The translations under genes were made by a program, and so were the position numbers. Of a stretch of DNA of 64,000 bases, positions 1 to 64,000 are shown one piece after another. How positions within the stretch are numbered: the stretch's first letter is position 1; each line of letters begins with the position of its first letter. Source of the DNA: Hydrogenophaga sp. BPS33 (lineage in GTDB: Bacteria > Pseudomonadota > Gammaproteobacteria > Burkholderiales > Burkholderiaceae_C); contig NZ_CP044549.1 in NCBI RefSeq assembly GCF_009859475.1, positions 6,191,501-6,255,500 on the forward strand. The letters run 5' to 3'. The notes beneath the pieces are model-generated. The model saw only the letters and a program-made list of their open reading frames with translations. It was not told the origin of the DNA and ran no database searches.

Positions 1-1110
1 CGTTCGTTCGACGTGCCCAACATGGTCTCGACCGTGGGCGCGTTCATCATGGCGGCCGGGGTGTTGCTGTTTCTGATCGACGCGATTCGCTGCTACGGCC
101 GCAAGGACGATGGCGATGGCAACGCGCGCAACGTGTACCACGGCGGCACGCTGGAATGGCTGTCCACCGGCAACTACGGCGTGCGTTCGATCCCGGTGGT
201 GAGTTCGCTGGAGCCCTTGTGGAACGACGCCCAACTGCGCAAGGACGTGGAAGCCGGGCGCTACTTCCTGCCCGGCACCGCCACCGGCGCGCGCGAGACG
301 CTGATCACCAGCAGCATGCGCGCAGAGCCGCAGTATGTGCAGATCATGCCGGGGCCTGCGTGGTCGCCGCTGCTGGCCGCGTTGTTCACCGCTGGCTGCT
401 TCCTGCTGCTGACGGTGAAGGCCTTGGTGCTGAGCGCGGCCTGCGGCGTGCTGGCCATCGTCTGCATCATGTGCTGGGTGTGGCAGAACGACCGGCACAT
501 TGCGCAGAAGCAGGTGGACGCGGGCGCGGGCATTCTGCTGCCGACCTATGTGACCGGCCCGCCATCGCACGGCTGGTGGGGTGCGGTGTTGCTGACCATC
601 GTGCTCGGCATGATTTTTCTGATGGCGATGTTCGGCTACCTGTACCTGTTCGGCTCGCATCCGCAGTGGTGGACGGTCACCGCGCCGCGCAGCACGTTGG
701 TGCCGGGCCTGATGTTGCTGGGCGCGTCGGCGGGCCTGGCCTATGGGGCGCGGCCGTTGATGGCGAGGTTCACGCGCGGCAGCGGGCTCAGCGCCTGGGC
801 AATGGCGCTGAGCATGGCGTGCCTCGTGGCCGCGTTCGCGATGGACGTTCAGAGTTGGTGGAACGCCGGGCTGCGCGGCGATGCCAGCGGGCAAGGCGCG
901 GCGGTGTATGCGATGTTGGCGTGGCACGGCTCCATCGTGCTGACGGTGGTGCTGTCGGCGTTCTACTACGTGGCGCGCTGGACGCGCGGTCTCGCGCCGG
1001 GCCCGGCCAACAAGACCCTGGAGGCGCTGCGCATCCTGTTCCTGTTCGCCGCACTCGAAGGTTCGGCCGCGCTGCTGCTGCCACGTCTGGTGCCGTGGGG
1101 TGGGGTGTGA
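1..1110 (+). CDS. Cytochrome c oxidase, fused subunit I/III, C-terminal part
   Basis: The reading frame is open from base 1, so the gene starts upstream of the window; 369 residues are visible. The first residues match the last helix of subunit I (NMVSTVGAF), followed by the typical subunit I tail with TLEWLSTGNYGVRSIP and EPLW. After about residue 115 there are further hydrophobic segments (around residues 120-160, 190-215, 230-250, 260-280, 295-320 and 335-365) in the place of subunit III, which makes this a CoxA-CoxC fusion as found in caa3/ba-type heme-copper oxidases. It would act in the inner membrane, reducing oxygen and pumping protons. The heme and copper ligands lie upstream and cannot be checked. 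The stop overlaps the next gene by GTGA, so the two are translationally coupled. Confidence 0.88.
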   Translation, partial: RSFDVPNMVSTVGAFIMAAGVLLFLIDAIRCYGRKDDGDGNARNVYHGGTLEWLSTGNYGVRSIPVVSSLEPLWNDAQLRKDVEAGRYFLPGTATGARETLITSSMRAEPQYVQIMPGPAWSPLLAALFTAGCFLLLTVKALVLSAACGVLAIVCIMCWVWQNDRHIAQKQVDAGAGILLPTYVTGPPSHGWWGAVLLTIVLGMIFLMAMFGYLYLFGSHPQWWTVTAPRSTLVPGLMLLGASAGLAYGARPLMARFTRGSGLSAWAMALSMACLVAAFAMDVQSWWNAGLRGDASGQGAAVYAMLAWHGSIVLTVVLSAFYYVARWTRGLAPGPANKTLEALRILFLFAALEGSAALLLPRLVPWGGV

Positions 1111-1412
1111 CAGCGCGCAAGCGTTTGGGTGCGGGGCCGATCCTCACGGCATTCGCCATCTGGTTCGCGCACTTCATGGTGGTCTGGGCGGCGGGCGAGA
1201 TCTGGCCGCACCAGTGGGTGGCCAACGTGCTGGCGTGGGGCCTCACCGTGGTCGCGCTGCTGGCCTTGGGCGGATATCACATGCGCTTGAAGCAGCAGCA
1301 CGCCGAAGGCTTGCTCTCCAGCTGGAGCTATCGCTTCGCGTGCGGGGCTGCGGCCATTGCGACTGCGGCGGTGGTGTTCAGCGCCATGCCCTCGGTGTTT
1401 TTTCTGCCTTGA
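1107..1412 (+). CDS. Small three-helix membrane protein coupled to the oxidase
   Basis: A 101-residue protein starting at GTG 1107, inside the stop of the oxidase gene (4-base overlap). It has three predicted membrane helices at about residues 10-32 (ILTAFAIWFAHFMVVWAAG), 38-58 and 75-98, with a short basic loop between helices 2 and 3. The coupling and membrane topology suggest an accessory or assembly subunit of the same terminal oxidase. I do not recognise a named family, so the role is inferred only from position. No alternative start with a better ribosome site is visible. Confidence 0.75.
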   Translation: MTARKRLGAGPILTAFAIWFAHFMVVWAAGEIWPHQWVANVLAWGLTVVALLALGGYHMRLKQQHAEGLLSSWSYRFACGAAAIATAAVVFSAMPSVFFLP

Positions 1413-1554
1413 GTGGCGAGCGCGGTTGGTCGGCGGCGCAACGCAGGACAAGGCCTACAGCGGGCGTGACCGATGGCCTATGGGTAGGCCTTGGTACGGG
1501 GTTCAAACTGGTTTGACAGGTCCATGTCGGACCTTGCATCACCTGGAGCAAACC

Positions 1555-1749
1555 ATGTCCATCACCCCCAACCCACCGGGCCAGACCCCGGCCAAGCCCG
1601 TCGATCAACAGCCACCGGGCGACAACCGCGCCCCGGGTGCAAACCCCACCCATCCGGATCGAGCGCCACAGACGAGCCCTGCAGACCGCAAACCCGGTGA
1701 AAGGTCCATTGCAGACGTCGACCGCAAGGTTCGAGAAGGCGACGCGTAG
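1555..1749 (+). CDS. Small proline-rich hypothetical protein
   Basis: A 64-residue reading frame starting at ATG 1555 with a GGAG ribosome site at 1544-1547. The sequence is hydrophilic and disordered-looking, rich in Pro, Asp, Gln and Arg, with a charged end (SIADVDRKVREGDA). There is no signal peptide or membrane segment. The stop lies 5 bases from the stop of the convergent gene on the other strand. Function unknown; it may be a small stress or soluble linker protein, but nothing in the sequence decides it. The good ribosome site and precise fit into the gap support that it is real. Confidence 0.5.
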   Translation: MSITPNPPGQTPAKPVDQQPPGDNRAPGANPTHPDRAPQTSPADRKPGERSIADVDRKVREGDA

Positions 1750-1754
1750 CGATC

Positions 1755-1979
1755 CTATGGCCACACGCGCAGGATGAAAACGCCGAGCGCCACCACCACG
1801 ACCAGGCCGATGACAGAAAGAACCTCGACGCCGAGCCAATCGTTGTCGACGGGGTTTAACGAGCGAGGGTAGCGGCCGAAGGTGATGATCTTTACCGCGA
1901 GCCAGCCGGGCCAGTAGAACACGAAGCTGAACAGGAGTTCCTTGAGCAGGTGCCCAGCAAAACCCAACAAGGCGTCCAT
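1755..1979 (-). CDS. Small hypothetical membrane protein, two helices
   Basis: 74 residues with two membrane segments: about residues 4-30 (GFAGHLLKELLFSFVFYWPG and following) and 52-72 (VLSVIGLVVVVALGVFILRV). Between them lies a polar loop with FGRYPRSLNP. The start ATG at 1979 is preceded on the mRNA by a purine-rich GGAG-type site. Small two-helix proteins with this loop occur widely in Proteobacteria without known function. It stands alone between a convergent small gene and the SWIB gene upstream. Confidence 0.65.
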   Translation of the reverse strand: MDALLGFAGHLLKELLFSFVFYWPGWLAVKIITFGRYPRSLNPVDNDWLGVEVLSVIGLVVVVALGVFILRVWP

Positions 1980-2062
1980 GGCGTCTCCTGAGCGCGGCCG
2001 TTTTTTTGAACCGAGGCCCTTGCGATCCAGCCTCGGGTGGATACCCCCTTATGGGGCGGCGT

Positions 2063-2320
2063 TCACTTCAAGTGCTTGCCGACCAGACCCGTCATTTCGA
2101 ACATCGTCACTTCGTCTTTGCCGAAGACCGCCTTGAGCTTGGCGTCGGCCAGGATGTTGCGCTTGTTCTTCGGGTTCTGCAGGTTGTTGGCCTTGATATA
2201 TTCCCACATGAGTTTCACGACCTCGGTGCGGGGCTGCGGCGTGGAGCCGATCACGGCGGCCAGTTCGGGGCTGGGGGTGAGGGCACGGTTGAATGCGGTT
2301 TGTTTCTTGGCAGTGGTCAT
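2063..2320 (-). CDS. Stand-alone SWIB/MDM2-domain protein
   Basis: 85 residues that consist almost entirely of one SWIB/MDM2 domain: a helical start (LTPSPELAAVIGSTPQPRTEVVKLMWEYIK), the NLQNPKNKR turn, and the FGKDEVTMFEMTGLVGKHL end. In eukaryotes this fold belongs to the SWI/SNF BAF60 subunit; in bacteria it occurs alone (Chlamydia, Burkholderiales) or fused to topoisomerases. The bacterial function is not settled; binding to DNA topology machinery is a reasonable guess because the topoisomerase at the right end of this window carries the same domain. Monocistronic, divergent from the ATPase gene at 2456. Confidence 0.88.
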   Translation of the reverse strand: MTTAKKQTAFNRALTPSPELAAVIGSTPQPRTEVVKLMWEYIKANNLQNPKNKRNILADAKLKAVFGKDEVTMFEMTGLVGKHLK

Positions 2321-2455
2321 GTCAGGCTCTTCAGTTGAAAACTGGCATTCTAGGACCAGGACGCGCGGCGCTCCCTTCGCCCCCAGTTCATGGATGGGCA
2401 GGCCCTAAGATCGCCCACCGGGGAAACATCAGCACCGCGCGGAGACCACACCACC

Positions 2456-3364
2456 ATGAGCGAAGCCATTCAGAAGCGACGACGCACGAACCGCGCGCGC
2501 GAGTTGCTGGCAGGACTTGCCGTGACGACGGCACTGGCCGTCGCGTTGGCGGTGGCGGCGGAGGTTCTCATCTCGTTGACGGGGCTCGCGTTGGGGGATG
2601 GCCACTGGCACCGCACCTGGCGCGACACCGTGCTGCTGGCGCTGCTGCTGTTCGTGCCTTGCCTGTGGATGGGCCAGCGGATCGGGCCCGTGTTGATCGC
2701 CTCTTACGACGACGAGGCCCTGCACCCCGCGCCGCACGCGAACATGGGTTTGCAATGGGCGGGCCCGCTGGGGCCGACGCAGCAGAAAGCCTGGGACGAT
2801 CTCTCGGCCTGGGCCCAGGCCGGCATGGGAGATGGCCACTCGCCGTTCTGGCGCCCCTGGGTGCTCCCCGATGTGGACGAGCGCTTCAACGTGGCCGTGA
2901 TGGAGGGTGACAGCGGTGGCGGCAAGTCGCATCTGGCCGGATCCTTCGCGCGCTTCCTGGACGGCAATGACGAGCTCGCGCTCCATGCGGGCGCATCAAA
3001 GCTCAAGGCCTGGCGCTACAAGCTGCTGGTGAAATGGCGCGAGCTGTGGTGGTGGAGAAAGCGGCACCCGCGCCAACCCTGGGACAGCGGCTACCTCGTG
3101 GAAGACCCGGCGGCGCTCGCGCAGCTGGCGCACTTCAGGCCGCGCAGGCCCACGCTGATCCTGGCGGACGGGTTGAGCGGGCGCAGTCTGGAAGAGGCCT
3201 TGCGCGCGCTGAGCGCGGCGCGGGTGGACTATCGGCACCCGGTGCGCTTGCTCGTCATCGACGTGGCGTTGCCCAGTGTGATGGCGCTTGGGCTCGACCA
3301 CGAAAGCGGCCAATGGAAAACGAGCGTGATCGACTTGGGCCCAGCCGTGCGGCGGATTGCGTGA
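2456..3364 (+). CDS. Membrane-anchored P-loop ATPase, possibly C-terminally truncated
   Basis: 302 residues. Two membrane helices at about 18-46 and 58-76 are followed by a cytoplasmic domain with a clear P-loop, GDSGGGKS, at residues 151-158. A Walker-B-like strand (PTLILAD, 232-238) and a further strand (VRLLVIDV, 263-270) follow. The order P-loop, acidic strand, next strand resembles a STAND/KAP-type ATPase core, but the chain stops right after the strand TSVIDLGPAV, where such proteins normally continue into helical sensor domains. A Trp-rich basic stretch (WWWRKRH) lies near 198-204. Start chosen at ATG 2456 because GGAG lies at 2440-2443; an in-frame upstream ATG at 2390 has no ribosome site. 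Stop is 10 bases from the convergent autotransporter. Function unknown. Confidence 0.75.
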   Translation: MSEAIQKRRRTNRARELLAGLAVTTALAVALAVAAEVLISLTGLALGDGHWHRTWRDTVLLALLLFVPCLWMGQRIGPVLIASYDDEALHPAPHANMGLQWAGPLGPTQQKAWDDLSAWAQAGMGDGHSPFWRPWVLPDVDERFNVAVMEGDSGGGKSHLAGSFARFLDGNDELALHAGASKLKAWRYKLLVKWRELWWWRKRHPRQPWDSGYLVEDPAALAQLAHFRPRRPTLILADGLSGRSLEEALRALSAARVDYRHPVRLLVIDVALPSVMALGLDHESGQWKTSVIDLGPAVRRIA

Positions 3365-3374
3365 CCGGCGGCGG

Positions 3375-6038
3375 CTACCAGCTCACCCGAAGGCCGACGC
3401 TGCCGTTGAGCCCGCTGCTGTGGCGCGCATCGCCGCTGTGGGCCCAGAGCTTGCCGATCTCGCCGTAAAGGCTGGTGGTGGCCGACAGCGCGAGGGTCGC
3501 GCCCGCGGCCAGTTCGCTGCTGACGCCGCCGGTGTTCGTGGCCACATCGGCGAAGCCGGCCGGGCCGGTGAAGCGCGTGGTGTCCGTGCCGCTGCTGCCC
3601 CGGTACAGGTTCCAACGCGCATAGGGCCGCAGCAGGCCGGCGGCGGTGGACATGTCGCCCTTCACGCGCAGGCCCGCTCTCACGGTCCAGTGGCCGCGCG
3701 TGTGCTGTTGAACATCGGCACCAGTGATGCGCGCCTCGTCGAGGTTCACGCGTTGGTGGATCAGTTGCAGCTGGGGCTCCAGCGTCCAGCCGGGCGCGAT
3801 ATCGAAGGCCCGTCCCGCTTCCACCGAGGCCAGCAGGCTGTCGCCCTTGCCGTGGCCCGCGGTGGCGGTCAGTGGCGACACGCTGTAGCGGTGGCGGCCG
3901 CCTTGCAGCACGGTGTCGACGTAGAGGCCGCTCTCATGGTGGTAGGTGGCGTAGGCGCCCAGGTACTGGCTGCGCAGCTTGTTGCTGCCCACGTACAGGT
4001 TGGCGATGCCGCTGGCGAAACCGCGCACGCGCATGTCGCCGTTGAGTTGGCCCACGTACAGGCCCGCGCGCCAGGTGGCGGTGGGCGCCCACAGGTCGAT
4101 GCCTGCCTGCAGGCCGTGCAGGCGGCCTTCGCTGCTGGGGCTTGCGTCGCCGCTCTGGCGCACGGTGTGGTCGGCGCCGATGAAGCGCGCCCAGGTCTGG
4201 CGATCGGCGCGCCCGCTGGCGGCGGCGTCGCCCACGCGCTGGTGCAGGTTGCCCAGCATCACCCGGTTGCCGGTGCGCAGTTGTTCGGGCAGCGCGGCGA
4301 ACAGCGGCACTTCCACGCGGTAGGCCGTGGTGGATGGGCCGGCCGCCAGCGAGCGCGAACGCAGGAACCAGCTTTCGCCCGCGTTGTTGGCGTCGGCCGC
4401 GAACAGGCGGTATTCGAACGCGCCCGCGTCGACGTGGTCGCCCTCGAGGCTGAAGGCGTCTTTCGTGGTCTGCGCCGTGGTGGTGGCACCGTTGACCGCG
4501 CGGACGATCTCGATGCCGTCGCCCGTGGTCTGCGCGCCCAGGCCGCCGAGGTTGGTGATCTGCACGGTGGTGGTGCCGCTGGCGCTCGCGCCCGCGCCAT
4601 CGATCACGAGCCGGTCGCTGATGCTGGTGCTGTCGCCCAGCGCGGTGCCCATGTGCAGCCGTGCGTTGTGGCCGACATAGTTGCCGGTGACGGTCAGCGT
4701 GCTGCCGGGCGCGCCGCCCAGCAGCGAGACGGTGCCCGCGTTGTCCAGGCTGGCCACGGTCTGGTCCAGGCCCGCGGTGTCGAGCACGGTGCCGACGGCC
4801 ACGGTGTGGGCGGACGTGGGACTGAAGGCGTTGGCCAAGCCTGCTCTCAACGTCCCCTGCGCCACCGCCGTGGTGCCGCCATAGGTGTTGGCGGCGGACA
4901 AGGTGAGGGTGCCGCCGCCTTGCTTGGACAGGCCGCCCACGCCCGAGAGGGTGCTGGCGGACACCACGTCGAAGCCATTGGAGTCGAGGACCATGCCGCC
5001 GGCGCCCAGGTTGAAGGTGCCGGCCACGAAGCCCTGGATCAGCGTGCCGCTCGCCAGCGCCCGCAAGGTGCCGTTGTCGAAGGTCACCGTGGCGCTGCCC
5101 ACGCCACGGCGAAGCACCCTGGTTTCGACGACGCCGCCGGTGTCCACGAGCAGCGCGCCACTCGAACCGGCGTTGCCCACGCCCAGGTTCACGAGCGGTG
5201 CGCTCACCCGGCCGCCATCGCGAACGGTGAGCGTGCCGTGTCCCTGCTCCAGGATGAACTCGCCGAGGTACAGGCTGCCGGAGGAGGTGAAGCGCGAGCC
5301 TGCTCCGGTCACCAGCATGGACCCGGTGCCGTTGCGGCCCATGACGGCACCGCCATTGATCACCTGCGTCAGCGCACCGTTGGACACGGTGATGCTGGCG
5401 CCATTGGCCGCGCCGCCCGTCATGAGATAGGTGTCGGCCGTCCAGGTCGTGCCGGGACCGTCGACCACCACGCTGATGTTGTTGGCCAGGGTGTTGACGC
5501 TGTCCTCGCCGACGAAGGAGCGGCCCGTGGTCAGGGTGCCGCCGTTGGCCAGGTTCACGGTGACATCGCCAGCGCGGCCAAAGACCATGTCGCCATCCAC
5601 CGTGAGGCCGGAGCCCGTGTCCTCGATGCGCAGACCGCCCTGGCTCCAGTCCATGAAGTTCCTGACGCGCAGCGTGGCACCGTTGGACACGGTCAGCGCG
5701 AACGTGCCCACCGAGCCCTCGACGCCGACGTAGTTGTTGCTGCCGGTGTCCCAGGCCGTGCCCGCGCCGTTCAGGTTCAGACCAAAGCCGGATGCGGAGA
5801 TGAAGAGGCTCGTGGGGCTGGTGGCCAGGTCGAACACGGTGCCGGCGGGGGTCGTGATGTTCTGCCCCAGCGTCAACGTAGTGTCGGGATCGCCGTCGGT
5901 GTTCGACAGGGTGACCGCCTGTGTCAGCTCTGTCGTGTCGTTCACCGGGTAGTCGACGGCATGCGCCATGGGTACGAATTGAATACCCGCCGCCATCCCG
6001 AACGCCCATATCGGCGCGCATTTGTAAGACCTGTTCAC
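3375..6038 (-). CDS. Type V autotransporter adhesin with PATR repeat
   Basis: About 887 residues. A signal peptide (MNRSYKCAPIWAFGMAAGIQ..AHA, cleavage near residue 27) is followed by a Gly/Thr/Ser/Asn-rich passenger with repeated beta-helix units of the type GxGSxWxxxxxLxVGxxGxG, then a passenger-associated transport repeat near residues 365-395 (GGLSKQGGGTLTLSAANTYG). From about residue 583 comes a 12-strand outer-membrane beta-barrel ending in the aromatic signature RVSW. The passenger would be exported to the cell surface and probably mediates adhesion or aggregation; no protease or lipase motif is visible. GTG 6038 is chosen because AAAGGTGGG lies just upstream; ATG 6056 in the same frame is an alternative. 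A hairpin (6095-6113) separates it from the hydrolase gene upstream. Confidence 0.9.
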   Translation of the reverse strand: MNRSYKCAPIWAFGMAAGIQFVPMAHAVDYPVNDTTELTQAVTLSNTDGDPDTTLTLGQNITTPAGTVFDLATSPTSLFISASGFGLNLNGAGTAWDTGSNNYVGVEGSVGTFALTVSNGATLRVRNFMDWSQGGLRIEDTGSGLTVDGDMVFGRAGDVTVNLANGGTLTTGRSFVGEDSVNTLANNISVVVDGPGTTWTADTYLMTGGAANGASITVSNGALTQVINGGAVMGRNGTGSMLVTGAGSRFTSSGSLYLGEFILEQGHGTLTVRDGGRVSAPLVNLGVGNAGSSGALLVDTGGVVETRVLRRGVGSATVTFDNGTLRALASGTLIQGFVAGTFNLGAGGMVLDSNGFDVVSASTLSGVGGLSKQGGGTLTLSAANTYGGTTAVAQGTLRAGLANAFSPTSAHTVAVGTVLDTAGLDQTVASLDNAGTVSLLGGAPGSTLTVTGNYVGHNARLHMGTALGDSTSISDRLVIDGAGASASGTTTVQITNLGGLGAQTTGDGIEIVRAVNGATTTAQTTKDAFSLEGDHVDAGAFEYRLFAADANNAGESWFLRSRSLAAGPSTTAYRVEVPLFAALPEQLRTGNRVMLGNLHQRVGDAAASGRADRQTWARFIGADHTVRQSGDASPSSEGRLHGLQAGIDLWAPTATWRAGLYVGQLNGDMRVRGFASGIANLYVGSNKLRSQYLGAYATYHHESGLYVDTVLQGGRHRYSVSPLTATAGHGKGDSLLASVEAGRAFDIAPGWTLEPQLQLIHQRVNLDEARITGADVQQHTRGHWTVRAGLRVKGDMSTAAGLLRPYARWNLYRGSSGTDTTRFTGPAGFADVATNTGGVSSELAAGATLALSATTSLYGEIGKLWAHSGDARHSSGLNGSVGLRVSW

Positions 6039-6094
6039 GTTCCCACCTTTCGACATAGCGGCCCCGCTGGCTCGAAAGGGACCCTTGGGTTCAG

Positions 6095-6113
6095 ATCGGC
6101 GAGTGTGGCCGAT
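6095..6113 (-). terminator. Inverted repeat between hydrolase and autotransporter
   Basis: ATCGGC and GCCGAT arms around a 7-base loop lie 40 bases past the hydrolase stop and upstream of the autotransporter start. There is no T-run, so this may be a weak terminator, an mRNA-stabilising hairpin or an operator. Confidence 0.3.
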
Positions 6114-6152
6114 TCTTGAGGGTAGTGGTCCTGGAACGGACACGAACCGCGG

Positions 6153-6911
6153 TCACGCCTGCAACAAGCTCTGCGCCCACCACCGGCCCGCGGCTTCGGC
6201 AAGCGCCTCTGGCGTTTCCAGCGGCACGAAGTGGCCCACTCCCTGAAACCGGACCCACCGCGCCTGGGAAACGGCTTGCGCGATCTCGGCTTGCCGATCG
6301 GGTGGGTTGATGAGGTCCTCGTCGCCGCTGGCGATGAGCACGGGCATGCGCAGCGCGGCCAGCCGCGGTCGGCTGTCGGCGCGGTGGTTGGCGATGGCGG
6401 CCTGATCGGCGTACACCGCGGGCCCGGCGGCGAGCGCCATGCGCAGCACCGCGTCTGCCATGGCCGCATCGCCCAGCCGGGCGGGCGCCACGTAGCGCGG
6501 CCACAGATCGCGTCGCAGGTGGCCGGCCATGTCGGCCCGTGCCGCCGCCACGCCGGCCTCGCGCTGGGCCGCGTTCTCGGGTGGGTCGGGGCGTGCGTTG
6601 GCGGCCACCAGTGCCATGCCACCCACCCGCTCAGGCGCCTGCGCGGCCATCTCCAGCGCGACGATGCCGCCGAGTGAAAAGCCCATCAGCGCGAAGCGCG
6701 GTGGCAGCACCTTCAGCAGCGCGCGCGCCATGGCAGCGGCGCTCTGCTGCCCTGCGAGCGTGGGCGTGATGGTGGGCGGCGCGCCGCCGGGCCAGCACTG
6801 CAGCATGGGCGCCCACACCCGGGCGTCGCAAAGCGTGCCGGGCAACAGCACCAACGGCAGCGCCTCGGCGTGTGCACGTGGAGCCTGTGCCGGGCGGCCG
6901 TCGGCGTTCAT
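6153..6911 (-). CDS. Alpha/beta hydrolase
   Basis: 252 residues with the full alpha/beta hydrolase signature: the oxyanion-hole region LPGTLCDARVW near residue 24, nucleophile elbow GFSLGG with Ser79, acid in GDEDLINPP near residue 199 and His227 in GVGHFVPLE. The layout resembles 3-oxoadipate enol-lactonase and carboxylesterase-type members. Substrate unknown. It lies 18 bases downstream of the cupin gene in the same direction and is probably co-transcribed with it, so it may hydrolyse an ester or lactone in the neighbouring catabolic pathway. No signal peptide; cytoplasmic. Confidence 0.85.
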   Translation of the reverse strand: MNADGRPAQAPRAHAEALPLVLLPGTLCDARVWAPMLQCWPGGAPPTITPTLAGQQSAAAMARALLKVLPPRFALMGFSLGGIVALEMAAQAPERVGGMALVAANARPDPPENAAQREAGVAAARADMAGHLRRDLWPRYVAPARLGDAAMADAVLRMALAAGPAVYADQAAIANHRADSRPRLAALRMPVLIASGDEDLINPPDRQAEIAQAVSQARWVRFQGVGHFVPLETPEALAEAAGRWWAQSLLQA

Positions 6912-6929
6912 GCGGGGTTCAGGCCGTGT

Positions 6930-8099
6930 TCAGGCGGCGAGGACAACGCCGATGCCCAGCGCGGTGGGCGGCAGCAAGCGCTTGGACGCGATGCGACCAT
7001 CGGGGTCGAGCACGAAGCCGGCGGCCTCGGCCTGTTGCTGCACCTCGTTGCTCCAGACGATGCGCTTGCGGTGGTCGCCCGATGTCATCACACCGATCTC
7101 GGCCGGAATGTCGCCCACCGAACGGATCTCGCGCCACACGCCTGCCGGTGTGGCGTACACGTCTTGCGGACCGAGGCGCACGGCGACCGCATCGGCACCC
7201 TGGTTCACCAGGATCTCGACCGTGCCCTGCATGACGGACAACACCTGCTTCTCGCGCAACAGGAAACACCCGGTGCGGCCGCCGGGCGCGAGCCGCAACC
7301 AGTCGATGGAGAAACCATGCGCACCCTGGATGGGGGCGATGTGGGCGCGCTGTTCGGTGATGCCGAAGCCCAGCACCGGGGCGAGTTCGCAGCCCGCGCC
7401 CGCTTGCAGCGCGCCGAGCAAGGCCGTGCTCGACCACTCGCGCGCTTCGGCCTTGAGCATGCGCGTGGCCATCTCTTCGGGCGTGTACAGGCGCAGGCCA
7501 TTCATGTCGTCGTCGGTAAGCGGTGTGATAAGCGTTTGCGGCGCGGGCGCTTCACCGCCCGGTGCCACTTCCACGAGCATGTTGTCGCGGCTGAGGTACA
7601 GGCTGTGCTCGGCCGCCGCCTTGAGGATGGAGGGGTGCCAGATGATGCCGCCGGTGTCGTCGCCGCCGAGCGCGGTGACGATCCAGCCGTTGTCGGTGCC
7701 GACGTTGGTGAAGCCGCGAAAGATCCAGGTCGGCACGCTCAGCACGTCGCCCGGCACGCCCTCCACTTCGTGCATGGTGCGGCCATTGCCCCAACGAAAG
7801 CGCCAGCGGCCTTCCTGCACCAGGAACACCTCGGCGGTGAAGTGCACGTGCAGGTTGTTCGTGACACCGGGCGGCATCGCGCCCACACCCACGCTGAAGC
7901 CGTGCGGCTCGGTGATGTTGACGAACTGTTCATCGGACTGCGTCACGCCCGGCCCGATCAGCGAGTAGTTCTCTTTCAGGTCGGAACCCGGCAGCTTGCA
8001 GTCGATGAACGCGAGCTTGCAGGCGACCATGTCGGTGCGGCGGATGGCGCGCGCCTGGGCGGCTTCGGGGCTCAGGGTCAGGTGGGTTGTGGTGTCCAT
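6930..8099 (-). CDS. Double-cupin protein
   Basis: 389 residues. The N-terminal cupin (about residues 60-170) keeps metal-ligand-type residues in NNLHVHFTAEVFLV (HxH then Glu) and a downstream PGDVLSVPTWIFRGF strand. A second cupin-like half (about 265-350) has VLSVMQGTVEIL and VYATPAGVWREI but has lost the HxH motif. The arrangement suggests a metal-dependent isomerase, dioxygenase or sensor-like bicupin; I do not recognise the family. ATG 8099 has GAGGA upstream (CGAGGACAC). The longer open frame upstream runs through the palindromic operator at 8131-8148 and is not used. Its promoter region is shared with the divergent LacI gene, so it is very likely in that regulon. Confidence 0.8.
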   Translation of the reverse strand: MDTTTHLTLSPEAAQARAIRRTDMVACKLAFIDCKLPGSDLKENYSLIGPGVTQSDEQFVNITEPHGFSVGVGAMPPGVTNNLHVHFTAEVFLVQEGRWRFRWGNGRTMHEVEGVPGDVLSVPTWIFRGFTNVGTDNGWIVTALGGDDTGGIIWHPSILKAAAEHSLYLSRDNMLVEVAPGGEAPAPQTLITPLTDDDMNGLRLYTPEEMATRMLKAEAREWSSTALLGALQAGAGCELAPVLGFGITEQRAHIAPIQGAHGFSIDWLRLAPGGRTGCFLLREKQVLSVMQGTVEILVNQGADAVAVRLGPQDVYATPAGVWREIRSVGDIPAEIGVMTSGDHRKRIVWSNEVQQQAEAAGFVLDPDGRIASKRLLPPTALGIGVVLAA

Positions 8100-8130
8100 G
8101 TGTCCTCGGGGCGGGCGATGTATTTCGAGC

Positions 8131-8148
8131 AATGCATTCGAATGCATT
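8131..8148. promoter_or_regulatory. LacI-family operator O1
   Basis: AATGCATTCGAATGCATT is a perfect 18-base palindrome with the central CG typical of LacI/GalR operators. It lies between the divergent cupin (start 8099) and LacI (start 8233) genes. Its core TGCATTCGAATGCA matches two further sites at 18603 and 18634 ahead of the large operon. Confidence 0.85.
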
Positions 8149-8232
8149 AGGATTGTGCGCCACCCGAAGTCAAGAAGCAAGCACCCCTTCGGCATCGAGC
8201 CAGTACAGTCGCAGGCACAGGAGCCTCCGTCC

Positions 8233-9306
8233 ATGCCGCCACCCCGCGTCCCATCGCTTTCGTCCGCCCGCGCAGTACGCTCCGCCACCGCAAGCCGTGG
8301 CGCCACGCCCAGCGGGCGCGCCACGTCCTATGACGTGGCCGTGGCCGCGGGCGTGTCGCAACCCACGGTGTCGCGCTGCTTCGCGCCCGAGAGCCACATT
8401 TCCGAGAAGACCCGCGCGCACGTGCTCGCGGTGGCCGAGCAGCTGGGCTACACGCCCAATGTGTTGGCGCGCTCGCTCATCACCCGGCAGTCTCACGCCG
8501 TGGGCCTGGTGATCACGCGCTACACCATGCTGGCCACGCCCGGCTTGCTGCACGCGCTGGGCGACGAGTTGGCGCGCGCGCACAAACGGTTGATTCTTCT
8601 GGCGGTGGAAAACGATGAGGACGCGGGCGCCGCGCTGAACGACATCCGGGGTTATCCCCTGGACGGGCTCATCAGCTGCGCCACGCTTGACGACGCCTCC
8701 CTGCTGCACTTCAAGCGCCACGGTGTCCCGCTGCTGTTTTTCAACCGCGCACCCGGCAAGGTCGGCGCGGACAGCGTGTCGACGCACCACGCAGAAGGCG
8801 CAGCGCAACTCGCCACCGCGCTGCTGGCCGCTGGCTACCAGCGCTTCCTCTGCATCGGCGGGCCGAAGAAAGCCCCGGTGAGCGTGGAGCGCATGAAGGG
8901 CTTCACGGCCACGCTGGCGCAGGCCGGCATGGCGCCGCAGATGGTGGTGCATACCGACTTCACTTACCAGGGCGGCCACGACGCGTTTCTCGCCGCTGTA
9001 CAGCAAGGCGCAAAGCCCGATTGCGTCTGGTGCGCCAACGATGCAATGGCACTCGGCGTGATCGACGCCTGCCGCTGGGAACTGGGCTGGCAGGTGCCGC
9101 AGGACGTGGCCGTGGCCGGCTTCGACGACGTGGCCGAGGCCTCGCGTTCGGGCTACCGGCTCACCACCGTGCGCCAGCCGATCGGGGAGATGGCGGCGCG
9201 CGCCGTGGCGTTGCTGCTGGAGCGCGCGCAGGAGCCCTCGCTCAAGCCCCGCGCCATCGCCTTCGACGGCAATCTGGTCGAGCGCGCTTCTGCCGCGCTC
9301 GGTTGA
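8233..9306 (+). CDS. LacI/GalR-family transcriptional regulator 1
   Basis: 357 residues. After a 30-residue low-complexity N-terminus comes a LacI helix-turn-helix (residues 31-50, TSYDVAVAAGVSQPTVSRCF), the hinge region (LGYTPNVLARSLIT) and a periplasmic-binding-protein-like ligand domain to the end, with WCANDAMALGVIDA and VAVAGFDDVAEA as family marks. ATG 8233 has AGGAG at 8218-8222. It is divergent from the cupin gene with operator O1 between them, so it probably represses both itself and the cupin-hydrolase pair, and through the same operator type the operon that starts at 18580. Its stop is 3 bases from the convergent ABC ATPase stop. Effector unknown; probably a sugar or sugar acid. 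Confidence 0.93.
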   Translation: MPPPRVPSLSSARAVRSATASRGATPSGRATSYDVAVAAGVSQPTVSRCFAPESHISEKTRAHVLAVAEQLGYTPNVLARSLITRQSHAVGLVITRYTMLATPGLLHALGDELARAHKRLILLAVENDEDAGAALNDIRGYPLDGLISCATLDDASLLHFKRHGVPLLFFNRAPGKVGADSVSTHHAEGAAQLATALLAAGYQRFLCIGGPKKAPVSVERMKGFTATLAQAGMAPQMVVHTDFTYQGGHDAFLAAVQQGAKPDCVWCANDAMALGVIDACRWELGWQVPQDVAVAGFDDVAEASRSGYRLTTVRQPIGEMAARAVALLLERAQEPSLKPRAIAFDGNLVERASAALG

Positions 9307-9309
9307 GCG

Positions 9310-10380
9310 TCAGAGCCTTGCTTCGGTCTTCGGATCGAAGAAGTGGCAATGCTGCGCGGGTAGCGCGAGCGCCACGGGGTCGCCGATGGCCAGGCGCAGG
9401 TGCCTGTCACCGCGCACGCACAGGCGGTCCTTGCCCACTTCCACCGTGAGCAACACCGCGTCCCCGGTGAGTTCGGACATGTAGACCTGGCCCTTGAGCA
9501 GCGCCTCGCCGTCCTGGGCGCTGCCCTCGGCAGCTACACGCAAGTCTTCGGGGCGCACGCCCAGAACCACATCACCCTGCGCCGTGGCCGGTGGCGTGAG
9601 GCCATCAAGCCGTTGTACGCCCACGTGCACCACGCCACCTTGCACGGTCGCGCTCAACAGGTTCATCGGCGGTGAACCCACGAAACCGGCGACGAACAGA
9701 TTGGCCGGGCGCGCGTACACCTCGGCCGGCGTGCCCAGCTGCTGGATCACACCGCTCTTCATCACCACGATGCGATCCGCCAACGTCATGGCTTCGATCT
9801 GGTCGTGCGTCACATAGATGGTGGTGATGCGCATCTCGGCCTGCAGGCGGCGGATCTCGGCGCGCATGGAAGCGCGCAGCTTCGCGTCCAGATTCGACAG
9901 CGGCTCGTCCATCAGGAACACCTGCGGACGGCGCACGATCGCGCGCGCGAGCGCCACGCGTTGCCGCTGGCCGCCCGAGAGGTCGCGCGGACGCCGCGCG
10001 AGCAGGTGTTCGAGCTCGACCTTCTGCGCCACTTCCTGCACCTGGCGTTGGCGCTCCTCACGGCCGACGCCGCGGATCTTGAGCGGGTAGCCGATGTTGT
10101 CTGCCACGCTCATGTGCGGGTAGAGGCCGTAGTTCTGGAATACCATGGCCACGTCGCGGTCCTTGGGCAGCGCGTCGGTCACGTCCTTGTCCCCGATCCA
10201 GATCTGCCCGTCCGACGGTTCTTCCAGTCCGGCGACCATGCGCATGGTGGTGGTCTTGCCGCAACCCGATGGGCCGAGGAACACCATGAATTCGCCGTCC
10301 TGGATGTCCAGCGATTGCCGTGCCACGCCGACCACGTTGCCCCAGCGTTTTTCGATATTGACGAGTTTGACCAATGCCAT
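9310..10380 (-). CDS. Sugar ABC transporter ATPase (MalK/UgpC type)
   Basis: 356 residues. Walker A GPSGCGKTTT (near residue 36), Q-loop VFQNYGLYPHMSV, signature LSGGQRQRVALARA, Walker B VFLMDEPLSNLDAKLR and the switch His in YVTHDQIEAM are all present. The C-terminal third (about 240-356) is the OB/MOP regulatory domain seen in CUT1 (MalK, UgpC) ATPases. It drives uptake through the two permeases encoded just upstream in the operon (18 bases between genes). It is the last gene of the nine-gene leftward operon. Confidence 0.95.
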   Translation of the reverse strand: MALVKLVNIEKRWGNVVGVARQSLDIQDGEFMVFLGPSGCGKTTTMRMVAGLEEPSDGQIWIGDKDVTDALPKDRDVAMVFQNYGLYPHMSVADNIGYPLKIRGVGREERQRQVQEVAQKVELEHLLARRPRDLSGGQRQRVALARAIVRRPQVFLMDEPLSNLDAKLRASMRAEIRRLQAEMRITTIYVTHDQIEAMTLADRIVVMKSGVIQQLGTPAEVYARPANLFVAGFVGSPPMNLLSATVQGGVVHVGVQRLDGLTPPATAQGDVVLGVRPEDLRVAAEGSAQDGEALLKGQVYMSELTGDAVLLTVEVGKDRLCVRGDRHLRLAIGDPVALALPAQHCHFFDPKTEARL

Positions 10381-10398
10381 GACGGCTCTCCGGAAAAA

Positions 10399-11304
10399 TC
10401 AACGGACCGCGCCGGCCACCAGGCCTGCGGCGAAATAGCGCTGCACGAAGCGCGAGAGGATGAGCATGGGCGCGATGATGAACAGGCCCATGCTGGCCAT
10501 GATGTCCCAGGCATCGCCTTCTTCGGTGCGCGCGCCCATGAGGGCCACCGGCAAGGTCACCGCGTGGTCGCGGCTGAGCACGAGCGCGTAGAAGAACTCG
10601 TTCCACGACACCACGAAGGCGAAGATGGCAGCGGTCGCAATGCCCGGCACCGCCACCGGCACCACCACCGTCCACAGCGCCTGCAGGCGCGTGGCGCCAT
10701 CGATCTGCGCGGCCTCTTCCATGTCGGGCGGCAGCGCGTCGAAGAAGCCCTTGATCATCCAGGTGGCGTAGGGCACGACGAACGACAGGTTGGCGATGAT
10801 CAGCGCCCAGCGCGTGTCCAGAAGGCCGAGGTTTCTAAACACCACGAACAGGGGAATGACGATGATCACCGGCGGCAGGAACTGCGTGGCCAGCAGCACC
10901 AGGGGCGCGACCTGTCCGCCCGGATAGCGGAAGCGCGAGAACGCGTACGCGGCCACGGTGGACACCGGAATGGCAATGGCCAGCGTGCCGGCGGTCACGA
11001 GCACGCTGTTGAGCAGGCGTGCGCCGACCAGGTAGGGCGACTGGAAAGAGGCCACCACGTTGGCCCAGGTGGGTTCGAACAGGATGGCGAGCGAGAACAC
11101 GTCGGCACGTGGCTTGAAGGCGGTGGCGATGATCCAGACCACCGGCAGCACCCACAGCACCGTGATGAGCACGATGGCGATGTTGCGACCAAGGTCTTTG
11201 TGCCGCCTTGCGCGCGATCGCGGCACCGCCACCACTGCGCGGTGGGGCAGCGAAGAGCTTGTCGTCGTGGTCGGGGTGGTGGTCGTGGTGGTGGTGTTGC
11301 TCAT
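10399..11304 (-). CDS. ABC sugar permease, MalG type
   Basis: 301 residues. Six membrane helices with the inner-membrane-component EAA motif in EEAAQIDGATRLQALWTVVVP (about residues 197-217). The N-terminus is unusual: a run of threonines interrupted by one proline (residues 4-14) encoded by an ACC/ACG-type triplet tract next to the start codon. ATG 11304 overlaps the stop of the partner permease by ATGA, so the two are translated as a pair. CUT1-type subunit that forms the channel with MalF-like 11301-12173. Confidence 0.93.
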   Translation of the reverse strand: MSNTTTTTTTPTTTTSSSLPHRAVVAVPRSRARRHKDLGRNIAIVLITVLWVLPVVWIIATAFKPRADVFSLAILFEPTWANVVASFQSPYLVGARLLNSVLVTAGTLAIAIPVSTVAAYAFSRFRYPGGQVAPLVLLATQFLPPVIIVIPLFVVFRNLGLLDTRWALIIANLSFVVPYATWMIKGFFDALPPDMEEAAQIDGATRLQALWTVVVPVAVPGIATAAIFAFVVSWNEFFYALVLSRDHAVTLPVALMGARTEEGDAWDIMASMGLFIIAPMLILSRFVQRYFAAGLVAGAVR

Positions 11305-12173
11305 GAGGCACCTCGCATGGCGAAGCGGGCGTAGACCATGGCCAGCGCCATCATCACGGCGGCCAGCAGCCAGGCCATGGCCGAGGCATAACCGATGTCG
11401 TAGAAGCGGAAGGCGGTGGTGTAGACCATGTGGGGCAAGGTGTCGGTGGCCGTGCCGGGGCCGCCTGCGGTCATCGTCACCACCTGGTCGAGCATCTTCA
11501 GCGAGAAGATGGTCTTGAGCAGGATGGCGATGGCCAGCACCGGCCACAGCTGCGGCAGCACGACCTCGAAGAAGATGCGCACGGAACCTGCGCCGTCCAC
11601 GCGTGCCGCCTCCACCGTCTCGCGCGGCAACGAGGCCAGCGCGCCGATGAAGGTGAGCATGAAGTACGGCGCCCAGTGCCACACGTCCACGATCACCAGC
11701 GCGGCCATGGCCAGCGCCGGGCGCGAGAGGATGGGCTCGGGCGCCAGGCCGGGAATCAGCGCGCGCAGCACCGCATCGATCGCGCCGAACTCGGGGTTGA
11801 GCATGAAGCGCCACGAGATGCCGATGAGCGCGGGCGACATGGCAAACGGGATCACGAGCAGCGTGCGGGCGTTCAGGCGCAGACGCCCGTCTCCCGCCAG
11901 CAACAGCGCCATGCCCATGGCCACCACCAGCGTGAGCAGCACCGAGGGCACGGTGAACAACAAGGTCACCTTGATGCTGCCCAGGAACTCCTGGTCTTCC
12001 AGCAGGTAGGCGTAGTTCGCCAGGCCGTTGAAGCCCTCTGGCGTGGACGAACGCCCCAGGTTCCAGTCGTAGGTGGAGTACACCAGCGACTGGAGCAGGG
12101 GGTAGAAGAGCGTGGCCACACACACCAGCAAGGCGGGCGCGAGCAATAGGTATTTCAGCGTTCTGTCGTGCAT
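11301..12173 (-). CDS. ABC sugar permease, MalF type
   Basis: 290 residues with six membrane helices and the EAA loop ETVEAARVDGAGSVRIFFEVVLP around residues 185-207. N-terminal helix KYLLLAPALLVCVATLFYP is typical of CUT1 MalF/UgpA-like permeases. It is 44 bases downstream of the solute-binding protein and overlaps the MalG-type gene by 4 bases. Together with the binding protein and ATPase it makes a complete importer for a carbohydrate-like substrate. Confidence 0.94.
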   Translation of the reverse strand: MHDRTLKYLLLAPALLVCVATLFYPLLQSLVYSTYDWNLGRSSTPEGFNGLANYAYLLEDQEFLGSIKVTLLFTVPSVLLTLVVAMGMALLLAGDGRLRLNARTLLVIPFAMSPALIGISWRFMLNPEFGAIDAVLRALIPGLAPEPILSRPALAMAALVIVDVWHWAPYFMLTFIGALASLPRETVEAARVDGAGSVRIFFEVVLPQLWPVLAIAILLKTIFSLKMLDQVVTMTAGGPGTATDTLPHMVYTTAFRFYDIGYASAMAWLLAAVMMALAMVYARFAMRGAS

Positions 12174-12217
12174 GGCTGTGCGTGGGGCGACGTTCTCACT
12201 TCAAGCGTTTCGGACCA

Positions 12218-13552
12218 TCAACCGCGGCGCCGGCCGCCAGCGCGCTGCGTGATCTGCTCCACCTGACGGGCGGCGGCATCGAGCGTGGGCTTGACCGCCT
12301 TGTTGCTGGAAACGATGTCGGAGATGGCGGTCTCCAGCACCGTGGCTACCTGTGGCCACACCGTCATCTTCGGCAGGGTGCGCGCATTCTCCAAACTTTG
12401 CAACGCGGCCTGGTGCAGGCCGAAGTTGGCTTGGTTGACCTTCTCGTTGCGGAAGGTGGAGATGTGCGTGGCCACGATGTCGGCGGTGTTCGCGTCGCTC
12501 TTGTCGGAAACGATGGCCGCTTCGAGCGCCGGGTTGGTGACCCACTTCAGGAATTCCCAGGCCGCTTCCTTGTTGCGCGATTGCTTCGACATACCGAAGG
12601 GCATGACGATCGCCACGGAGGGCGTCTTCTTCTCCCCGATGCTCAGCATGGGTGCGAAGCCGACTTGATCCGCCTTGAGCTTGCTGCGGTCGCCGGTGAG
12701 CACCGAGTAGGTCCACCACCAGACCATCATCGAGGCCGAGTTGCCCTGGGCCATCGAGTTGACCATGTCGTACTCGTTGAACTGCGTGGAGCCGGGGTTG
12801 GCGACCTTGTGCTTGAACAGCACGTCCACATAAGCCTGCGTGGCGGCCACACCGGCGGCGTTGTTGAAGATGGGCTTGCCTTGTGCGTCCAGCACATCGG
12901 AGCCGTGGCCCCACAGGCAGTTGAACCACAGCCAGAGGTTCTGGAAGCCGCTGCCTTTCACGTAGTCCATTGCCACGCCGGCCACGCCGGTCTTGTCCTG
13001 CACGGCGCGCGTGGCGGTGAGCATTTCGTCCCAGGTGGTGGGCACTTTGGCGCCGGCCTGTGCGAACAGGTCCTTGCGGTAGAAGTAGAGCTGCGGGTGG
13101 GCACGCACCGGCAGACCGTAGTTGCGGCCTTCGAACATGGCGGCTTCGCTGAACACCTTGGGGTAGCGCGCGAGGTCGAGCTTGTCGGCCTTCACATTGG
13201 CGTCGATCGGCTCCAGATAGCCCGCGAGCGCGGCGAGCCAGCTGTCCTGGTACGCGATGAGGTCGTAGGCGCCGTTGCCGGCCACGGCTTCGGTGGTGAT
13301 CTTGTCGAGCAGTTGGCCGTAGGGCACGTAGGTGTAGACGACCTTGATGCCGGTGAGCGATTCGAACTCGGCCAGGCGTTTTTCCTGTGCGCGGAACTGC
13401 GAGGCCGGTGGCAGCAGCAGGTTCACCGTTTTGCCCGCGTAGGGCTTGCCGGGCTTCAGGCCGTGCTCGGGTGACTGCGCATAGGCGAAAGGCGCAACCG
13501 CCTGCGCGGCGATCGCGGTGGCGCTGGCTTGGATGAAGTGTCTTCTTTGCAT
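12218..13552 (-). CDS. ABC extracellular solute-binding protein (CUT1 family)
   Basis: 444 residues with an N-terminal signal (MQRRHFIQASATAIAAQAVA..AYA); the twin Arg followed by HF and a mild hydrophobic stretch allows Tat export. The mature part shows type 1 sugar-binding signatures such as FESLTGIKVVYTYVPYGQLLDKI, AYQDSWLAAL and SMAQGNSASMMVWW. It captures the substrate in the periplasm for the MalFGK-like importer downstream. It is 47 bases downstream of the aldolase gene in the same operon. Substrate cannot be read from the sequence; oligosaccharide, polyol or sugar acid are all possible. Confidence 0.93.
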   Translation of the reverse strand: MQRRHFIQASATAIAAQAVAPFAYAQSPEHGLKPGKPYAGKTVNLLLPPASQFRAQEKRLAEFESLTGIKVVYTYVPYGQLLDKITTEAVAGNGAYDLIAYQDSWLAALAGYLEPIDANVKADKLDLARYPKVFSEAAMFEGRNYGLPVRAHPQLYFYRKDLFAQAGAKVPTTWDEMLTATRAVQDKTGVAGVAMDYVKGSGFQNLWLWFNCLWGHGSDVLDAQGKPIFNNAAGVAATQAYVDVLFKHKVANPGSTQFNEYDMVNSMAQGNSASMMVWWWTYSVLTGDRSKLKADQVGFAPMLSIGEKKTPSVAIVMPFGMSKQSRNKEAAWEFLKWVTNPALEAAIVSDKSDANTADIVATHISTFRNEKVNQANFGLHQAALQSLENARTLPKMTVWPQVATVLETAISDIVSSNKAVKPTLDAAARQVEQITQRAGGRRRG

Positions 13553-13599
13553 GTCTTGTCTCCTGTGGGCTGCTTGCGGTGGTTGACGAAAAAAGCTGT

Positions 13600-14391
13600 T
13601 CAGTACTGAAGGGGGGCGGCGGCCGGCTCGCCTTGCGCGGCCTGGCGCAGCGCGCGCGTGATGAGGGCCGTGGCCACGTTGGCGAAGAAGCTTGCGCCCA
13701 GAGCGCCGAAGTGCCGCTCGTCTTCGGGCGAGAGGCCGAGCGTGCCCGCGGGCTTGCCGGCATCGGCCACGGCGCGCAGGGCGCGGCCGATGGCGGCATT
13801 CACGTCCGGATGCCGCCAGTTGTCGCCCTGGCCCATCGAGTGCGACAGGTCGTTGGGACCGATGAAAACGGCGTCGACACCGTGGATGGCGGCGATGGCG
13901 CTGGCGTTGTGCACGCCTTCGGGGGTCTCGATCATCGGAATGAACACGATGCCTTCATTGCTGCGCGCGGTGTGGCCGTTGCCACCGAAGGCGCCGTAGC
14001 CGGCGGCGCGCGGGCTGAACGCGCTGCCCCGCTGGCCCGCGCCGGGGTAGCGGATCTGTTGCGCCAGTGCCGCGACCTTTTCCGGTGTATTGCACATCGG
14101 CACCATGACGCCGCTGGCGCCCATGTCGAGCACGCGGGGAATGTCGTGCGGCAGGCATCGCACCAGGGGCACGATGCGGCTGCCGCGCGCGGCCCGCAGC
14201 AGATGCTCGGTGGTGCTCAGATCGGCCGCGCCATGTTCGTTGTCGATAATGACGAACTCGAAGCCGGCGTAGCCGCACATTTCGATCAGGCCCGGGCTGG
14301 GCAACGCGGTGAAGATGCCGCGCACGCGTGTGCCGTTGCGGAGAATGCCGGGCAGGCGGCCGTCGAGGGGATGTCGGTCGAGATGGTCCAT
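13600..14391 (-). CDS. HpcH/HpaI-family class II aldolase
   Basis: 263 residues. Family marks are FVIIDNEHGAADL near residue 47, VMVPMCNTPEKV, the metal-ligand Glu in IPMIETPEGV and metal-ligand Asp in VFIGPNDLSHSMG. Members cleave 2-keto-3-deoxy acids or related 4-hydroxy-2-oxo acids to pyruvate plus an aldehyde (HpaI, GarL, RhmA). The exact substrate is not readable. In this operon it is the natural cleavage step after oxidation by the HisD-type and SDR dehydrogenases, feeding pyruvate into central metabolism. Confidence 0.92.
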   Translation of the reverse strand: MDHLDRHPLDGRLPGILRNGTRVRGIFTALPSPGLIEMCGYAGFEFVIIDNEHGAADLSTTEHLLRAARGSRIVPLVRCLPHDIPRVLDMGASGVMVPMCNTPEKVAALAQQIRYPGAGQRGSAFSPRAAGYGAFGGNGHTARSNEGIVFIPMIETPEGVHNASAIAAIHGVDAVFIGPNDLSHSMGQGDNWRHPDVNAAIGRALRAVADAGKPAGTLGLSPEDERHFGALGASFFANVATALITRALRQAAQGEPAAAPLQY

Positions 14392-14403
14392 GTCAGGGCT
14401 GGC

Positions 14404-15399
14404 TCAGTCGATGGTGATCTGGTTGGTCTTGATCACGTCGGCGAATTTCTTGGTCTCGTCCTGGATGAACTTGCGGAACACCGCGGGGCTCATGGGCTTG
14501 GGCGTGAAGCCCTGGGCGGCGAGCTTGGCCTTGACCGCCGGGGTGTCCAGCACCGCCACTACTTCCTTGTTCAGGATGTTGATCACGCTCTCGGGTGTGC
14601 CCGCCGGCGCGAGCAGGCCGAGCCAGGTCACGGCTTCGAAGCCGGGCACGCCCACTTCGGCCACGGTGGGCAACTCGGGCGCGAGTTCGGAGCGGGTCTG
14701 GCTCGTCACCGCCAGCGCGCGTGCCTGGCCGTTCTTCGCGAAGGCCAGGGCCGTGGTCATGTTGTCGAACTGCATGTCGATCTGGCCGCCCGCGAGATCG
14801 GCGAGGGATTGGCTGCTGCCCTTGTACGGCACGTGCACCGCCTTGCCGCCAATGCGGTTGAGGAACATGACGGTGGTGAGGTGCTGCGAGGTGCCGTTGC
14901 CGCTGGTGCCGTAGGACAGGCCGTCCTGCTTCGCCTTGATCGCCGCGATGAGCGCCTGCGCGCTGCGCGCTTCGGTCTTCGGACCGGCCAGCAGCACCAA
15001 CGGCGTGCTCGCCAGTTGCGTGATGGGCGCGAAGTCGCGCTCGACGTCGTAGCCGATCTTCTTCAGCAGATGCGGGTTGACCGCGAGCGCCGTTTGCGTG
15101 CCGAGCAGCAGCGTATAGCCATCGGGTTTGGCGCGCGCCACGAATTCCGTGCCGATGCCACCGCCTGCACCGGCGCGGTTCTCCACCACCACGCCGCTGT
15201 TCCAGCGTTTGCCCAACTCGTCGGCGACCAGGCGCGCAATGATGTCGGTGGCGCCGCCGGGCGCGAAGGGCACGACGATGCTGACGCGCCCGCTGCCGGG
15301 GTAAGCGGCCTGCGACATGGCGGCAGTGGGCACAGCCATTGCAGCGCCGGTCAATGCCAGCAGCGCGACACGGCGGGAGAAGAATGTGGACAAGGTCAT
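14404..15399 (-). CDS. Tripartite tricarboxylate transporter (Bug-family) binding protein
   Basis: 331 residues. Signal peptide (FSRRVALLALTGAAMAVPTA, cleavage near residue 30) followed by the TctC/Bug fold: VSIVVPFAPGGATDIIARLV, VVVENRAGAGGGIGTEFVA and LSYGTSGNGTSQHL. No TctA or TctB membrane subunit is encoded in the window, so it is an orphan receptor of the type that is very abundant in Burkholderiales. Its place inside an operon with a complete ABC importer is odd; it may sense or capture the same organic acid, or work with a distant TctAB. 19 bases downstream of LacI 2. Confidence 0.9.
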   Translation of the reverse strand: MTLSTFFSRRVALLALTGAAMAVPTAAMSQAAYPGSGRVSIVVPFAPGGATDIIARLVADELGKRWNSGVVVENRAGAGGGIGTEFVARAKPDGYTLLLGTQTALAVNPHLLKKIGYDVERDFAPITQLASTPLVLLAGPKTEARSAQALIAAIKAKQDGLSYGTSGNGTSQHLTTVMFLNRIGGKAVHVPYKGSSQSLADLAGGQIDMQFDNMTTALAFAKNGQARALAVTSQTRSELAPELPTVAEVGVPGFEAVTWLGLLAPAGTPESVINILNKEVVAVLDTPAVKAKLAAQGFTPKPMSPAVFRKFIQDETKKFADVIKTNQITID

Positions 15400-15418
15400 G
15401 GGGGTGTCTCTGTGGTTG

Positions 15419-16492
15419 TCAGGATCGGGTAGCAGGAGATACGTTTGCTTTGCGGCGAACCGATGCGCGCGCCGATGAGGCAGAAGGCGCGGCACGCACG
15501 GAACCGCGCTCCATCAGACGGCAGCCGATCACGATGCTGCGCGCGGGCGCTGTGTTGTCCATGCGCTCCTTGAGAAGCGTGACCGTGGCTTCCACCATGG
15601 CCGGCACGTCCTGCACCACGGTGGTGAGCTGGTAGCTGCCCCAGGCGGCCTGCGGCACGTCGTCGAAGCCGACCACGCTCACGTCTTGCGGCACACGCAG
15701 GCCCAGTTGGTGGCGCAGCACGTCCATGGCGGCGATGGCCATGTGATCGTTCGCGGCGAAGAGCGCGTCGGGCCGCTCGGTGCCTTCAAACAGTTCCAGC
15801 GTGGCGGCCTGCGCGCGCTCGAAGCTGTAGTGGCCGACGGCGCGCTTCCATACCGAGTGCCCGGCATCCCGCAGGCCTTCGACGAAGCCGCGCTCGCGTT
15901 CGACATTGGTCGACGAGTTTTCCAGGCCCGCGAGGAACGCGATGCGCCGGTGCCCCCGCTCGACGAGGTGCTGCGCCACGAGCCGGCCGCCTTCGTGGTT
16001 GTCGGAGCTGACCGAGATGGTGTGGGGCCGCGTGGTGTCCACGTCGGGCAGGCGGTTGAACAGCACCACCGGCACGCCGGAGTCCACGCACTGCTGCGCG
16101 AGGTCTTGCGACAACATGGCCGACGCGATCACGATGGCGTCCACCTGGTATTGCAGGATCTCGGCGAGCGCGCCGTCGGTCTCATTCTCGTCGCTGATGA
16201 ACATCAGCACGTGGTAGCCCTCGCGTTGCAGCAGTTGTGACAGCTGCTGGATCACCAGGGGATAGAACTGGTTCTGCAGATAGCCCATCACCAGCGCCAC
16301 GATGTGGCTGCGCCGCGTGATGAGGCTGCGCGCCAATGCGTTCGGGCGGTAGCCCAGCGTCTTGGCGGCTGCCACGACGCGTTCGCGCGTGGCGTCCGAC
16401 ACGCTGGCACCGGGCGTGAACGTGCGGCTCACGGCCGACTGCGACACGCGCGCCAGGCGTGCCACTTCCTGCGCCGTGGCGCTGGTTCTCAT
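15419..16492 (-). CDS. LacI/GalR-family transcriptional regulator 2
   Basis: 357 residues. The helix-turn-helix lies at residues 4-23 (SATAQEVARLARVSQSAVSR), then hinge LGYRPNALARSLIT, then a ligand-binding domain with AANDHMAIAAMDVL and VSVVGFDDVPQAA. The recognition helix (VSQSAVSRTF) is close to that of LacI 1 (VSQPTVSRCF), so the two regulators may share operators. It is encoded inside the operon it probably controls: its ATG overlaps the SDR stop by 4 bases. The C-terminal 25 residues are Ser/Arg/Ala-rich and may be disordered. Confidence 0.93.
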   Translation of the reverse strand: MRTSATAQEVARLARVSQSAVSRTFTPGASVSDATRERVVAAAKTLGYRPNALARSLITRRSHIVALVMGYLQNQFYPLVIQQLSQLLQREGYHVLMFISDENETDGALAEILQYQVDAIVIASAMLSQDLAQQCVDSGVPVVLFNRLPDVDTTRPHTISVSSDNHEGGRLVAQHLVERGHRRIAFLAGLENSSTNVERERGFVEGLRDAGHSVWKRAVGHYSFERAQAATLELFEGTERPDALFAANDHMAIAAMDVLRHQLGLRVPQDVSVVGFDDVPQAAWGSYQLTTVVQDVPAMVEATVTLLKERMDNTAPARSIVIGCRLMERGSVRAAPSASSARASVRRKANVSPATRS

Positions 16493-17250
16493 GCGGCGCT
16501 CCACCCGCCGTCGAGCATGAGCGCGCTGCCCGTCATGAGGCTGGAGGCGTCGCCAGCGAGGAACACCACCGCACCCATGATCTCGTCCAATCGCCCCAGG
16601 CGGCCCAGTGCGATGCGCTCGAGCACCCAACCGCGAAAGCCATCGTCGGCGAACATGCCGGCGGTCATGGCGGTTTCGATGAAGGTCGGGCACAGGGTAT
16701 TGACACGGATGCCCGCGCTGCCGAGTTCCCAGGCCAGCGCTTTCGTCATGCCTTCGATGGCGTGTTTGCTCGCGCAGTACAGCGTGCGGCGTGGGCTGCC
16801 CACCACGCCCATCTGCGACGAGATGTTGATGAGCGAGCCCGTCAGCCGCTCGGCCAGCAAGCGGCGCGACACGGCGCGCGACACGTAGAACGCCGCCTTG
16901 ACATTCAGGTCCAGTACCGCGTCGATGTCGTCGTCCGTGACGTCCACCAGCGGCTTGGGCCGGTTCATGCCCGCGCTGTTCACGAGCACCTGGTACGGCG
17001 GGCGCTCGGCCAGTTGCGCGTCCACCGCGCGTGCATCGGTCACGTCGACCACCATGAAATCAGCGGTGCCACCCTCGGTGCGGATCTGATCGCAGGCCTG
17101 GCGCAGCTCGTCTTGCGAGCGCGCGGCCAGCGTGACGGCCGCCCCCGCCTGCGCGAGCGCGGCGGCGGCGGCCAGACCAATGCCCCGGCTCGCGCCGGTG
17201 ACGAGCGCGCGCCGGCCTTGCAGACCCGATGGTGGTGTGCGTGGGAGCAT
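16489..17250 (-). CDS. Short-chain dehydrogenase/reductase (SDR)
   Basis: 253 residues, classical SDR: NAD(P) motif TGASRGIG near residue 19, NSAG in the middle, catalytic Ser in INISSQMG and YCASK with Tyr and Lys. The last residues SSLMTGSALMLDGGWSA are the standard end. It oxidises or reduces a secondary alcohol on the pathway intermediate. ATG 17250 was chosen (7 bases after the HisD-type stop) rather than an earlier in-frame ATG, which would extend into the preceding gene. It overlaps LacI 2 by ATGA. Confidence 0.92.
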   Translation of the reverse strand: MLPRTPPSGLQGRRALVTGASRGIGLAAAAALAQAGAAVTLAARSQDELRQACDQIRTEGGTADFMVVDVTDARAVDAQLAERPPYQVLVNSAGMNRPKPLVDVTDDDIDAVLDLNVKAAFYVSRAVSRRLLAERLTGSLINISSQMGVVGSPRRTLYCASKHAIEGMTKALAWELGSAGIRVNTLCPTFIETAMTAGMFADDGFRGWVLERIALGRLGRLDEIMGAVVFLAGDASSLMTGSALMLDGGWSAA

Positions 17251-17257
17251 GCTCAAC

Positions 17258-18580
17258 TCAGGCTTCCAGAGCGGGCACGGGTTGGTACCACGGCACGTCG
17301 GCGCGGGTACCGTAGCGGCGCACCCGCAGGTTGGCCTGTTCACCGTGGCCGGCGAAGTTTTCCATGTGGCACAGGCGCGAGCAGTACTCGCCCATGGTGG
17401 CGCTGGCCTCGTCGGTCAGCACCTTCTGGTAGGTGCAGGTCTTGAGGAACTTGCCCACCCACAAGCCACCGGTGTAGCGCGCGTTGCGGTTGGTGGGCAG
17501 CGTGTGGTTGGTGCCGATGACCTTGTCGCCGAAGCTCACGTTGGTGCGCGCGCCGAGGAACAGCCCGCCGTAGTTGGTCATGTTGTGCAGGAAATAGTCC
17601 GGGTCGCGCGTGATCACCTGCACGTGCTCGAACGCGAGTTCGTCGGCCTTCTGCAACATTTCTTCCTGCGTGTCACAGACGATCACTTCGCCGTATTCGG
17701 CCCAGCTCACCGAGGCCACACCGGCCGTGGGCAGGATGGTGAGCTGGCGATCGATTTCCGCCATGGTCTCGCGCGCCAGCTGTTCGCTGGTGGTGAGCAA
17801 AATGGCCGGCGACGTGGGGCCGTGCTCGGCCTGTCCGAGCAGGTCGACCGCGCACATCTCGGCGTCTGCCGTCTCGTCGGCAATCACCAGGGTTTCGGTC
17901 GGACCCGCGAACAGGTCGATGCCCACGCGGCCGAACAGCTGGCGCTTGGCCTCGGCCACGAACATGTTGCCCGGGCCGACCAGCATGTCCACCGGCGCGA
18001 TGGTCTTGGTGCCCACGGCCATCGCGACCACGGCCTGCACGCCACCGAGCACGAGGATTTCGTCGGCGCCGCCCATGGCCATTGCCGTGACGATGGCGGG
18101 GTGCGGGGCACCTTGGTACGGCGGCGCCGTGGCCACCACGCGCTTCACGCCCGCCACCTTGGCCGTCAGCACGCTCATGTGGGCGGAAGCCAGCAACGGG
18201 TACTTGCCGCCGGGGATGTAGCAACCCACGGCATTCACCGGAATGTGCTTGTGGCCGAGGATGACGCCGGGGTAGGTTTCCTGCTCGACGTCTTTCATGG
18301 AATCGCGTTGGATCTGCGCGAAGTGGCGCACCTGCTTCTGAGCGAAGGTGATGTCTTCGATCTCGCGCGCCGAGAGCTTCTTGCGTGCGGCCTCGATCTC
18401 GACTTGAGAGAGGCGGAAGTCCGCCGGATCCCACTGGTCGAATTGACGGCTGTATTCGCGCACCGCGTCGTCGCCGCGTTGCTCGACTGCTTTGATGATG
18501 GATTCCACGGTCGCGCGGACCTTGGCATCGTCCTCGGCCCGGACTTCGACGTCCTTACCGCGCTTCAAATATCTGATCAT
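17258..18580 (-). CDS. Histidinol-dehydrogenase-family NAD-dependent dehydrogenase
   Basis: 440 residues. It keeps the HisD zinc-site motifs (GQAEHGP with Gln and His; [11 protein letters not shown] with His) and the active-site region GTNHTLPT, plus [16 protein letters not shown]. No histidine biosynthesis genes are nearby, and it heads a catabolic operon with an SDR and an aldolase, so it is a HisD paralog oxidising an alcohol to an acid. Such paralogs include HpsN (dihydroxypropanesulfonate 3-dehydrogenase); that substrate is not proven here. ATG 18580 has GGAG seven bases upstream. It is the first gene of the operon, with two LacI operators ahead of it. Confidence 0.88.
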
Positions 18581-18602
18581 TTCCTGGCTCCGTAGTGGCT
18601 GT

Positions 18603-18616
18603 GCATCCGAATGCAT
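18603..18616. promoter_or_regulatory. LacI-family operator O2
   Basis: TGCATCCGAATGCA is a near-perfect palindrome (one mismatch) 23 bases ahead of the HisD-type start codon. It shares TGCATnCGnATGCA with O1 and O3 and is centred 31 bases, three helical turns, from O3. Confidence 0.8.
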
Positions 18617-18633
18617 AGAACTGTGCAGGCCGT

Positions 18634-18647
18634 GCATACGTATGCAA
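18634..18647. promoter_or_regulatory. LacI-family operator O3
   Basis: TGCATACGTATGCA is a perfect 14-base palindrome in the control region of the nine-gene operon. The spacing to O2 places both on the same face of the DNA, as expected for cooperative LacI-family binding. Confidence 0.82.
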
Positions 18648-18707
18648 ATAGGGGAAAACCCGAGGTTATTCAGGGGCCAGTGCGGCCGCGCATCGGGTGG
18701 TGCTGGT

Positions 18708-19184
18708 TCAGCGCGGGCGCGCCACCAGTTGCCAGTGGAGCAAAGGCGGGTGGACCGTCGCGCACACCGGGCCGCCGTCGGGCATCGTGCCGTGGATGCG
18801 GCCTTCGATGGCGCGGTCGGGATCGCCAGCGGCGGCTTCCACCAAGCCGCGCGGAATGCCGCCCAGCTGGATCTTCGCCCTGCGCTCCCAGGGCGTGTTC
18901 TGCTGGCCCGCGTATCCACCCGAGTTCACATAGACGAAACGGTCTGCCGGTGTGCCCTGCGCGAACGGGCCACGGAAGTTGAAGGATCCATCGGCCAGCG
19001 CGGGGCCGATATCCATAGTGATGGCGAAGGAGATGGATTCGGCGGACGCGGCATACGGCGGCCACAGGCCGTCGCGCCCTTGTTGCACGGCGAACAGGAC
19101 GCCGGATGGGAATGCCGTGAGGGTCAGGATGAGCTGGAGTGCGTGGCTTGTCCTCGCATGGTGGGGCAGGCGGATGGCGGTCAT
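18708..19184 (-). CDS. DUF5990-like protein
   Basis: 158 residues. The pattern [19 protein letters not shown], then [41 protein letters not shown] and a final [12 protein letters not shown] matches what I know of the DUF5990 family, small soluble proteins of unknown function. ATG 19184 is the first one that excludes the non-conserved upstream reading frame. It sits 151 bases after the binding-protein gene and before the HisD-type operon control region, in the same direction as both, and may be an independent unit. No signal peptide. Confidence 0.7.
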
Positions 19185-19335
19185 GCGCGGATTCTCGTCG
19201 CTCTTATTCCGAATGGTGTCGGTCCTGCGCGGCAGGCCGCAGCAGGCATCCACCTGCACCACACCCATACGAACATCTGTCCTCTGCGGCACGGTCCGTG
19301 GCATCAAGCCATCGCTCGCACGCGCCGATGCGACA

Positions 19336-20307
19336 TCACTCGAACTTGATGCGGCCCGTGTCGACCACCTGTTTCCAACGCGCCACGTCCTGCGCCATGA
19401 AGGTCGCCAGCGCATCGGGCGAACTGGCCCTCACTTCCATCGATGCGGTCGCCAGTTTCGTTTGCACGTCGGCATCTGCCAATGCCTTGACCAGTTCACG
19501 GTTCAGCGAAGCGATCACGGTTGGTGGCGTGCGGGCGGGCACCGCCAGGCCGTACCAGCTGGTGTAGTCGTAGCCCGTCAATCCGGCCTCGGCGACGGTG
19601 GGCACGTCGGGCAGGACCTTGGAGCGCACGCTGGGGCCGATGGCCAGCGCCCGCACCCGGCCTGTCTTCACCATCGGAATGGCAGAGGGATCCACAAACG
19701 ACACATCAACCGACTTGTTGATCACGGCGGTAACGATCTCCGAACTCGACTTGAACGGCACATGGAGCATCTCCACGCCAGCGGATTGCATGAGCAGCTC
19801 GGCTGCAAGGTGCTGGGAGTTGCCGACACCGCCCGATGCCACCGTCAGTTGGCCGGGGCGGGCCTTCGCGGCGGCAATCAACTCCTTGAGGTTTTTCCAA
19901 GGCGCGTCAGGATGGGCAATGAAGATGGGTGACAGCGCAACAGCCATGCCGACCGGCGCAAAATCCTTCACAGGATCGAAAGACAGTTTGCGCCCGGCGA
20001 CCGCGGCAATCGTGTTGGAAGGCGTCGCCACCAACAGCGTGTGTCCGTCTGCCGGCGCGCGTGCGACAAATTCGCTGCCGATCATCCCGCTCGCACCCAC
20101 GCGGTTTTCGACAACAACCGGCTGCTTGAATGCTGCGCTGAACTTTTCCCCGATCAAGCGCGCGAAAACGTCGGGTCCGCTGCCAGGCGCGAACGGCACA
20201 ACGATCTTGATGGTCTGCGACGGGAAATCCGACTGCGCAAGTGCGGATACGTGCATGAGGGCGGCAGGTACCGCTGCCGCTGCGGCGATGAGAGAACGTC
20301 GAAGCAT
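19336..20307 (-). CDS. Bug-family (TctC-like) solute-binding protein 2
   Basis: 323 residues. Signal peptide (LRRSLIAAAAAVPAALMHVS..LA, about 25 residues) and Bug motifs IKIVVPFAPGSGPDVFARLIG, VVVENRVGASGMIGSEFVA and LTVASGGVGNSQHLAAEL. Periplasmic receptor for an organic or amino acid-like ligand. It is the last gene of the IclR-M24-PLP operon (76 bases after the PLP enzyme), so its ligand is probably the substrate of those enzymes. No TctAB partner in the window. Confidence 0.9.
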   Translation of the reverse strand: MLRRSLIAAAAAVPAALMHVSALAQSDFPSQTIKIVVPFAPGSGPDVFARLIGEKFSAAFKQPVVVENRVGASGMIGSEFVARAPADGHTLLVATPSNTIAAVAGRKLSFDPVKDFAPVGMAVALSPIFIAHPDAPWKNLKELIAAAKARPGQLTVASGGVGNSQHLAAELLMQSAGVEMLHVPFKSSSEIVTAVINKSVDVSFVDPSAIPMVKTGRVRALAIGPSVRSKVLPDVPTVAEAGLTGYDYTSWYGLAVPARTPPTVIASLNRELVKALADADVQTKLATASMEVRASSPDALATFMAQDVARWKQVVDTGRIKFE

Positions 20308-20383
20308 GAAAGCACTCCAAGTAAGAAGATAGGGCCTGGTATGGCGGGGAAAGTGGGAAGAGACCTGACGCACAGGGTCGTGA

Positions 20384-21661
20384 CTAGCGCACCGAACCAC
20401 CACGCTGCGACAACAGGTTGTGGGTGGCGCTCGCGAGCTCCGGGATCTGCTCCCGGCCCACGGTGACGACGGGCAGCGGATTCCAGCTCCCCGTTGACTT
20501 GTCGGTGTCCTTGAGGCCAGAGGCGGTCGCCAGGCAAACGACCGTATCGTCCTCCCGCATCACACCGCTGCGCGCGAGCTGCCGCGCTGCGACAAAGGGC
20601 ATGACACTGGCCAGTTCGTACAGCAAGCCCTCGCGGCATGCCACCAGCTCCTGCATATCGATGAGGCCTTCATTGCCGATCTGCACGGCCAGACCATCGC
20701 TCATACGCAACCAGTGAAGGGCCTGGTAGGTACTCTGGTTTGCACCGACCGACGCGGCCAGCGTGGCGTACTCTGCATCCACCGCGTCCACGCAGTCGGT
20801 CTGATGGGCCATGGCGTTGACGAGCGAGCCATGGGCCTCGGCCGCCACCAGCCGGGGGCGCTTGTCGATCTCACCAGCGCATAGCAAGTCCTCGAAACCC
20901 TGCGCGATACCGGCGAGGGCGTCGCCATAGCAGACGGGCATCACGACCCAGTCCGGGGCACTGCCCAAGTCACCGACGATCTCATAGGCAATGGTCTTGT
21001 AGCCTTCGATGCCCACCGCCGTGCTGCCCACCACCGGCGCGGCATGCGGAGACGTGACGTACCAGCCGTGGCGAGCAGCGCCTTCGGCCAGCAACGGCCA
21101 GCGCAAGCTCTTGTCGTCCATCATGACGAGGTGCGCGCCGTACTTGCGGATCTGCGCCATCATGGGACCGGAGGCGCCTTTCATGGAGGCCACCACGCAC
21201 TGCAACCCGGCTCTTGCAGCGTAAGCCGCCAGCGACGCTCCGGCATTCCCTGACGAAGCGGTCGCGACGACGGACGCCCCTTGAGCCCGGGCGTGCGATA
21301 CGGCCACTGCGCTGAGCCGGTCTTTGTAGGAGTGCGTCGGATTGCACGACTCGTCCTTGATATACAGCCTCTTCAACCCCAGGAGCTCGCCCATCCGGCG
21401 TGCAAGGTGCAGTGGCGTGCCACCCTCGCCCAGCGTGACCGCCTGATCGGTGGGCACAGGCAGCATCTCGCCGTAGCGCCACATGCCCGGTGGCATGGCA
21501 TGCTTGTTCTTGAACCGCCAGCCTGGCACCTCCTGCGGGTCGTACACAACGCGCAGGTTGCTCGCCAGCTTGCCGGTGCAGGCCGCACAACCCGATCGGG
21601 CAACTTGCGGCGCATACCGCGTGCCGCAGCGCAGACACTGCATGGCAACAGGGCGGCTCAC
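20384..21661 (-). CDS. Threonine-synthase-like PLP enzyme with N-terminal zinc ribbon
   Basis: 425 residues. A zinc-ribbon-like start with Cys9, Cys12, Cys25 and Cys28 precedes a fold-type II PLP domain with the Schiff-base Lys113 in NPTHSYKDR and the phosphate loop ATASSGNAGASLAAYAA. This is the ThrC/cysteate-synthase-like architecture. No other threonine biosynthesis genes are nearby, and the genes around it are an M24 hydrolase, IclR regulator and uptake receptor, so a catabolic lyase or dehydratase role is more likely than threonine synthesis. GTG 21661 is chosen: it overlaps the previous stop as GTGA and has AAGG seven bases upstream; ATG 21643 lacks a ribosome site. Confidence 0.85.
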   Translation of the reverse strand: MSRPVAMQCLRCGTRYAPQVARSGCAACTGKLASNLRVVYDPQEVPGWRFKNKHAMPPGMWRYGEMLPVPTDQAVTLGEGGTPLHLARRMGELLGLKRLYIKDESCNPTHSYKDRLSAVAVSHARAQGASVVATASSGNAGASLAAYAARAGLQCVVASMKGASGPMMAQIRKYGAHLVMMDDKSLRWPLLAEGAARHGWYVTSPHAAPVVGSTAVGIEGYKTIAYEIVGDLGSAPDWVVMPVCYGDALAGIAQGFEDLLCAGEIDKRPRLVAAEAHGSLVNAMAHQTDCVDAVDAEYATLAASVGANQSTYQALHWLRMSDGLAVQIGNEGLIDMQELVACREGLLYELASVMPFVAARQLARSGVMREDDTVVCLATASGLKDTDKSTGSWNPLPVVTVGREQIPELASATHNLLSQRGGSVR

Positions 21662-22854
21662 GCGAGCACCTTCAACGCACCGTCCTCGCGGTGCAGCAGT
21701 TCGACGCCGTCCTTGCGGACCACAACCGTGTTCTCGACCTGGAGACCGCACCAGCCGAACTCGTAATACGGCGTCTCGACACACATCACCATGCCTTCCT
21801 CGATGACCTGTTCGTTGGTCGGTGTGAGATCGGGCATGTCATAGCCGTCAAGGCCGATGCCGTGGCCGACGTGGCTGCGCTGGTAGTGCGGTATGCCGGA
21901 CTTGCGTGTGGCCGCCATGGCGGCCTCGTAAACAGCGGACGAACTCACACCCGGTCGGATCGTGTCGAACGCCGCCATCACGCCGTTGTGCAGGGCCTTG
22001 TGGTACTGCGCGAGCTTCTTGTCCGGCTCGCCGAGAACGGCAATGCGGGCGATGTCGGCGCGGTAGTTGCCGTAGCGTCCGCCGCAGTCAAAGCGGATCA
22101 CATCGCCCGCCTTCAGCCGGGCGTGGGAGGGATAGACGTTCGGCATGGCGGACCGGGTGCCGAAGCCGAGGCATCCGAGCACGGGCGTTGCGTCGCCTTG
22201 CACGGTGGCGGCGTGGAACACGCGCGCCATTTCGATCTCGGAGATGCCGGGCTGTGCGACCTTCAGCGCGGCGGCAACCGATTCCTCCGCGATCGTGGCG
22301 ACCCGACGCAGTCGCTCGATTTCCTGAGGTGTCTTGACCGCACGGATTTCGCGGAACAGCCTCATGGCCGGAACAAGCTTCGCGTCCGGCAGCTCCTGTT
22401 GGATGCGCTCCCAATGCCCGGGCATCAATCCCATTTCATCGATGCCCAGAGTCCCTTTCTCAAGACCGAGCGAGCGGATGGATTGGACGAGGGCGGAGAT
22501 GGCGTCTTTCTCCTCTGGCTGTTCGAAGAGGCTGAGGAGGCGGTCGTCCAACGGCGTCATGGCGCCTTCGGCCCGATCGACGTGGAAGAAGCCGTACCGG
22601 CTCACGTGCTGAACCCACACATCTTCCTGGTCGACGAGTTGATCGAGCAGCGACGTGGGTGCGATCACCCGGGTCTGCTCGACATCTTCCACCGGCAGCA
22701 ACACGTAGACCTGGGGCCCACGTCGAATCCATTGAGAGAGCGCCCAGTAGCCACTGGCATAGGTCACGTTTTCGGGCGAAGTGGCCACCAGAGCGTCGAG
22801 TCTGTGTTGGGCGGCGAGCGATTTCAATCGCGGTTTGTTCAGAAGGGTTTCCAT
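21658..22854 (-). CDS. M24-family metallohydrolase (Xaa-Pro peptidase/creatinase fold)
   Basis: 398 residues. An N-terminal creatinase-like domain (about 1-165) is followed by the pita-bread catalytic domain with all five metal ligands: Asp256, Asp267, His331, Glu360 and Glu374. This suggests a working dimetal hydrolase. M24 enzymes cleave Xaa-Pro peptides but also creatine or ectoine; the length resembles ectoine-hydrolase-type members. Placement between an IclR regulator (5 bases away) and a PLP lyase-type enzyme (4-base overlap) argues for hydrolysis of a small amide or N-acyl amino acid in a catabolic route. Confidence 0.88.
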   Translation of the reverse strand: METLLNKPRLKSLAAQHRLDALVATSPENVTYASGYWALSQWIRRGPQVYVLLPVEDVEQTRVIAPTSLLDQLVDQEDVWVQHVSRYGFFHVDRAEGAMTPLDDRLLSLFEQPEEKDAISALVQSIRSLGLEKGTLGIDEMGLMPGHWERIQQELPDAKLVPAMRLFREIRAVKTPQEIERLRRVATIAEESVAAALKVAQPGISEIEMARVFHAATVQGDATPVLGCLGFGTRSAMPNVYPSHARLKAGDVIRFDCGGRYGNYRADIARIAVLGEPDKKLAQYHKALHNGVMAAFDTIRPGVSSSAVYEAAMAATRKSGIPHYQRSHVGHGIGLDGYDMPDLTPTNEQVIEEGMVMCVETPYYEFGWCGLQVENTVVVRKDGVELLHREDGALKVLA

Positions 22855-22859
22855 GGATC

Positions 22860-23684
22860 TCAGTGGGTGGTGTTCGTGCGGCGCGCAGGAGTCGGCACAG
22901 GTTGAATGGCAACGTGCCCGTGGGATGGGGGGGTGAAACCCAATGCGGCGGAACACCGCAACCCGGCACGAACGACGAGATCGGCAATCTCGGGCCATTC
23001 CTTCGGTCCGCGCTGGGCCTTGAGGAAGGCCACGCTGATGGCCGCGACGACCATGCCGTCGTGGTTGCGGATGGGCGTGCCGATGGAAACGACGCCCAAT
23101 TCGTTTTCCTCGTCAGCGATCGAGTAACCCACACGCCTCGTCAGCTCCAGCTCCTTGGCGAAGGTACGAGCCGCAGTGAGGGTGTGCTTCGTGCGCGCGG
23201 CGTAGGGCGCTGCACCCAAGATTTCTTCAAGGCGATCCGAGGGCAACTCGGCCAGGAGGGCCTTTCCCAATGCAGTCGCGTGCGGAGAGACACGCTCCCC
23301 CGCCGCGGCCCGGATGGCAATCGCGCCATGGCTCTGCACGGTGTGCAGGTAGACGACCGCCTCCTGTTGGAGCACGCCCAGAAAGCCATTGAGCTGGTGC
23401 TGCTCGGCCAGGATGCGCAACTCGCTTGAAGCGCTCGCGTAGAGCTCGTCGCTTCGCACCATCTTCGATCCCAATGCCAGCGCACTCACGCCGAGCCGGT
23501 ACTTGCGCGTCTCCACGACCTGTTGCAGGTACCCAGCTTCAACGAGCGTGTTGACCAGGCGCTGTGCGATGGAAGGGCTGATGTCGAGTAGCCGCGCGAC
23601 TTCGCGAATACCCAGATGCTCCGAACTGGCGTTGATCGCGTCCAGCAACCGAAGCCCTCTCGACAAAGATTGATTGGTTGACAT
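22860..23684 (-). CDS. IclR-family transcriptional regulator
   Basis: 274 residues: N-terminal winged helix-turn-helix (residues 5-65, LGIREVARLLDISPSIAQRLVNTL) and C-terminal IclR effector domain with AAAGERVSPHATALGKALLAEL and SIGTPIRNHDG. First gene of the operon with the M24 hydrolase, PLP enzyme and receptor, hence probably their local regulator. The start codon is preceded by TAGGAACAT, which acts as ribosome site and also repeats a motif further upstream (see 23686-23722). The C-terminal 25 residues are Pro/Thr-rich. Confidence 0.93.
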   Translation of the reverse strand: MSTNQSLSRGLRLLDAINASSEHLGIREVARLLDISPSIAQRLVNTLVEAGYLQQVVETRKYRLGVSALALGSKMVRSDELYASASSELRILAEQHQLNGFLGVLQQEAVVYLHTVQSHGAIAIRAAAGERVSPHATALGKALLAELPSDRLEEILGAAPYAARTKHTLTAARTFAKELELTRRVGYSIADEENELGVVSIGTPIRNHDGMVVAAISVAFLKAQRGPKEWPEIADLVVRAGLRCSAALGFTPPSHGHVAIQPVPTPARRTNTTH

Positions 23685-23685
23685 A

Positions 23686-23722
23686 TGTTCCTATAATCGG
23701 TACAGTGTTCCTGTGAAAGGAA
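23686..23722. promoter_or_regulatory. Candidate IclR operator region
   Basis: TGTTCCT occurs at 23686-23692 and again at 23706-23712, exactly 20 bases apart; the second copy forms the inverted repeat TTCCT-N5-AGGAA (23708-23722). Such TTCC/GGAA repeats resemble IclR-type sites. The copy nearest the gene coincides with the ribosome-binding site of iclR, so part of the repetition may only reflect that. Confidence 0.5.
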
Positions 23723-23825
23723 TTGTCCCATAGGAAAACCTTGGAGGTCAAGGCGTTCTTTCGCGCGCGCGCCGTCCTTCTGCCGCGCAGCGCTGTGGCC
23801 GAGGCAGTGAAATGATTGGGATGAA

Positions 23826-23916
23826 GTCGCGCCAAAGCTGGCTGACGCGACGCTCGACAGTCTCAGTGGTGAGACGATTCGACAGCAGCAAGACGCTCGT
23901 CGAGCGTCTTGTTTTT
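23826..23916 (+). ncRNA. Candidate structured small RNA ending in an intrinsic terminator
   Basis: Three consecutive hairpins are readable on the plus strand: GTCGCG/CGCGAC (23826-23851), GTCTCA/TGAGAC with a GTGG loop (23860-23875), and AAGACGCTCG/CGAGCGTCTT (23890-23910) followed by GTTTTT. The last is a strong Rho-independent terminator. No plus-strand gene lies upstream that would need it: iclR and mltA both run leftward. No convincing open reading frame occupies the segment. The 5-prime end and promoter are not determined. Confidence 0.5.
23890..23916 (+). terminator. Intrinsic terminator, plus strand
   Basis: Ten-base perfect arms AAGACGCTCG/CGAGCGTCTT, realistically with a TCGTCGA loop, followed by GTTTTT. 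There is no T-run on the minus strand, so it does not end mltA. Confidence 0.8.
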
Positions 23917-23967
23917 GAGCGGACTGCGCAGGTCCGTCAGACCCACGGCCGTGTTGCTACACCCGCC

Positions 23968-25134
23968 TCACCGCGGCCACAGCACCCACATCTGCAGCGG
24001 CTGCTTGAGCGCAGCGGCCGTGGTGTAGGCCTCGTCGGTCCATGCGCCCCAGCCGGTGAACAGATCGGCGCGCACCGCGCCGACGATGGCGCCACCGGTG
24101 TCCTGCGCCATCACGAGTCGCTGCGTGTTCAGCGTGGGGCCTTGCGAGGCCAGCCACACCGGGGTGCCGTACGGAATGCTCTGCGGATCGACGGCGATGG
24201 AGCGCCCCGGCGTGAGCGGCACGCTTTGCGCGCCGCGCGGGCCGAAGCGCGCGTCGAGTTCGGACAGCGCCTCTTCGCGGAAGAACACGGTGCGCGGATT
24301 GCTCCACAGCATGTCATTGAGACGCTGCGGGTTCTGCACCGCCCAGGCCTTGATGGCCGACCACGACGCTTCGTTGATGGCGCGCTGGTCGAGCAGCCAG
24401 CGGCCCACGCTCTGGTAGGGATGGCCGTTGTGCGCGGCGAAGGCCACGCGCACCTGGCGCGCCGTGCGGCCATCGGCCTCCACGATGTTGAGCCGGCCTG
24501 AGCCCTGGATCTGCAGGATGAGCGCGTCGATCGGATCTTCGAGCCAGGCGATGGCGCGGCCCTGGAGCGCGGCTTGCGCGGCAGGCAGGGTGTCGATGTC
24601 CTGGCGGCTGTACCAGGCCTGGCCCGAACGCAGGCCGGCGGGCGGCGCGAACAGAGGCACGCGGTAGGTGGCGGTGGGCACGCGGCTGGCGGCCATGATG
24701 GGCTCGTAGTAACCCGTGAGCAGACCCGCGGGCGGCGTGCCGTCGGGCTCGGTCACGCGGTAGGGCCGAAAGCGCCGCATCACCCAGGCGTGTTGTTCGG
24801 CGGGCGTGGCGATGGAGAGTTGGCGCACCTCGGCGCACAGGCCCGCGTGCCCGGCCACCGGCCGTTCGCAGCCGCGCACCCAGGCGTTCCACACTTCGTG
24901 CAGGTTGTCCTGTCCCCAACCAGGCAGCTCGCTCCAGCGCACCGGCACCCACAGACTCTTGCCGCGCGCGATGGGGGCGGGCAGTGGCCCCGCGTCGTCG
25001 GGCGTGGTGAGCACCGGTGGCGTGCTCGGTGCGGTGGTGGACGGGGGAGAAGGCCTGGACGGAGAAGGCCGTGGCCCGATCGCGCACGCGGCCAGGCTTC
25101 CTACAATGAGAGCGCTCAGCCCCCAGCGCAGCAT
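23968..25134 (-). CDS. mltA: Membrane-bound lytic murein transglycosylase A
   Basis: 388 residues. Lipoprotein signal LSALIVGSLAAC with the lipobox Cys at residue 17, then a Pro/Ser/Thr linker, the MltA domain (LLTGYYEPIMAASRVPT, DALILQIQGSGRLN) and the C-terminal 3D domain with three conserved Asp (AQDTGGAIVGAVRADLFTGWG). It cleaves the glycan strand of murein to 1,6-anhydro products at the outer membrane. ATG 25134 has AGGGTGG upstream and gives a normal short lipoprotein signal; ATG 25170 would add 12 residues and would overlap the start of the divergent small gene. Confidence 0.93.
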   Translation of the reverse strand: MLRWGLSALIVGSLAACAIGPRPSPSRPSPPSTTAPSTPPVLTTPDDAGPLPAPIARGKSLWVPVRWSELPGWGQDNLHEVWNAWVRGCERPVAGHAGLCAEVRQLSIATPAEQHAWVMRRFRPYRVTEPDGTPPAGLLTGYYEPIMAASRVPTATYRVPLFAPPAGLRSGQAWYSRQDIDTLPAAQAALQGRAIAWLEDPIDALILQIQGSGRLNIVEADGRTARQVRVAFAAHNGHPYQSVGRWLLDQRAINEASWSAIKAWAVQNPQRLNDMLWSNPRTVFFREEALSELDARFGPRGAQSVPLTPGRSIAVDPQSIPYGTPVWLASQGPTLNTQRLVMAQDTGGAIVGAVRADLFTGWGAWTDEAYTTAAALKQPLQMWVLWPR

Positions 25135-25168
25135 GCGCGCCCACCCTGCCGACCCATCGTTCCTGTCC

Positions 25169-25336
25169 ATGATTCTGTTATTGCTCGAAGCGCTTGCCGC
25201 GCTGGTGTTGTTGCTGTTCATCGTGTGGTGGACCATGTTTTCAGGGCGCAAGAAGGGCGAGCTGCCCGACACGGCGCGCGACGAGAAGAGCAACGGCCCG
25301 AAGGACGAGGACGCACCGCAAGGCCCACGGCAGTAA
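25169..25336 (+). CDS. Small single-helix membrane protein
   Basis: 55 residues: one membrane helix at about 2-24 (ILLLLEALAALVLLLFIVWW) and a charged, disordered tail. It is divergent from mltA. A TACAAT minus-10-like box at 25102-25107 lies 62 bases upstream, inside the mltA coding start, which supports separate expression. No good ribosome site is visible, so it may be poorly translated or be a chance frame. Function unknown. Confidence 0.5.
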   Translation: MILLLLEALAALVLLLFIVWWTMFSGRKKGELPDTARDEKSNGPKDEDAPQGPRQ

Positions 25337-25354
25337 TCTTGGCGAGGTGAGTAC

Positions 25355-25984
25355 TCATGTCGCGCGCAACACGTTGGCCAGTTCGACGGCGGACTTCACG
25401 CCCATCTTGTCGAACACGCGCGAGCGGTGCACCTCGACCGTGCGCACGCTGATGTTGAGCTGGTCGGCCACGAGCTTGTTGGGCAGGCCGGCGACCACCA
25501 GGTCCATCACGTCGCGCTCGCGATCGGTGAGACCATCCAGCCGCTGTTGCAGTTCGCGTTTGATGCGTTGCTGCGCCTGCACGTCGCTAGAGCGGTTCAG
25601 CGCCTGCTCGACGCGGTCGACCAGGGCGTTGTCGGAAAACGGCTTTTCGCAGAAGTCGAAGGCGCCGCGCTTGACCGCGTCGACGGCCGTGGCCACATCG
25701 GCATGGCCGGAGAGAAAGATCACCGGCATCGCGGCCTGCCAGGGCAGTTCGAGCAGACGCTCGAACAAGGCCAGGCCGCTCATCTCGCCCATGCGCACAT
25801 CGAGCAGCACGCAGCAGGGCGCCTCGGGTGCTGCGGCCCATACGGGTGCGCCCGCCTGGAAGGCCTCGGCGCTGTCGTAGCCCTCGCTGAGCAGGCGGCG
25901 TGTGCGCAACAACCAGGCGAGCGCCTCGCGCACGCCCGCGTCGTCGTCCACGAGATAGACCTTGGCGTCCGGGTGCTGTGTCAT
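25355..25984 (-). CDS. FixJ/DctR-type response regulator
   Basis: 209 residues. Receiver domain with acidic pocket (VDDD at 12-15), phospho-acceptor Asp62 in VLLDVRM and Lys in CEKPFSD, then a LuxR-type helix-turn-helix (LTDRERDVMDLVVAGLPNKLVADQLNIS and TVEVHRSRVFDKM). It follows the sensor kinase gene by 31 bases and is the cognate regulator. ATG 25984 lacks a strong ribosome site, so it may be coupled to kinase translation. The pair looks like DctS/DctR of Rhodobacter, which controls C4-dicarboxylate uptake; no dct transporter is in the window. Confidence 0.92.
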   Translation of the reverse strand: MTQHPDAKVYLVDDDAGVREALAWLLRTRRLLSEGYDSAEAFQAGAPVWAAAPEAPCCVLLDVRMGEMSGLALFERLLELPWQAAMPVIFLSGHADVATAVDAVKRGAFDFCEKPFSDNALVDRVEQALNRSSDVQAQQRIKRELQQRLDGLTDRERDVMDLVVAGLPNKLVADQLNISVRTVEVHRSRVFDKMGVKSAVELANVLRAT

Positions 25985-26015
25985 AGAAAACGATGATATA
26001 GACCAATCTCGTCGC

Positions 26016-28061
26016 TCATGGCGCGGCGGGCAGTGTGAAGCGGAACACGGTGCCGCGCGGGCGCGCGGGCTCGTGGGTGAGAGCCCCGCCATGTTGCTCG
26101 ATGACGGTGCGGCACAGGCTCAGGCCAATGCCCATGCCTTCGGGGCGGGTGGTGAAGAAGGGGGTGAAGAGCTTGTCGACCACTTCGTCGCTCATGCCGT
26201 GGCCGTGGTCGGTGATGGCGAACGACACCCAGCTCTTGCGGATATGTTCGTAAGACGTTCCGCCCGCATGCGGACGCAGCCGGCCCACTTCGATGCGCAG
26301 CAGGCGCAAGCCGGAGTGGGTGGGCGGGTCGCCCTGCGGCATGGCTTGCACACCGTTGCGCGAGAGGTTGAGCAACACCTGTTCGATCATGGTGCGGTCG
26401 CATTGCACCTGGGGGCATTCGGGCTCGATGTGGATCTGCAGGCGGATGTTCTGCTTGTTGACCAGCAGGCCGAGCAGGGGCTGGATGGCATCGATCAGGC
26501 TTTGCGGCGTGACCGTCTCGCGCACGCGCTCGCGCCGCCGCACGAAGTCGCCCACGCTCTTGATGACGCGGCCGGCGCGCTCGGCCTGTTCGGCGATGCG
26601 CCGCATGGCCTGCGCCAGATCGGCGTGCAGGGGGTTGGAGACGCTGGATTCCAGCAGGTTGAGCGTGCCGCTGGCGTAGCTGGCGATGGCGGCCAGCGGC
26701 TGGTTGAGCTCGTGGCTGAGCAGGGTGGCCATTTCGCCCACGGTGGTGAGGCGGGCGGTGGCCTGCAGGCGTTCGCGCGAGGCGCGGTTGAGCTCTTCGA
26801 CGCGGCGCTGTTCGGTCAGGTCGATGATGGCGCCCATGAAGCCGGTCTGCTGGCCTTGCGCATCGATCAGCGGCGCTTCGATGATGAGCACCGGAAAGCG
26901 CGTGCCATCGGGCCGGCGGAACACCGATTCGTGGCCCTCGCGCGGCAGCACCTGGTTGGCCAGCCGCACCTCCTGGCGTTGCTGGTATTCGTCGACCAGT
27001 TCGGGCGGCCACCACGGCGCGGGCGGCCCCGTGCCGACGAGTTGCTCGGCGCTCAGCCCGACCATTTCACAGAAGGCCGGGTTCACGTAGGTGATGCGGC
27101 CGTCCATGTCGCGCGCGCGCAGCCCGGTGACCAGCGAGTCTTCCATGGCCTTGCGAAACGCGAGCGCGCGGGCCACTTCGAGTTCGGCGCGCTGGCGGCG
27201 GCGGATGTCGCGCCCCAGCAGGTACAGCACCGACAACAGGGCCAGCGAGAGCGCGCTGACCATGGCGGTGAGCACGTTGGGAAACAGGCCCCGCGCCTGC
27301 CGCTGGCTCTGCAGTTGCAGCATGAGCGTGTAGCCGGGCAGGTCGAGCACGGCGCGCGCGGTGAGGTTTCGGCGCGTGCCGTGCAAGGTGCTGAGCATGG
27401 CCAGGCGCGTGCCGTCGGCGTCGCTGAAGCCCAGGCCGCGACCGCGCACGGTGCTTCTGCTGGTGAGTTCGGCGAGCATGCCCGGCAGGGAGTAGGTGGC
27501 CACCAGGAACCCGGCGGGCCGCCCCTCGTTGGCAATGGGCAGGCACATTTCGATCATCTCGACGCCGCGGCCGTTGCTCATGGGCCAGAAGTAGCTGCTG
27601 GAGTAGGCCGGGCTGCTCTGGCGCTGGGCGGCATCGCATGCGCCCCGGACCTCGTGCATGGCCTGCTCACGTGTGAAAACGCCCATGAGGTCGGGCACGT
27701 ACAGGCTGTCGCGATGCGCCACCAGGCGCAGCTCGGTGTCGCGCCATTCCAGGCGCATGGCTTCGCGGCGCTGCGTCAGGAAGTCGGCCGCCAGAACGCC
27801 CCAGTCTGAGACCGATGGCGCCACGCTGTGCAGGGACTGCAGCGTCTGCACGTTGTGCAGGAGGTTGCTGCCGATCTCGTTTGCAATGGTCTCCGCATCC
27901 TGCTCGAGCTCGATCTGGTCGCGCGTCTCTTCGTATTGGGTGGCGAGGAACACGAGCACCGACAGCATCACGACCACGAGCAGGATGAGCGCGGCCCACA
28001 GGCGCCACCGGCTGGAACGCAAACGCTGGCGCCACGCGCTGCGCACGGGCGTCTCTTCCAT
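26016..28061 (-). CDS. DctS/FixL-like sensor histidine kinase with PAS domain
   Basis: 681 residues. Membrane helix at 21-41, a periplasmic sensing region to about 260, second helix at 262-283, PAS domain about 305-418 (ITYVNPAFCEMVGLSAEQLVG), HisKA box with His450 in LLSHELNQPLAAIASY, then HATPase motifs NLSRNGVQAM, ITDHGHGMS and GMGIGLSLC. The large periplasmic part suggests direct sensing of an extracytoplasmic ligand, in DctS a C4-dicarboxylate. Only 3 bases separate it from the nitrilase gene upstream, so the kinase is part of the yhdP-nitrilase transcript. Confidence 0.93.
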   Translation of the reverse strand: MEETPVRSAWRQRLRSSRWRLWAALILLVVVMLSVLVFLATQYEETRDQIELEQDAETIANEIGSNLLHNVQTLQSLHSVAPSVSDWGVLAADFLTQRREAMRLEWRDTELRLVAHRDSLYVPDLMGVFTREQAMHEVRGACDAAQRQSSPAYSSSYFWPMSNGRGVEMIEMCLPIANEGRPAGFLVATYSLPGMLAELTSRSTVRGRGLGFSDADGTRLAMLSTLHGTRRNLTARAVLDLPGYTLMLQLQSQRQARGLFPNVLTAMVSALSLALLSVLYLLGRDIRRRQRAELEVARALAFRKAMEDSLVTGLRARDMDGRITYVNPAFCEMVGLSAEQLVGTGPPAPWWPPELVDEYQQRQEVRLANQVLPREGHESVFRRPDGTRFPVLIIEAPLIDAQGQQTGFMGAIIDLTEQRRVEELNRASRERLQATARLTTVGEMATLLSHELNQPLAAIASYASGTLNLLESSVSNPLHADLAQAMRRIAEQAERAGRVIKSVGDFVRRRERVRETVTPQSLIDAIQPLLGLLVNKQNIRLQIHIEPECPQVQCDRTMIEQVLLNLSRNGVQAMPQGDPPTHSGLRLLRIEVGRLRPHAGGTSYEHIRKSWVSFAITDHGHGMSDEVVDKLFTPFFTTRPEGMGIGLSLCRTVIEQHGGALTHEPARPRGTVFRFTLPAAP

Positions 28062-28064
28062 GCT

Positions 28065-28871
28065 TCAGAGTCTGCGGTGCTGCAGCGAAGGCAACTGCTC
28101 GCGCACGCGCAGCAGGTGTTCGGCGTCGAGATCGGCCATCACCACGCCGGGACCTTCGGCCTGCAGGGCCATCACCTCGCCCCAGGGGTCGATGACCATG
28201 GTGTGGCCCCAGGTGCGCCGGCCGTTTTCGTGCACGCCGCCTTGCGCGCTGGCGATCACGTAGGCCTGGTTTTCAATGGCGCGCGCGCGCAGCAGCACTT
28301 CCCAGTGCGCGCGGCCGGTGGTGTAGGTGAAGGCCGAGGGCACGAGCAGGATGTCGGCCGCGAGCATGCGGTAGAGCTCGCCAAAGCGCAGGTCGTAGCA
28401 CACGCTTTGGCCCACCCGCCAGTCGCGCCCGTTGCGGTCGCGGCATTCGAACACGGTGGGCGTTTCGCCGGCCACGAGCACGGCGGCTTCGTCGTAGTGC
28501 TCCTTGCCGTTGTCGTAGCGGAACAGATGGATCTTGTCGTAGCGGCTGGCGCTTTCGCCGCGCGGGTTGTAGACCACCGAGGCGTTGGCCGCGTGGGCGG
28601 GGTCGTCGGTGGCCATGGGCAAGGTGCCACCGACCACCCACATCTTGAGGTCGCGCGCGGCGTCCGAGAGAAAGTCCTGCACGGTGCCCAGACCGGGGGT
28701 TTCGGCCAGCACGAGCTTGTCTTCGTCCTTGGCGCCCATGAAGCAGAAGTACTCGGGCAGTACCGCGAGTTCGGCCCCGTTGGCCGCGGCCTGGCGCAAC
28801 AGGCGCAGGGCCTCGCTGAGGTTGGCATCCAGGCTGATGCCCGAGACCATCTGGAGGGCGGCGACTTTCAT
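28065..28871 (-). CDS. Nitrilase-superfamily carbon-nitrogen hydrolase (Nit type)
   Basis: 268 residues with the complete Glu-Lys-Cys triad: Glu40 in VLPEYF, Lys113 in YDKIHLF and Cys158 in GQSVCYDLRFGELYR. The latter sequence is typical of the Nit1/Nit2 branch, whose members are omega-amidases or deaminated-glutathione amidases (metabolite repair). It lies 80 bases downstream of yhdP and directly before the sensor kinase. Cytoplasmic. Deaminated-glutathione amidase is the most probable activity, but the exact substrate is inferred. Confidence 0.9.
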   Translation of the reverse strand: MKVAALQMVSGISLDANLSEALRLLRQAAANGAELAVLPEYFCFMGAKDEDKLVLAETPGLGTVQDFLSDAARDLKMWVVGGTLPMATDDPAHAANASVVYNPRGESASRYDKIHLFRYDNGKEHYDEAAVLVAGETPTVFECRDRNGRDWRVGQSVCYDLRFGELYRMLAADILLVPSAFTYTTGRAHWEVLLRARAIENQAYVIASAQGGVHENGRRTWGHTMVIDPWGEVMALQAEGPGVVMADLDAEHLLRVREQLPSLQHRRL

Positions 28872-28951
28872 GGCGGGGTCCTTGTCTGGTGTTCGATGCG
28901 GGGCGATTCGAGGCGATGGGGCGGCTGCGGCCCCGAGAATACCGCGCCAAT

Positions 28952-31900
28952 CTACTGCCGCACGGGCGCGGGGTCGGGCGGCGCGGCGGAAACAGGGGGC
29001 GAAGACCGCTCGATCTTGTCGACTTGTGGATCGGCCCAGCTGCCGGTGATGCGGAAATGCTGCGTGGTGGCCGATTGCAGGGGTTGGCGCAGCAAGTAGT
29101 TGGCGAGGAAGGCGCCCAGGCCGATGGCGGGGTTGATGGCGGTGGCGATGAGCGAGGCGGTGCCGGCGTTGATTTCGGGCACCACGACCACCTTGAGGTC
29201 CTGCCGCTCGCGCGCGATGTCGGCGCTGCCTTCCATCAGCACCGCCGCGTTCACGCCCTTCATCTGCAGGTTGTTGGTGGTCAGCACGCCTTTGTCCATG
29301 TGTGCATCGCCGCGCACGAAGTCGAAGGCGAAGCCTTCGGAGAACACGTCGCGGAAGTCCAGCGCGAGCCGGCGCGGCAGGGCCTGCAGGCTGAGCACGC
29401 CGAGCAGGCGGCCCGCGCCGGCCTCGGCCTTGAGGAACTGGCCGCGTTCGATGTCGGCGTGGATCTGGCCGTCGAGGCTGGCGTAGTCCAGCGACAGCGG
29501 CGAACCGGCCCAGCCGATCTGGCCTTCCAGCCGCCCCTTGCCGCCGCGCACCAGGCCATCGCGGCCGAAGCGGGCGAGCAGTTGACCGGAGTCGTCGATG
29601 TCGAGGCGAAAGTCCAGCGTGGTGCGGCGCGCGCCGCCGCTCGCCCCGCGCGGCAACGCCCAGTAACCGGTGGCGCTGAAGCGCGCCTCGGGCACGCCCA
29701 GGCGCAGTTTGGTCAGGCGCCACTCGGCTGCGCGCAACGGCGCACTTTGATGGACGGCCTCGACCTCCACCTTGCCCAGGTGGCGCCCGGCCAGCACCAG
29801 ATCGTCCACCGCGATGTCGAGCGAGGGCACGCTGGTGGGCTGTTGCAGCAGTTGCTCCACATCCGACGCCGCCGACGGCTCCAGGCGCAGGCGCGTCAGC
29901 CGCGCGTGCACATGGCCCGGCGTGCCGGCGCCGGCCTGCCGCACCTCGACGTAGCCATTGAGCTCGTCGGCATCGAGGTTGGCGCGCCAGTGGGTGCCCT
30001 CGCGCGACCCACCCAGCACCACACGGTGGAAGCTGCGCCCGCCGAGAAGGACACGCTCGGCGCGCAGGGCGATGGTGGTGGGGAGGTAGGCCAGAGCGGT
30101 GTTGGGGTCGGTGGCCACGGGGCCGGCGCGCGGCGGCGCGGCGGCCACGCCTGCGTCCACCCCGGTGGCGTTCTCCAGCGCCTGCTCCCAGGCATCGACA
30201 TCGACTTGCCCGAACTGTGCGTGGGCGGCCACGCCGGTGGCGGGCAAGGGTGCGGTGTCGCCGCTGTTCGTGCCGGCGGTGATCACGCCGCGCAGCACGC
30301 GCGGTTCGGCCCCCTGGAGGTCGCGCTCGTAGTGCAGGGACAGCACGGGCGCCAGGGACGAGCCCAGTTGGACTGCCAGCCGGTCGGTGCGCGCGCGGCC
30401 ATCGGTCTCGGTGAGCACCGTGTTCTCCACGCTCAGCGGCAGGCTGGTCTCGGCCGGCTTGCCCAGCGGCGCGGGCAGGTTCAGGGCCATACCTTGCAGG
30501 TTGCTCACCACCTGCAGCTCGGGCACGCCCGCGCGAAAACCGAGCTGGGCGGTGTAGGCCGTGCTGCCGCTGGCGCGCTGGAAGAGGCGCGAGGCAAAGC
30601 CCAGGCCGGCCTCGCGCAGGCCCTCGGCGCTGGCCACACCCTGGCCACGGAACTGGGTGCGCGTGACGCCTTGCGCATCGCGCGCCAGGCCGCCTTCGAA
30701 ACGCAGGTCGCCACCATACAGGCGGGCCTGGCCGGCCTTCACGGAGAAGCCGGTGTCGCTGAAGGCCACCGTGCCTGCGGCGCGCGCGAGCAGGGGAGAC
30801 TCGGGCGTGATCTGCAGGTCGTTGCCGGCGAGCTGCACGCTGCCCTGCACGCGGGTGTCGTGGGTGTTGGCCAAGGGCATCTGCAGCCCGAAGCCGACCT
30901 GGGCCTGGCCACCGATGCGCGTGCGTGCCAACGCCTCGCTGGTCATGGCATTGAGCGGCGAGTGCTGCACGAAGCCCAGCACTTCGTTGGCAGGACCCTG
31001 GGCGCGCGCGTCCACGGCAAGCACGGCGTCGTGCCCGAGGTGGGCGATGTGCACCTGCCCCTGGGACAGGCGCACGCCCGGCGCGTTGGCCACGCCGCCG
31101 GCGAGCTGGGTGATCCGCAGCGAGGCGCGGTCCAGCACGAGCTCGCCCTCGATGCCGCGCAGCCCCGGCCAGGCCGCCTCCCCTTCGTGCTGCAGGTAGG
31201 CGGGCACGTAGTCGAAGTCGAGCTTCTGCAAGGGTGCGGTGATGCGGAACACGCCTTCGTCACCGGGCCGGTCGAAAGGCACGTGGTCCAGGCGGCCCTG
31301 CACCCGGAAGCCGACCTGCTGGGAGCGGCCGGCGCGCACCGCCTCGCGCACGTAGCGCCGCGCGTCGGCGTTGACACTCAACGGCAGGTAACGGTGCACG
31401 CGCGTGGCGTCGGCCCGGGTGAGTGTGGCGGTGAGGTCAAGCTCACCAGGAAAGCGCGAGGCGGGGGTGCCGGCCGCCGCGTCGCTGGTGTGCCAGCGCA
31501 CCTGGGCCGTGCCTTCGGCGTCGGCGTTGCTCAGGCGCACGTTGTTCAGTTCGGCTTCGATGCGATCGCCCTTGAGCCGCCACACGGCGTCGGCCTGCAG
31601 GCTGTCCACCGGTACGCTGGGGTCTTCGAAGATGTCGGGCAGTTCCACTGTGCCCTGGGCCACGCGGATCTGCGCCTTGCCGCCGTTTTGATTGGCATCG
31701 AATTCCACCGTGGCGTTGGACAGGCCCGGGCGCCCGGGCAGCGGGAACTGGCCACTCTGGGACAGGCGGCCGCTGGGCTCGCCCGCCAACGACAGCCCGC
31801 TGGCGCGGCCCCGCACCAGATAGGTCTGGGGGTTCCAGTCGCCGCTTGCCGCGGCATCGGCCTTGTTCTGCCAGCGCGCCGAGAACCCGTCCACCCGGCC

Positions 31901-33145
31901 CACGGGGTTGAGCTGCGCCAGGCGGCGGTGCGCCTCGGGCGGCAGGGGCAGGCGGCTGGCGAGAGCGGCCAGCGCGCCCAGTTCGAGCCGTTCGGCGCTG
32001 AGCTCGGTGCTCGCACCCTGGCCCTGCGTGGCGGCGACGTGTTGCACCCGCAAGGGGCCGCCGGGCCACTCGACACCTTCGCGGGTGCGCAAACGCAGGT
32101 CTTCGGTGGAGGCGGTGAAGCCCGCGTCGGACCAGCGCGCGGCGATGCGCCCTTGCAGATCGTCGACCGCGAGGGCCGGCAGGTCGGGCCCGAGCTGGGC
32201 GTCGACGTTGTGCAGCGCCAGATCGGCCGTGACGCCGGCCACCGTCCCATCGGCCACCTCGGCCCAGGCGCGCACCGCGCCCTGCCCGGCCCGCAGGTCC
32301 ACGCCCCAGGTGGAGAGGTCGGCGTGGGCACGCAGGCGCGCCACGTCCACACGGGTGAAGTCGGCATAGAGTTCGCCGTCCCAGTTGTGCCAGGGTTGCA
32401 GGTGGGCCGCGCGCGGGCCGAGTTCGATCAACGGCTCGCGCAGCCGCCCCCGCAGGCTCATGCGCTCGCCCCACTCGGGCGGCGGCGTTGCGTCGAGCCG
32501 GAACTGGTGCGTGCGCCGGGTGTTGCGCACCACGAAGTCCAACGCGTGCAGCGCCAGTGTGGGCTGGGCGCGCTGTTCGTCCGTCCAGCGCACGGTGCCC
32601 TCGCGGATGACGAATTCGCGCAAGGCGAAAAACCAGTCGGCGGCGGCGCCATCGCCCTCACCCGGCCCGGCGATGTCGATCCCGGCCACTTCGATGCGCC
32701 CTTGCGCGGTGCGCCGCACATCCAGCACCGCCTGGTCGATCACCACCTGCTCGAAATTGCGGTGCCAGAGCGAGCGCACCGACACCGAGGCGCGCACCAG
32801 CGGCAGGTGCAGTGCCACGCGGCCTTGCGCATCGAGCAGTTGCACGTTGCGCAACTCGAAGGAAGGCACGAGCGAGGGCAGCCAGCGCCCTCCATCCTCG
32901 GACGTGTCGGCGCGGATGTCACCCACCCGCACGGGTGTCCCTACAGCCTGACTGGCCCAGCGTTCCAGATCAGGACGCCATTCGCCGATTCGCGGCACAA
33001 TCCACCCGTTCAACGCGCCCCAGGTCAGCACGAAGAGGCCCCACGCCAGGAACACGAGCCACAAACAGAGTCGGGCCAGCACCGAAAGTGTCTTGAGGGT
33101 TCGCGTGGCAGAAGCGATGGGAGCCGGGCTTTGATTCATGTCCAC
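28952..33145 (-). CDS. yhdP: YhdP-family AsmA-like envelope protein
   Basis: 1397 residues. One N-terminal membrane helix (about 27-48, LCLWLVFLAWGLFVLTWGAL) anchors a very long periplasmic part, with the YhdP opening WIVPRIGEWRPDLERWASQAVGTPVRVGDI and the C-terminal AsmA-like end (DFRDVFSEGFAFDFVRGD, NLQMKGVNAAVLMEGSADI, PAIGLGAFLANYLL). YhdP and its relatives TamB and YdbH form hydrophobic grooves that move phospholipid between inner and outer membranes. It diverges from glnE with 8 bases between start codons, a gene pair common in beta-proteobacteria. Confidence 0.93.
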   Translation of the reverse strand: MDMNQSPAPIASATRTLKTLSVLARLCLWLVFLAWGLFVLTWGALNGWIVPRIGEWRPDLERWASQAVGTPVRVGDIRADTSEDGGRWLPSLVPSFELRNVQLLDAQGRVALHLPLVRASVSVRSLWHRNFEQVVIDQAVLDVRRTAQGRIEVAGIDIAGPGEGDGAAADWFFALREFVIREGTVRWTDEQRAQPTLALHALDFVVRNTRRTHQFRLDATPPPEWGERMSLRGRLREPLIELGPRAAHLQPWHNWDGELYADFTRVDVARLRAHADLSTWGVDLRAGQGAVRAWAEVADGTVAGVTADLALHNVDAQLGPDLPALAVDDLQGRIAARWSDAGFTASTEDLRLRTREGVEWPGGPLRVQHVAATQGQGASTELSAERLELGALAALASRLPLPPEAHRRLAQLNPVGRVDGFSARWQNKADAAASGDWNPQTYLVRGRASGLSLAGEPSGRLSQSGQFPLPGRPGLSNATVEFDANQNGGKAQIRVAQGTVELPDIFEDPSVPVDSLQADAVWRLKGDRIEAELNNVRLSNADAEGTAQVRWHTSDAAAGTPASRFPGELDLTATLTRADATRVHRYLPLSVNADARRYVREAVRAGRSQQVGFRVQGRLDHVPFDRPGDEGVFRITAPLQKLDFDYVPAYLQHEGEAAWPGLRGIEGELVLDRASLRITQLAGGVANAPGVRLSQGQVHIAHLGHDAVLAVDARAQGPANEVLGFVQHSPLNAMTSEALARTRIGGQAQVGFGLQMPLANTHDTRVQGSVQLAGNDLQITPESPLLARAAGTVAFSDTGFSVKAGQARLYGGDLRFEGGLARDAQGVTRTQFRGQGVASAEGLREAGLGFASRLFQRASGSTAYTAQLGFRAGVPELQVVSNLQGMALNLPAPLGKPAETSLPLSVENTVLTETDGRARTDRLAVQLGSSLAPVLSLHYERDLQGAEPRVLRGVITAGTNSGDTAPLPATGVAAHAQFGQVDVDAWEQALENATGVDAGVAAAPPRAGPVATDPNTALAYLPTTIALRAERVLLGGRSFHRVVLGGSREGTHWRANLDADELNGYVEVRQAGAGTPGHVHARLTRLRLEPSAASDVEQLLQQPTSVPSLDIAVDDLVLAGRHLGKVEVEAVHQSAPLRAAEWRLTKLRLGVPEARFSATGYWALPRGASGGARRTTLDFRLDIDDSGQLLARFGRDGLVRGGKGRLEGQIGWAGSPLSLDYASLDGQIHADIERGQFLKAEAGAGRLLGVLSLQALPRRLALDFRDVFSEGFAFDFVRGDAHMDKGVLTTNNLQMKGVNAAVLMEGSADIARERQDLKVVVVPEINAGTASLIATAINPAIGLGAFLANYLLRQPLQSATTQHFRITGSWADPQVDKIERSSPPVSAAPPDPAPVRQ

Positions 33146-33153
33146 CGCAAATT

Positions 33154-35976
33154 ATGACGGCCAGCCACTTCCCAGGTTCCACCGCGGACGCCCCCGTTTT
33201 GTCATCAAATGTGAGCCCCTGCGCGACCCTCTCGGCCGAGGACCGCAAGGCCGATCTCTCGCGTTTCGTGCAGCGGGTTCGGCGCCGCTACAGCGACGAA
33301 CTCGCCTGTCTGCCCGAGGGTGATCCCGCCAAAGCGGACATGCAGCGGTGCCTGGCGGCCTTGCGCGAACGCGGCCTGCCCATGCCCGCAGCGCTGCGCG
33401 TGCTGCGCCAACTGGTGCTCGAACGTCTCGTGGTGCTCGACTGCGAGCAGGGCGCGTCGCTGACCGTGGTCACGCGCGCGGTCACGGAGCTGGCCGAGCT
33501 CGCGCTCGACGAAGCCTGCGCGCTGGCCTTTGCCGAACTCGACGAACTGCACGGCGCGCCACAGTGCGAGAGCGCCAGCGGCGAGGTGCAGCGGGCCCAG
33601 ATGTGGGTGATCGGCATGGGCAAGCTGGGCGCGCGCGAACTCAATGTGTCGAGCGACATCGACCTGATCTACGTCTACGACCAGGACGGCGAGACCGCCG
33701 GCAACGCGCAGGGCCGCAACCGCATCAGCAACCACGAGTACTTCGGCAAGGCCGTCAAGCACATCTACAACACGGTGGGCGAGACCACCGAGCACGGCAA
33801 CGTATTCCGTGTCGACCTGGCCTTGCGGCCCAATGGCAACTCCGGGCCGAGCGCAGTGTCGCTCGGTGCGCTGGAAGAGTATTTCCTGGTGCAAGGGCGC
33901 GAATGGGAACGCTTTGCCTGGTTGAAGAGCCGCGTGATCGCACCCACGCGCTGCATCCAGGACCGCAGCGCGAGCGCCCTGCGCGGCACGGTGCTGCCCT
34001 TCGTGTTCCGCCGCTACCTGGACTACAGCGTGTTCGACGCCTTGCGCAACCTGCACCGGCAGATCCGCGAGCACGCGTCCAAGCGCGCCGCCGGCAACCC
34101 GGGCCGCTCGAACGACGTGAAGCTCTCGCGCGGCGGCATCCGCGAGATCGAATTCACCGTGCAGCTGCTGCAGGTGGTGCGCGGCGGCCAGTTCCCCGAA
34201 CTGCGCACGCGCCCCACGCTGGACGCGCTGCAACGCCTGTGCAAGGCCGGCCTGATGCCACCGGCCACGGCCACCGCGCTGGCCGAGGCCTACACCTTCC
34301 TGCGTCGGGTGGAGCACCGCATCCAGTACCTGGACGACCAGCAGACCCACGTGATGCCCACGCGCGACGAGGACCTGGCCTGGCTCGCCGCCACGCTGGA
34401 CTACCCCGACGTGTGCGCCTTCCTGCACGCACTGGATGCGCACCGCGAACTGGTGGCGCAGGAATTCGACACCTTGCTCGGCGGCGCCACGCGAGGCGGC
34501 TGCAACGGCAAGACCTGCAATGGCAAGAACGGCGCGAACGGGCGCAGCGCAGCCGACGAACTCGAGAGCGTGCTGGCCCAGTTGCCCGAGGCCTTCGCGG
34601 CCCGCGTGGGCCAGTGGCGCGAGCACCCGCGCGTGCTCGCGCTGCGCGAAGACACGCGCGCGCGCCTGGTGCGGCTGGTGCAGCGCACCGGCGCCTGGCT
34701 CGACGAAGGCCGCGTGAGCGAAGAGGCCGCGCTGCGCATGGCGGACTGGATCGAGCCGTTGCTGCGCCGCGAGAGTTACCTGGCGCTGCTGCAGGAGCGG
34801 CCTTCGGTGCACGAGCGCCTGTTGCGCCTGCTGGGCGCGGCCAAGTGGCCGGCGCGCTACCTCATCAAGCACCCGGGCGTGATCGACGAACTCGCCAGCC
34901 AGCAGTTGCTCACCGACCGCTTCGATGCCGCGCAGTTCGAGGAGGAGCTCGAAGCACGCCGCGCGGCGCTGCGCTCCACTGGCGAAGACGATGAAGAAGC
35001 GCTGCTCAACCTGCTGCGCCGCGCGCACCACGCCGAGGTGTTCCGCACGCTGGCGCGCGACCTGGAGAAGGTGCTCACCGTCGAACAGGTGGCCGACGAC
35101 CTGTCCGCCCTGGCCGACTCGGTGCTGCGCACCACAGCGCGCTGGTGCTGGGCGCGCCTGAAGAACCGCCACCGCGACGAGCCCAGCTTCGCCATCATTG
35201 GCTACGGCAAGCTCGGCGGCAAGGAGCTCGGCTACGGCAGCGACCTGGACATCGTGTTCGTCTACGAGGACGAACACGAGAACGCCTCCGAGGTGTACGC
35301 CGCCTTCGTGCGCAAGATGATCAACTGGCTCACGGTGAAGACCGGCGAGGGCGATCTGTTCGAGATCGACACCGCCCTGCGGCCCAACGGCAACTCGGGC
35401 CTGCTGGTCACCAGCTTCACCGCCTACGCCAACTACCAGCAACAGCGAGGCAGCAACACCGCGTGGACCTGGGAACACCAGGCCATGACGCGCGCCCGCT
35501 TCGTGCTCGGGGCGGTGGCGCTCTCGGGCCGCTTCGATGCCGTGCGCGAAAACGTGATCACTGCCGCACGCGACGCCGCGTCGCTGGCGGCGGAGATCAT
35601 CGCCATGCGCGCCAAGGTGCGCGCGGCCCATCCGGTGCGCGGCACGCAGTTCGACGTGAAACACAGCCCGGGCGGCATGGTGGATGTGGAGTTCGCCGTG
35701 CAATACCTGGTGCTGCTGCATTCGCGCGAGCACCCCGAGCTGCGCGCCAACACCGGCAACATCAACCTGCTGCACCGCGCCGAGAGTGCGGGCCTGCTGA
35801 CGCCCGGCATGGGCGCGGCGGCAGCGCGGGCCTACCGCGAGCTGCGCCAGATTCAGCACCGCGCGCGGCTGGACGAAGCGCCCACGCAAGTCGACGCCGA
35901 GCAGGTGCAGGACGCGGCGCGCGCGGTGCTCGCGCTGTGGGAACACGTGCTCGTACGCACCACCTCGCCCCTGTGA
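33154..35976 (+). CDS. glnE: Glutamine synthetase adenylyltransferase/deadenylase
   Basis: 940 residues, the usual GlnE length. It has two nucleotidyltransferase halves: the first with GMGKLGARELNVSSDID (about residues 153-169), the second with GYGKLGGKELGYGSDLD (about 684-700); both keep the GxGKxG...SDxD catalytic pattern, so adenylylation and deadenylylation sites are both intact. The helical linker (SRGGIREIEFTVQLLQ) is present. A short Gly/Asn/Lys insertion (CNGKTCNGKNGANG, near residue 450) is unusual. GlnE controls glutamine synthetase according to the nitrogen status signalled by PII. Confidence 0.97.
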   Translation: MTASHFPGSTADAPVLSSNVSPCATLSAEDRKADLSRFVQRVRRRYSDELACLPEGDPAKADMQRCLAALRERGLPMPAALRVLRQLVLERLVVLDCEQGASLTVVTRAVTELAELALDEACALAFAELDELHGAPQCESASGEVQRAQMWVIGMGKLGARELNVSSDIDLIYVYDQDGETAGNAQGRNRISNHEYFGKAVKHIYNTVGETTEHGNVFRVDLALRPNGNSGPSAVSLGALEEYFLVQGREWERFAWLKSRVIAPTRCIQDRSASALRGTVLPFVFRRYLDYSVFDALRNLHRQIREHASKRAAGNPGRSNDVKLSRGGIREIEFTVQLLQVVRGGQFPELRTRPTLDALQRLCKAGLMPPATATALAEAYTFLRRVEHRIQYLDDQQTHVMPTRDEDLAWLAATLDYPDVCAFLHALDAHRELVAQEFDTLLGGATRGGCNGKTCNGKNGANGRSAADELESVLAQLPEAFAARVGQWREHPRVLALREDTRARLVRLVQRTGAWLDEGRVSEEAALRMADWIEPLLRRESYLALLQERPSVHERLLRLLGAAKWPARYLIKHPGVIDELASQQLLTDRFDAAQFEEELEARRAALRSTGEDDEEALLNLLRRAHHAEVFRTLARDLEKVLTVEQVADDLSALADSVLRTTARWCWARLKNRHRDEPSFAIIGYGKLGGKELGYGSDLDIVFVYEDEHENASEVYAAFVRKMINWLTVKTGEGDLFEIDTALRPNGNSGLLVTSFTAYANYQQQRGSNTAWTWEHQAMTRARFVLGAVALSGRFDAVRENVITAARDAASLAAEIIAMRAKVRAAHPVRGTQFDVKHSPGGMVDVEFAVQYLVLLHSREHPELRANTGNINLLHRAESAGLLTPGMGAAAARAYRELRQIQHRARLDEAPTQVDAEQVQDAARAVLALWEHVLVRTTSPL

Positions 35977-36620
35977 GCGCCCCCACTTCGCGCACTTGGT
36001 CGCGCAGTTGGTGGAGTCTGTGCGCCCTGCATGCGGGCGCCAGCGTGCTGCTGTGGTGGATCGGTCAAGACAGCGCCAGCGCGCTCGTGTGGCATGCCCG
36101 CGACTGGGTGCAACACCCGTGGACGCTGTGGACCAGCGCCTGGGTGCACCTGGGTCTCGGGCACCTGGTGGGCAATGTGCTGGCCCTGGGCGCCGTGGCC
36201 GCCGCGGGCGGGGTGCTGCGCGCCGATGCGCGTTGCACCGTGGCCTGGTTGCTGGCCTGGCCGCTCACGCAGGTCTCGCTGCTGCTGTGGCCCACGGTGG
36301 ACTACGCGGTCGGCCTCTCCGGGCTGCTGCACGCGGGCGTCTTGCTGCTGGCGGTACCGCTCGTGTGGGGGCCGGCGCCGGTGCGCGTTCCGCGCCTCTG
36401 GGGTGGGGTCTTGCTGGTGGGCGCGTTGACCAAGGTGGCACTGGAGCACGGCTGGTCGCAGCCCTTGATGCCCCCGGCGGACGCGGGCATGACGGTGGTG
36501 CAGGCGGCGCACACGACGGGCGCCTTCTGGGGGCTGGTGCTGGGCCTGGGCGTGGTGGCGTGGCAGCGCCACGCACGCCGTCGAGAGGGCGCAAAAAAGC
36601 CCGCCGAAGCGGGCCTCTGA
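35973..36620 (+). CDS. rrtA: Rhombosortase-type intramembrane serine protease
   Basis: 215 residues, six membrane helices. WTSAWVHLGLGHLVGNVLAL holds the helix-2 His and Asn motif, GLSGLLHAG the catalytic Ser, and AAHTTGAFWG the His of the last helix. This short rhomboid variant matches rhombosortase, which processes GlyGly-CTERM surface proteins. No GlyGly-CTERM protein is encoded in the window. GTG 35973 overlaps the glnE stop (GTGA). The last codons (AKKPAEAGL) lie within the hairpin and A-run that form the terminator of the opposite-strand gene. Confidence 0.82.
   Translation: MSAPTSRTWSRSWWSLCALHAGASVLLWWIGQDSASALVWHARDWVQHPWTLWTSAWVHLGLGHLVGNVLALGAVAAAGGVLRADARCTVAWLLAWPLTQVSLLLWPTVDYAVGLSGLLHAGVLLLAVPLVWGPAPVRVPRLWGGVLLVGALTKVALEHGWSQPLMPPADAGMTVVQAAHTTGAFWGLVLGLGVVAWQRHARRREGAKKPAEAGL
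36593..36614 (-). terminator. Intrinsic terminator of the ferritin-like gene, inside rrtA
   Basis: GCCCGC-CGAA-GCGGGC (36599-36614) followed on the minus strand by six T (36593-36598). It ends the leftward gene at 36636 and lies in the last codons of the convergent rrtA. Confidence 0.85.
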
Positions 36621-36635
36621 CCAGGGCCGACCGCG

Positions 36636-37481
36636 TCAGACGGCAGAAGAAGCCGCTGCAGGCGTGATCGACTTGCGGAAGCGGTTGAGTTCCTGCACGG
36701 TCTTGAAGCTCTGCTCCATGAGCAGGCTCAGGTTGTGCAGGATGCGATCGACCACACGCGTTTCCCACACCGCGTCGAAGTTGATCTGCTTGTCCAGCCA
36801 GTGCTCCAGCCACTCGGGGTTGGGCAGGCGGCTCTGGATCGTGTCCTTGGGGAACAGGTCCTTGTTCACGTGCAGGTTGGTCGGGTGCAATGCCTGCGCG
36901 GTGCGCCGCGCGCTGGCCATGAGCACACCCACCTTGGCGAAGGCCCCGCGCGCCTCGTCGCCGAACTTGCCGATCGCGCGCTTCATGTAGCGCAGGTAGG
37001 CGCCACCATGGCGGGCCTCGTCCTGGCTGAGCGTGCTGTAGATCTGCTTGATGACCGGCTCGGTGTGCCATTCGCTGGCGCGGCGGTACCAGTGGTTCAA
37101 GCGGATTTCGCCGCAGAAGTGCAGCATGAGCGTCTCCAGCGGCGGCGCCGGGTCGAACTCGAAGCGGATGTCGTGCAGCTCCTGCTCGGTGGGCACCAGC
37201 TCGGGGCGGAAGCGGCGCAGGTACTCCATCAGCACCAGCGAGTGCTTCTGCTCTTCAAAGAACCAGATCGACATGAAGGCCGAGAAGTCCGAGTCGTCGC
37301 GGTTGTCGCGCAGGAACATCTCGGTGGCGGGCAGCGCGGCCCACTCGGTGATGGCGTTCATCTTGATGGTCTGGGCCTGCTCGTCGGTCAGCGCACTGGC
37401 GTCGAACTTGTCCCAGGGAATGTCCTTGTCCATGTCCCAACGCACGGATTCAAGCTGTTTGAAGAGTTCAGGGTAGAGCAT
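36636..37481 (-). CDS. Ferritin-like diiron protein
   Basis: 281 residues, mostly helical. Two carboxylate-histidine motifs, FFEEQKHSL (ExxH) and DEARHGG (ExxH), have the spacing of a four-helix diiron site, related to acyl-ACP desaturase or ribonucleotide-reductase-like oxidases. The family is common in Burkholderiales under the label ferritin-like domain protein; the substrate is unknown and a lipid-modifying oxygenase is possible. ATG 37481 (AAGAAAGA upstream) is preferred; ATG 37505 would add eight residues. Single gene with its own terminator. Confidence 0.8.
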   Translation of the reverse strand: MLYPELFKQLESVRWDMDKDIPWDKFDASALTDEQAQTIKMNAITEWAALPATEMFLRDNRDDSDFSAFMSIWFFEEQKHSLVLMEYLRRFRPELVPTEQELHDIRFEFDPAPPLETLMLHFCGEIRLNHWYRRASEWHTEPVIKQIYSTLSQDEARHGGAYLRYMKRAIGKFGDEARGAFAKVGVLMASARRTAQALHPTNLHVNKDLFPKDTIQSRLPNPEWLEHWLDKQINFDAVWETRVVDRILHNLSLLMEQSFKTVQELNRFRKSITPAAASSAV

Positions 37482-37667
37482 GGTGGTCTTTCTTGAGGCG
37501 GACATTCTATTCGGCGGGCCCTCCCGGGCCGTGACAGGCGGTCCCACGTTCGGCCTCCGGTGGCGCGGGAAGTTCCGCAAAAGGCTGTGGAACCCAGCAG
37601 ACCCGCACCTGCGCACGGGCTTCCCGAGGCATGATGGATACCCTCCTTTTCTCTCTGGAGCTGTGCC

Positions 37668-38252
37668 ATGAAACACCTCGATGTCCTCCCTCTGGCCCTG
37701 GCTGCTTGCCTGGCCATTGCCAGTGCCCCGGTCCACGCGCAAGCGACGCCCGCCGCCGGCAACGCGGCCTGCCCCGCCTTGCTGCAGCAGCGCTTCGACC
37801 GCCTGCAGGACGAAAAGCCCCAGTCCCTCTGCCAATACAGCGGCAAGGTGGTGCTGGTGGTGAACACCGCAAGCTTCTGCGGTTTCACCAAGCAATACGA
37901 AGGCCTGGAAGCGCTGTACGCCAAGTACCAATCGCAGGGCCTGGTGGTGCTGGGCTTCCCGAGCAACGACTTCAGCCAGGAAACCGGCAGCAACCAGGCC
38001 ATTGCCGAATTTTGCGAGAACACTTTCGGCGTGAAATTCCCGATGTTCACCAAGTCGGCGGTGGCCGGCCGCGAGGCCAATCCGCTGTTCAGACAGCTGG
38101 CCGAACGCACGGGCGAGCGGCCCCGCTGGAACTTCCACAAGTACCTGATCGGGCGCGATGGCCAGACCGTGCAGAGCTATCCCAGCGGTGTCGACCCCAA
38201 AAACCCCAAGTTCGTGAAGGACATCGAGAAGTTCCTGTCGGCCAAATCGTGA
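37668..38252 (+). CDS. Exported glutathione-peroxidase-family protein
   Basis: 194 residues with a signal peptide (about 1-25, ending VHAQA) so it acts in the periplasm. The peroxidatic Cys is in NTASFCGFTKQY (TGC codon, not selenocysteine); the Trp-Asn pair is in PRWNFHKYL. The second conserved motif reads GFPSNDFSQE where classical members have FPCNQF, so the tetrad Gln is replaced by Asp. Reductant is probably thioredoxin-like rather than glutathione. Stands alone between a divergent gene and the FAD oxidoreductase. Confidence 0.9.
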   Translation: MKHLDVLPLALAACLAIASAPVHAQATPAAGNAACPALLQQRFDRLQDEKPQSLCQYSGKVVLVVNTASFCGFTKQYEGLEALYAKYQSQGLVVLGFPSNDFSQETGSNQAIAEFCENTFGVKFPMFTKSAVAGREANPLFRQLAERTGERPRWNFHKYLIGRDGQTVQSYPSGVDPKNPKFVKDIEKFLSAKS

Positions 38253-38595
38253 CGCCTTGGGCGCCCTCCAAGCCAGAAGATCCATTTCCATGTGCCCTGT
38301 CTTTTTCTCGCCTTGCCCACTGCCGTTCGGATCGACCGTGCTCAGGGGTGGGAACTTTTCGCACTGCCGCGGCGTCGTAGCAAGCAGGCCGGCAATGGCG
38401 CCGGCCACCGAATCCGTTTTTGTACTGCGAAGCCTTCCGGGTCTGTGTGATCCGGTTGCAATCCCGAGGCGCTTCTCTTCCTCCTCCCTCCCTCCCTTGT
38501 TCGTCTGGGGGCGCTTCGCAGTCCTTTGTATTCGCCGCCATGGCGGCCGCGCCCCGGGCGGACACGCGCTGCGCCGGCACTGAGGTCCGACCACC
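38253..38595. other. 343-base non-coding interval between gpx and the FAD oxidoreductase
   Basis: No credible gene. It holds a GGCCGG-N8-CCGGCC hairpin (38387-38406) with five T ten bases later (38417-38421), perhaps a weak terminator, a small CTTGG/CCAAG hairpin just after the gpx stop, and a 27-base pure pyrimidine tract at 38472-38498. The promoter of the following gene must lie in the last 100 bases but no clear boxes are visible. Confidence 0.5.
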
Positions 38596-40014
38596 ATGTC
38601 CACGGACCTGCGCCCCATCCCTTCCCCACCCTTGCGGGCCCACAGAGCGGCGCGCGTGGCCATCGTCGGCTCGGGTATTGCCGGGCTGGCAGCGGCCCGC
38701 ACGCTGCAAGGCCTGGCCGACATCACCCTGTTCGAAGCCGGCGACCATTTCGGCGGCCACACCCACACGGTGGACGTGACGCTGCCCGATGCCCAGGGCC
38801 TGCCCACCACGTTCGGCGTGGACACGGGCTTTCTGGTGCTCAACGAACGCGCCTACCCGAACCTGATCGCGCTCTTGACGGACCTGGAGGTGCCAATGGC
38901 CCGATCGGACATGTCGTTCTCGGTGCAGGTGCCGGGCGCAGGTCCCGGTGGCGACGCGCTGGAGTGGAGTGACAGCGGTCTCTCCAGTGTGTTCGCGCAG
39001 CGGCGCAATATGGCCGATCCCCGCTTTCTGCGCATGCTGGCGGACATCCTTCGTTTCAACCGCGTCACCTCGGGCCTGGCCACGCGCGGAGAAGACCCGC
39101 GGCCCGACAGCGTGCTGTGGCAGCCGCTGCGCGAGTTTCTGCGTGCCCACCGCTTCTCGGATGCGTTTCGCGACTGGTACTTGCTGCCCATGTTGGGTGG
39201 CATCTGGAGCTGTCCGACCGACCAGATGCTGGAGTTCCCAGTGGCCGCCATGCTGCGCTTCTGCCACCACCACGGGCTGCTCCAGGTGAAGGACCGAGCG
39301 CAGTGGCACACCGTCGCTGGCGGTGCTCGCCAATACGTGAGCAAGATCGTGGCAGGCATCGCCGACAAGCGCTTGTCAACGCCCGTACAGCAGGTCTTGC
39401 GTGACGAGGAGGGTGTGCGCGTGGTCACGCCGGGCCATGTGGAGCGCTTCGACGCCATCGTGATCGCCTGCCACAGCGATCAGGCACTGCGCCTGCTCGG
39501 CGCCGAAACCTCGGCCAATGAACAGGCCGTGCTCGGCGCGGTCCACTACCAGGCCAACCGCGCGGTGCTGCACACCGACGCCTCGGTATTGCCGCAGAAC
39601 CGCCGTGCCTGGGCGGCCCGGAACTGCGAGCGCGCGCCCAGCGCCAACGCGGAATCGGCCCAGGTCTGCTTGCACTACCTCATCAACCGCCTGCAGCCCC
39701 TGCCGGTCGCGCAGCCGGTGATCGTGTCGCTCAACCCGCTGCGCGACATCGTGCCCACACAGGTGCTGGGCGAGTACGCCTATCACCATCCGGTGTTCGA
39801 CCTCGACGCCATTCACGCGCAAACCTGCCTGCCCGCGATTCAGGGCAAGAAGCACACCTGGTTCGCCGGCGCGTGGACCGGGAATGGCTTTCACGAAGAC
39901 GGCCTCAAGTCGGGCCTGCAGGCTGCGCGTGCGCTGATCGACGCGCTGGGCCTCATGCCTGCCGTAAATCCGCGCCAGACCATGAGTGCCGCGCTGCCGG
40001 GGGTGTTCGCATGA
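38596..40014 (+). CDS. FAD-dependent amine-oxidase-like oxidoreductase (COG2907 type)
   Basis: 472 residues. Rossmann FAD motif VAIVGSGIAGLAAA with the acidic residue in LFEAGDHFGGHTHTVDV, and the C-terminal FAD segment HTWFAGAWTGNGFHEDGLKSG. Proteins of this group (predicted NAD/FAD-binding proteins) are usually encoded with DUF1365 and a cyclopropane-fatty-acid-synthase-like gene in fatty acid modification clusters; neither follows here, so the gene is separated from its normal partners. Substrate unknown, possibly unsaturated lipid. Confidence 0.85.
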   Translation: MSTDLRPIPSPPLRAHRAARVAIVGSGIAGLAAARTLQGLADITLFEAGDHFGGHTHTVDVTLPDAQGLPTTFGVDTGFLVLNERAYPNLIALLTDLEVPMARSDMSFSVQVPGAGPGGDALEWSDSGLSSVFAQRRNMADPRFLRMLADILRFNRVTSGLATRGEDPRPDSVLWQPLREFLRAHRFSDAFRDWYLLPMLGGIWSCPTDQMLEFPVAAMLRFCHHHGLLQVKDRAQWHTVAGGARQYVSKIVAGIADKRLSTPVQQVLRDEEGVRVVTPGHVERFDAIVIACHSDQALRLLGAETSANEQAVLGAVHYQANRAVLHTDASVLPQNRRAWAARNCERAPSANAESAQVCLHYLINRLQPLPVAQPVIVSLNPLRDIVPTQVLGEYAYHHPVFDLDAIHAQTCLPAIQGKKHTWFAGAWTGNGFHEDGLKSGLQAARALIDALGLMPAVNPRQTMSAALPGVFA

Positions 40015-40042
40015 CCCCGGCACCGCTCTCGTAGCGGGTGGC

Positions 40043-42206
<2,164 letters not shown>

Positions 42207-42234
42207 TGCAGGCCGGCGTCAGGCCTGGCGCGGC

Positions 42235-42651
42235 CTACTTCCCGGATTCTTCCAGCGCTCGCTCGGCGTAGCGGTTGAAGCGCCAGGCATCGCCCTCGAT
42301 GACGATGCGGCGCCAACTCGCGCGCTTCTCGCCGGGCGTCATCTCGGTCCAGCGCTGCACTTCGTCGAAAGTGCGCCCGCAGCCTTTGCAGAGCTCGTCT
42401 CCCTGGCTGGTGGAACAAATGGCGATGCAGGGGGTGTCCGGCGTGGTGTCGTACCAGGCCATCCAGGCGGCCAGAGCGGGCGCGGGCAGCGTGGCTTCAT
42501 CGGCCTCGGTCTCGTGGTGCCACACCATCAGCGCATACACCTCGGCCAACGCGCGGATCTCCGGGCACAGAGACACCCCATCGGGCGAAGGTGAGCGTTC
42601 GCGCCAATAGTTGATCGCGGCTTCGATGTCAGTGATGTGGATGCCGGCCAT
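42235..42651 (-). CDS. DUF3717-DUF1289 fusion protein
   Basis: 138 residues with two small domains: an N-terminal DUF3717 helix pair (HITDIEAAINYWRER..LCPEIRALAEVYALMVWH) and a C-terminal DUF1289 with four Cys (CIAICSTS..ELCKGCGRTFDEVQRWTEM) that probably bind iron-sulfur or zinc. Function of both is unknown. ATG 42651 chosen as the first start matching the conserved MAGIHIT beginning. Convergent with purB; divergent from the riboswitch leader. Confidence 0.82.
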   Translation of the reverse strand: MAGIHITDIEAAINYWRERSPSPDGVSLCPEIRALAEVYALMVWHHETEADEATLPAPALAAWMAWYDTTPDTPCIAICSTSQGDELCKGCGRTFDEVQRWTEMTPGEKRASWRRIVIEGDAWRFNRYAERALEESGK

Positions 42652-43100
42652 GGGGGCTGGATCATAGCGAGTTCGGCCCCGCTTCGAGCGCATGCGCGGG
42701 CAGAAGCGGCTTCGGCCTTGTGGGAACTTTTTTACCCGCCTGCACCGCGCTGCATTGCCGGGCCGCTACAATCGCGGGTCTCGAAGGGGAGTAGCTCTCC
42801 GATCCGCCGCCAAGGGCCCCATGCCTCTCAACGACGGACATTCGGGTTGTCGTCAATACGAAGCCAATGCTTCCGGCAATCCGGGCCCGGCAAATTCCAT
42901 TGCCAGGTCGAGCCAGACCTTTGGTAGGCTCTCATGGGCCGATCCAGACACGTCCACCCCTTCGACAGCGCGACAGCGCCATCGTGGGCAGGTGAACATG
43001 TCCTCCGATCACCTGTGAGAGTCTGAATGGAAAGGCCGAGCGGAAAGCGACGAGCAAGTCTCGAGCGCCGCTCATTTGGACAAACGACAACGAGGCATCT
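42652..43100. other. 449-base interval: riboswitch leader of the TerC gene
   Basis: Besides the riboswitch it contains a TACAAT minus-10 box at 42767-42772, placed so that transcription starts right before the AAGGGGAGTAGC motif, and a CAGGTGA-N13-TCACCTG hairpin at 42989-43015. No intrinsic terminator with a T-run is visible between riboswitch and gene, so control may be at translation or by Rho. Confidence 0.6.
42781..42935 (+). promoter_or_regulatory. yybP-ykoY (manganese) riboswitch
   Basis: The leader starts with AAGGGGAGTAGC (42784-42795) and contains the later conserved parts GTCGTCAATACGAAGCC, ATGCTTCCGGC and CCAGACCTTTGG (42913-42924), in the order known for the yybP-ykoY class. It precedes a TerC-family membrane gene, one of the most frequent targets of this Mn2+-sensing RNA. 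Boundaries are approximate. Confidence 0.85.
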
Positions 43101-43853
43101 ATGGATTTCCTGTCATCGCCCGCGTTCTGGGTTGCCCTGGGACAGATCATCATCATCGACATCCTGCTGGGTGGCGACAACGCGGTCGTGATCGCGCTGG
43201 CCTGCCGCAAGCTGCCGCCCGCCCAGCGCACCAAAGGCATCATCTGGGGCACCGCTGGCGCCATCGTCCTGCGCATCATCCTGATCGCGTTCGCCATGAC
43301 CTTGCTGAACATTCCGTTCATCAAGCTCGTGGGCGCCATTCTGCTGGTCTGGATCGGCGTGAAGCTGCTTGCACCCGACGACGAAGCCCATGGCGACATC
43401 CAGGGCAGCGACAGGCTGCTGGCCGCCATCAAGACCATCATCGTGGCCGACCTGGTCATGAGCGTGGACAACGTGATCGCCATCGCGGGTGCCGCCCAGA
43501 ATGCCGGCGAACACTCGTTCCTGCTGGTGGTGCTGGGCCTGCTGATCTCCATCCCGATCATCGTTTGGGGCAGCACCCTGGTCATCAAACTGATGGCTCG
43601 CTTCCCGATGATCATCACCCTGGGCGGCATGCTCCTGGGCTGGATCGCGGGTGGCATGCTGGTCACCGACCCGGCCTTCGTCAATCCCGACAAGTGGCTC
43701 TTCATGCCCAAGCTCGGTACGCTGGACGAGAAAGGCATGGCCGTTATTTCCAACACACTGTGGTGGGGTGCCCACATCGCTGGCGCGCTGCTGGTGCTGG
43801 CGTTGGGCAAATGGATCGCCTCCCGCCGTCCGCCGGTGGTGCACGAAACCTGA
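43101..43853 (+). CDS. TerC-family integral membrane protein (Mn-related)
   Basis: 250 residues, seven membrane helices. Two inverted halves each carry the acidic motif: DILLGGDNAVVIALA and DLVMSVDNVIAIAGA. TerC proteins with a yybP-ykoY leader are linked to Mn2+ efflux or to metal loading of exported enzymes. GAGG at 43090-43093 supports the ATG. A perfect terminator follows, so the gene is monocistronic. Confidence 0.92.
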   Translation: MDFLSSPAFWVALGQIIIIDILLGGDNAVVIALACRKLPPAQRTKGIIWGTAGAIVLRIILIAFAMTLLNIPFIKLVGAILLVWIGVKLLAPDDEAHGDIQGSDRLLAAIKTIIVADLVMSVDNVIAIAGAAQNAGEHSFLLVVLGLLISIPIIVWGSTLVIKLMARFPMIITLGGMLLGWIAGGMLVTDPAFVNPDKWLFMPKLGTLDEKGMAVISNTLWWGAHIAGALLVLALGKWIASRRPPVVHET

Positions 43854-43878
43854 TCGGCCGATTCGCTCGAAAGCGCAA

Positions 43879-43909
43879 AGGCGGTGCCCGCAAGGGCACC
43901 GCCTTTTTT
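43879..43909 (+). terminator. Intrinsic terminator after the TerC gene
   Basis: AGGCGGTGCCC-GCAA-GGGCACCGCCT followed by a run of T: an 11-base perfect stem, 26 bases after the stop. Confidence 0.95.
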
Positions 43910-43940
43910 CGTTTGCGTCGGCTGCTGCTATGCTGGTTCC

Positions 43941-44291
43941 ATGAAACTCATCCTCACATGGCTGCTCGCGGCCTGCGCTCTGCTGGTGGTGGCCTACATC
44001 TATCCGGGCGTGCAAGTCCCCAACTTCACCTCCGCCCTGATCGCGGCGGCCGTCATCGGTCTTTTCAATGCGGTGTTGCGGCCCATCCTTGTGGTACTGA
44101 CGCTGCCGGTGACGATCGTGACCCTGGGCTTGTTTCTCTTCGTCATCAACGCCCTGCTGTTCTGGGCGGCGTCTGGCGTGCTCAACGGATTTCACGTCAA
44201 CGGGTTCTGGGCAGCCCTGCTGGGCTCCCTGATCTACTCGGTGTTGATGCTGCTGGTGAACACCGCTGTGCGCAACGTATTGCCGCGCTGA
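43941..44291 (+). CDS. Small phage-holin-4-like (DUF, PF04020-type) membrane protein
   Basis: 116 residues with four membrane helices (about 4-22, 30-50, 55-80, 90-112) and the family pattern FNAVLRPILVVLTLPVTIVTLGLFLFVINAL. The family is annotated as mycobacterial-type phage holin 4 but is widespread in non-phage contexts with unknown role. The ATG lies 32 bases after the T-run of the TerC terminator, so it needs its own promoter inside this short gap or depends on read-through. Confidence 0.85.
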   Translation: MKLILTWLLAACALLVVAYIYPGVQVPNFTSALIAAAVIGLFNAVLRPILVVLTLPVTIVTLGLFLFVINALLFWAASGVLNGFHVNGFWAALLGSLIYSVLMLLVNTAVRNVLPR

Positions 44292-44312
44292 GTCCGGCGC
44301 GGCGGCGACGCC

Positions 44313-46004
44313 TCAGCGCCGCTCTTCTTCGTCCCGAACTGTCTCGCGCAACTGCGCCTCCACTTCGCGCCGGCGGCTGTCCACAATCGCCAGCTCCATG
44401 GCATCGGCGCTGCGCTGCGCCACGGGCAGGGCCTGCGCTGCCCTGAAGCGGTCGACCGCACCCGCAAAGTCCAGATGCGCCGCACGCGACTCGGCCTCGG
44501 CGCGAATCGCACGCAGTTGCTGTCCTTGAGATGCATACGCACGCGACAGCGTCTGCCAGGCCACCGCGTCCCGCGGATGCACCGACACCCAGGATTGCAA
44601 GCGCGACACCGCACGCTGCGCCTGCCCCGTGGCCAACGCGGCCTGGGCGCCCAGCAAGGCACTGGCACGAGAACTTCCCGCCAGCGCCTGGTCGCGCAGT
44701 TCGACCAGCATAGCCATCTGTGCAGACGGCATGGCAGCGCCGCCCGCCGAAGGCGCGAGCAAGATCTCGATCAACAGCGCATCCACCGTGGAGCGCGCCT
44801 CGGGCGACACCGTCGAGCGCAAGCGCTGTGCCAGATCCCATGCGAGGTCGCGCTGACCCAATCGCAACGCCGAGAGAGCCGCCGCGTAGCGATCGCCTGG
44901 CGATGCGTTGGCGGACTGCCCATTGGCCAGCCAGGCGCGCTGACGATCGGGTCCGTTCTCGGCCAGCACGCGGGCGCGAGCGGCCACCAAGGCGTGCAGC
45001 GCGCGCGAGGGCATGAGCAGTCCCACGCTGTTGCGCTGGGCATCGCGGGCACTCGGCAAACTCAGCAGCAGACCTGAGGAGGAACCGGAGCTTGCAGCCC
45101 CCAAACCAGGCGAAGCCAACACGCGCTCCGCGTCCGGCTGGGCATCTTTCGATGCCGCCGGCCCCGACGGCACCCGAGAGCGCATGTCCGCGATGCGCTC
45201 CCCCGTCAAGGGGTGGCTGCGCAGATAGGGGAACGAGCCATCGTCGTAGCGCGAGGACTGCTGCATCTTGTCGAACATGGAGACGAAGCCGTGGCCATCG
45301 AATCCGGCACCCGTCAACACACCGAATCCCACACGATCGGCCTCGCGCTCCATGTCGCGCGAGAAGTTCAGTTGCGACTGCGCAGCCACCGCCGTGCTGC
45401 CCGCCATGGCGGCACCTGCCACATTTGCGTTGCTGCCCGCCGCCAAGGCGCCCAGAATCATCGCCGCCATCATCCAGGGCGCCATGCGTTCTTCGCGCGT
45501 CATCATGCGGGCAATATGCCGCTGCGATACGTGGCTGAGCTCGTGCGCCATCACCGAGGCCAATTCCTCCGGGCGCTCCGTGATGGCGACCAGCCCCAGG
45601 TTGACGCCCAGGTAGCCACCGGGCAGGGCGAACGCGTTGACCCTTTTGTCTCGCGAGACCACGAGCTCCCACGCCATGCGTTCGGCCAGCTCGGGTGGCA
45701 CATCGCCACGGTCCCGGGCGGCACCCAGCAAGGGCTGCCACAAGGTCTGCAGGTAGTCGGTCAATATGGGATCGTCGATGTAGTCCGGGTCGCGGTAGAT
45801 ATCGCGCGCGATGCGGTCCCCCAACCGCCGCTCGGCGCCAACGGACATGCCTTGCCCATCGCCCAAGCTGGGCAGGCCACTGGTCTGGGCCACCGATGCA
45901 GGGCCGGGAAGCACCAGCATGGAAGCCACCAGGAATGCGCACCACCGGGAGCGTTTGCGCCGGGATACGCCCGAGGTACTCGAAGTCCACAGAGAGAATC
46001 GCAT
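44313..46004 (-). CDS. BepA-like M48 metalloprotease with TPR region
   Basis: 563 residues. Signal peptide (about residues 15-40, ending SVAQT), a zinc protease domain with [12 protein letters not shown] (HExxH) and third ligand Glu in MEREADRVG, then Ser/Ala linker and TPR-like helices from about residue 330 to 540. The architecture matches periplasmic BepA/YfgC, which assists or degrades misfolded LptD and BAM substrates. Start ATG 46004 gives the normal signal peptide. Divergent from moaC. Confidence 0.9.
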
Positions 46005-46029
46005 CCCCGTATGATGCCGCCAAGTCCTC

Positions 46030-46046
46030 CGGGTTCTGTAAACCCG
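46030..46046 (+). other. Hairpin in the moaC leader
   Basis: CGGGTT-CTGTA-AACCCG directly before the in-frame ATG 46047 would hide that codon; this favours ATG 46062 as the moaC start. Whether it regulates translation is open; it does not look like the Moco riboswitch. Confidence 0.4.
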
Positions 46047-46061
46047 ATGAATCAAGTCCTC

Positions 46062-46562
46062 ATGAACGACGCTTCCCCGACTTCTCCACTCACGCATTTC
46101 GACACGCAAGGTCAGGCCCACATGGTCGATGTGGGCGCCAAGGCCAGCACCCACCGTGTGGCCGTGGCGGAAGGACGGATCACGATGCTGCCCACCACGC
46201 TGGCGCTGATCCAATCTGGCACAGCGAAGAAGGGAGATGTGCTGGGGATCGCACGGATCGCCGGCATTCAGGCGGCGAAGAAGACCAGTGACTTGATTCC
46301 GCTGTGCCATCCGATTGCGTTGACGCGGGTGGCGGTGGAGTTCGAGATCGAAGCAGACACGAACACCGTTTGCTGCCGTACGACGGCGGAATGCACGGGT
46401 CAGACGGGCGTGGAGATGGAGGCGCTCACCGCGACGTCAGTGGCCTTGTTGACCATCTACGACATGTGCAAGGCGGTGGACCGGGGGATGGTGGTTGAGG
46501 GCGTTCGGCTGGTGGAGAAGCGGGGGGGGAAGAGTGGGGATTTTCCCGTGTCCTCAAGATAG
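46062..46562 (+). CDS. moaC: Cyclic pyranopterin monophosphate synthase
   Basis: 166 residues. MoaC signature parts are all present: [60 protein letters not shown] and [12 protein letters not shown] with the catalytic Lys. It converts the MoaA product into cyclic pyranopterin in molybdenum cofactor synthesis. No other moa gene is in the window. ATG 46047 in the same frame is an alternative start. Ends 12 bases from the convergent pglL, where base composition changes sharply. Confidence 0.95.
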
Positions 46563-46574
46563 TCGATCCACACA

Positions 46575-48095
46575 CTATCTTTCCTGTTTCCACTGCTCGA
46601 AGTCTTTAGGCCATGCTGCACTAAAACGGGCTTCATGAAATGCTGCGAGATCTTGAAAACCGAGTAGGGCGGCAGAATCAATCACGCGCCGAATAATGCG
46701 AGGATCCGGCTCCACGTGGAGCAACGAGAGCGACGCGTCGAGCATCGCTTGCGCATTTGCTTGGTCCAATGGGGTACCCAGCACTTGGGCGATAAGAAGG
46801 GGCGACCTAAAGAATGCCGCATCCTGGACTTTGTTGTATGTCTCCTCTCGATATCGTGGAGAGCGTTCACTGGCCGGAATGTAAATCTGGCTAACCTTGT
46901 TGTAGTCCAAAGTCAGCCCAGCGAGAGCCACTAGACATAGTGATGCCATTGCCGTTCGCGCAATAAAAACGGCTTCTCCGAAATGATCAACCGACGAGGT
47001 GCGACGGATTCGATAGATTTGCCATGCGCACATCAGAAACATCATCTGAAAAACACCAAACCAGAGTGGGTATTCCAAAAGACTATGCACCCCTATCAAG
47101 GCCAGGATGCCCCAGTACATACGCTCAGTCGCGTTAACGACAAACCATGGCTTGAGCCTTAAAAGCAACGCACACAATCCCACTCCAGCCAGAATGGCAA
47201 CCGGAAGCCCCATGGTGACGGCCAATTGAAGTGCAATATTATGCGCATGAGAGGGCTTCTCACAGAAGCGAACGCCAGCAAAATCGGTTATGTAATGGGC
47301 ATACATAAGCTCCCCCGACCCCCAGCCGGCCCACGGCTTAAGCAAGATCAAATCGACAACGTTGCTCCACAAGACGCGGCGACTGTGGCAAGCCAAGTCC
47401 ATCCCGAAACGATCCAAAAGTTGCCGCTCAATGGAAACGCCCTGCAGCAGCCATACAAGCCATGGCAATCCTTGTGCTGCAACAATATAGATTCCCCAAC
47501 CGGCCAACACGACAATGGCGCAACGACGTCGTTCTTCTGTATGCCACAACAGAAACATGCAAGTGATCGCCAGTAGATGCACCAATCCTGTACGTGATGC
47601 AGTAGCAGCCAAAGTCGCCAGCATCAAGGCGGCCATCCATGCAACATTCGGAGCTGAAAGATATCTCTTGTTAAACATCCACCAGAGAGATATCAAACCA
47701 ACGCCCAGCAGGGTTGCCAGCATGTTCATCTGATGCACATTGGCAATGACGTAACCTGGTGGCGTCGGAGCGACCCACGGGTAGAAAACGTTCTCCAAGT
47801 CGAAATACTGCAGTAGCCCTAGCACAGAGCTTCCCAGTGCTGCACAAAGCCACCCCCCCGCAAGCGCCAATTCAGACCTTTTACCCATCGATGGCAGTGC
47901 AACGAACAGCACCGCGCCCACAGCCCAAGCGAACATGTTGGGCCACATCGCCGCAATGGGCACACGAAGGAATGGCCAGAACCACGGTGCGGCGACGAGG
48001 CATGTCACAAGCACCAAAAGAACACGCGAGCTAGAAACATCAAATTTGTGACCTGCTGGCCAGCTGTGCAGCAGTACATCTTGTAATCTGATCAT
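46575..48095 (-). CDS. pglL: PglL-family pilin O-oligosaccharyltransferase
   Basis: 506 residues, about 11 membrane helices, with Wzy_C-type loop features: ANVHQMNMLATLL (the QMN position of the PglL/O-antigen ligase loop), GWGSGELMYAHYI and KPSHAHNIALQLAV with the conserved His. PglL enzymes transfer glycans from lipid carriers to Ser/Thr of type IV pilin in the periplasm. Start ATG 48095 overlaps the previous stop as TGATG, so the gene is coupled to the accessory gene. Codon and base use is clearly AT-richer than in surrounding genes, a sign of a variable or transferred locus. Confidence 0.9.
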   Translation of the reverse strand: MIRLQDVLLHSWPAGHKFDVSSSRVLLVLVTCLVAAPWFWPFLRVPIAAMWPNMFAWAVGAVLFVALPSMGKRSELALAGGWLCAALGSSVLGLLQYFDLENVFYPWVAPTPPGYVIANVHQMNMLATLLGVGLISLWWMFNKRYLSAPNVAWMAALMLATLAATASRTGLVHLLAITCMFLLWHTEERRRCAIVVLAGWGIYIVAAQGLPWLVWLLQGVSIERQLLDRFGMDLACHSRRVLWSNVVDLILLKPWAGWGSGELMYAHYITDFAGVRFCEKPSHAHNIALQLAVTMGLPVAILAGVGLCALLLRLKPWFVVNATERMYWGILALIGVHSLLEYPLWFGVFQMMFLMCAWQIYRIRRTSSVDHFGEAVFIARTAMASLCLVALAGLTLDYNKVSQIYIPASERSPRYREETYNKVQDAAFFRSPLLIAQVLGTPLDQANAQAMLDASLSLLHVEPDPRIIRRVIDSAALLGFQDLAAFHEARFSAAWPKDFEQWKQER

Positions 48096-48880
48096 CACCA
48101 ACCATCGAGATGCAAGTACGCAATCGGCTGTCCATCCGCACGCCGCACGAGGACCACCCAGTCTGTCACCAAATCACGAACCAATGGAAGAAACCCTACT
48201 TGTGTTTTAGTCAGATTCTCTTTGGCTAACACATCAGCAATCTTTGCTAGCTCATCCGCACGGTCGATATTTTTTTCCTCCAACGCTCGCAGCGGGCGCA
48301 GTTGCATTAAGACGCTGGATACCTGAGTCTCATAAGGACGCCATCGTGATGGGCGAAAGGCAGGATGTAAGCCCTGCGCTGAGAGCTGAAGGCTTGCCAA
48401 TAGATCGGCATCCTCAGTCGTGGAGAGATGCACGCCAATAAGTCGCGGACCTGCAAAAACCTGAATATTTCTGAGGTCGATAGCCGCCATATGCGACTGG
48501 GCCACATCGACATCACCAGCTTGCACCACTCGAAAGCGATCGCCTTCAAAGGCAAGGTAAACGGGGCGTGCAATTGCAAGCTGAGCCATGCCATACACCA
48601 TCGCGCCGATCTGAACGGCCAAGATTGTGCCAAGATCCATGCGCCATTTGTGTCTTGGCTTTTGCGGGTTGAAGAGCACAAACGTCAACAGTGGACCACA
48701 CACGAGGTCAACACCCACAAGGATAAGAAAGAGCTCCAGCCCGCCAATCAACTCGTTAAAAGGTGCAGGATACCAAACCCTGAAGACGACCAGACCAACC
48801 AAGAAGGCAACGAACAAACTGATCGCGAAGTGCAATGCCGCAACTCTCGTGGCAGCCCGTATGCGTTTACCCCAATGCAC
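48095..48880 (-). CDS. TfpX/TfpZ-family type IV pilin accessory protein
   Basis: 261 residues. Two to three N-terminal membrane helices (about 12-36, 45-70, 80-105), with the family mark WYPAPFNELIGGLELFLILVGVDLVCGPLLTFVLFNPQKP, then a periplasmic domain. Members are needed for surface display of specific pilin alleles. GTG 48880 is chosen: it has GGAGG (48891-48895) ten bases upstream, directly behind the pilin terminator. An apparent longer frame back to 48937 would be translated from the terminator hairpin itself and is rejected. Confidence 0.88.
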   Translation of the reverse strand: MHWGKRIRAATRVAALHFAISLFVAFLVGLVVFRVWYPAPFNELIGGLELFLILVGVDLVCGPLLTFVLFNPQKPRHKWRMDLGTILAVQIGAMVYGMAQLAIARPVYLAFEGDRFRVVQAGDVDVAQSHMAAIDLRNIQVFAGPRLIGVHLSTTEDADLLASLQLSAQGLHPAFRPSRWRPYETQVSSVLMQLRPLRALEEKNIDRADELAKIADVLAKENLTKTQVGFLPLVRDLVTDWVVLVRRADGQPIAYLHLDGW

Positions 48881-48895
48881 GAATGGAAAACCTCC

Positions 48896-48921
48896 AAAAA
48901 AAAGAGCGCCGAAGCGCTCTC
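48896..48921 (-). terminator. Intrinsic terminator after the pilin gene
   Basis: GAGCGC-CGAA-GCGCTC (48905-48920, plus an outer A-T pair) followed on the minus strand by nine T (48896-48904). The T-run touches the GGAGG ribosome site of the accessory gene, so the downstream genes must be reached by read-through or by a promoter hidden here. Confidence 0.92.
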
Positions 48922-48937
48922 TTTGGTCTGCAACCAA

Positions 48938-49459
48938 TTACCGGCACTCAGAGGGTGCGAAACGGGCTTGCAAAGTGGCGCCAACGGTGGGAGCTGGCGA
49001 AATGGCTGTTCCGACAGTGGCCGAATGACATTGCCACTTCACGCCTTCGTCCGGAATAGCAAACGCAGCAGTTGCATCAGGGAGAGCATTACCGCTACCG
49101 GCCGCCTGGGTTGCGCCACCTGTGTATGGGACCACCACCAATGTCCCATTACCCGCACGCTGAGTGGTCGTGAGGGTGATCTGACCCGTAGCGGGTGCGA
49201 TAGCAACACCGGCCAGGTTTTGCGTCGCGGTAGGAGGGGTATAGCCTGCCGCGTATCCCGACGCACTGTTGCGGCCGGTTGCCAGAATGTCACCTACATT
49301 GACCTTCGCAGCAGATGCAGCAACCAGCCCTTCCGACACCCGCGCACGCACCGTGTAGTCCTGATAAGCAGGCAAAGCCACGGCAGCCAAAATACCGATG
49401 ATGGCCACCACGATCATCAGTTCGATCAGGGTGAAACCTTTTTGCAGGGTTCGCTTCAT
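48938..49459 (-). CDS. pilA: Type IV major pilin
   Basis: 173 residues. Prepilin leader MKRTLQKG with cleavage after Gly8, mature Phe at +1 and Glu13 (+5), then the hydrophobic helix [20 protein letters not shown]. The C-terminal disulfide loop is formed by Cys144 (KWQC) and Cys172 (SEC, two residues from the end). The central region is Thr/Gly/Ala-rich, a suitable acceptor for O-glycans added by the neighbouring PglL. A sigma-54 promoter lies at 49510-49525 and AAGGAG precedes the ATG. The pili serve adhesion, twitching and DNA uptake. Confidence 0.96.
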
Positions 49460-49509
49460 TGAAAAACTCCTTGGGACAGGACAGGGTTGGGATAAGGACG
49501 CTTCTTCTC

Positions 49510-49525
49510 AGCAGGCCGCGTGCCA
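49510..49525 (-). promoter_or_regulatory. Sigma-54 promoter of pilA
   Basis: Minus-strand TGGCACGCGGCCTGCT fits the -24/-12 consensus TGGCACG-N4-TTGCW with one mismatch. It ends about 50 bases before the ATG. Two ATGTC motifs farther upstream resemble PilR-type sites. This is the expected PilS/PilR-controlled arrangement. Confidence 0.85.
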
Positions 49526-49650
49526 GCCCCAAATACCCTGTTTTTCGCGCCCAATTTCACGGATCAACCCCCTCGTGTGACATTTCGCGACCCAGAAGCA
49601 CCTTGTGCGACGACATTTTTTGTCACCCTGCCACCGCAGGGCGCGTTTTG

Positions 49651-50454
49651 TCAGAGGTCAAAGGTCTGCCCCGCCGTCAACCAACGGATGTCGTGTCTTG
49701 TCGCACCTGCCGCGCCGGGGGCTTCATCGAAGCGGCGGATCTCCTCCATGATCAGGCCGGTTTCGGCAGGCTTGGTATGGGTGATGTAGATCGGATACTT
49801 GTGTTGGGGATCGATTTGCGCCAGCTCCTGCGCCAGCGTTCCCGGGGCCAGGTGCAGGCTGCGCTGGGCCAGGGCCTGCTCGCGGTTGCTGAATGCGGTC
49901 TCGATGACCAACTGGGCAATCTGCAGTTGATTGACCCGTGCCCAGAACGCCGGATTGCGCTCGGTGTCCCCGCTGAAAACCCAATGTCCCGACGCACTGG
50001 CGACGGCATATCCCACGGCAGGCACGGTATGCACGGCAGGCAGCACCTCAACCGCCTTGCCGCCCACGTGCAGCACATCTCCAACGGCAATGGACACGAA
50101 ACGCATGAGCGGCGTGTCCACGCTGGGAATGGCGGAGAAGTCGGGCCATATGAGGTTGTTGAAGATGTGCACCTTCAACGCGGCAATCGTGCCCGGCAAG
50201 GCATGCACCTGCAGAGGTGCAACGCCGCTGGCCAGACGCAAGGCGGCCACCGAATCGAGCATGAGCGGCAGCGCCGCAATATGGTCAAGGTGGGAATGCG
50301 TCAAGAGCACATGGTCCACCCGTGCCATTTCATCCAGGGTCAAGTCGCCCACGCCGGTGCCTGCGTCGATCAGGACGTCGTGGTCGAGCAGGAAGGAAGT
50401 GGTTCGACAGCCTTGAGCAATGGCTCCGGAGCACCCCAGTACGCGAACCCTCAT
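49651..50454 (-). CDS. Metallo-beta-lactamase-fold cyclic-nucleotide phosphodiesterase (class II type)
   Basis: 267 residues. HSHLDH metal motif at 53-58, further ligands in LPAVHTVPAVGY and VFSGDTERN, and ITHTKP near the end, which together match class II cAMP phosphodiesterases (CpdP/PDE1-like) rather than beta-lactamases. It would lower cAMP or a related cyclic nucleotide. It sits 191 bases from pilA and is transcribed in the same direction, upstream of it. Substrate assignment is by family only. Confidence 0.82.
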   Translation of the reverse strand: MRVRVLGCSGAIAQGCRTTSFLLDHDVLIDAGTGVGDLTLDEMARVDHVLLTHSHLDHIAALPLMLDSVAALRLASGVAPLQVHALPGTIAALKVHIFNNLIWPDFSAIPSVDTPLMRFVSIAVGDVLHVGGKAVEVLPAVHTVPAVGYAVASASGHWVFSGDTERNPAFWARVNQLQIAQLVIETAFSNREQALAQRSLHLAPGTLAQELAQIDPQHKYPIYITHTKPAETGLIMEEIRRFDEAPGAAGATRHDIRWLTAGQTFDL

Positions 50455-50657
50455 TGGCGCCTTGAACAGTGAGTATCGAGACCAGGTCGACCTGGCCCGT
50501 CAGATTGGAACACTGGTTGACCTCGCCCGAGTGGATTCAGGCCGCAACCGATCGCCGAAGGCTACCCGTTTGACATGTCGGCGAGAAGGACTTTTTTGGC
50601 ACTTCTTCCGCGGGATACATCAGCGAACAGTTGGGCGCCGGCGAAGAGCGCCGCGAC

Positions 50658-51275
50658 TCACTGCTGAACGAACTGCATCTTTGTGCCGGCCAGCTCCAAC
50701 AGATCGCCGTTGTGAAGATGGGTGGCATCGGTCCCGATGGGACTGCCGTTGACGGTGGGTTTCTGTGTGCCCTCCACGAGCGCAACCACATACCCATGCG
50801 GCCTGCGGGTGATGGCCGCCACCGCCACGCCCGGCTTGCCAATGGTGGTCACCACCTTGACCAAGGGCACTTCACGACCCGCAGCCGTTCCAGACATCAC
50901 CTTGATGGCCGCAGTGCCCTGGGGTTCGCCCGTGTCCACGACCGCACCCGCGCTGATGACGGTGGTCTTTTCCTGGGTGTCCGCCACCCCTTCGTGCACG
51001 AACTTGATCTTGTACTTGCCAATCTCAACGCTGTCGCCGTTCTGCAGCTGCTGCTTCTTGATGGCCTTGCCATTGACGTAAGTGCCGTTGGTGCTGTTGA
51101 GGTCTTCCAGAAACACGTCCATGCCGGACATCTGCATTACCGCATGCTCGCCGCTGACCGCGAGGTTGTCGATCACGATGTCGTTATAAGGACGGCGTCC
51201 GAGCGTGGTGCGGTCTTTGGTGAGCTGCACTTCCTTGATGACGACACCGTCGATAGAAACGATCATTTTCGGCAT
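50658..51275 (-). CDS. Double-FHA-domain protein
   Basis: 205 residues. FHA 1 (about 20-92) has the full phosphothreonine-binding set: LGRRPYNDI, the Ser-x-x-His in SGEHAV and LNSTNGTYVNG. FHA 2 (about 130-203) is degenerate (TIGKPGVAVAAIT, KPTVNGSPIG) and lacks some binding residues. It lies 50 bases downstream of the PP2C phosphatase gene, so the two probably form a phosphothreonine module. No Ser/Thr kinase is encoded in the window. Confidence 0.9.
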   Translation of the reverse strand: MPKMIVSIDGVVIKEVQLTKDRTTLGRRPYNDIVIDNLAVSGEHAVMQMSGMDVFLEDLNSTNGTYVNGKAIKKQQLQNGDSVEIGKYKIKFVHEGVADTQEKTTVISAGAVVDTGEPQGTAAIKVMSGTAAGREVPLVKVVTTIGKPGVAVAAITRRPHGYVVALVEGTQKPTVNGSPIGTDATHLHNGDLLELAGTKMQFVQQ

Positions 51276-51325
51276 GGCCGACTCCTCTGGAACCTGTGAA
51301 CGAGACTCTGAAACTGGGGTACGCG

Positions 51326-52114
51326 CTATGCTTTGCCGAGCATCCGCGAGAGCAGACCTTTGCGGGCAGGCTTTGAGCGCGCATGCGCCAGTATCACCGA
51401 AATATTGTCGCGCCCACCAGCGTCGTTGGCCGCATCTACCAGGGCTTGCGCCTTTTCTTCGAGCGTGCCGGCGGTCACCAGAATGGCGGCAATGCGCTCA
51501 TCGGCCATCATGTCGTTGAGGCCATCGGAGCAGAAAAGATAGAGATCTTCATCCTCGACGCGGTGCTCGTTGACTTCGAGAAGAACCGTGTCTTCGACGC
51601 CCAACGCCCGTGTCACGAGATTCTTGTGCGTGGCGAATTGCGCCTGCTCCGGAGAAATCAGTCCCGCATCGATCTGCTCTTGCAGCAAGGAATGGTCGCG
51701 CGTGATCTGCATGAAGGTGCCCGCGCGCAAGCGATAGCAGCGCGAATCGCCCACGTGGCCGATCATGACTCTGGTGGCATGAAACAAGCCCATGACCAGG
51801 GTGGTTCCCATGCCGGCGTATTGCGCGTTGGAGTTGGCAGCATTGAAGATGGAGCGGTTGGCATTGTCGATGCAGATTTCCATCGCCCTCTTGAGTTCGC
51901 GCGCGCTCGCCTCACTGCCACCCTCCGATATCCAGCGTCCGAGTTCGGTTTTGATGAAGGTGGTCGCCATGGCGCTGGCCACTTCGCCCGCGTTGTAGCC
52001 GCCCATGCCATCGGCCAGAACCGCAATGTGGTTCTCGGGGTCAAGGGCCACGGAGTCCTCGTTGTTGTCCCTGATCAACCCCGGATCCGTTAGACAGAAG
52101 TACTCAAAAATCAT
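51326..52114 (-). CDS. PP2C-family Ser/Thr phosphatase
   Basis: 262 residues. All PP2C metal motifs are visible: RDNNEDS, LADGMGGYNAGE, GHVGDSRCYRL, CSDGLNDM and GGRDNISVIL. It removes phosphate from Ser/Thr residues, probably from ligands of the FHA protein encoded just downstream. ATG 52114 fits the family start FCLTDPGLIRDNNEDS. A likely minus-10 box TATACT lies at 52170-52175 on the minus strand, followed in the leader by a perfect palindrome GAGGCGGCCGCCTC (52140-52153). Confidence 0.93.
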   Translation of the reverse strand: MIFEYFCLTDPGLIRDNNEDSVALDPENHIAVLADGMGGYNAGEVASAMATTFIKTELGRWISEGGSEASARELKRAMEICIDNANRSIFNAANSNAQYAGMGTTLVMGLFHATRVMIGHVGDSRCYRLRAGTFMQITRDHSLLQEQIDAGLISPEQAQFATHKNLVTRALGVEDTVLLEVNEHRVEDEDLYLFCSDGLNDMMADERIAAILVTAGTLEEKAQALVDAANDAGGRDNISVILAHARSKPARKGLLSRMLGKA

Positions 52115-52466
52115 ACGGCTTGGTAGGTAAGCGGGTAGCGAGGCGGCCGCCTCGGCAAGGGCGCTGCTCAGTATATAGACCGGTTTCAAAGGTCAGACGG
52201 GTACATCCGTCGCCATCATTTGCCTGGTTGCTGGGCACGTTGAAGATTCTCCGCTGGGGATTCGCATGCTGGTCGCTGCGAACTGCCCGAAGGTCAGAAA
52301 CAAGCGCACCACGGTGACGACCACATTGCCGCCACCAAAATGTTGCATTTTGTTTCAGGCACTCATGGGAGAGCAAGAGGCTTGTGGACTTGGCGCCGCA
52401 CTATTGAGCGCGCGCATAAAAAAAGGCAACGCAAGCGTTGCCCTTTTCACATCCGCAGCATGGTGC
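52115..52466. other. 352-base interval between the phosphatase and sucD
   Basis: Non-coding. From left to right it holds the 14-base palindrome at 52140-52153, the minus-10 box at 52170-52175, a perfect inverted repeat CAAAATG-TTG-CATTTTG (52336-52352) that could be an operator or hairpin, and the sucD terminator (52418-52442). I see no gene in it. Confidence 0.6.
52418..52442 (-). terminator. Intrinsic terminator of sucCD
   Basis: GGCAACGC-AA-GCGTTGCC (52425-52442) with seven T on the minus strand. It lies 25 bases past the sucD stop and may work in both directions (CCCTTTTC on the plus side). Confidence 0.93.
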
Positions 52467-53360
<894 letters not shown>

Positions 53361-53383
53361 GACTGTTTCTCGCTTTCCTGGGC

Positions 53384-54547
<1,164 letters not shown>

Positions 54548-54721
54548 GAGGTCTCTCTCAGGAACAGATAAAAGAGTGTCGGCCTACCCAGGTTGGCCGC
54601 GCTGGGGCACTGAAAACAGCAACCGGGGAATGTATCATGGTGCGATGCACCAAAGACGCGCGCGCGCCGGATCGAATGGTGTACCCCGTATTGTTTTCTT
54701 GACTGAGAAGGCGGATCTCCC

Positions 54722-55633
54722 ATGGCCAAGGTATTCATCGATGGCGAAGCAGGCACCACCGGGCTGCAAATCCGCGAGCGTCTGCAGGACATGCCGCAGA
54801 TCGAGCTGATCAGCATCGCGCCCGAACGCCGCAAGGACCCTGCGGCCAAACGCGAGTTGATGGCGCAGTCCGATCTGGTCATCCTCTGTTTGCACGACGA
54901 CGCGGCGCGCGAGTCGGTCGCCATGATCGACGGTCTGTCGGGCAGGCAACCCAAGGTTATCGACGCTTCCACGGCCCACCGCACGGCGCCGGGCTGGGTG
55001 TTCGGCTTTCCCGAACTGGACGCCGGGCAGCGCAAGGCTGTCATGAACGCCAACCGCGTGGCCAATCCCGGCTGTTATGCCAGCGGCGCCATCGCATTGC
55101 TGCGCCCCCTGATCGACGCAGGCGTGGTGCCCGCCCATCACCCGGTCTCCCTGCCCGCCGTCAGCGGCTATTCGGGTGGCGGGCGCACCATGATCGAGGC
55201 GTACGAGCAAAGTCAGGCCCCGGCCTATGAGCTGTACGCGCTGGGCCTGACGCACAAGCACATTCCGGAGATCATGGCCTACACCGGCCTCACCCGCCGG
55301 CCGATCTTCATGCCCGCCGTGGGCAACTTTGCGCAAGGCATGCTGGTGCAGTTGCCGCTGCACCTGGACACGTTGCCAGGCAAGCCTGCCCTGGCCGATC
55401 TGAACGGCGTTTACAGCCTGCACTACGCCGGCAGCGAGTGGGTGAGCACCGAGCCGGCAACCGACAACGGCAAGCTCGATGCGCTGGCGCTCAACAACAC
55501 CAACAAGCTGGAAATTCGGGTGTTCGGCAACGCCGAAGCGCGACACGCAGTCGTGGTGGCCCGGCTCGACAACCTCGGCAAGGGTGCCAGCGGAGCCGCG
55601 GTGCAGAACCTCAAGCTGATGCTGGGCCTGTAA
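54722..55633 (+). CDS. argC: N-acetyl-gamma-glutamyl-phosphate reductase (type 2)
   Basis: 303 residues, the short ArgC type. NADP-binding start [18 protein letters not shown], active-site Cys in [10 protein letters not shown] and [10 protein letters not shown] with the catalytic His. Third step of arginine synthesis. GAGAAGGCGG lies ahead of the ATG. A CCTCCGA/TCGGAGG hairpin (55646-55667) after the stop may protect or end the transcript. Confidence 0.96.
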
Positions 55634-55645
55634 GCATCTGCGGCG

Positions 55646-55667
55646 CCTCCGAGCTGCGCTTCGGAGG
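55646..55667 (+). terminator. Hairpin after argC
   Basis: CCTCCGA-N8-TCGGAGG, 13 bases after the argC stop, without a T-run. Weak terminator or 3-prime stabilising hairpin. Confidence 0.35.
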
Positions 55668-55750
55668 TGTCGAATTCCGGGGTATTGGTTCGTCGTCGGT
55701 TCACAAGACGCCGGTGTGGGTATTGGCGCCAAACTCCGAGGAACCTTTCC

Positions 55751-57310
55751 ATGCACAAGGCTTCACCGCCCCCTGAGATAGCCCTACCCAAAGCCACGCG
55801 CCGTGAATGGGTCGCCTTGGGGGTGATTGCTCTGCCCTGCCTGGTCTACGCGATGGACCTCACTGTGCTGAACCTCGCACTGCCGGCCATCAGCACCGAT
55901 CTGCGCCCATCGGCCTCGCAACTGCTCTGGATCGTCGATATCTACGGCTTCATGGTCGCCGGCCTGCTGATCACCATGGGCACGTTGGGCGACAAGCTCG
56001 GGCGGCGGCGCCTGCTGATGATCGGCGCGGCGGCGTTTGCAGCGGCATCGGTAGCGGCGGCGCTTTCGACCACCGCACAGGCCCTGATCGCCACGCGCGC
56101 GCTGCTCGGCATCGCCGGCGCCACACTGGCGCCGTCGACGCTTTCGCTGATCTCCAACATGTTCCGCGACGAGCGACAACGCCGGGTGGCGATCGGCATC
56201 TGGATTTCGAGTTATTCGGTGGGCGGGGCGATCGGGCCGCTGGTGGGCGGCCTCATCCTGGAGTATTTCGCCTGGCCAGCCATCTTCTGGGCCGCCGTAC
56301 CGGTAATGTTGTTGCTGCTGGCGGTAGGCCCGTTCCTGCTGCCCGAGTACCGAGATGAAGCGGCTGGCCGCCTCGATTTGATCAGCGTGGGGCTCTCGCT
56401 CACCGCCGTCCTGGGTGGCGTGTTCGCGCTCAAGCAAGCGGCCGAAGGCCATTTGGGCGTGACCACCTGGGCGGTGGGCGTCCTGGGGTTGGCCGCTGGC
56501 CTTGCGTTCGTGCGCCGGCAACGCCGCATTCACTACCCGCTGCTGGACATCCAGCTGTTCGCCCAGCCCCGGTTCGCGGCCGCCATCTGTGCCTACGCGC
56601 TCACCTCGTTTGCGATGTTCGGCGTCTACATCTTCATCTCGCAGCACTTGCAGCTCGTGCTCGGGCTGTCGCCGCTGATGGCCGGCTTGTGCACCGTGCC
56701 TTGGTCGCTGTCGTTCGTGGTGGGATCGATGCTCACGCCTGCAATCGCGCAGCGCATCTCTGCGCCTCGCACGATGGTGATGGGCTTGGCCGTGGCGGCC
56801 GTCGGGTTTGCCGGCATGACGCTGGTGGACGGCGTGTACGGGCTGCCCGCGCTGGTGGTGGGCATGACGGTGATGGGCATCGGCATGGCGCCCGTGTTCA
56901 CGCTGGGCAACGACATCGTCATCAGCTCCGCGCCGCCCGAGCGCGCCGGCGCAGCTTCGGCGCTGTCGGAAACCAGCGCCGAGTTGTCCGGCGCATTGGG
57001 CATCGCGGTGTTCGGCAGCCTGGCGACGGGTTTGTACCGGGCCGGCATGGCGGGGCAGTTGCCCGAGGGTTTATCGACAGCGGCGGTGGCCGAAGCCGCG
57101 ACCTTGGGTGGCGCGCTCACCGTCGCGCAAGGCCTGCCCGCACCCGTGGCCGATGCGCTGCGGGTCGCCGCGCGCACCGCCTTCGTCGACGGCCTGCAAG
57201 TGGCCGCGGTGGTGGGCACGGCGATCATGGTGTTCAGCGGACTGTTGGCCTGGCGCATGCTGCGCGGCCCCGATACGCCAGCGGTCGCATCGACCTCGCA
57301 GCCGCGCTGA
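55751..57310 (+). CDS. DHA2-family MFS drug exporter
   Basis: 519 residues with about 14 membrane helices. Motif A is in GTLGDKLGRRRLLM, motif C-like sequence in GIAGATLAPSTLSLISNMF and the DHA2 start LPCLVYAMDLTVLNLALPAI with an Asp in helix 1. It resembles QacA/SmvA exporters of cationic biocides and dyes. GAGGAA precedes ATG 55751; the open frame continues upstream without a ribosome site. Single gene, convergent with recX (11 bases). Confidence 0.92.
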   Translation: MHKASPPPEIALPKATRREWVALGVIALPCLVYAMDLTVLNLALPAISTDLRPSASQLLWIVDIYGFMVAGLLITMGTLGDKLGRRRLLMIGAAAFAAASVAAALSTTAQALIATRALLGIAGATLAPSTLSLISNMFRDERQRRVAIGIWISSYSVGGAIGPLVGGLILEYFAWPAIFWAAVPVMLLLLAVGPFLLPEYRDEAAGRLDLISVGLSLTAVLGGVFALKQAAEGHLGVTTWAVGVLGLAAGLAFVRRQRRIHYPLLDIQLFAQPRFAAAICAYALTSFAMFGVYIFISQHLQLVLGLSPLMAGLCTVPWSLSFVVGSMLTPAIAQRISAPRTMVMGLAVAAVGFAGMTLVDGVYGLPALVVGMTVMGIGMAPVFTLGNDIVISSAPPERAGAASALSETSAELSGALGIAVFGSLATGLYRAGMAGQLPEGLSTAAVAEAATLGGALTVAQGLPAPVADALRVAARTAFVDGLQVAAVVGTAIMVFSGLLAWRMLRGPDTPAVASTSQPR

Positions 57311-57321
57311 GCGGCAGCCTC

Positions 57322-57783
57322 TCAACCTTCGTTGTCGTCGTCCGGTGCACCGCGCACCACACGCCGCGCCACATCGGCGCCGAAGCCACGCGTGAGCAGG
57401 AAGCGCATCTGCTTGCCCACCGCGGCGGCGTCGCTGGGTGTTTCGCCAAATTTCTTGCGCCAGACCTCCCGGGCCCGCGTCTCCTCCGAGTCCTGCAGAC
57501 CGGCCACGGCTTGCGCCACCGCTTGCGGGTCCAGGCCCTTGGCGTGCAGTTCCTGGCGCACGCGCGCGGCCCCCAGGCGGGCAGCGCGCCGGTGCACCAC
57601 CGACTCCAGCACCCGTTGCTCGTTGATGAATCCCTTGGCCTCGAGTTCGTCCAGGGCTTTGGCCAGTTCACCGGGCTCGGTTTCGTGCGCGCTCAGCTTG
57701 CGCTGCAGTTCGGAGCGCGAATGCTCGCGCCCCGCCAGCAACCGCAAGGCGCGGCCCTTCAGCGAGATCTGGTCGAAGGCCAT
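57322..57783 (-). CDS. recX: RecA regulatory protein RecX
   Basis: 153 residues, helical RecX repeats: ISLKGRALRLLAGREHSRSELQRKL, ALDELEAKGFINEQRVLESVV and VRQELHAKGLDPQAVAQAV. It limits RecA filament growth. It follows recA by 23 bases and so shares its LexA control. Confidence 0.95.
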   Translation of the reverse strand: MAFDQISLKGRALRLLAGREHSRSELQRKLSAHETEPGELAKALDELEAKGFINEQRVLESVVHRRAARLGAARVRQELHAKGLDPQAVAQAVAGLQDSEETRAREVWRKKFGETPSDAAAVGKQMRFLLTRGFGADVARRVVRGAPDDDNEG

Positions 57784-57806
57784 GCCGAAACAGCGCGACC
57801 CGCGCC

Positions 57807-58913
57807 TCAGGCAGCCGGTGCGGCGTCGGCGTCCTTGGCCTTCTTCTCGGCCTTGCCACCCTTGGCGGGCGCAGGCGCTTCTTCCACCGGCAGGAGCGGC
57901 ACGCCGAGTTCGGTGCGCACCTTGTTTTCGATCTCGATGCGCAGGTCGGTGTTCTCGCGCAGGAATTCGCGCGAGTTGTCGCGGCCTTGGCCGATCTTCT
58001 CGCCGTTGTAGGCGTACCAGGCACCCGACTTCTCGATGACGCGGTGGGTCACGCCCAGATCGAGAATTTCGCCCTCGCGGCTGATGCCTTCGCCGAACAG
58101 GATGTCGAATTCGGCGGTCTTGAAGGGCGGTGACACCTTGTTTTTCACCACCTTGACCTTGGTCTCGTTGCCAATCGCCTCTTCACCCTTCTTGATCGTG
58201 CCGGTGCGGCGGATGTCCAGGCGCACCGAGGCGTAGAACTTCAATGCGTTGCCACCGGTGGTGGTTTCGGGGCTGCCGAACATCACGCCGATCTTCATGC
58301 GGATCTGGTTGATGAAGATGACCATGCAGTTGGTCTTCTTGATGTGCGCGGTGAGTTTGCGCAGTGCCTGGCTCATCAGGCGGGCCTGCAGGCCGGGCAG
58401 CGAGTCGCCCATTTCGCCTTCGAGTTCGGCCTTGGGCGTGAGCGCGGCCACCGAGTCGACCACGATCAGGTCGACCGCGCCGGAGCGCACCAGGCTGTCG
58501 ACGATTTCGAGCGCCTGTTCACCGGTGTCGGGCTGGGAGATCAGCAGGTCTTGCAGGTTCACGCCGAGCTTCTGGGCGTACTGGATGTCCAGCGCGTGTT
58601 CGGCGTCGACGAAGGCGCATTGGCCGCCGAGCTTTTGCATCTCGGCAATCGCCTGCAGCGTGAGCGTGGTCTTGCCGGACGATTCCGGGCCGTAGATCTC
58701 GATCACGCGGCCACGTGGCAGACCGCCCACCCCAAGGGCGATGTCCAGGCCCAGCGAACCGGTGGAGACGACCTGGATGTCTTCGATCGTCTCGCCTTCG
58801 CCCAGCCGCATGATGGTGCCCTTGCCGAACTGCTTTTCGATCTGGGCCAGCGCGGCCTGCAAGGCCTTGGATTTTTCGCTGTTGAGGGGGTTGTTCTTGA
58901 CGGCTGCGTCCAT
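57807..58913 (-). CDS. recA: Recombinase A
   Basis: 368 residues. Walker [51 protein letters not shown] (Walker B) and the L2 loop region [16 protein letters not shown] are intact. The tail is Lys/Ala-rich and ends in DADAAPAA, slightly longer than in E. coli. Strand exchange and SOS co-protease. ATG 58913 lies 36 bases from a LexA box. Confidence 0.99.
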
Positions 58914-58949
58914 GAAAGCTCCTGAGCGGGTTGTTGGGGGTGAGCATGC

Positions 58950-58965
58950 CTGTAAATGCGTACAG
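58950..58965. promoter_or_regulatory. LexA (SOS) box of recA
   Basis: CTGTAAATGCGTACAG matches CTG-N10-CAG with CTGT and ACAG ends, 37 bases ahead of the recA start codon. Confidence 0.9.
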
Positions 58966-59020
58966 GCTGGATGCTTGAGCAGGAGTTTACAGCCGGGTTA
59001 AAAATCAACAAGCCGTTATT

Positions 59021-59047
59021 TGGTCAGTTTGCCTTACCATCTGACCA
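59021..59047. promoter_or_regulatory. MarR operator covering the marR start
   Basis: TGGTCAG (59021-59027) and CTGACCA (59041-59047) are perfect inverted arms 13 bases apart; the last A is the first base of the marR ATG. Position and symmetry suggest autorepression. Confidence 0.65.
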
Positions 59048-59565
59048 TGCCCGAAACCACCTTTGAGCCGCCCGACGACCGCTGGCGCGGCGGGCACCTG
59101 GGCCGCCTGATGGGCCTGGCATTGCGCCGCTTCGACGAGCGCGTGCTCAGCCTGATGGCGCACGACGCCAACGTGCCGCTGAGGCTCTCGCACCTGGCCG
59201 CGCGTGCGCAGGTGGGCGCGGCGCACATCCACATCACGCGCCATCTGGGCCTGCACGGCTCGCGCCTGACCGAACTGGCGCACCAGGCCGGCATGAGCAA
59301 GCAGGCCATGGGCGACCTGGTGACGCAGTGCGAAGCCTGGGGCCTGGTGCGGCGCGAGCCGGATGCGCACGATGCGCGCGCCCGGCGCATCGTGTTCACC
59401 GAGACCGGCCTGCTCTGGCTGGAGGCCTTTCGACATGCGGTCGCGCAAGCCGAAGCGGAGTTTCGCGCGCAAGTGGGCGACGCGGTGGCCACGGTGGTGG
59501 CGCTGGGCCTGGAAGCCTACGGATCGGAATCGCCCGGCGCGCGCGCCGCCGTGCCACCCCGGTGA
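59047..59565 (+). CDS. MarR-family transcriptional regulator
   Basis: 172 residues. Winged helix-turn-helix in the middle: RLTELAHQAGMSKQAMGDLVTQCEAWGLVRREPDAHDARARRIVFTE, with the wing DAHDARARR. Dimerisation helices flank it. ATG 59047 is chosen; an upstream GTG in frame would be inside the operator. No ribosome site is visible, so the mRNA may be leaderless. Divergent from recA. Target apart from itself unknown; the nearby kinase pair is a candidate. Confidence 0.88.
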   Translation: MPETTFEPPDDRWRGGHLGRLMGLALRRFDERVLSLMAHDANVPLRLSHLAARAQVGAAHIHITRHLGLHGSRLTELAHQAGMSKQAMGDLVTQCEAWGLVRREPDAHDARARRIVFTETGLLWLEAFRHAVAQAEAEFRAQVGDAVATVVALGLEAYGSESPGARAAVPPR

Positions 59566-59675
59566 AATCACCGGGTCCCGGGGCCACTACAGCGGCAGGC
59601 AGGCCTAAAATGAGCCGGCTCCAGCAGAGCATCCAGACAGACCCAGGGCGGCACGGGCCACCGAGGAGACACACC

Positions 59676-60330
<655 letters not shown>

Positions 60331-60350
<20 letters not shown>

Positions 60351-61839
60351 CACCGGGCCGCCGGGTGAGCCCTCCACCGCGAACGAACGGGTCGGGCAGA
60401 AGTCTTTCGGGTTGTTCCAACGCGAACAGCGCAGCCTGTTTGGCGAGATCCTGGACTGGATGCTCACGCCGCTGCTGCTGCTGTGGCCGCTCTCACTGGC
60501 CCTGACCTGGTTCGTGGCGCAGGGCATCGCCAGCCGGCCGTTCGACCGCGCGCTCGAATTCAACCTGCAGGCGTTAACGCAGTTCGTCACGAGCCACAAC
60601 GCCCAGATCAGCTTCAATCTCAACGCCCAGGCGCGCGACCTGCTGCGCGCCGATGACACCGACCTGGTGTACTACCAGGTGGTCGACCCGCGGGGCACGC
60701 TCGTCAGCGGCGAAGCGGACTTTCCCCGGCCCAGCGCAGAGGAGGTACCAGAGCCTGGGCGCGTGCTGCTGCGCGACGACATGGTGCGCGGCGACGAGGT
60801 ACGCGTGGCCTACACCTGGCTCGCGCGCTACGACAACGACAATCTGGTGCTGATGCAGGTGGCTGAGACGCGCGGCAAGCGCTCCACGCTGGCGGCCGAA
60901 ATCGTCAAGGGCGTGATGGTGCCGCAGTTCGTCATCCTGCCGCTGGCGGTGCTGCTGGTGTGGCTGGCGCTGGTGCGCGGCATCCGCCCGCTCAACGAAC
61001 TGGAGCAGCGCATCCGCGCGCGCAAACCCGATGACCTGAGCCCCATCCAGGAATCGGCGATTCCGCAGGAGGTGGCGCCGCTGGTGTCGTCCATCAACGA
61101 CTTGCTGACGCGGCTGAAAGCCTCGCTCACCACGCAGCGGCGCTTCCTCGCCGACGCCGCGCACCAGCTCAAGACGCCACTGGCCGGCTTGCGCATGCAG
61201 GCCGAACTGGCGCAGCGCGAGACCGACCCGCAAGAGATCCGCGGTTCGCTCCAGCAGATCGCGCGCTCCAGCGCGCGCGCCACGCACACGGTGAACCAGT
61301 TGCTCGCGCTGGCCCGCGCCGAGACCACCGGCCGCGCCTTGCCCAACGCGCGCGTCGATCTGGCAGGCCTGGTGCGCGGCGTCGTGCAGGACTCGGTGCC
61401 CCGGGCGCTGGAGCACGGCATCGACCTGGGCTGCGAAGGCGCCGAGGCGGTGCCGGAAGACTGCCTGATCGATGGCAACCCGATCTTGCTGCAGGAGATG
61501 GTGCGCAACCTGGTCGACAACGCCATCAACTACAGCGGGCGCGGCGGCGTGGTGACGGCGCGCGTGCTGGTCGACCGCTTCAGCGGCGTGCAGATCCTGC
61601 AAGTGGAAGACAACGGCCCGGGCATTCCCGAGAACGAGCGCGAGTATGTGCTGCAGCCGTTCTACCGCGCCCTGGGCACCAACGTGGACGGCTCGGGCCT
61701 GGGCCTGACCATCGTGCAGGAGATCGCGCAGCAACACGGCGCCACGGTGGAGATCGCCAGCGCACACCCCGAGCGCCACCCGCCGGGCCTGCTCGCCTCG
61801 GTGCGCTTCACACCGAGCACACCGCGGCCCCAGGCCTGA
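60331..61839 (+). CDS. Sensor histidine kinase (TctE-like)
   Basis: About 502 residues. Two membrane helices (about 44-66 and 198-218) with a periplasmic part between, then HAMP-like linker, HisKA box FLADAAHQLKTPLAGLRMQAE, and HATPase motifs NLVDNAINYSG, VEDNGPGIP and GSGLGLTIV. The PF08521-type 2CSK N-terminal sensor of TctE/QseC relatives fits. The start is unclear: TTG 60331 within the regulator gene is given; the conserved part begins at about residue 28 (LFQREQRSLFGEILDWMLTP), where a second TTG could be used. Confidence 0.92.
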
Positions 61840-61843
61840 TCGC

Positions 61844-62506
61844 TCAGGTGTTGGAGTCCGCCTTGGGCTTGTAGATGTTGAGCACCAGGCGCTCGCGCTC
61901 GATGGCGCGCGCCACCGCCGGCAAGGCGGCAAAGCGCTGGGCCAGAGCCCAGGTGGCGGGCAAGGTGGTCGGGTCGATGCCGGCAAATCCACCCCAGCGC
62001 AGCAAGGTGAGCGCATAGGCATCCAGCGCACCCGGGCGCTCGCCGGTCATCCACGGCGAAGCCTTCTCGGCCATGGCTTCGATCTCGCCCAGCAAGCCCC
62101 GGTACGCCTTGGCCGCGAAGGCGCGGATCGACTGCTTCGTCGCCTCGTCGTCGGCAAACTTGTCGGGCATGAACACGTGGGTGAACGTGGGGTGCACGGT
62201 GTTGTTCATCCAGGTCAGGGCCTGCAGCGCGCGCGTGCGCGCCAGTCCCGAGGCGGGCAGGATGCCGGCCTGCGGCAGCTTGGCATCCAGGTGCAGCAGG
62301 ATGGCCACGATCTGCGTGATCACCTGGTCATCGTCCACCAGCACCGGCACCTGGCCGCGCGGGTTGATCGCCAGGTACTCGGGGCTGCGCTGCTCGTTCT
62401 TGTGCAGCTTGACACTGTGCGGCTCGAACTCGACACCCGAGAGCTCGAGCATGCTGTGCGGCACGAAGGAACACGCGCCGGGGGCGAAATAGAGTTTCAG
62501 GCTCAT
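61844..62506 (-). CDS. Glutathione S-transferase 2
   Basis: 220 residues. Beta-class-like N-terminus MSLKLYFAPGACSFVPHSMLE with Cys12 in the place of the GSH-bound Cys of bacterial beta GSTs, NPRGQVPVLVDDD with cis-Pro, and a helical C-terminal half. Four bases separate its stop from the convergent kinase stop. It lies 22 bases downstream of the topoisomerase and could be on its transcript. Confidence 0.92.
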   Translation of the reverse strand: MSLKLYFAPGACSFVPHSMLELSGVEFEPHSVKLHKNEQRSPEYLAINPRGQVPVLVDDDQVITQIVAILLHLDAKLPQAGILPASGLARTRALQALTWMNNTVHPTFTHVFMPDKFADDEATKQSIRAFAAKAYRGLLGEIEAMAEKASPWMTGERPGALDAYALTLLRWGGFAGIDPTTLPATWALAQRFAALPAVARAIERERLVLNIYKPKADSNT

Positions 62507-62528
62507 GCGGACAATCCTTTGGAAAAAA

Positions 62529-64000
62529 TCAGCTGAGGTGCTGGCCCACGAGGCCGGCGATCTCGAACATCGTCACCTGGTCCTTGCCGAACACCGGGCG
62601 CAGCTTGGCGTCGGCGTTCACGCGGCGCTTGTCGGTGGCGTCCTGCAATCCGTGGGCCTTGATGTAGTCCCATAGTTTTTTCACCACCTCGGGACGCGAC
62701 ACCGCGCCTTCGCCAATCACCGCCGCGAGTGCGGCGCTGGGCTGCTTGCCGGTGGCGGCCGTGGTCTTGCGCGGTGCCTTCGCCTTCGGGGTGGTCTTGG
62801 TCGCCGCGGTTTTCTTCGCCGCGGGTGCCTTCTTGGCCGGGCCCGCAGCGGTCTTCGTCGGCGCGCCGGCCGCTGCCTTGCGCGGCGGGAACTTGCTGGT
62901 GCGCGGCTCGAATTCGAAGTTCACCTTGCCGGCCTCCTTGTCCCAGGCCAGGAAGGCCTTGAACGCGCGGCGTGTGCGCATGGAAACAAACTTGTCGAGC
63001 AGGTCGGTCTTGCCGGTGTCCAGCAGCTTGCTCATCTGCTCGCGCGCCACGGGCTGCTGCAGGATGATCTTGCCGCTCTTGAAATCGCAGGTGGGCGTGG
63101 GTTGCGCCATCGTGGGCACGGCCTTCTCGCACACGTAGTTGCTGCCGTGCTCGAACACCGCACCACCGCATTTGGGGCAGCGCCCGAGCGACTCGCTGCC
63201 GGTGAAGTCCACCAGCTCGCCCGATTCTTCGCCCTTCTTGTCATCGCCGAAGTCGAATTCGAGCTTCCAGTTCTTGTCTTCTTCGTTGTACTTGATGACG
63301 ATCTCGGCCACGAAAGGCCAGCCGGCCTTGGAGCGAAAGCCCTCGAGCGGTCCGATCTTCTTGTCGCGCAGCAGTTGCTCGGCCTCCTCCGGCTCGAAAG
63401 TACGGCCGGCCGGTGACTTCCCGAACGAGAAGCCGCAGCCTTCGCTGTTGCCGTTGGCACCGGTGCAGGCATAGCGCCGGTAATTCTCTTTCACCACGCC
63501 ACCGCAATTGGGGCAGGGCGTGGACAGCGTCGTGTAGTTGCCCGGGATGGTGTCGCGGTCGTACTCCTTGGCTTTCTTCACCATGCGTTCGGTCATGGCG
63601 GCGATCTCGCCCATGAAGGCGGTGCGGCTGAGCTTGCCCTGCTCCATCTGCGAGAGTTTGTATTCCCACTCGCCGGTGAGTTCGGCCTTGGAGAGTTCTT
63701 CCACCTGCAGACCGCGCAGCAGCGTCATGAGCTGAAAGGCCTTGGCGGTCGGGATGAGCTCGCGTCCTTCGCGCAGCATGTATTTCTCGGTCAACAGGCC
63801 TTCGATGATGGCTGCGCGCGTGGCTGGCGTGCCCAGGCCCTTTTCCTGCATCGCTTCGCGCAGTTCGTCGTCGTCCACCAGTTTGCCCGCGCCTTCCATG
63901 GCGCCCAGCAGCGTGGCTTCCGAGTAGCGCGCAGGCGGTTTGGTCTTCAGCGCCTTGGGCTCCGCCGATTCGGTGCGCACGGTCTCACCTTCGCGCACCG
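62529..64000 (-). CDS. topB: DNA topoisomerase III, C-terminal part with fused SWIB domain
   Basis: The gene runs in from the right edge; 490 residues are visible. First comes the end of the type IA core (ARYSEATLLGAMEGAGKLVDD, GLGTPATRAAIIEGLL), then two four-Cys zinc-finger-like repeats (CPNCGGVVKENYRRYACTG; CPKCGGAVFEHGSNYVCEK), a Lys/Ala/Thr/Pro-rich linker (about residues 365-410) and a SWIB domain to the end ([28 protein letters not shown]). The catalytic Tyr is outside the window. It relaxes and decatenates DNA. The SWIB end is nearly a copy of the free protein at 2063. Confidence 0.92.
   Translation of the reverse strand, partial: VREGETVRTESAEPKALKTKPPARYSEATLLGAMEGAGKLVDDDELREAMQEKGLGTPATRAAIIEGLLTEKYMLREGRELIPTAKAFQLMTLLRGLQVEELSKAELTGEWEYKLSQMEQGKLSRTAFMGEIAAMTERMVKKAKEYDRDTIPGNYTTLSTPCPNCGGVVKENYRRYACTGANGNSEGCGFSFGKSPAGRTFEPEEAEQLLRDKKIGPLEGFRSKAGWPFVAEIVIKYNEEDKNWKLEFDFGDDKKGEESGELVDFTGSESLGRCPKCGGAVFEHGSNYVCEKAVPTMAQPTPTCDFKSGKIILQQPVAREQMSKLLDTGKTDLLDKFVSMRTRRAFKAFLAWDKEAGKVNFEFEPRTSKFPPRKAAAGAPTKTAAGPAKKAPAAKKTAATKTTPKAKAPRKTTAATGKQPSAALAAVIGEGAVSRPEVVKKLWDYIKAHGLQDATDKRRVNADAKLRPVFGKDQVTMFEIAGLVGQHLS

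Follow-up and report, generated by a model that had tools for sequence, protein, structure and literature searches.

A catabolic gene block within a 64-kb stretch of DNA, all of which was analysed here (the window), encodes two LacI-family regulators and carries similar palindromes at its two control regions, raising the question of whether the two paralogs share one operator type. Three exact copies of TGCATNCGNATGCA were found in the window, compared with 0.02 expected, and none of 100 dinucleotide shuffles of the window reached three copies. The LacI1-type operator AATGCATTCGAATGCATT (8131–8148), an 18-bp palindrome containing the exact core TGCATTCGAATGCA at 8133–8146, lies in the divergent cupin/lacI1 promoter, centred 40 nt before the cupin start codon (ATG at 8099). 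The two other exact matches lie upstream of the hisD-like ATG (18580), with centres at 28 and about 60 nt: a mixed operator, TGCATCCGAATGCA (18602–18615), and, distal to it, the LacI2-type operator TGCATACGTATGCA (18633–18646). The centres are TTCGAA at cupin/lacI1, and TACGTA together with the mixed TCCGAA at the hisD-side (fused) operon. The 18602 site is the only imperfect palindrome, with one unmatched base pair next to the central CG; on the reverse strand it reads TGCATTCGGATGCA, one half being LacI1-type and the other carrying a C. The initial annotation had announced three matching sites, two of them perfect palindromes, at both control regions, and this was borne out; its position for the first site and the 31-base spacing of the last two were right, but the last two were placed one base too high. 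Even, CG-centred palindromic operators thus stand at the promoters of the block, as in LacI-family local regulons.

An additional element, GGGTTTTCCCC (18651–18661, minus strand), is located 4 bp upstream of the LacI2-type operator. Similar elements occur in relatives, at 4–5 bp in 12 of 20 hisD promoters, compared with 1% of random 32-mers from the same loci. No sigma-70-like match was detected at either control region by a promoter scan, and there were no Rfam matches in the window at gathering thresholds.

The cupin gene (6930–8099, minus strand; PF07883) is followed by an alpha/beta hydrolase gene (6153–6911, minus strand; PF00561). No PDB sequence matched the cupin protein at E 0.001; the protein's structure model is mostly beta, with a mean pLDDT of 90.7. 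The lacI1 gene (8233–9306, plus strand) is read divergently. The nine-gene operon, on the minus strand, begins with the hisD-like gene (17258–18580; PF00815), encoding a histidinol-dehydrogenase-family enzyme whose closest solved structures are sulfopropanediol 3-dehydrogenases (HpsN; PDB 8v35, E=1.2e-118, and 8wwe). It continues with genes for a short-chain dehydrogenase/reductase (SDR; 16489–17253; PF13561), LacI2 (15419–16492), a TctC/Bug-type solute-binding protein (14404–15402; PF03401), an HpcH/HpaI-family aldolase (13600–14391; PF03328) and a MalE-type solute-binding protein (12218–13552; PF01547). The last three genes, identified from their translations and from a gene order kept in relatives, encode MalF-type (11301–12173) and MalG-type (10399–11304) ABC permeases and a MalK-type ABC transporter ATPase (9310–10380). 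Judging from the type of ABC transporter, the substrate is perhaps a sugar- or polyol-like compound; no paper in the literature searched combined most of these genes.

Across the genome the motif occurs rarely. A scan of 6,772,294 bases found only four exact places, compared with about 0.21 expected from the base composition of the window and none for a reversed-pattern control. Allowing one mismatch added 11 places (15 in total; 3 for the control across the whole genome); since about 8.8 one-mismatch places are expected, background can account for most or all of those added. The one exact place beyond the three in the window, TGCATCCGCATGCA at C1:1503528, adjoins an ORF that resembles an IS-element transposase, as judged from its translation.

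The operator is retained where the operon is. In all 20 near-relative genomes examined that carry the hisD-SDR-lacI2 operon (window included), the 200 bases upstream of hisD contained an exact site. When the hisD sites of this set were aligned on the motif, most core positions reached 2 bits except the bases beside the CG, and the flanks did not exceed 1.0 bit. All exact sites fell inside a single gene cluster in Variovorax sp. UMC13 (6/6) and in Candidimonas (3/3). Among more distant HisD loci, exact sites were found in two (L134, a fused operon, and L144), one-mismatch sites in L045, L046 and L048 as well as where the L135 operon begins, and a two-mismatch variant in L051; near hisD in L044, L047, L049 and L055, nothing came within two mismatches. 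L055 has a Q-S helix, and its operon may begin further upstream. The promoter of the Mesorhizobium lacI1 gene itself lacked a site within two mismatches. The regulon deduced earlier is upheld by these results, being restricted to the block, with a rare motif that survives in relatives keeping the operon and two lacI genes placed for autoregulation.

LacI1 and LacI2 both carry PF00356 and PF13377, i.e. a LacI HTH and a periplasmic-binding-like domain, and are 36% identical. The LacI1 HTH has Y at AA-5, QP at AA-15/16, TVSR, L54 and I55; that of LacI2 has Q at AA-5, QS at AA-15/16, AVSR, L54 and I55. The paralogs are therefore equal at residues 15 (Q), 20 (R), 54 and 55, and unequal at 5, 16 and 17. 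They are the only two of the five PF00356 matches in the genome with Q at AA-15, the others having PI, TA and PM at AA-15/16. In a 28-row tree, restricted to LacI rows matched by a regular expression, they lie on opposite sides of a 100/100 branch. No LacI1 relative was found in viral contigs.

In relatives the base on each side of the central CG (NT-2) follows the promoter. A LacI1 cut of 47%, chosen after the loci had been seen, marked out the genomes whose LacI1 counts as close. In 10/10 of these, window included, the cupin promoter had T on both sides (T/T, TTCGAA centre), in three cases with one outer mismatch. Of eight malE promoters standing separately, seven had TTCGAA only (two of the seven with one-mismatch sites only), and the six separate hisD promoters, all from genomes other than that of the window, had A/A (TACGTA). 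The difference between eight cupin and six hisD promoters gave a Fisher p=3.3e-4, with a near-duplicate pair collapsed, the window counted as A/A and Mesorhizobium left out. The malE promoter of UMC13, which is not fused to hisD, is mixed and carries the same 14-mer as window site 18602. Two LacI1-like proteins at 45%, below the cut, lie near a T/A site (G082) and near an A/A site past the 3' end of the gene (G1260). A/T and A/G hisD sites are common in genomes without a close LacI1, which indicates that A on both sides is not a requirement of LacI2. The pair L132 (with LacI1) and L026 (none found) fits stricter A/A hisD sites when LacI1 is present. Absence of LacI1 holds at the sensitivity of the protein searches, in which part of the candidates was scored in many genomes.

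In the LacI family, the part of Camas et al. (2010; PMC2978694) used here correlates NT-2 with AA-55, AA-15 and AA-5. Only AA-5 of these differs between LacI1 and LacI2. A survey by regular expression of 58 distinct HTHs, 40 of them without an upstream palindrome, included seven residue-5-Y proteins with upstream sites, six with T only and one mixed; the expression missed some LacI genes (e.g. L042 and L043). The AA-5/NT-2 association gave a Fisher p=0.05 with all hits and 0.001 without three hits that have a different half-site. As the paralogs are separated by the 100/100 branch, this link is close to a single evolutionary event. Two further differences between the paralogs are AA-16 (P/S in the window) and AA-17 (T/A). 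AA-17 (T vs A) is not favoured as the NT-2 determinant, because L054 (N5, TVSR) has A upstream and L035 (Y5, VVSR) has T; these cases are few.

Binding of both paralogs to each of the three sites, treated as a single operator type, with full cross-regulation, would agree with their common TGCAT half-site, with the equality of AA-15 (Q), AA-20 (R), AA-54 and AA-55, and with the existence of the mixed 18602 site. Sharing of sites by LacI-family paralogs also has a precedent, Escherichia coli GntR recognizing IdnR sites in the account of PMC4052901 drawn on here. We nevertheless regard this reading, which was that of the initial annotation, as rather unlikely: instead of one sub-type at both promoters, relatives with both paralogs use two that follow the promoter, T/T and A/A centres tracking it wherever LacI1 occurs with separate promoters (the UMC13 malE promoter excepted), and the window hisD promoter itself combines A/A with C/T. 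Cross-regulation is plausible mainly at the fused hisD-to-malK promoter of the window, which pairs a mixed site with a pure LacI2-type one.

Control of all three sites by LacI2, LacI1 acting elsewhere or being inert, would account for the retention of the operator at hisD in 13/13 genomes showing no close LacI1 (nine of them among the genomes searched for LacI1), and LacI2 homologs are the more numerous (at least 6873 vs at least 518 at E 1e-60, among the matches listed). It is improbable given that ten of ten close LacI1 genes read lie in clusters with TTCGAA-centred cupin-promoter sites, and that G902, with neither HisD nor LacI2 in the 19.9-kb stretch fetched, does have LacI1 and two TTCGAA sites. 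The fourth exact copy, outside the window and apparently stray, is what chance palindromes, or sites of an unrelated regulator, might produce; the low number expected in the window, and the conservation of the core next to diverging flanks, leave that explanation hardly any probability.

From the sites, their rarity and conservation, the split into sub-types and the HTH residues, we consider it likely that two autoregulated LacI-family proteins run a local catabolic regulon, insulated largely by the base beside the CG and possibly meeting at the fused promoter. LacI1 and LacI2 are probably repressors with a common half-site, TGCAT-N-CG. LacI1 would bind TGCATTCGAATGCA at its own promoter, divergent with the cupin and hydrolase genes, and LacI2 would bind TGCATACGTATGCA ahead of the hisD-like operon, of which lacI2 is itself a member. 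The NT-2 base, T for LacI1 and A for LacI2, would be what chiefly tells the two operators apart, and HTH residue 5 (Y vs Q) probably reads it in part. In the window the hisD operon has malEFGK fused to it, and its promoter carries one pure LacI2 site plus a mixed one with a LacI1-type half, so that the two signals may be combined there.

A more specific version, in which residue 5 would insulate the paralogs at the base pair by the CG and fused transporter/dehydrogenase promoters with both regulators would be integration points carrying both or hybrid sub-types, is tentative. Such promoters carry A/A and C/T in the window, A/T and T/A in Mesorhizobium, and T/T and G/A in Paracoccus (each of these two sites having one mismatch), where the ABC genes of the operon are mostly not malEFG counterparts. 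In L007, L031, L033 and L034, co-directional ABC genes lie downstream of lacI2 (in L007, L033 and L034 of hisD as well), and the hisD promoter has no exact site of the mixed type; the mixed pattern can therefore hold only with a close LacI1. LacI1-LacI2 heterodimers on mixed sites were set aside, as A/T sites also occur in genomes without a close LacI1.

The two hisD-side sites had further been described as in phase on the helix. The doublet spacing is 31 bp in the window, L027 and L028, but 26 bp in L026, L029, L030 (second site with two mismatches) and L132, 27 bp in L134 and 24 bp in L135. No integral-turn spacing is conserved, as a helically phased cooperative doublet would have it, and 31-bp phasing was ruled out.

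The block offers a small, testable natural system in which paralogous repressors may avoid or exploit cross-talk through operators differing mainly at one base pair, a proposed promoter logic for a catabolic block, and a test case for the LacI recognition code at NT-2 with two of three correlated residues constant. The regulation is of an ordinary, local kind; the natural comparison is unusually clean.

No match to the operator sequence in its several spellings was found in the literature searched, and the papers listed on paired or insulated paralogs were general ones. In conclusion, the block is likely regulated as a LacI-family local regulon, a kind already known. In the RegPrecise local regulons, as covered by the portion of Ravcheev et al. 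(2014; PMC4052901) used here, sites lie mostly 30–140 bp upstream of start codons and tandem-site spacings peak at 13, 22 and 32. The block resembles them in its even palindromes, central CG, site distances, tandem sites and autoregulation, which is frequent there; unlike them, as that portion describes them, it has two paralogs with near-identical operators, and doublets of 24–27 bp besides 31. R at AA-20 with G at NT-6, and the link of NT-2 to AA-5, AA-15 and AA-55, agree with the TVSR code as far as taken from Camas et al. (2010), whereas LacI2, being AVSR, falls outside the TVSR group underlying that code. GntR and IdnR of E. coli are likewise related paralogs with overlapping operators in the account used (PMC4052901), but those of the block are only 36% identical and their sub-types are apparently separated by NT-2. 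Finally, the hisD-like enzyme aligns with HpsN (8v35) over nearly its full length; the block also has transporters, an aldolase and a cupin.

In the catabolic block of the window, the minus strand from 18580 to 9310 carries hisD-like, SDR and lacI2 (15419-16492) genes, then genes for a TctC/Bug-type binding protein and an HpaI-type aldolase, and malE, malF, malG and malK. Because these genes overlap slightly or are separated by at most 47 bases, the run is consistent with a single nine-gene operon (gene starts are our own choice). The second regulator gene, lacI1 (8233-9306, plus strand), is convergent with malK and divergent from a cupin gene, after which comes an alpha/beta hydrolase gene. 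The solved structures closest to the hisD-like protein are sulfopropanediol 3-dehydrogenases, which suggests a related reaction. An autotransporter gene (PATR, autochaperone, beta-domain; 3375-6143, minus strand) adjoins the block, and upstream of it 19336-22995 (minus strand) encodes a second TctC/Bug-type binding protein, a PALP-family PLP enzyme and an M24/creatinase-like protein.

The initial annotation had claimed three LacI operators at the control regions of this block. TGCATNCGNATGCA occurs in the window in three exact copies, against 0.02 expected from dinucleotide shuffles, and the two control regions together contain all three; the first had been placed correctly and the last two one base too high. 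In the cupin/lacI1 control region, 8133-8146 is the core of an 18-bp perfect palindrome (8131-8148), with its centre 40 nt before the cupin start. In the hisD control region, 18602-18615 has one unmatched base pair adjoining the central CG and 18633-18646 is a perfect 14-bp palindrome; measured from their centres, these sites are 28 and about 60 nt away from the hisD start, on its upstream side. Copies were few in the 6.77-Mb genome: four exact places against about 0.21 expected, and, with one mismatch allowed, 11 more, about chance level (8.8 expected). The fourth exact site (TGCATCCGCATGCA, C1:1503528) adjoins an ORF read as an IS-type transposase and is probably a stray; the same 14-mer occurs once in genome G295, apart from that genome's hisD operon. 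A TTCGAA-centred site with one mismatch was also seen at C1:5903302 of the window's genome.

The operator is kept where near relatives keep the operon. Twenty genomes, counting that of the window, had the HisD start within the stretch together with a LacI2-type operon at 57% or above; in every one, the 200 bases before the aligned HisD start contain an exact site. In the promoter alignment, rows L027, L028 and L037 were anchored on a one-mismatch copy; the L030 HisD aligned in three pieces, and the hisD of the L136 genome, on another contig (L146), was counted. Outside the 20 are L031 and L140, stretches without HisD (in L031 a one-mismatch site precedes lacI2), and L038, where the contig end cuts HisD. 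Among more distant HisD loci, exact sites were present at L134 (a fused malE-hisD operon) and L144, one-mismatch sites at L045, L046, L048 and the start of L135's operon, and a two-mismatch variant at L051; no site within two mismatches was found near hisD at L044, L047, L049 and L055. Residue AA-15 is R, not Q, in L044, L047 and L049. L055, with Q-S at AA-15/AA-16, is an apparent exception, although ABC genes stand before its hisD in the same direction. Genome-wide, the motif was rare: exact copies numbered six in Variovorax sp. UMC13 (all inside 15 kb), three in Candidimonas (all in the cluster), two in Paracoccus and three in Mesorhizobium. Twelve more genomes had one to three each, at least two of these motifs lying outside any examined stretch (G082 C53:244913, G295 C1:1142353), and a reversed-pattern control gave one, in one of the twelve.

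The initial annotation had also assigned all three sites to one operator type, with cross-regulation by the two paralogs. The block-restricted regulon stands; judged from related promoters, a single operator shared by both paralogs is doubtful, as the bases on the two sides of the central CG (NT-2) track the promoter. Ten genomes have LacI1 at 47% or above, a threshold chosen after the loci were seen; their cupin promoters were T/T in 10/10, with an outer-edge mismatch in three (G862, G863, G865). The cupin gene is divergent from lacI1 in eight of the ten, the others being Paracoccus and Mesorhizobium; in the latter an ORF lies between the site and the cupin gene. Separate hisD promoters were A/A in 6/6, and separate malE promoters T/T only in 7/8 (in G865 and Mesorhizobium C21 only by one-mismatch sites), that of UMC13 being mixed (T/T, T/T with one mismatch, A/A, C/T). 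In the window, the cupin/lacI1 region is T/T and the hisD region combines A/A with C/T. Fisher's test of cupin versus hisD centres gave p=8.7e-5 (9 and 7 promoters), or p=3.3e-4 with a near-duplicate pair collapsed (8 and 6), values that are guides only because the genomes are related.

Thirteen genomes have no LacI1 at 47% in the stretch; each of their hisD promoters includes a site where A flanks the CG on one side or both, T/T occurs in none, and A/T and A/G are common. Nine of these 13 belonged to the 299-genome family search for LacI1, where only G082 matched among them (44%). Two LacI1-like proteins at 45% do not simply follow the pattern: that of G082 (Y5) lies near T/A and that of G1260 (S5) near A/A beyond its 3' end. 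Two very similar hisD promoters, L026:7177-7216 and L132:7827-7866, are unlike at the bases adjoining the operator CG: A/A twice in L132, which has LacI1, and A/G and A/T in L026 (genome G122, none found in the family search).

Where ABC and hisD genes form one operon and LacI1 is present, the promoter carries tandem mixed sites: A/A + C/T in the window, A/T + T/A in Mesorhizobium C87, with its LacI2 downstream, and T/T + G/A, one mismatch each, in Paracoccus. The ABC genes of the window are matched in Paracoccus by the ATPase (55%) and one permease (29%) only. The mixed 14-mer of the window recurs at the unfused UMC13 malE promoter. The 47-base HpaI-malE gap of the window has no site within two mismatches; the corresponding gap in G862, G863, G865 and G933 contains one with a TTCGAA centre. 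In L007, L033 and L034, stretches without a close LacI1, the ABC genes lie downstream of hisD and lacI2, and the exact hisD sites are A/A only. The link of mixed sites to fused operons with LacI1 was seen in a few promoters and does not amount to a test.

LacI1 and LacI2 share 36% identity and fall on opposite sides of a 100/100-supported branch (28-row tree), so they look like old paralogs rather than a recent duplication. The genome has five PF00356 matches; AA-15/AA-16 are Q-P in LacI1, Q-S in LacI2, and P-I, T-A and P-M in the other three. In Camas et al. (PMC2978694), whose numbering was placed by its anchors (TVSR = 17-20, A51, L54), NT-2 is reported to correlate with AA-55, AA-15 and AA-5. 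Q15, R20, L54 and I55 are common to LacI1 and LacI2, which differ at AA-5, at AA-17 (T/A) and at AA-16, where the window has P/S but most relatives have S in both proteins. The LacI1 orthologs read have Y at AA-5; LacI2 relatives have Q, L, I, V, F, T, M and others there. Of 58 LacI HTHs surveyed for palindromes upstream, 18 had a match: with Y at residue 5, six of seven had T only and one was mixed; with other residues, 8/11 had A only and 3/11 had T, in a different half-site (TGCCG). The association gave p=0.05 for all matches and p=0.001 minus the three TGCCG ones, observations that are not independent because of the LacI1/LacI2 clade split. Overall, the LacI regulon is genuine and of an ordinary kind, and its two operator sub-types, nearly identical, make an instructive pair.

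At the search thresholds used, and counting the centre genome each time, LacI1 was found in 1/67 genomes of the genus and 1/399 of the order (the window's own in both), 2/299 of the family (the second, G082, at 44%), 6/268 of the Candidimonas family, 1/101 of the UMC13 genus and 2/394 of the Paracoccus family. This patchy distribution is compatible with a module that spreads by horizontal transfer. For LacI2, the search at E 1e-120 gave 16/399 family genomes.

An element resembling GGGTTTTCCC (pattern G[GT]G, then three or four A/T, at most two bases, and CC; 18651-18661, minus strand) lies 4-5 bp upstream of the LacI2 operator and recurs in 12/20 hisD promoters, the window's included, against 1% of random 32-mers. 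It may belong to the promoter or be the site of another regulator; a literature search by spelling gave nothing that looked relevant among the matches listed. L138 has what looks by eye like a similar element in front of a LacI1-type site. The last two operators had been described as in helical phase. Their spacing is 31 bp in the window, L027 and L028, 26 bp in L026, L029, L030 and L132, 27 bp in L134, 24 bp in L135 and 123-156 bp in L036, L037 and L039; phase is thus not conserved. Compared with the LacI-family site-spacing peaks at 13, 22 and 32 bp reported by Ravcheev et al. (PMC4052901), the 31-bp doublet of the window is ordinary.
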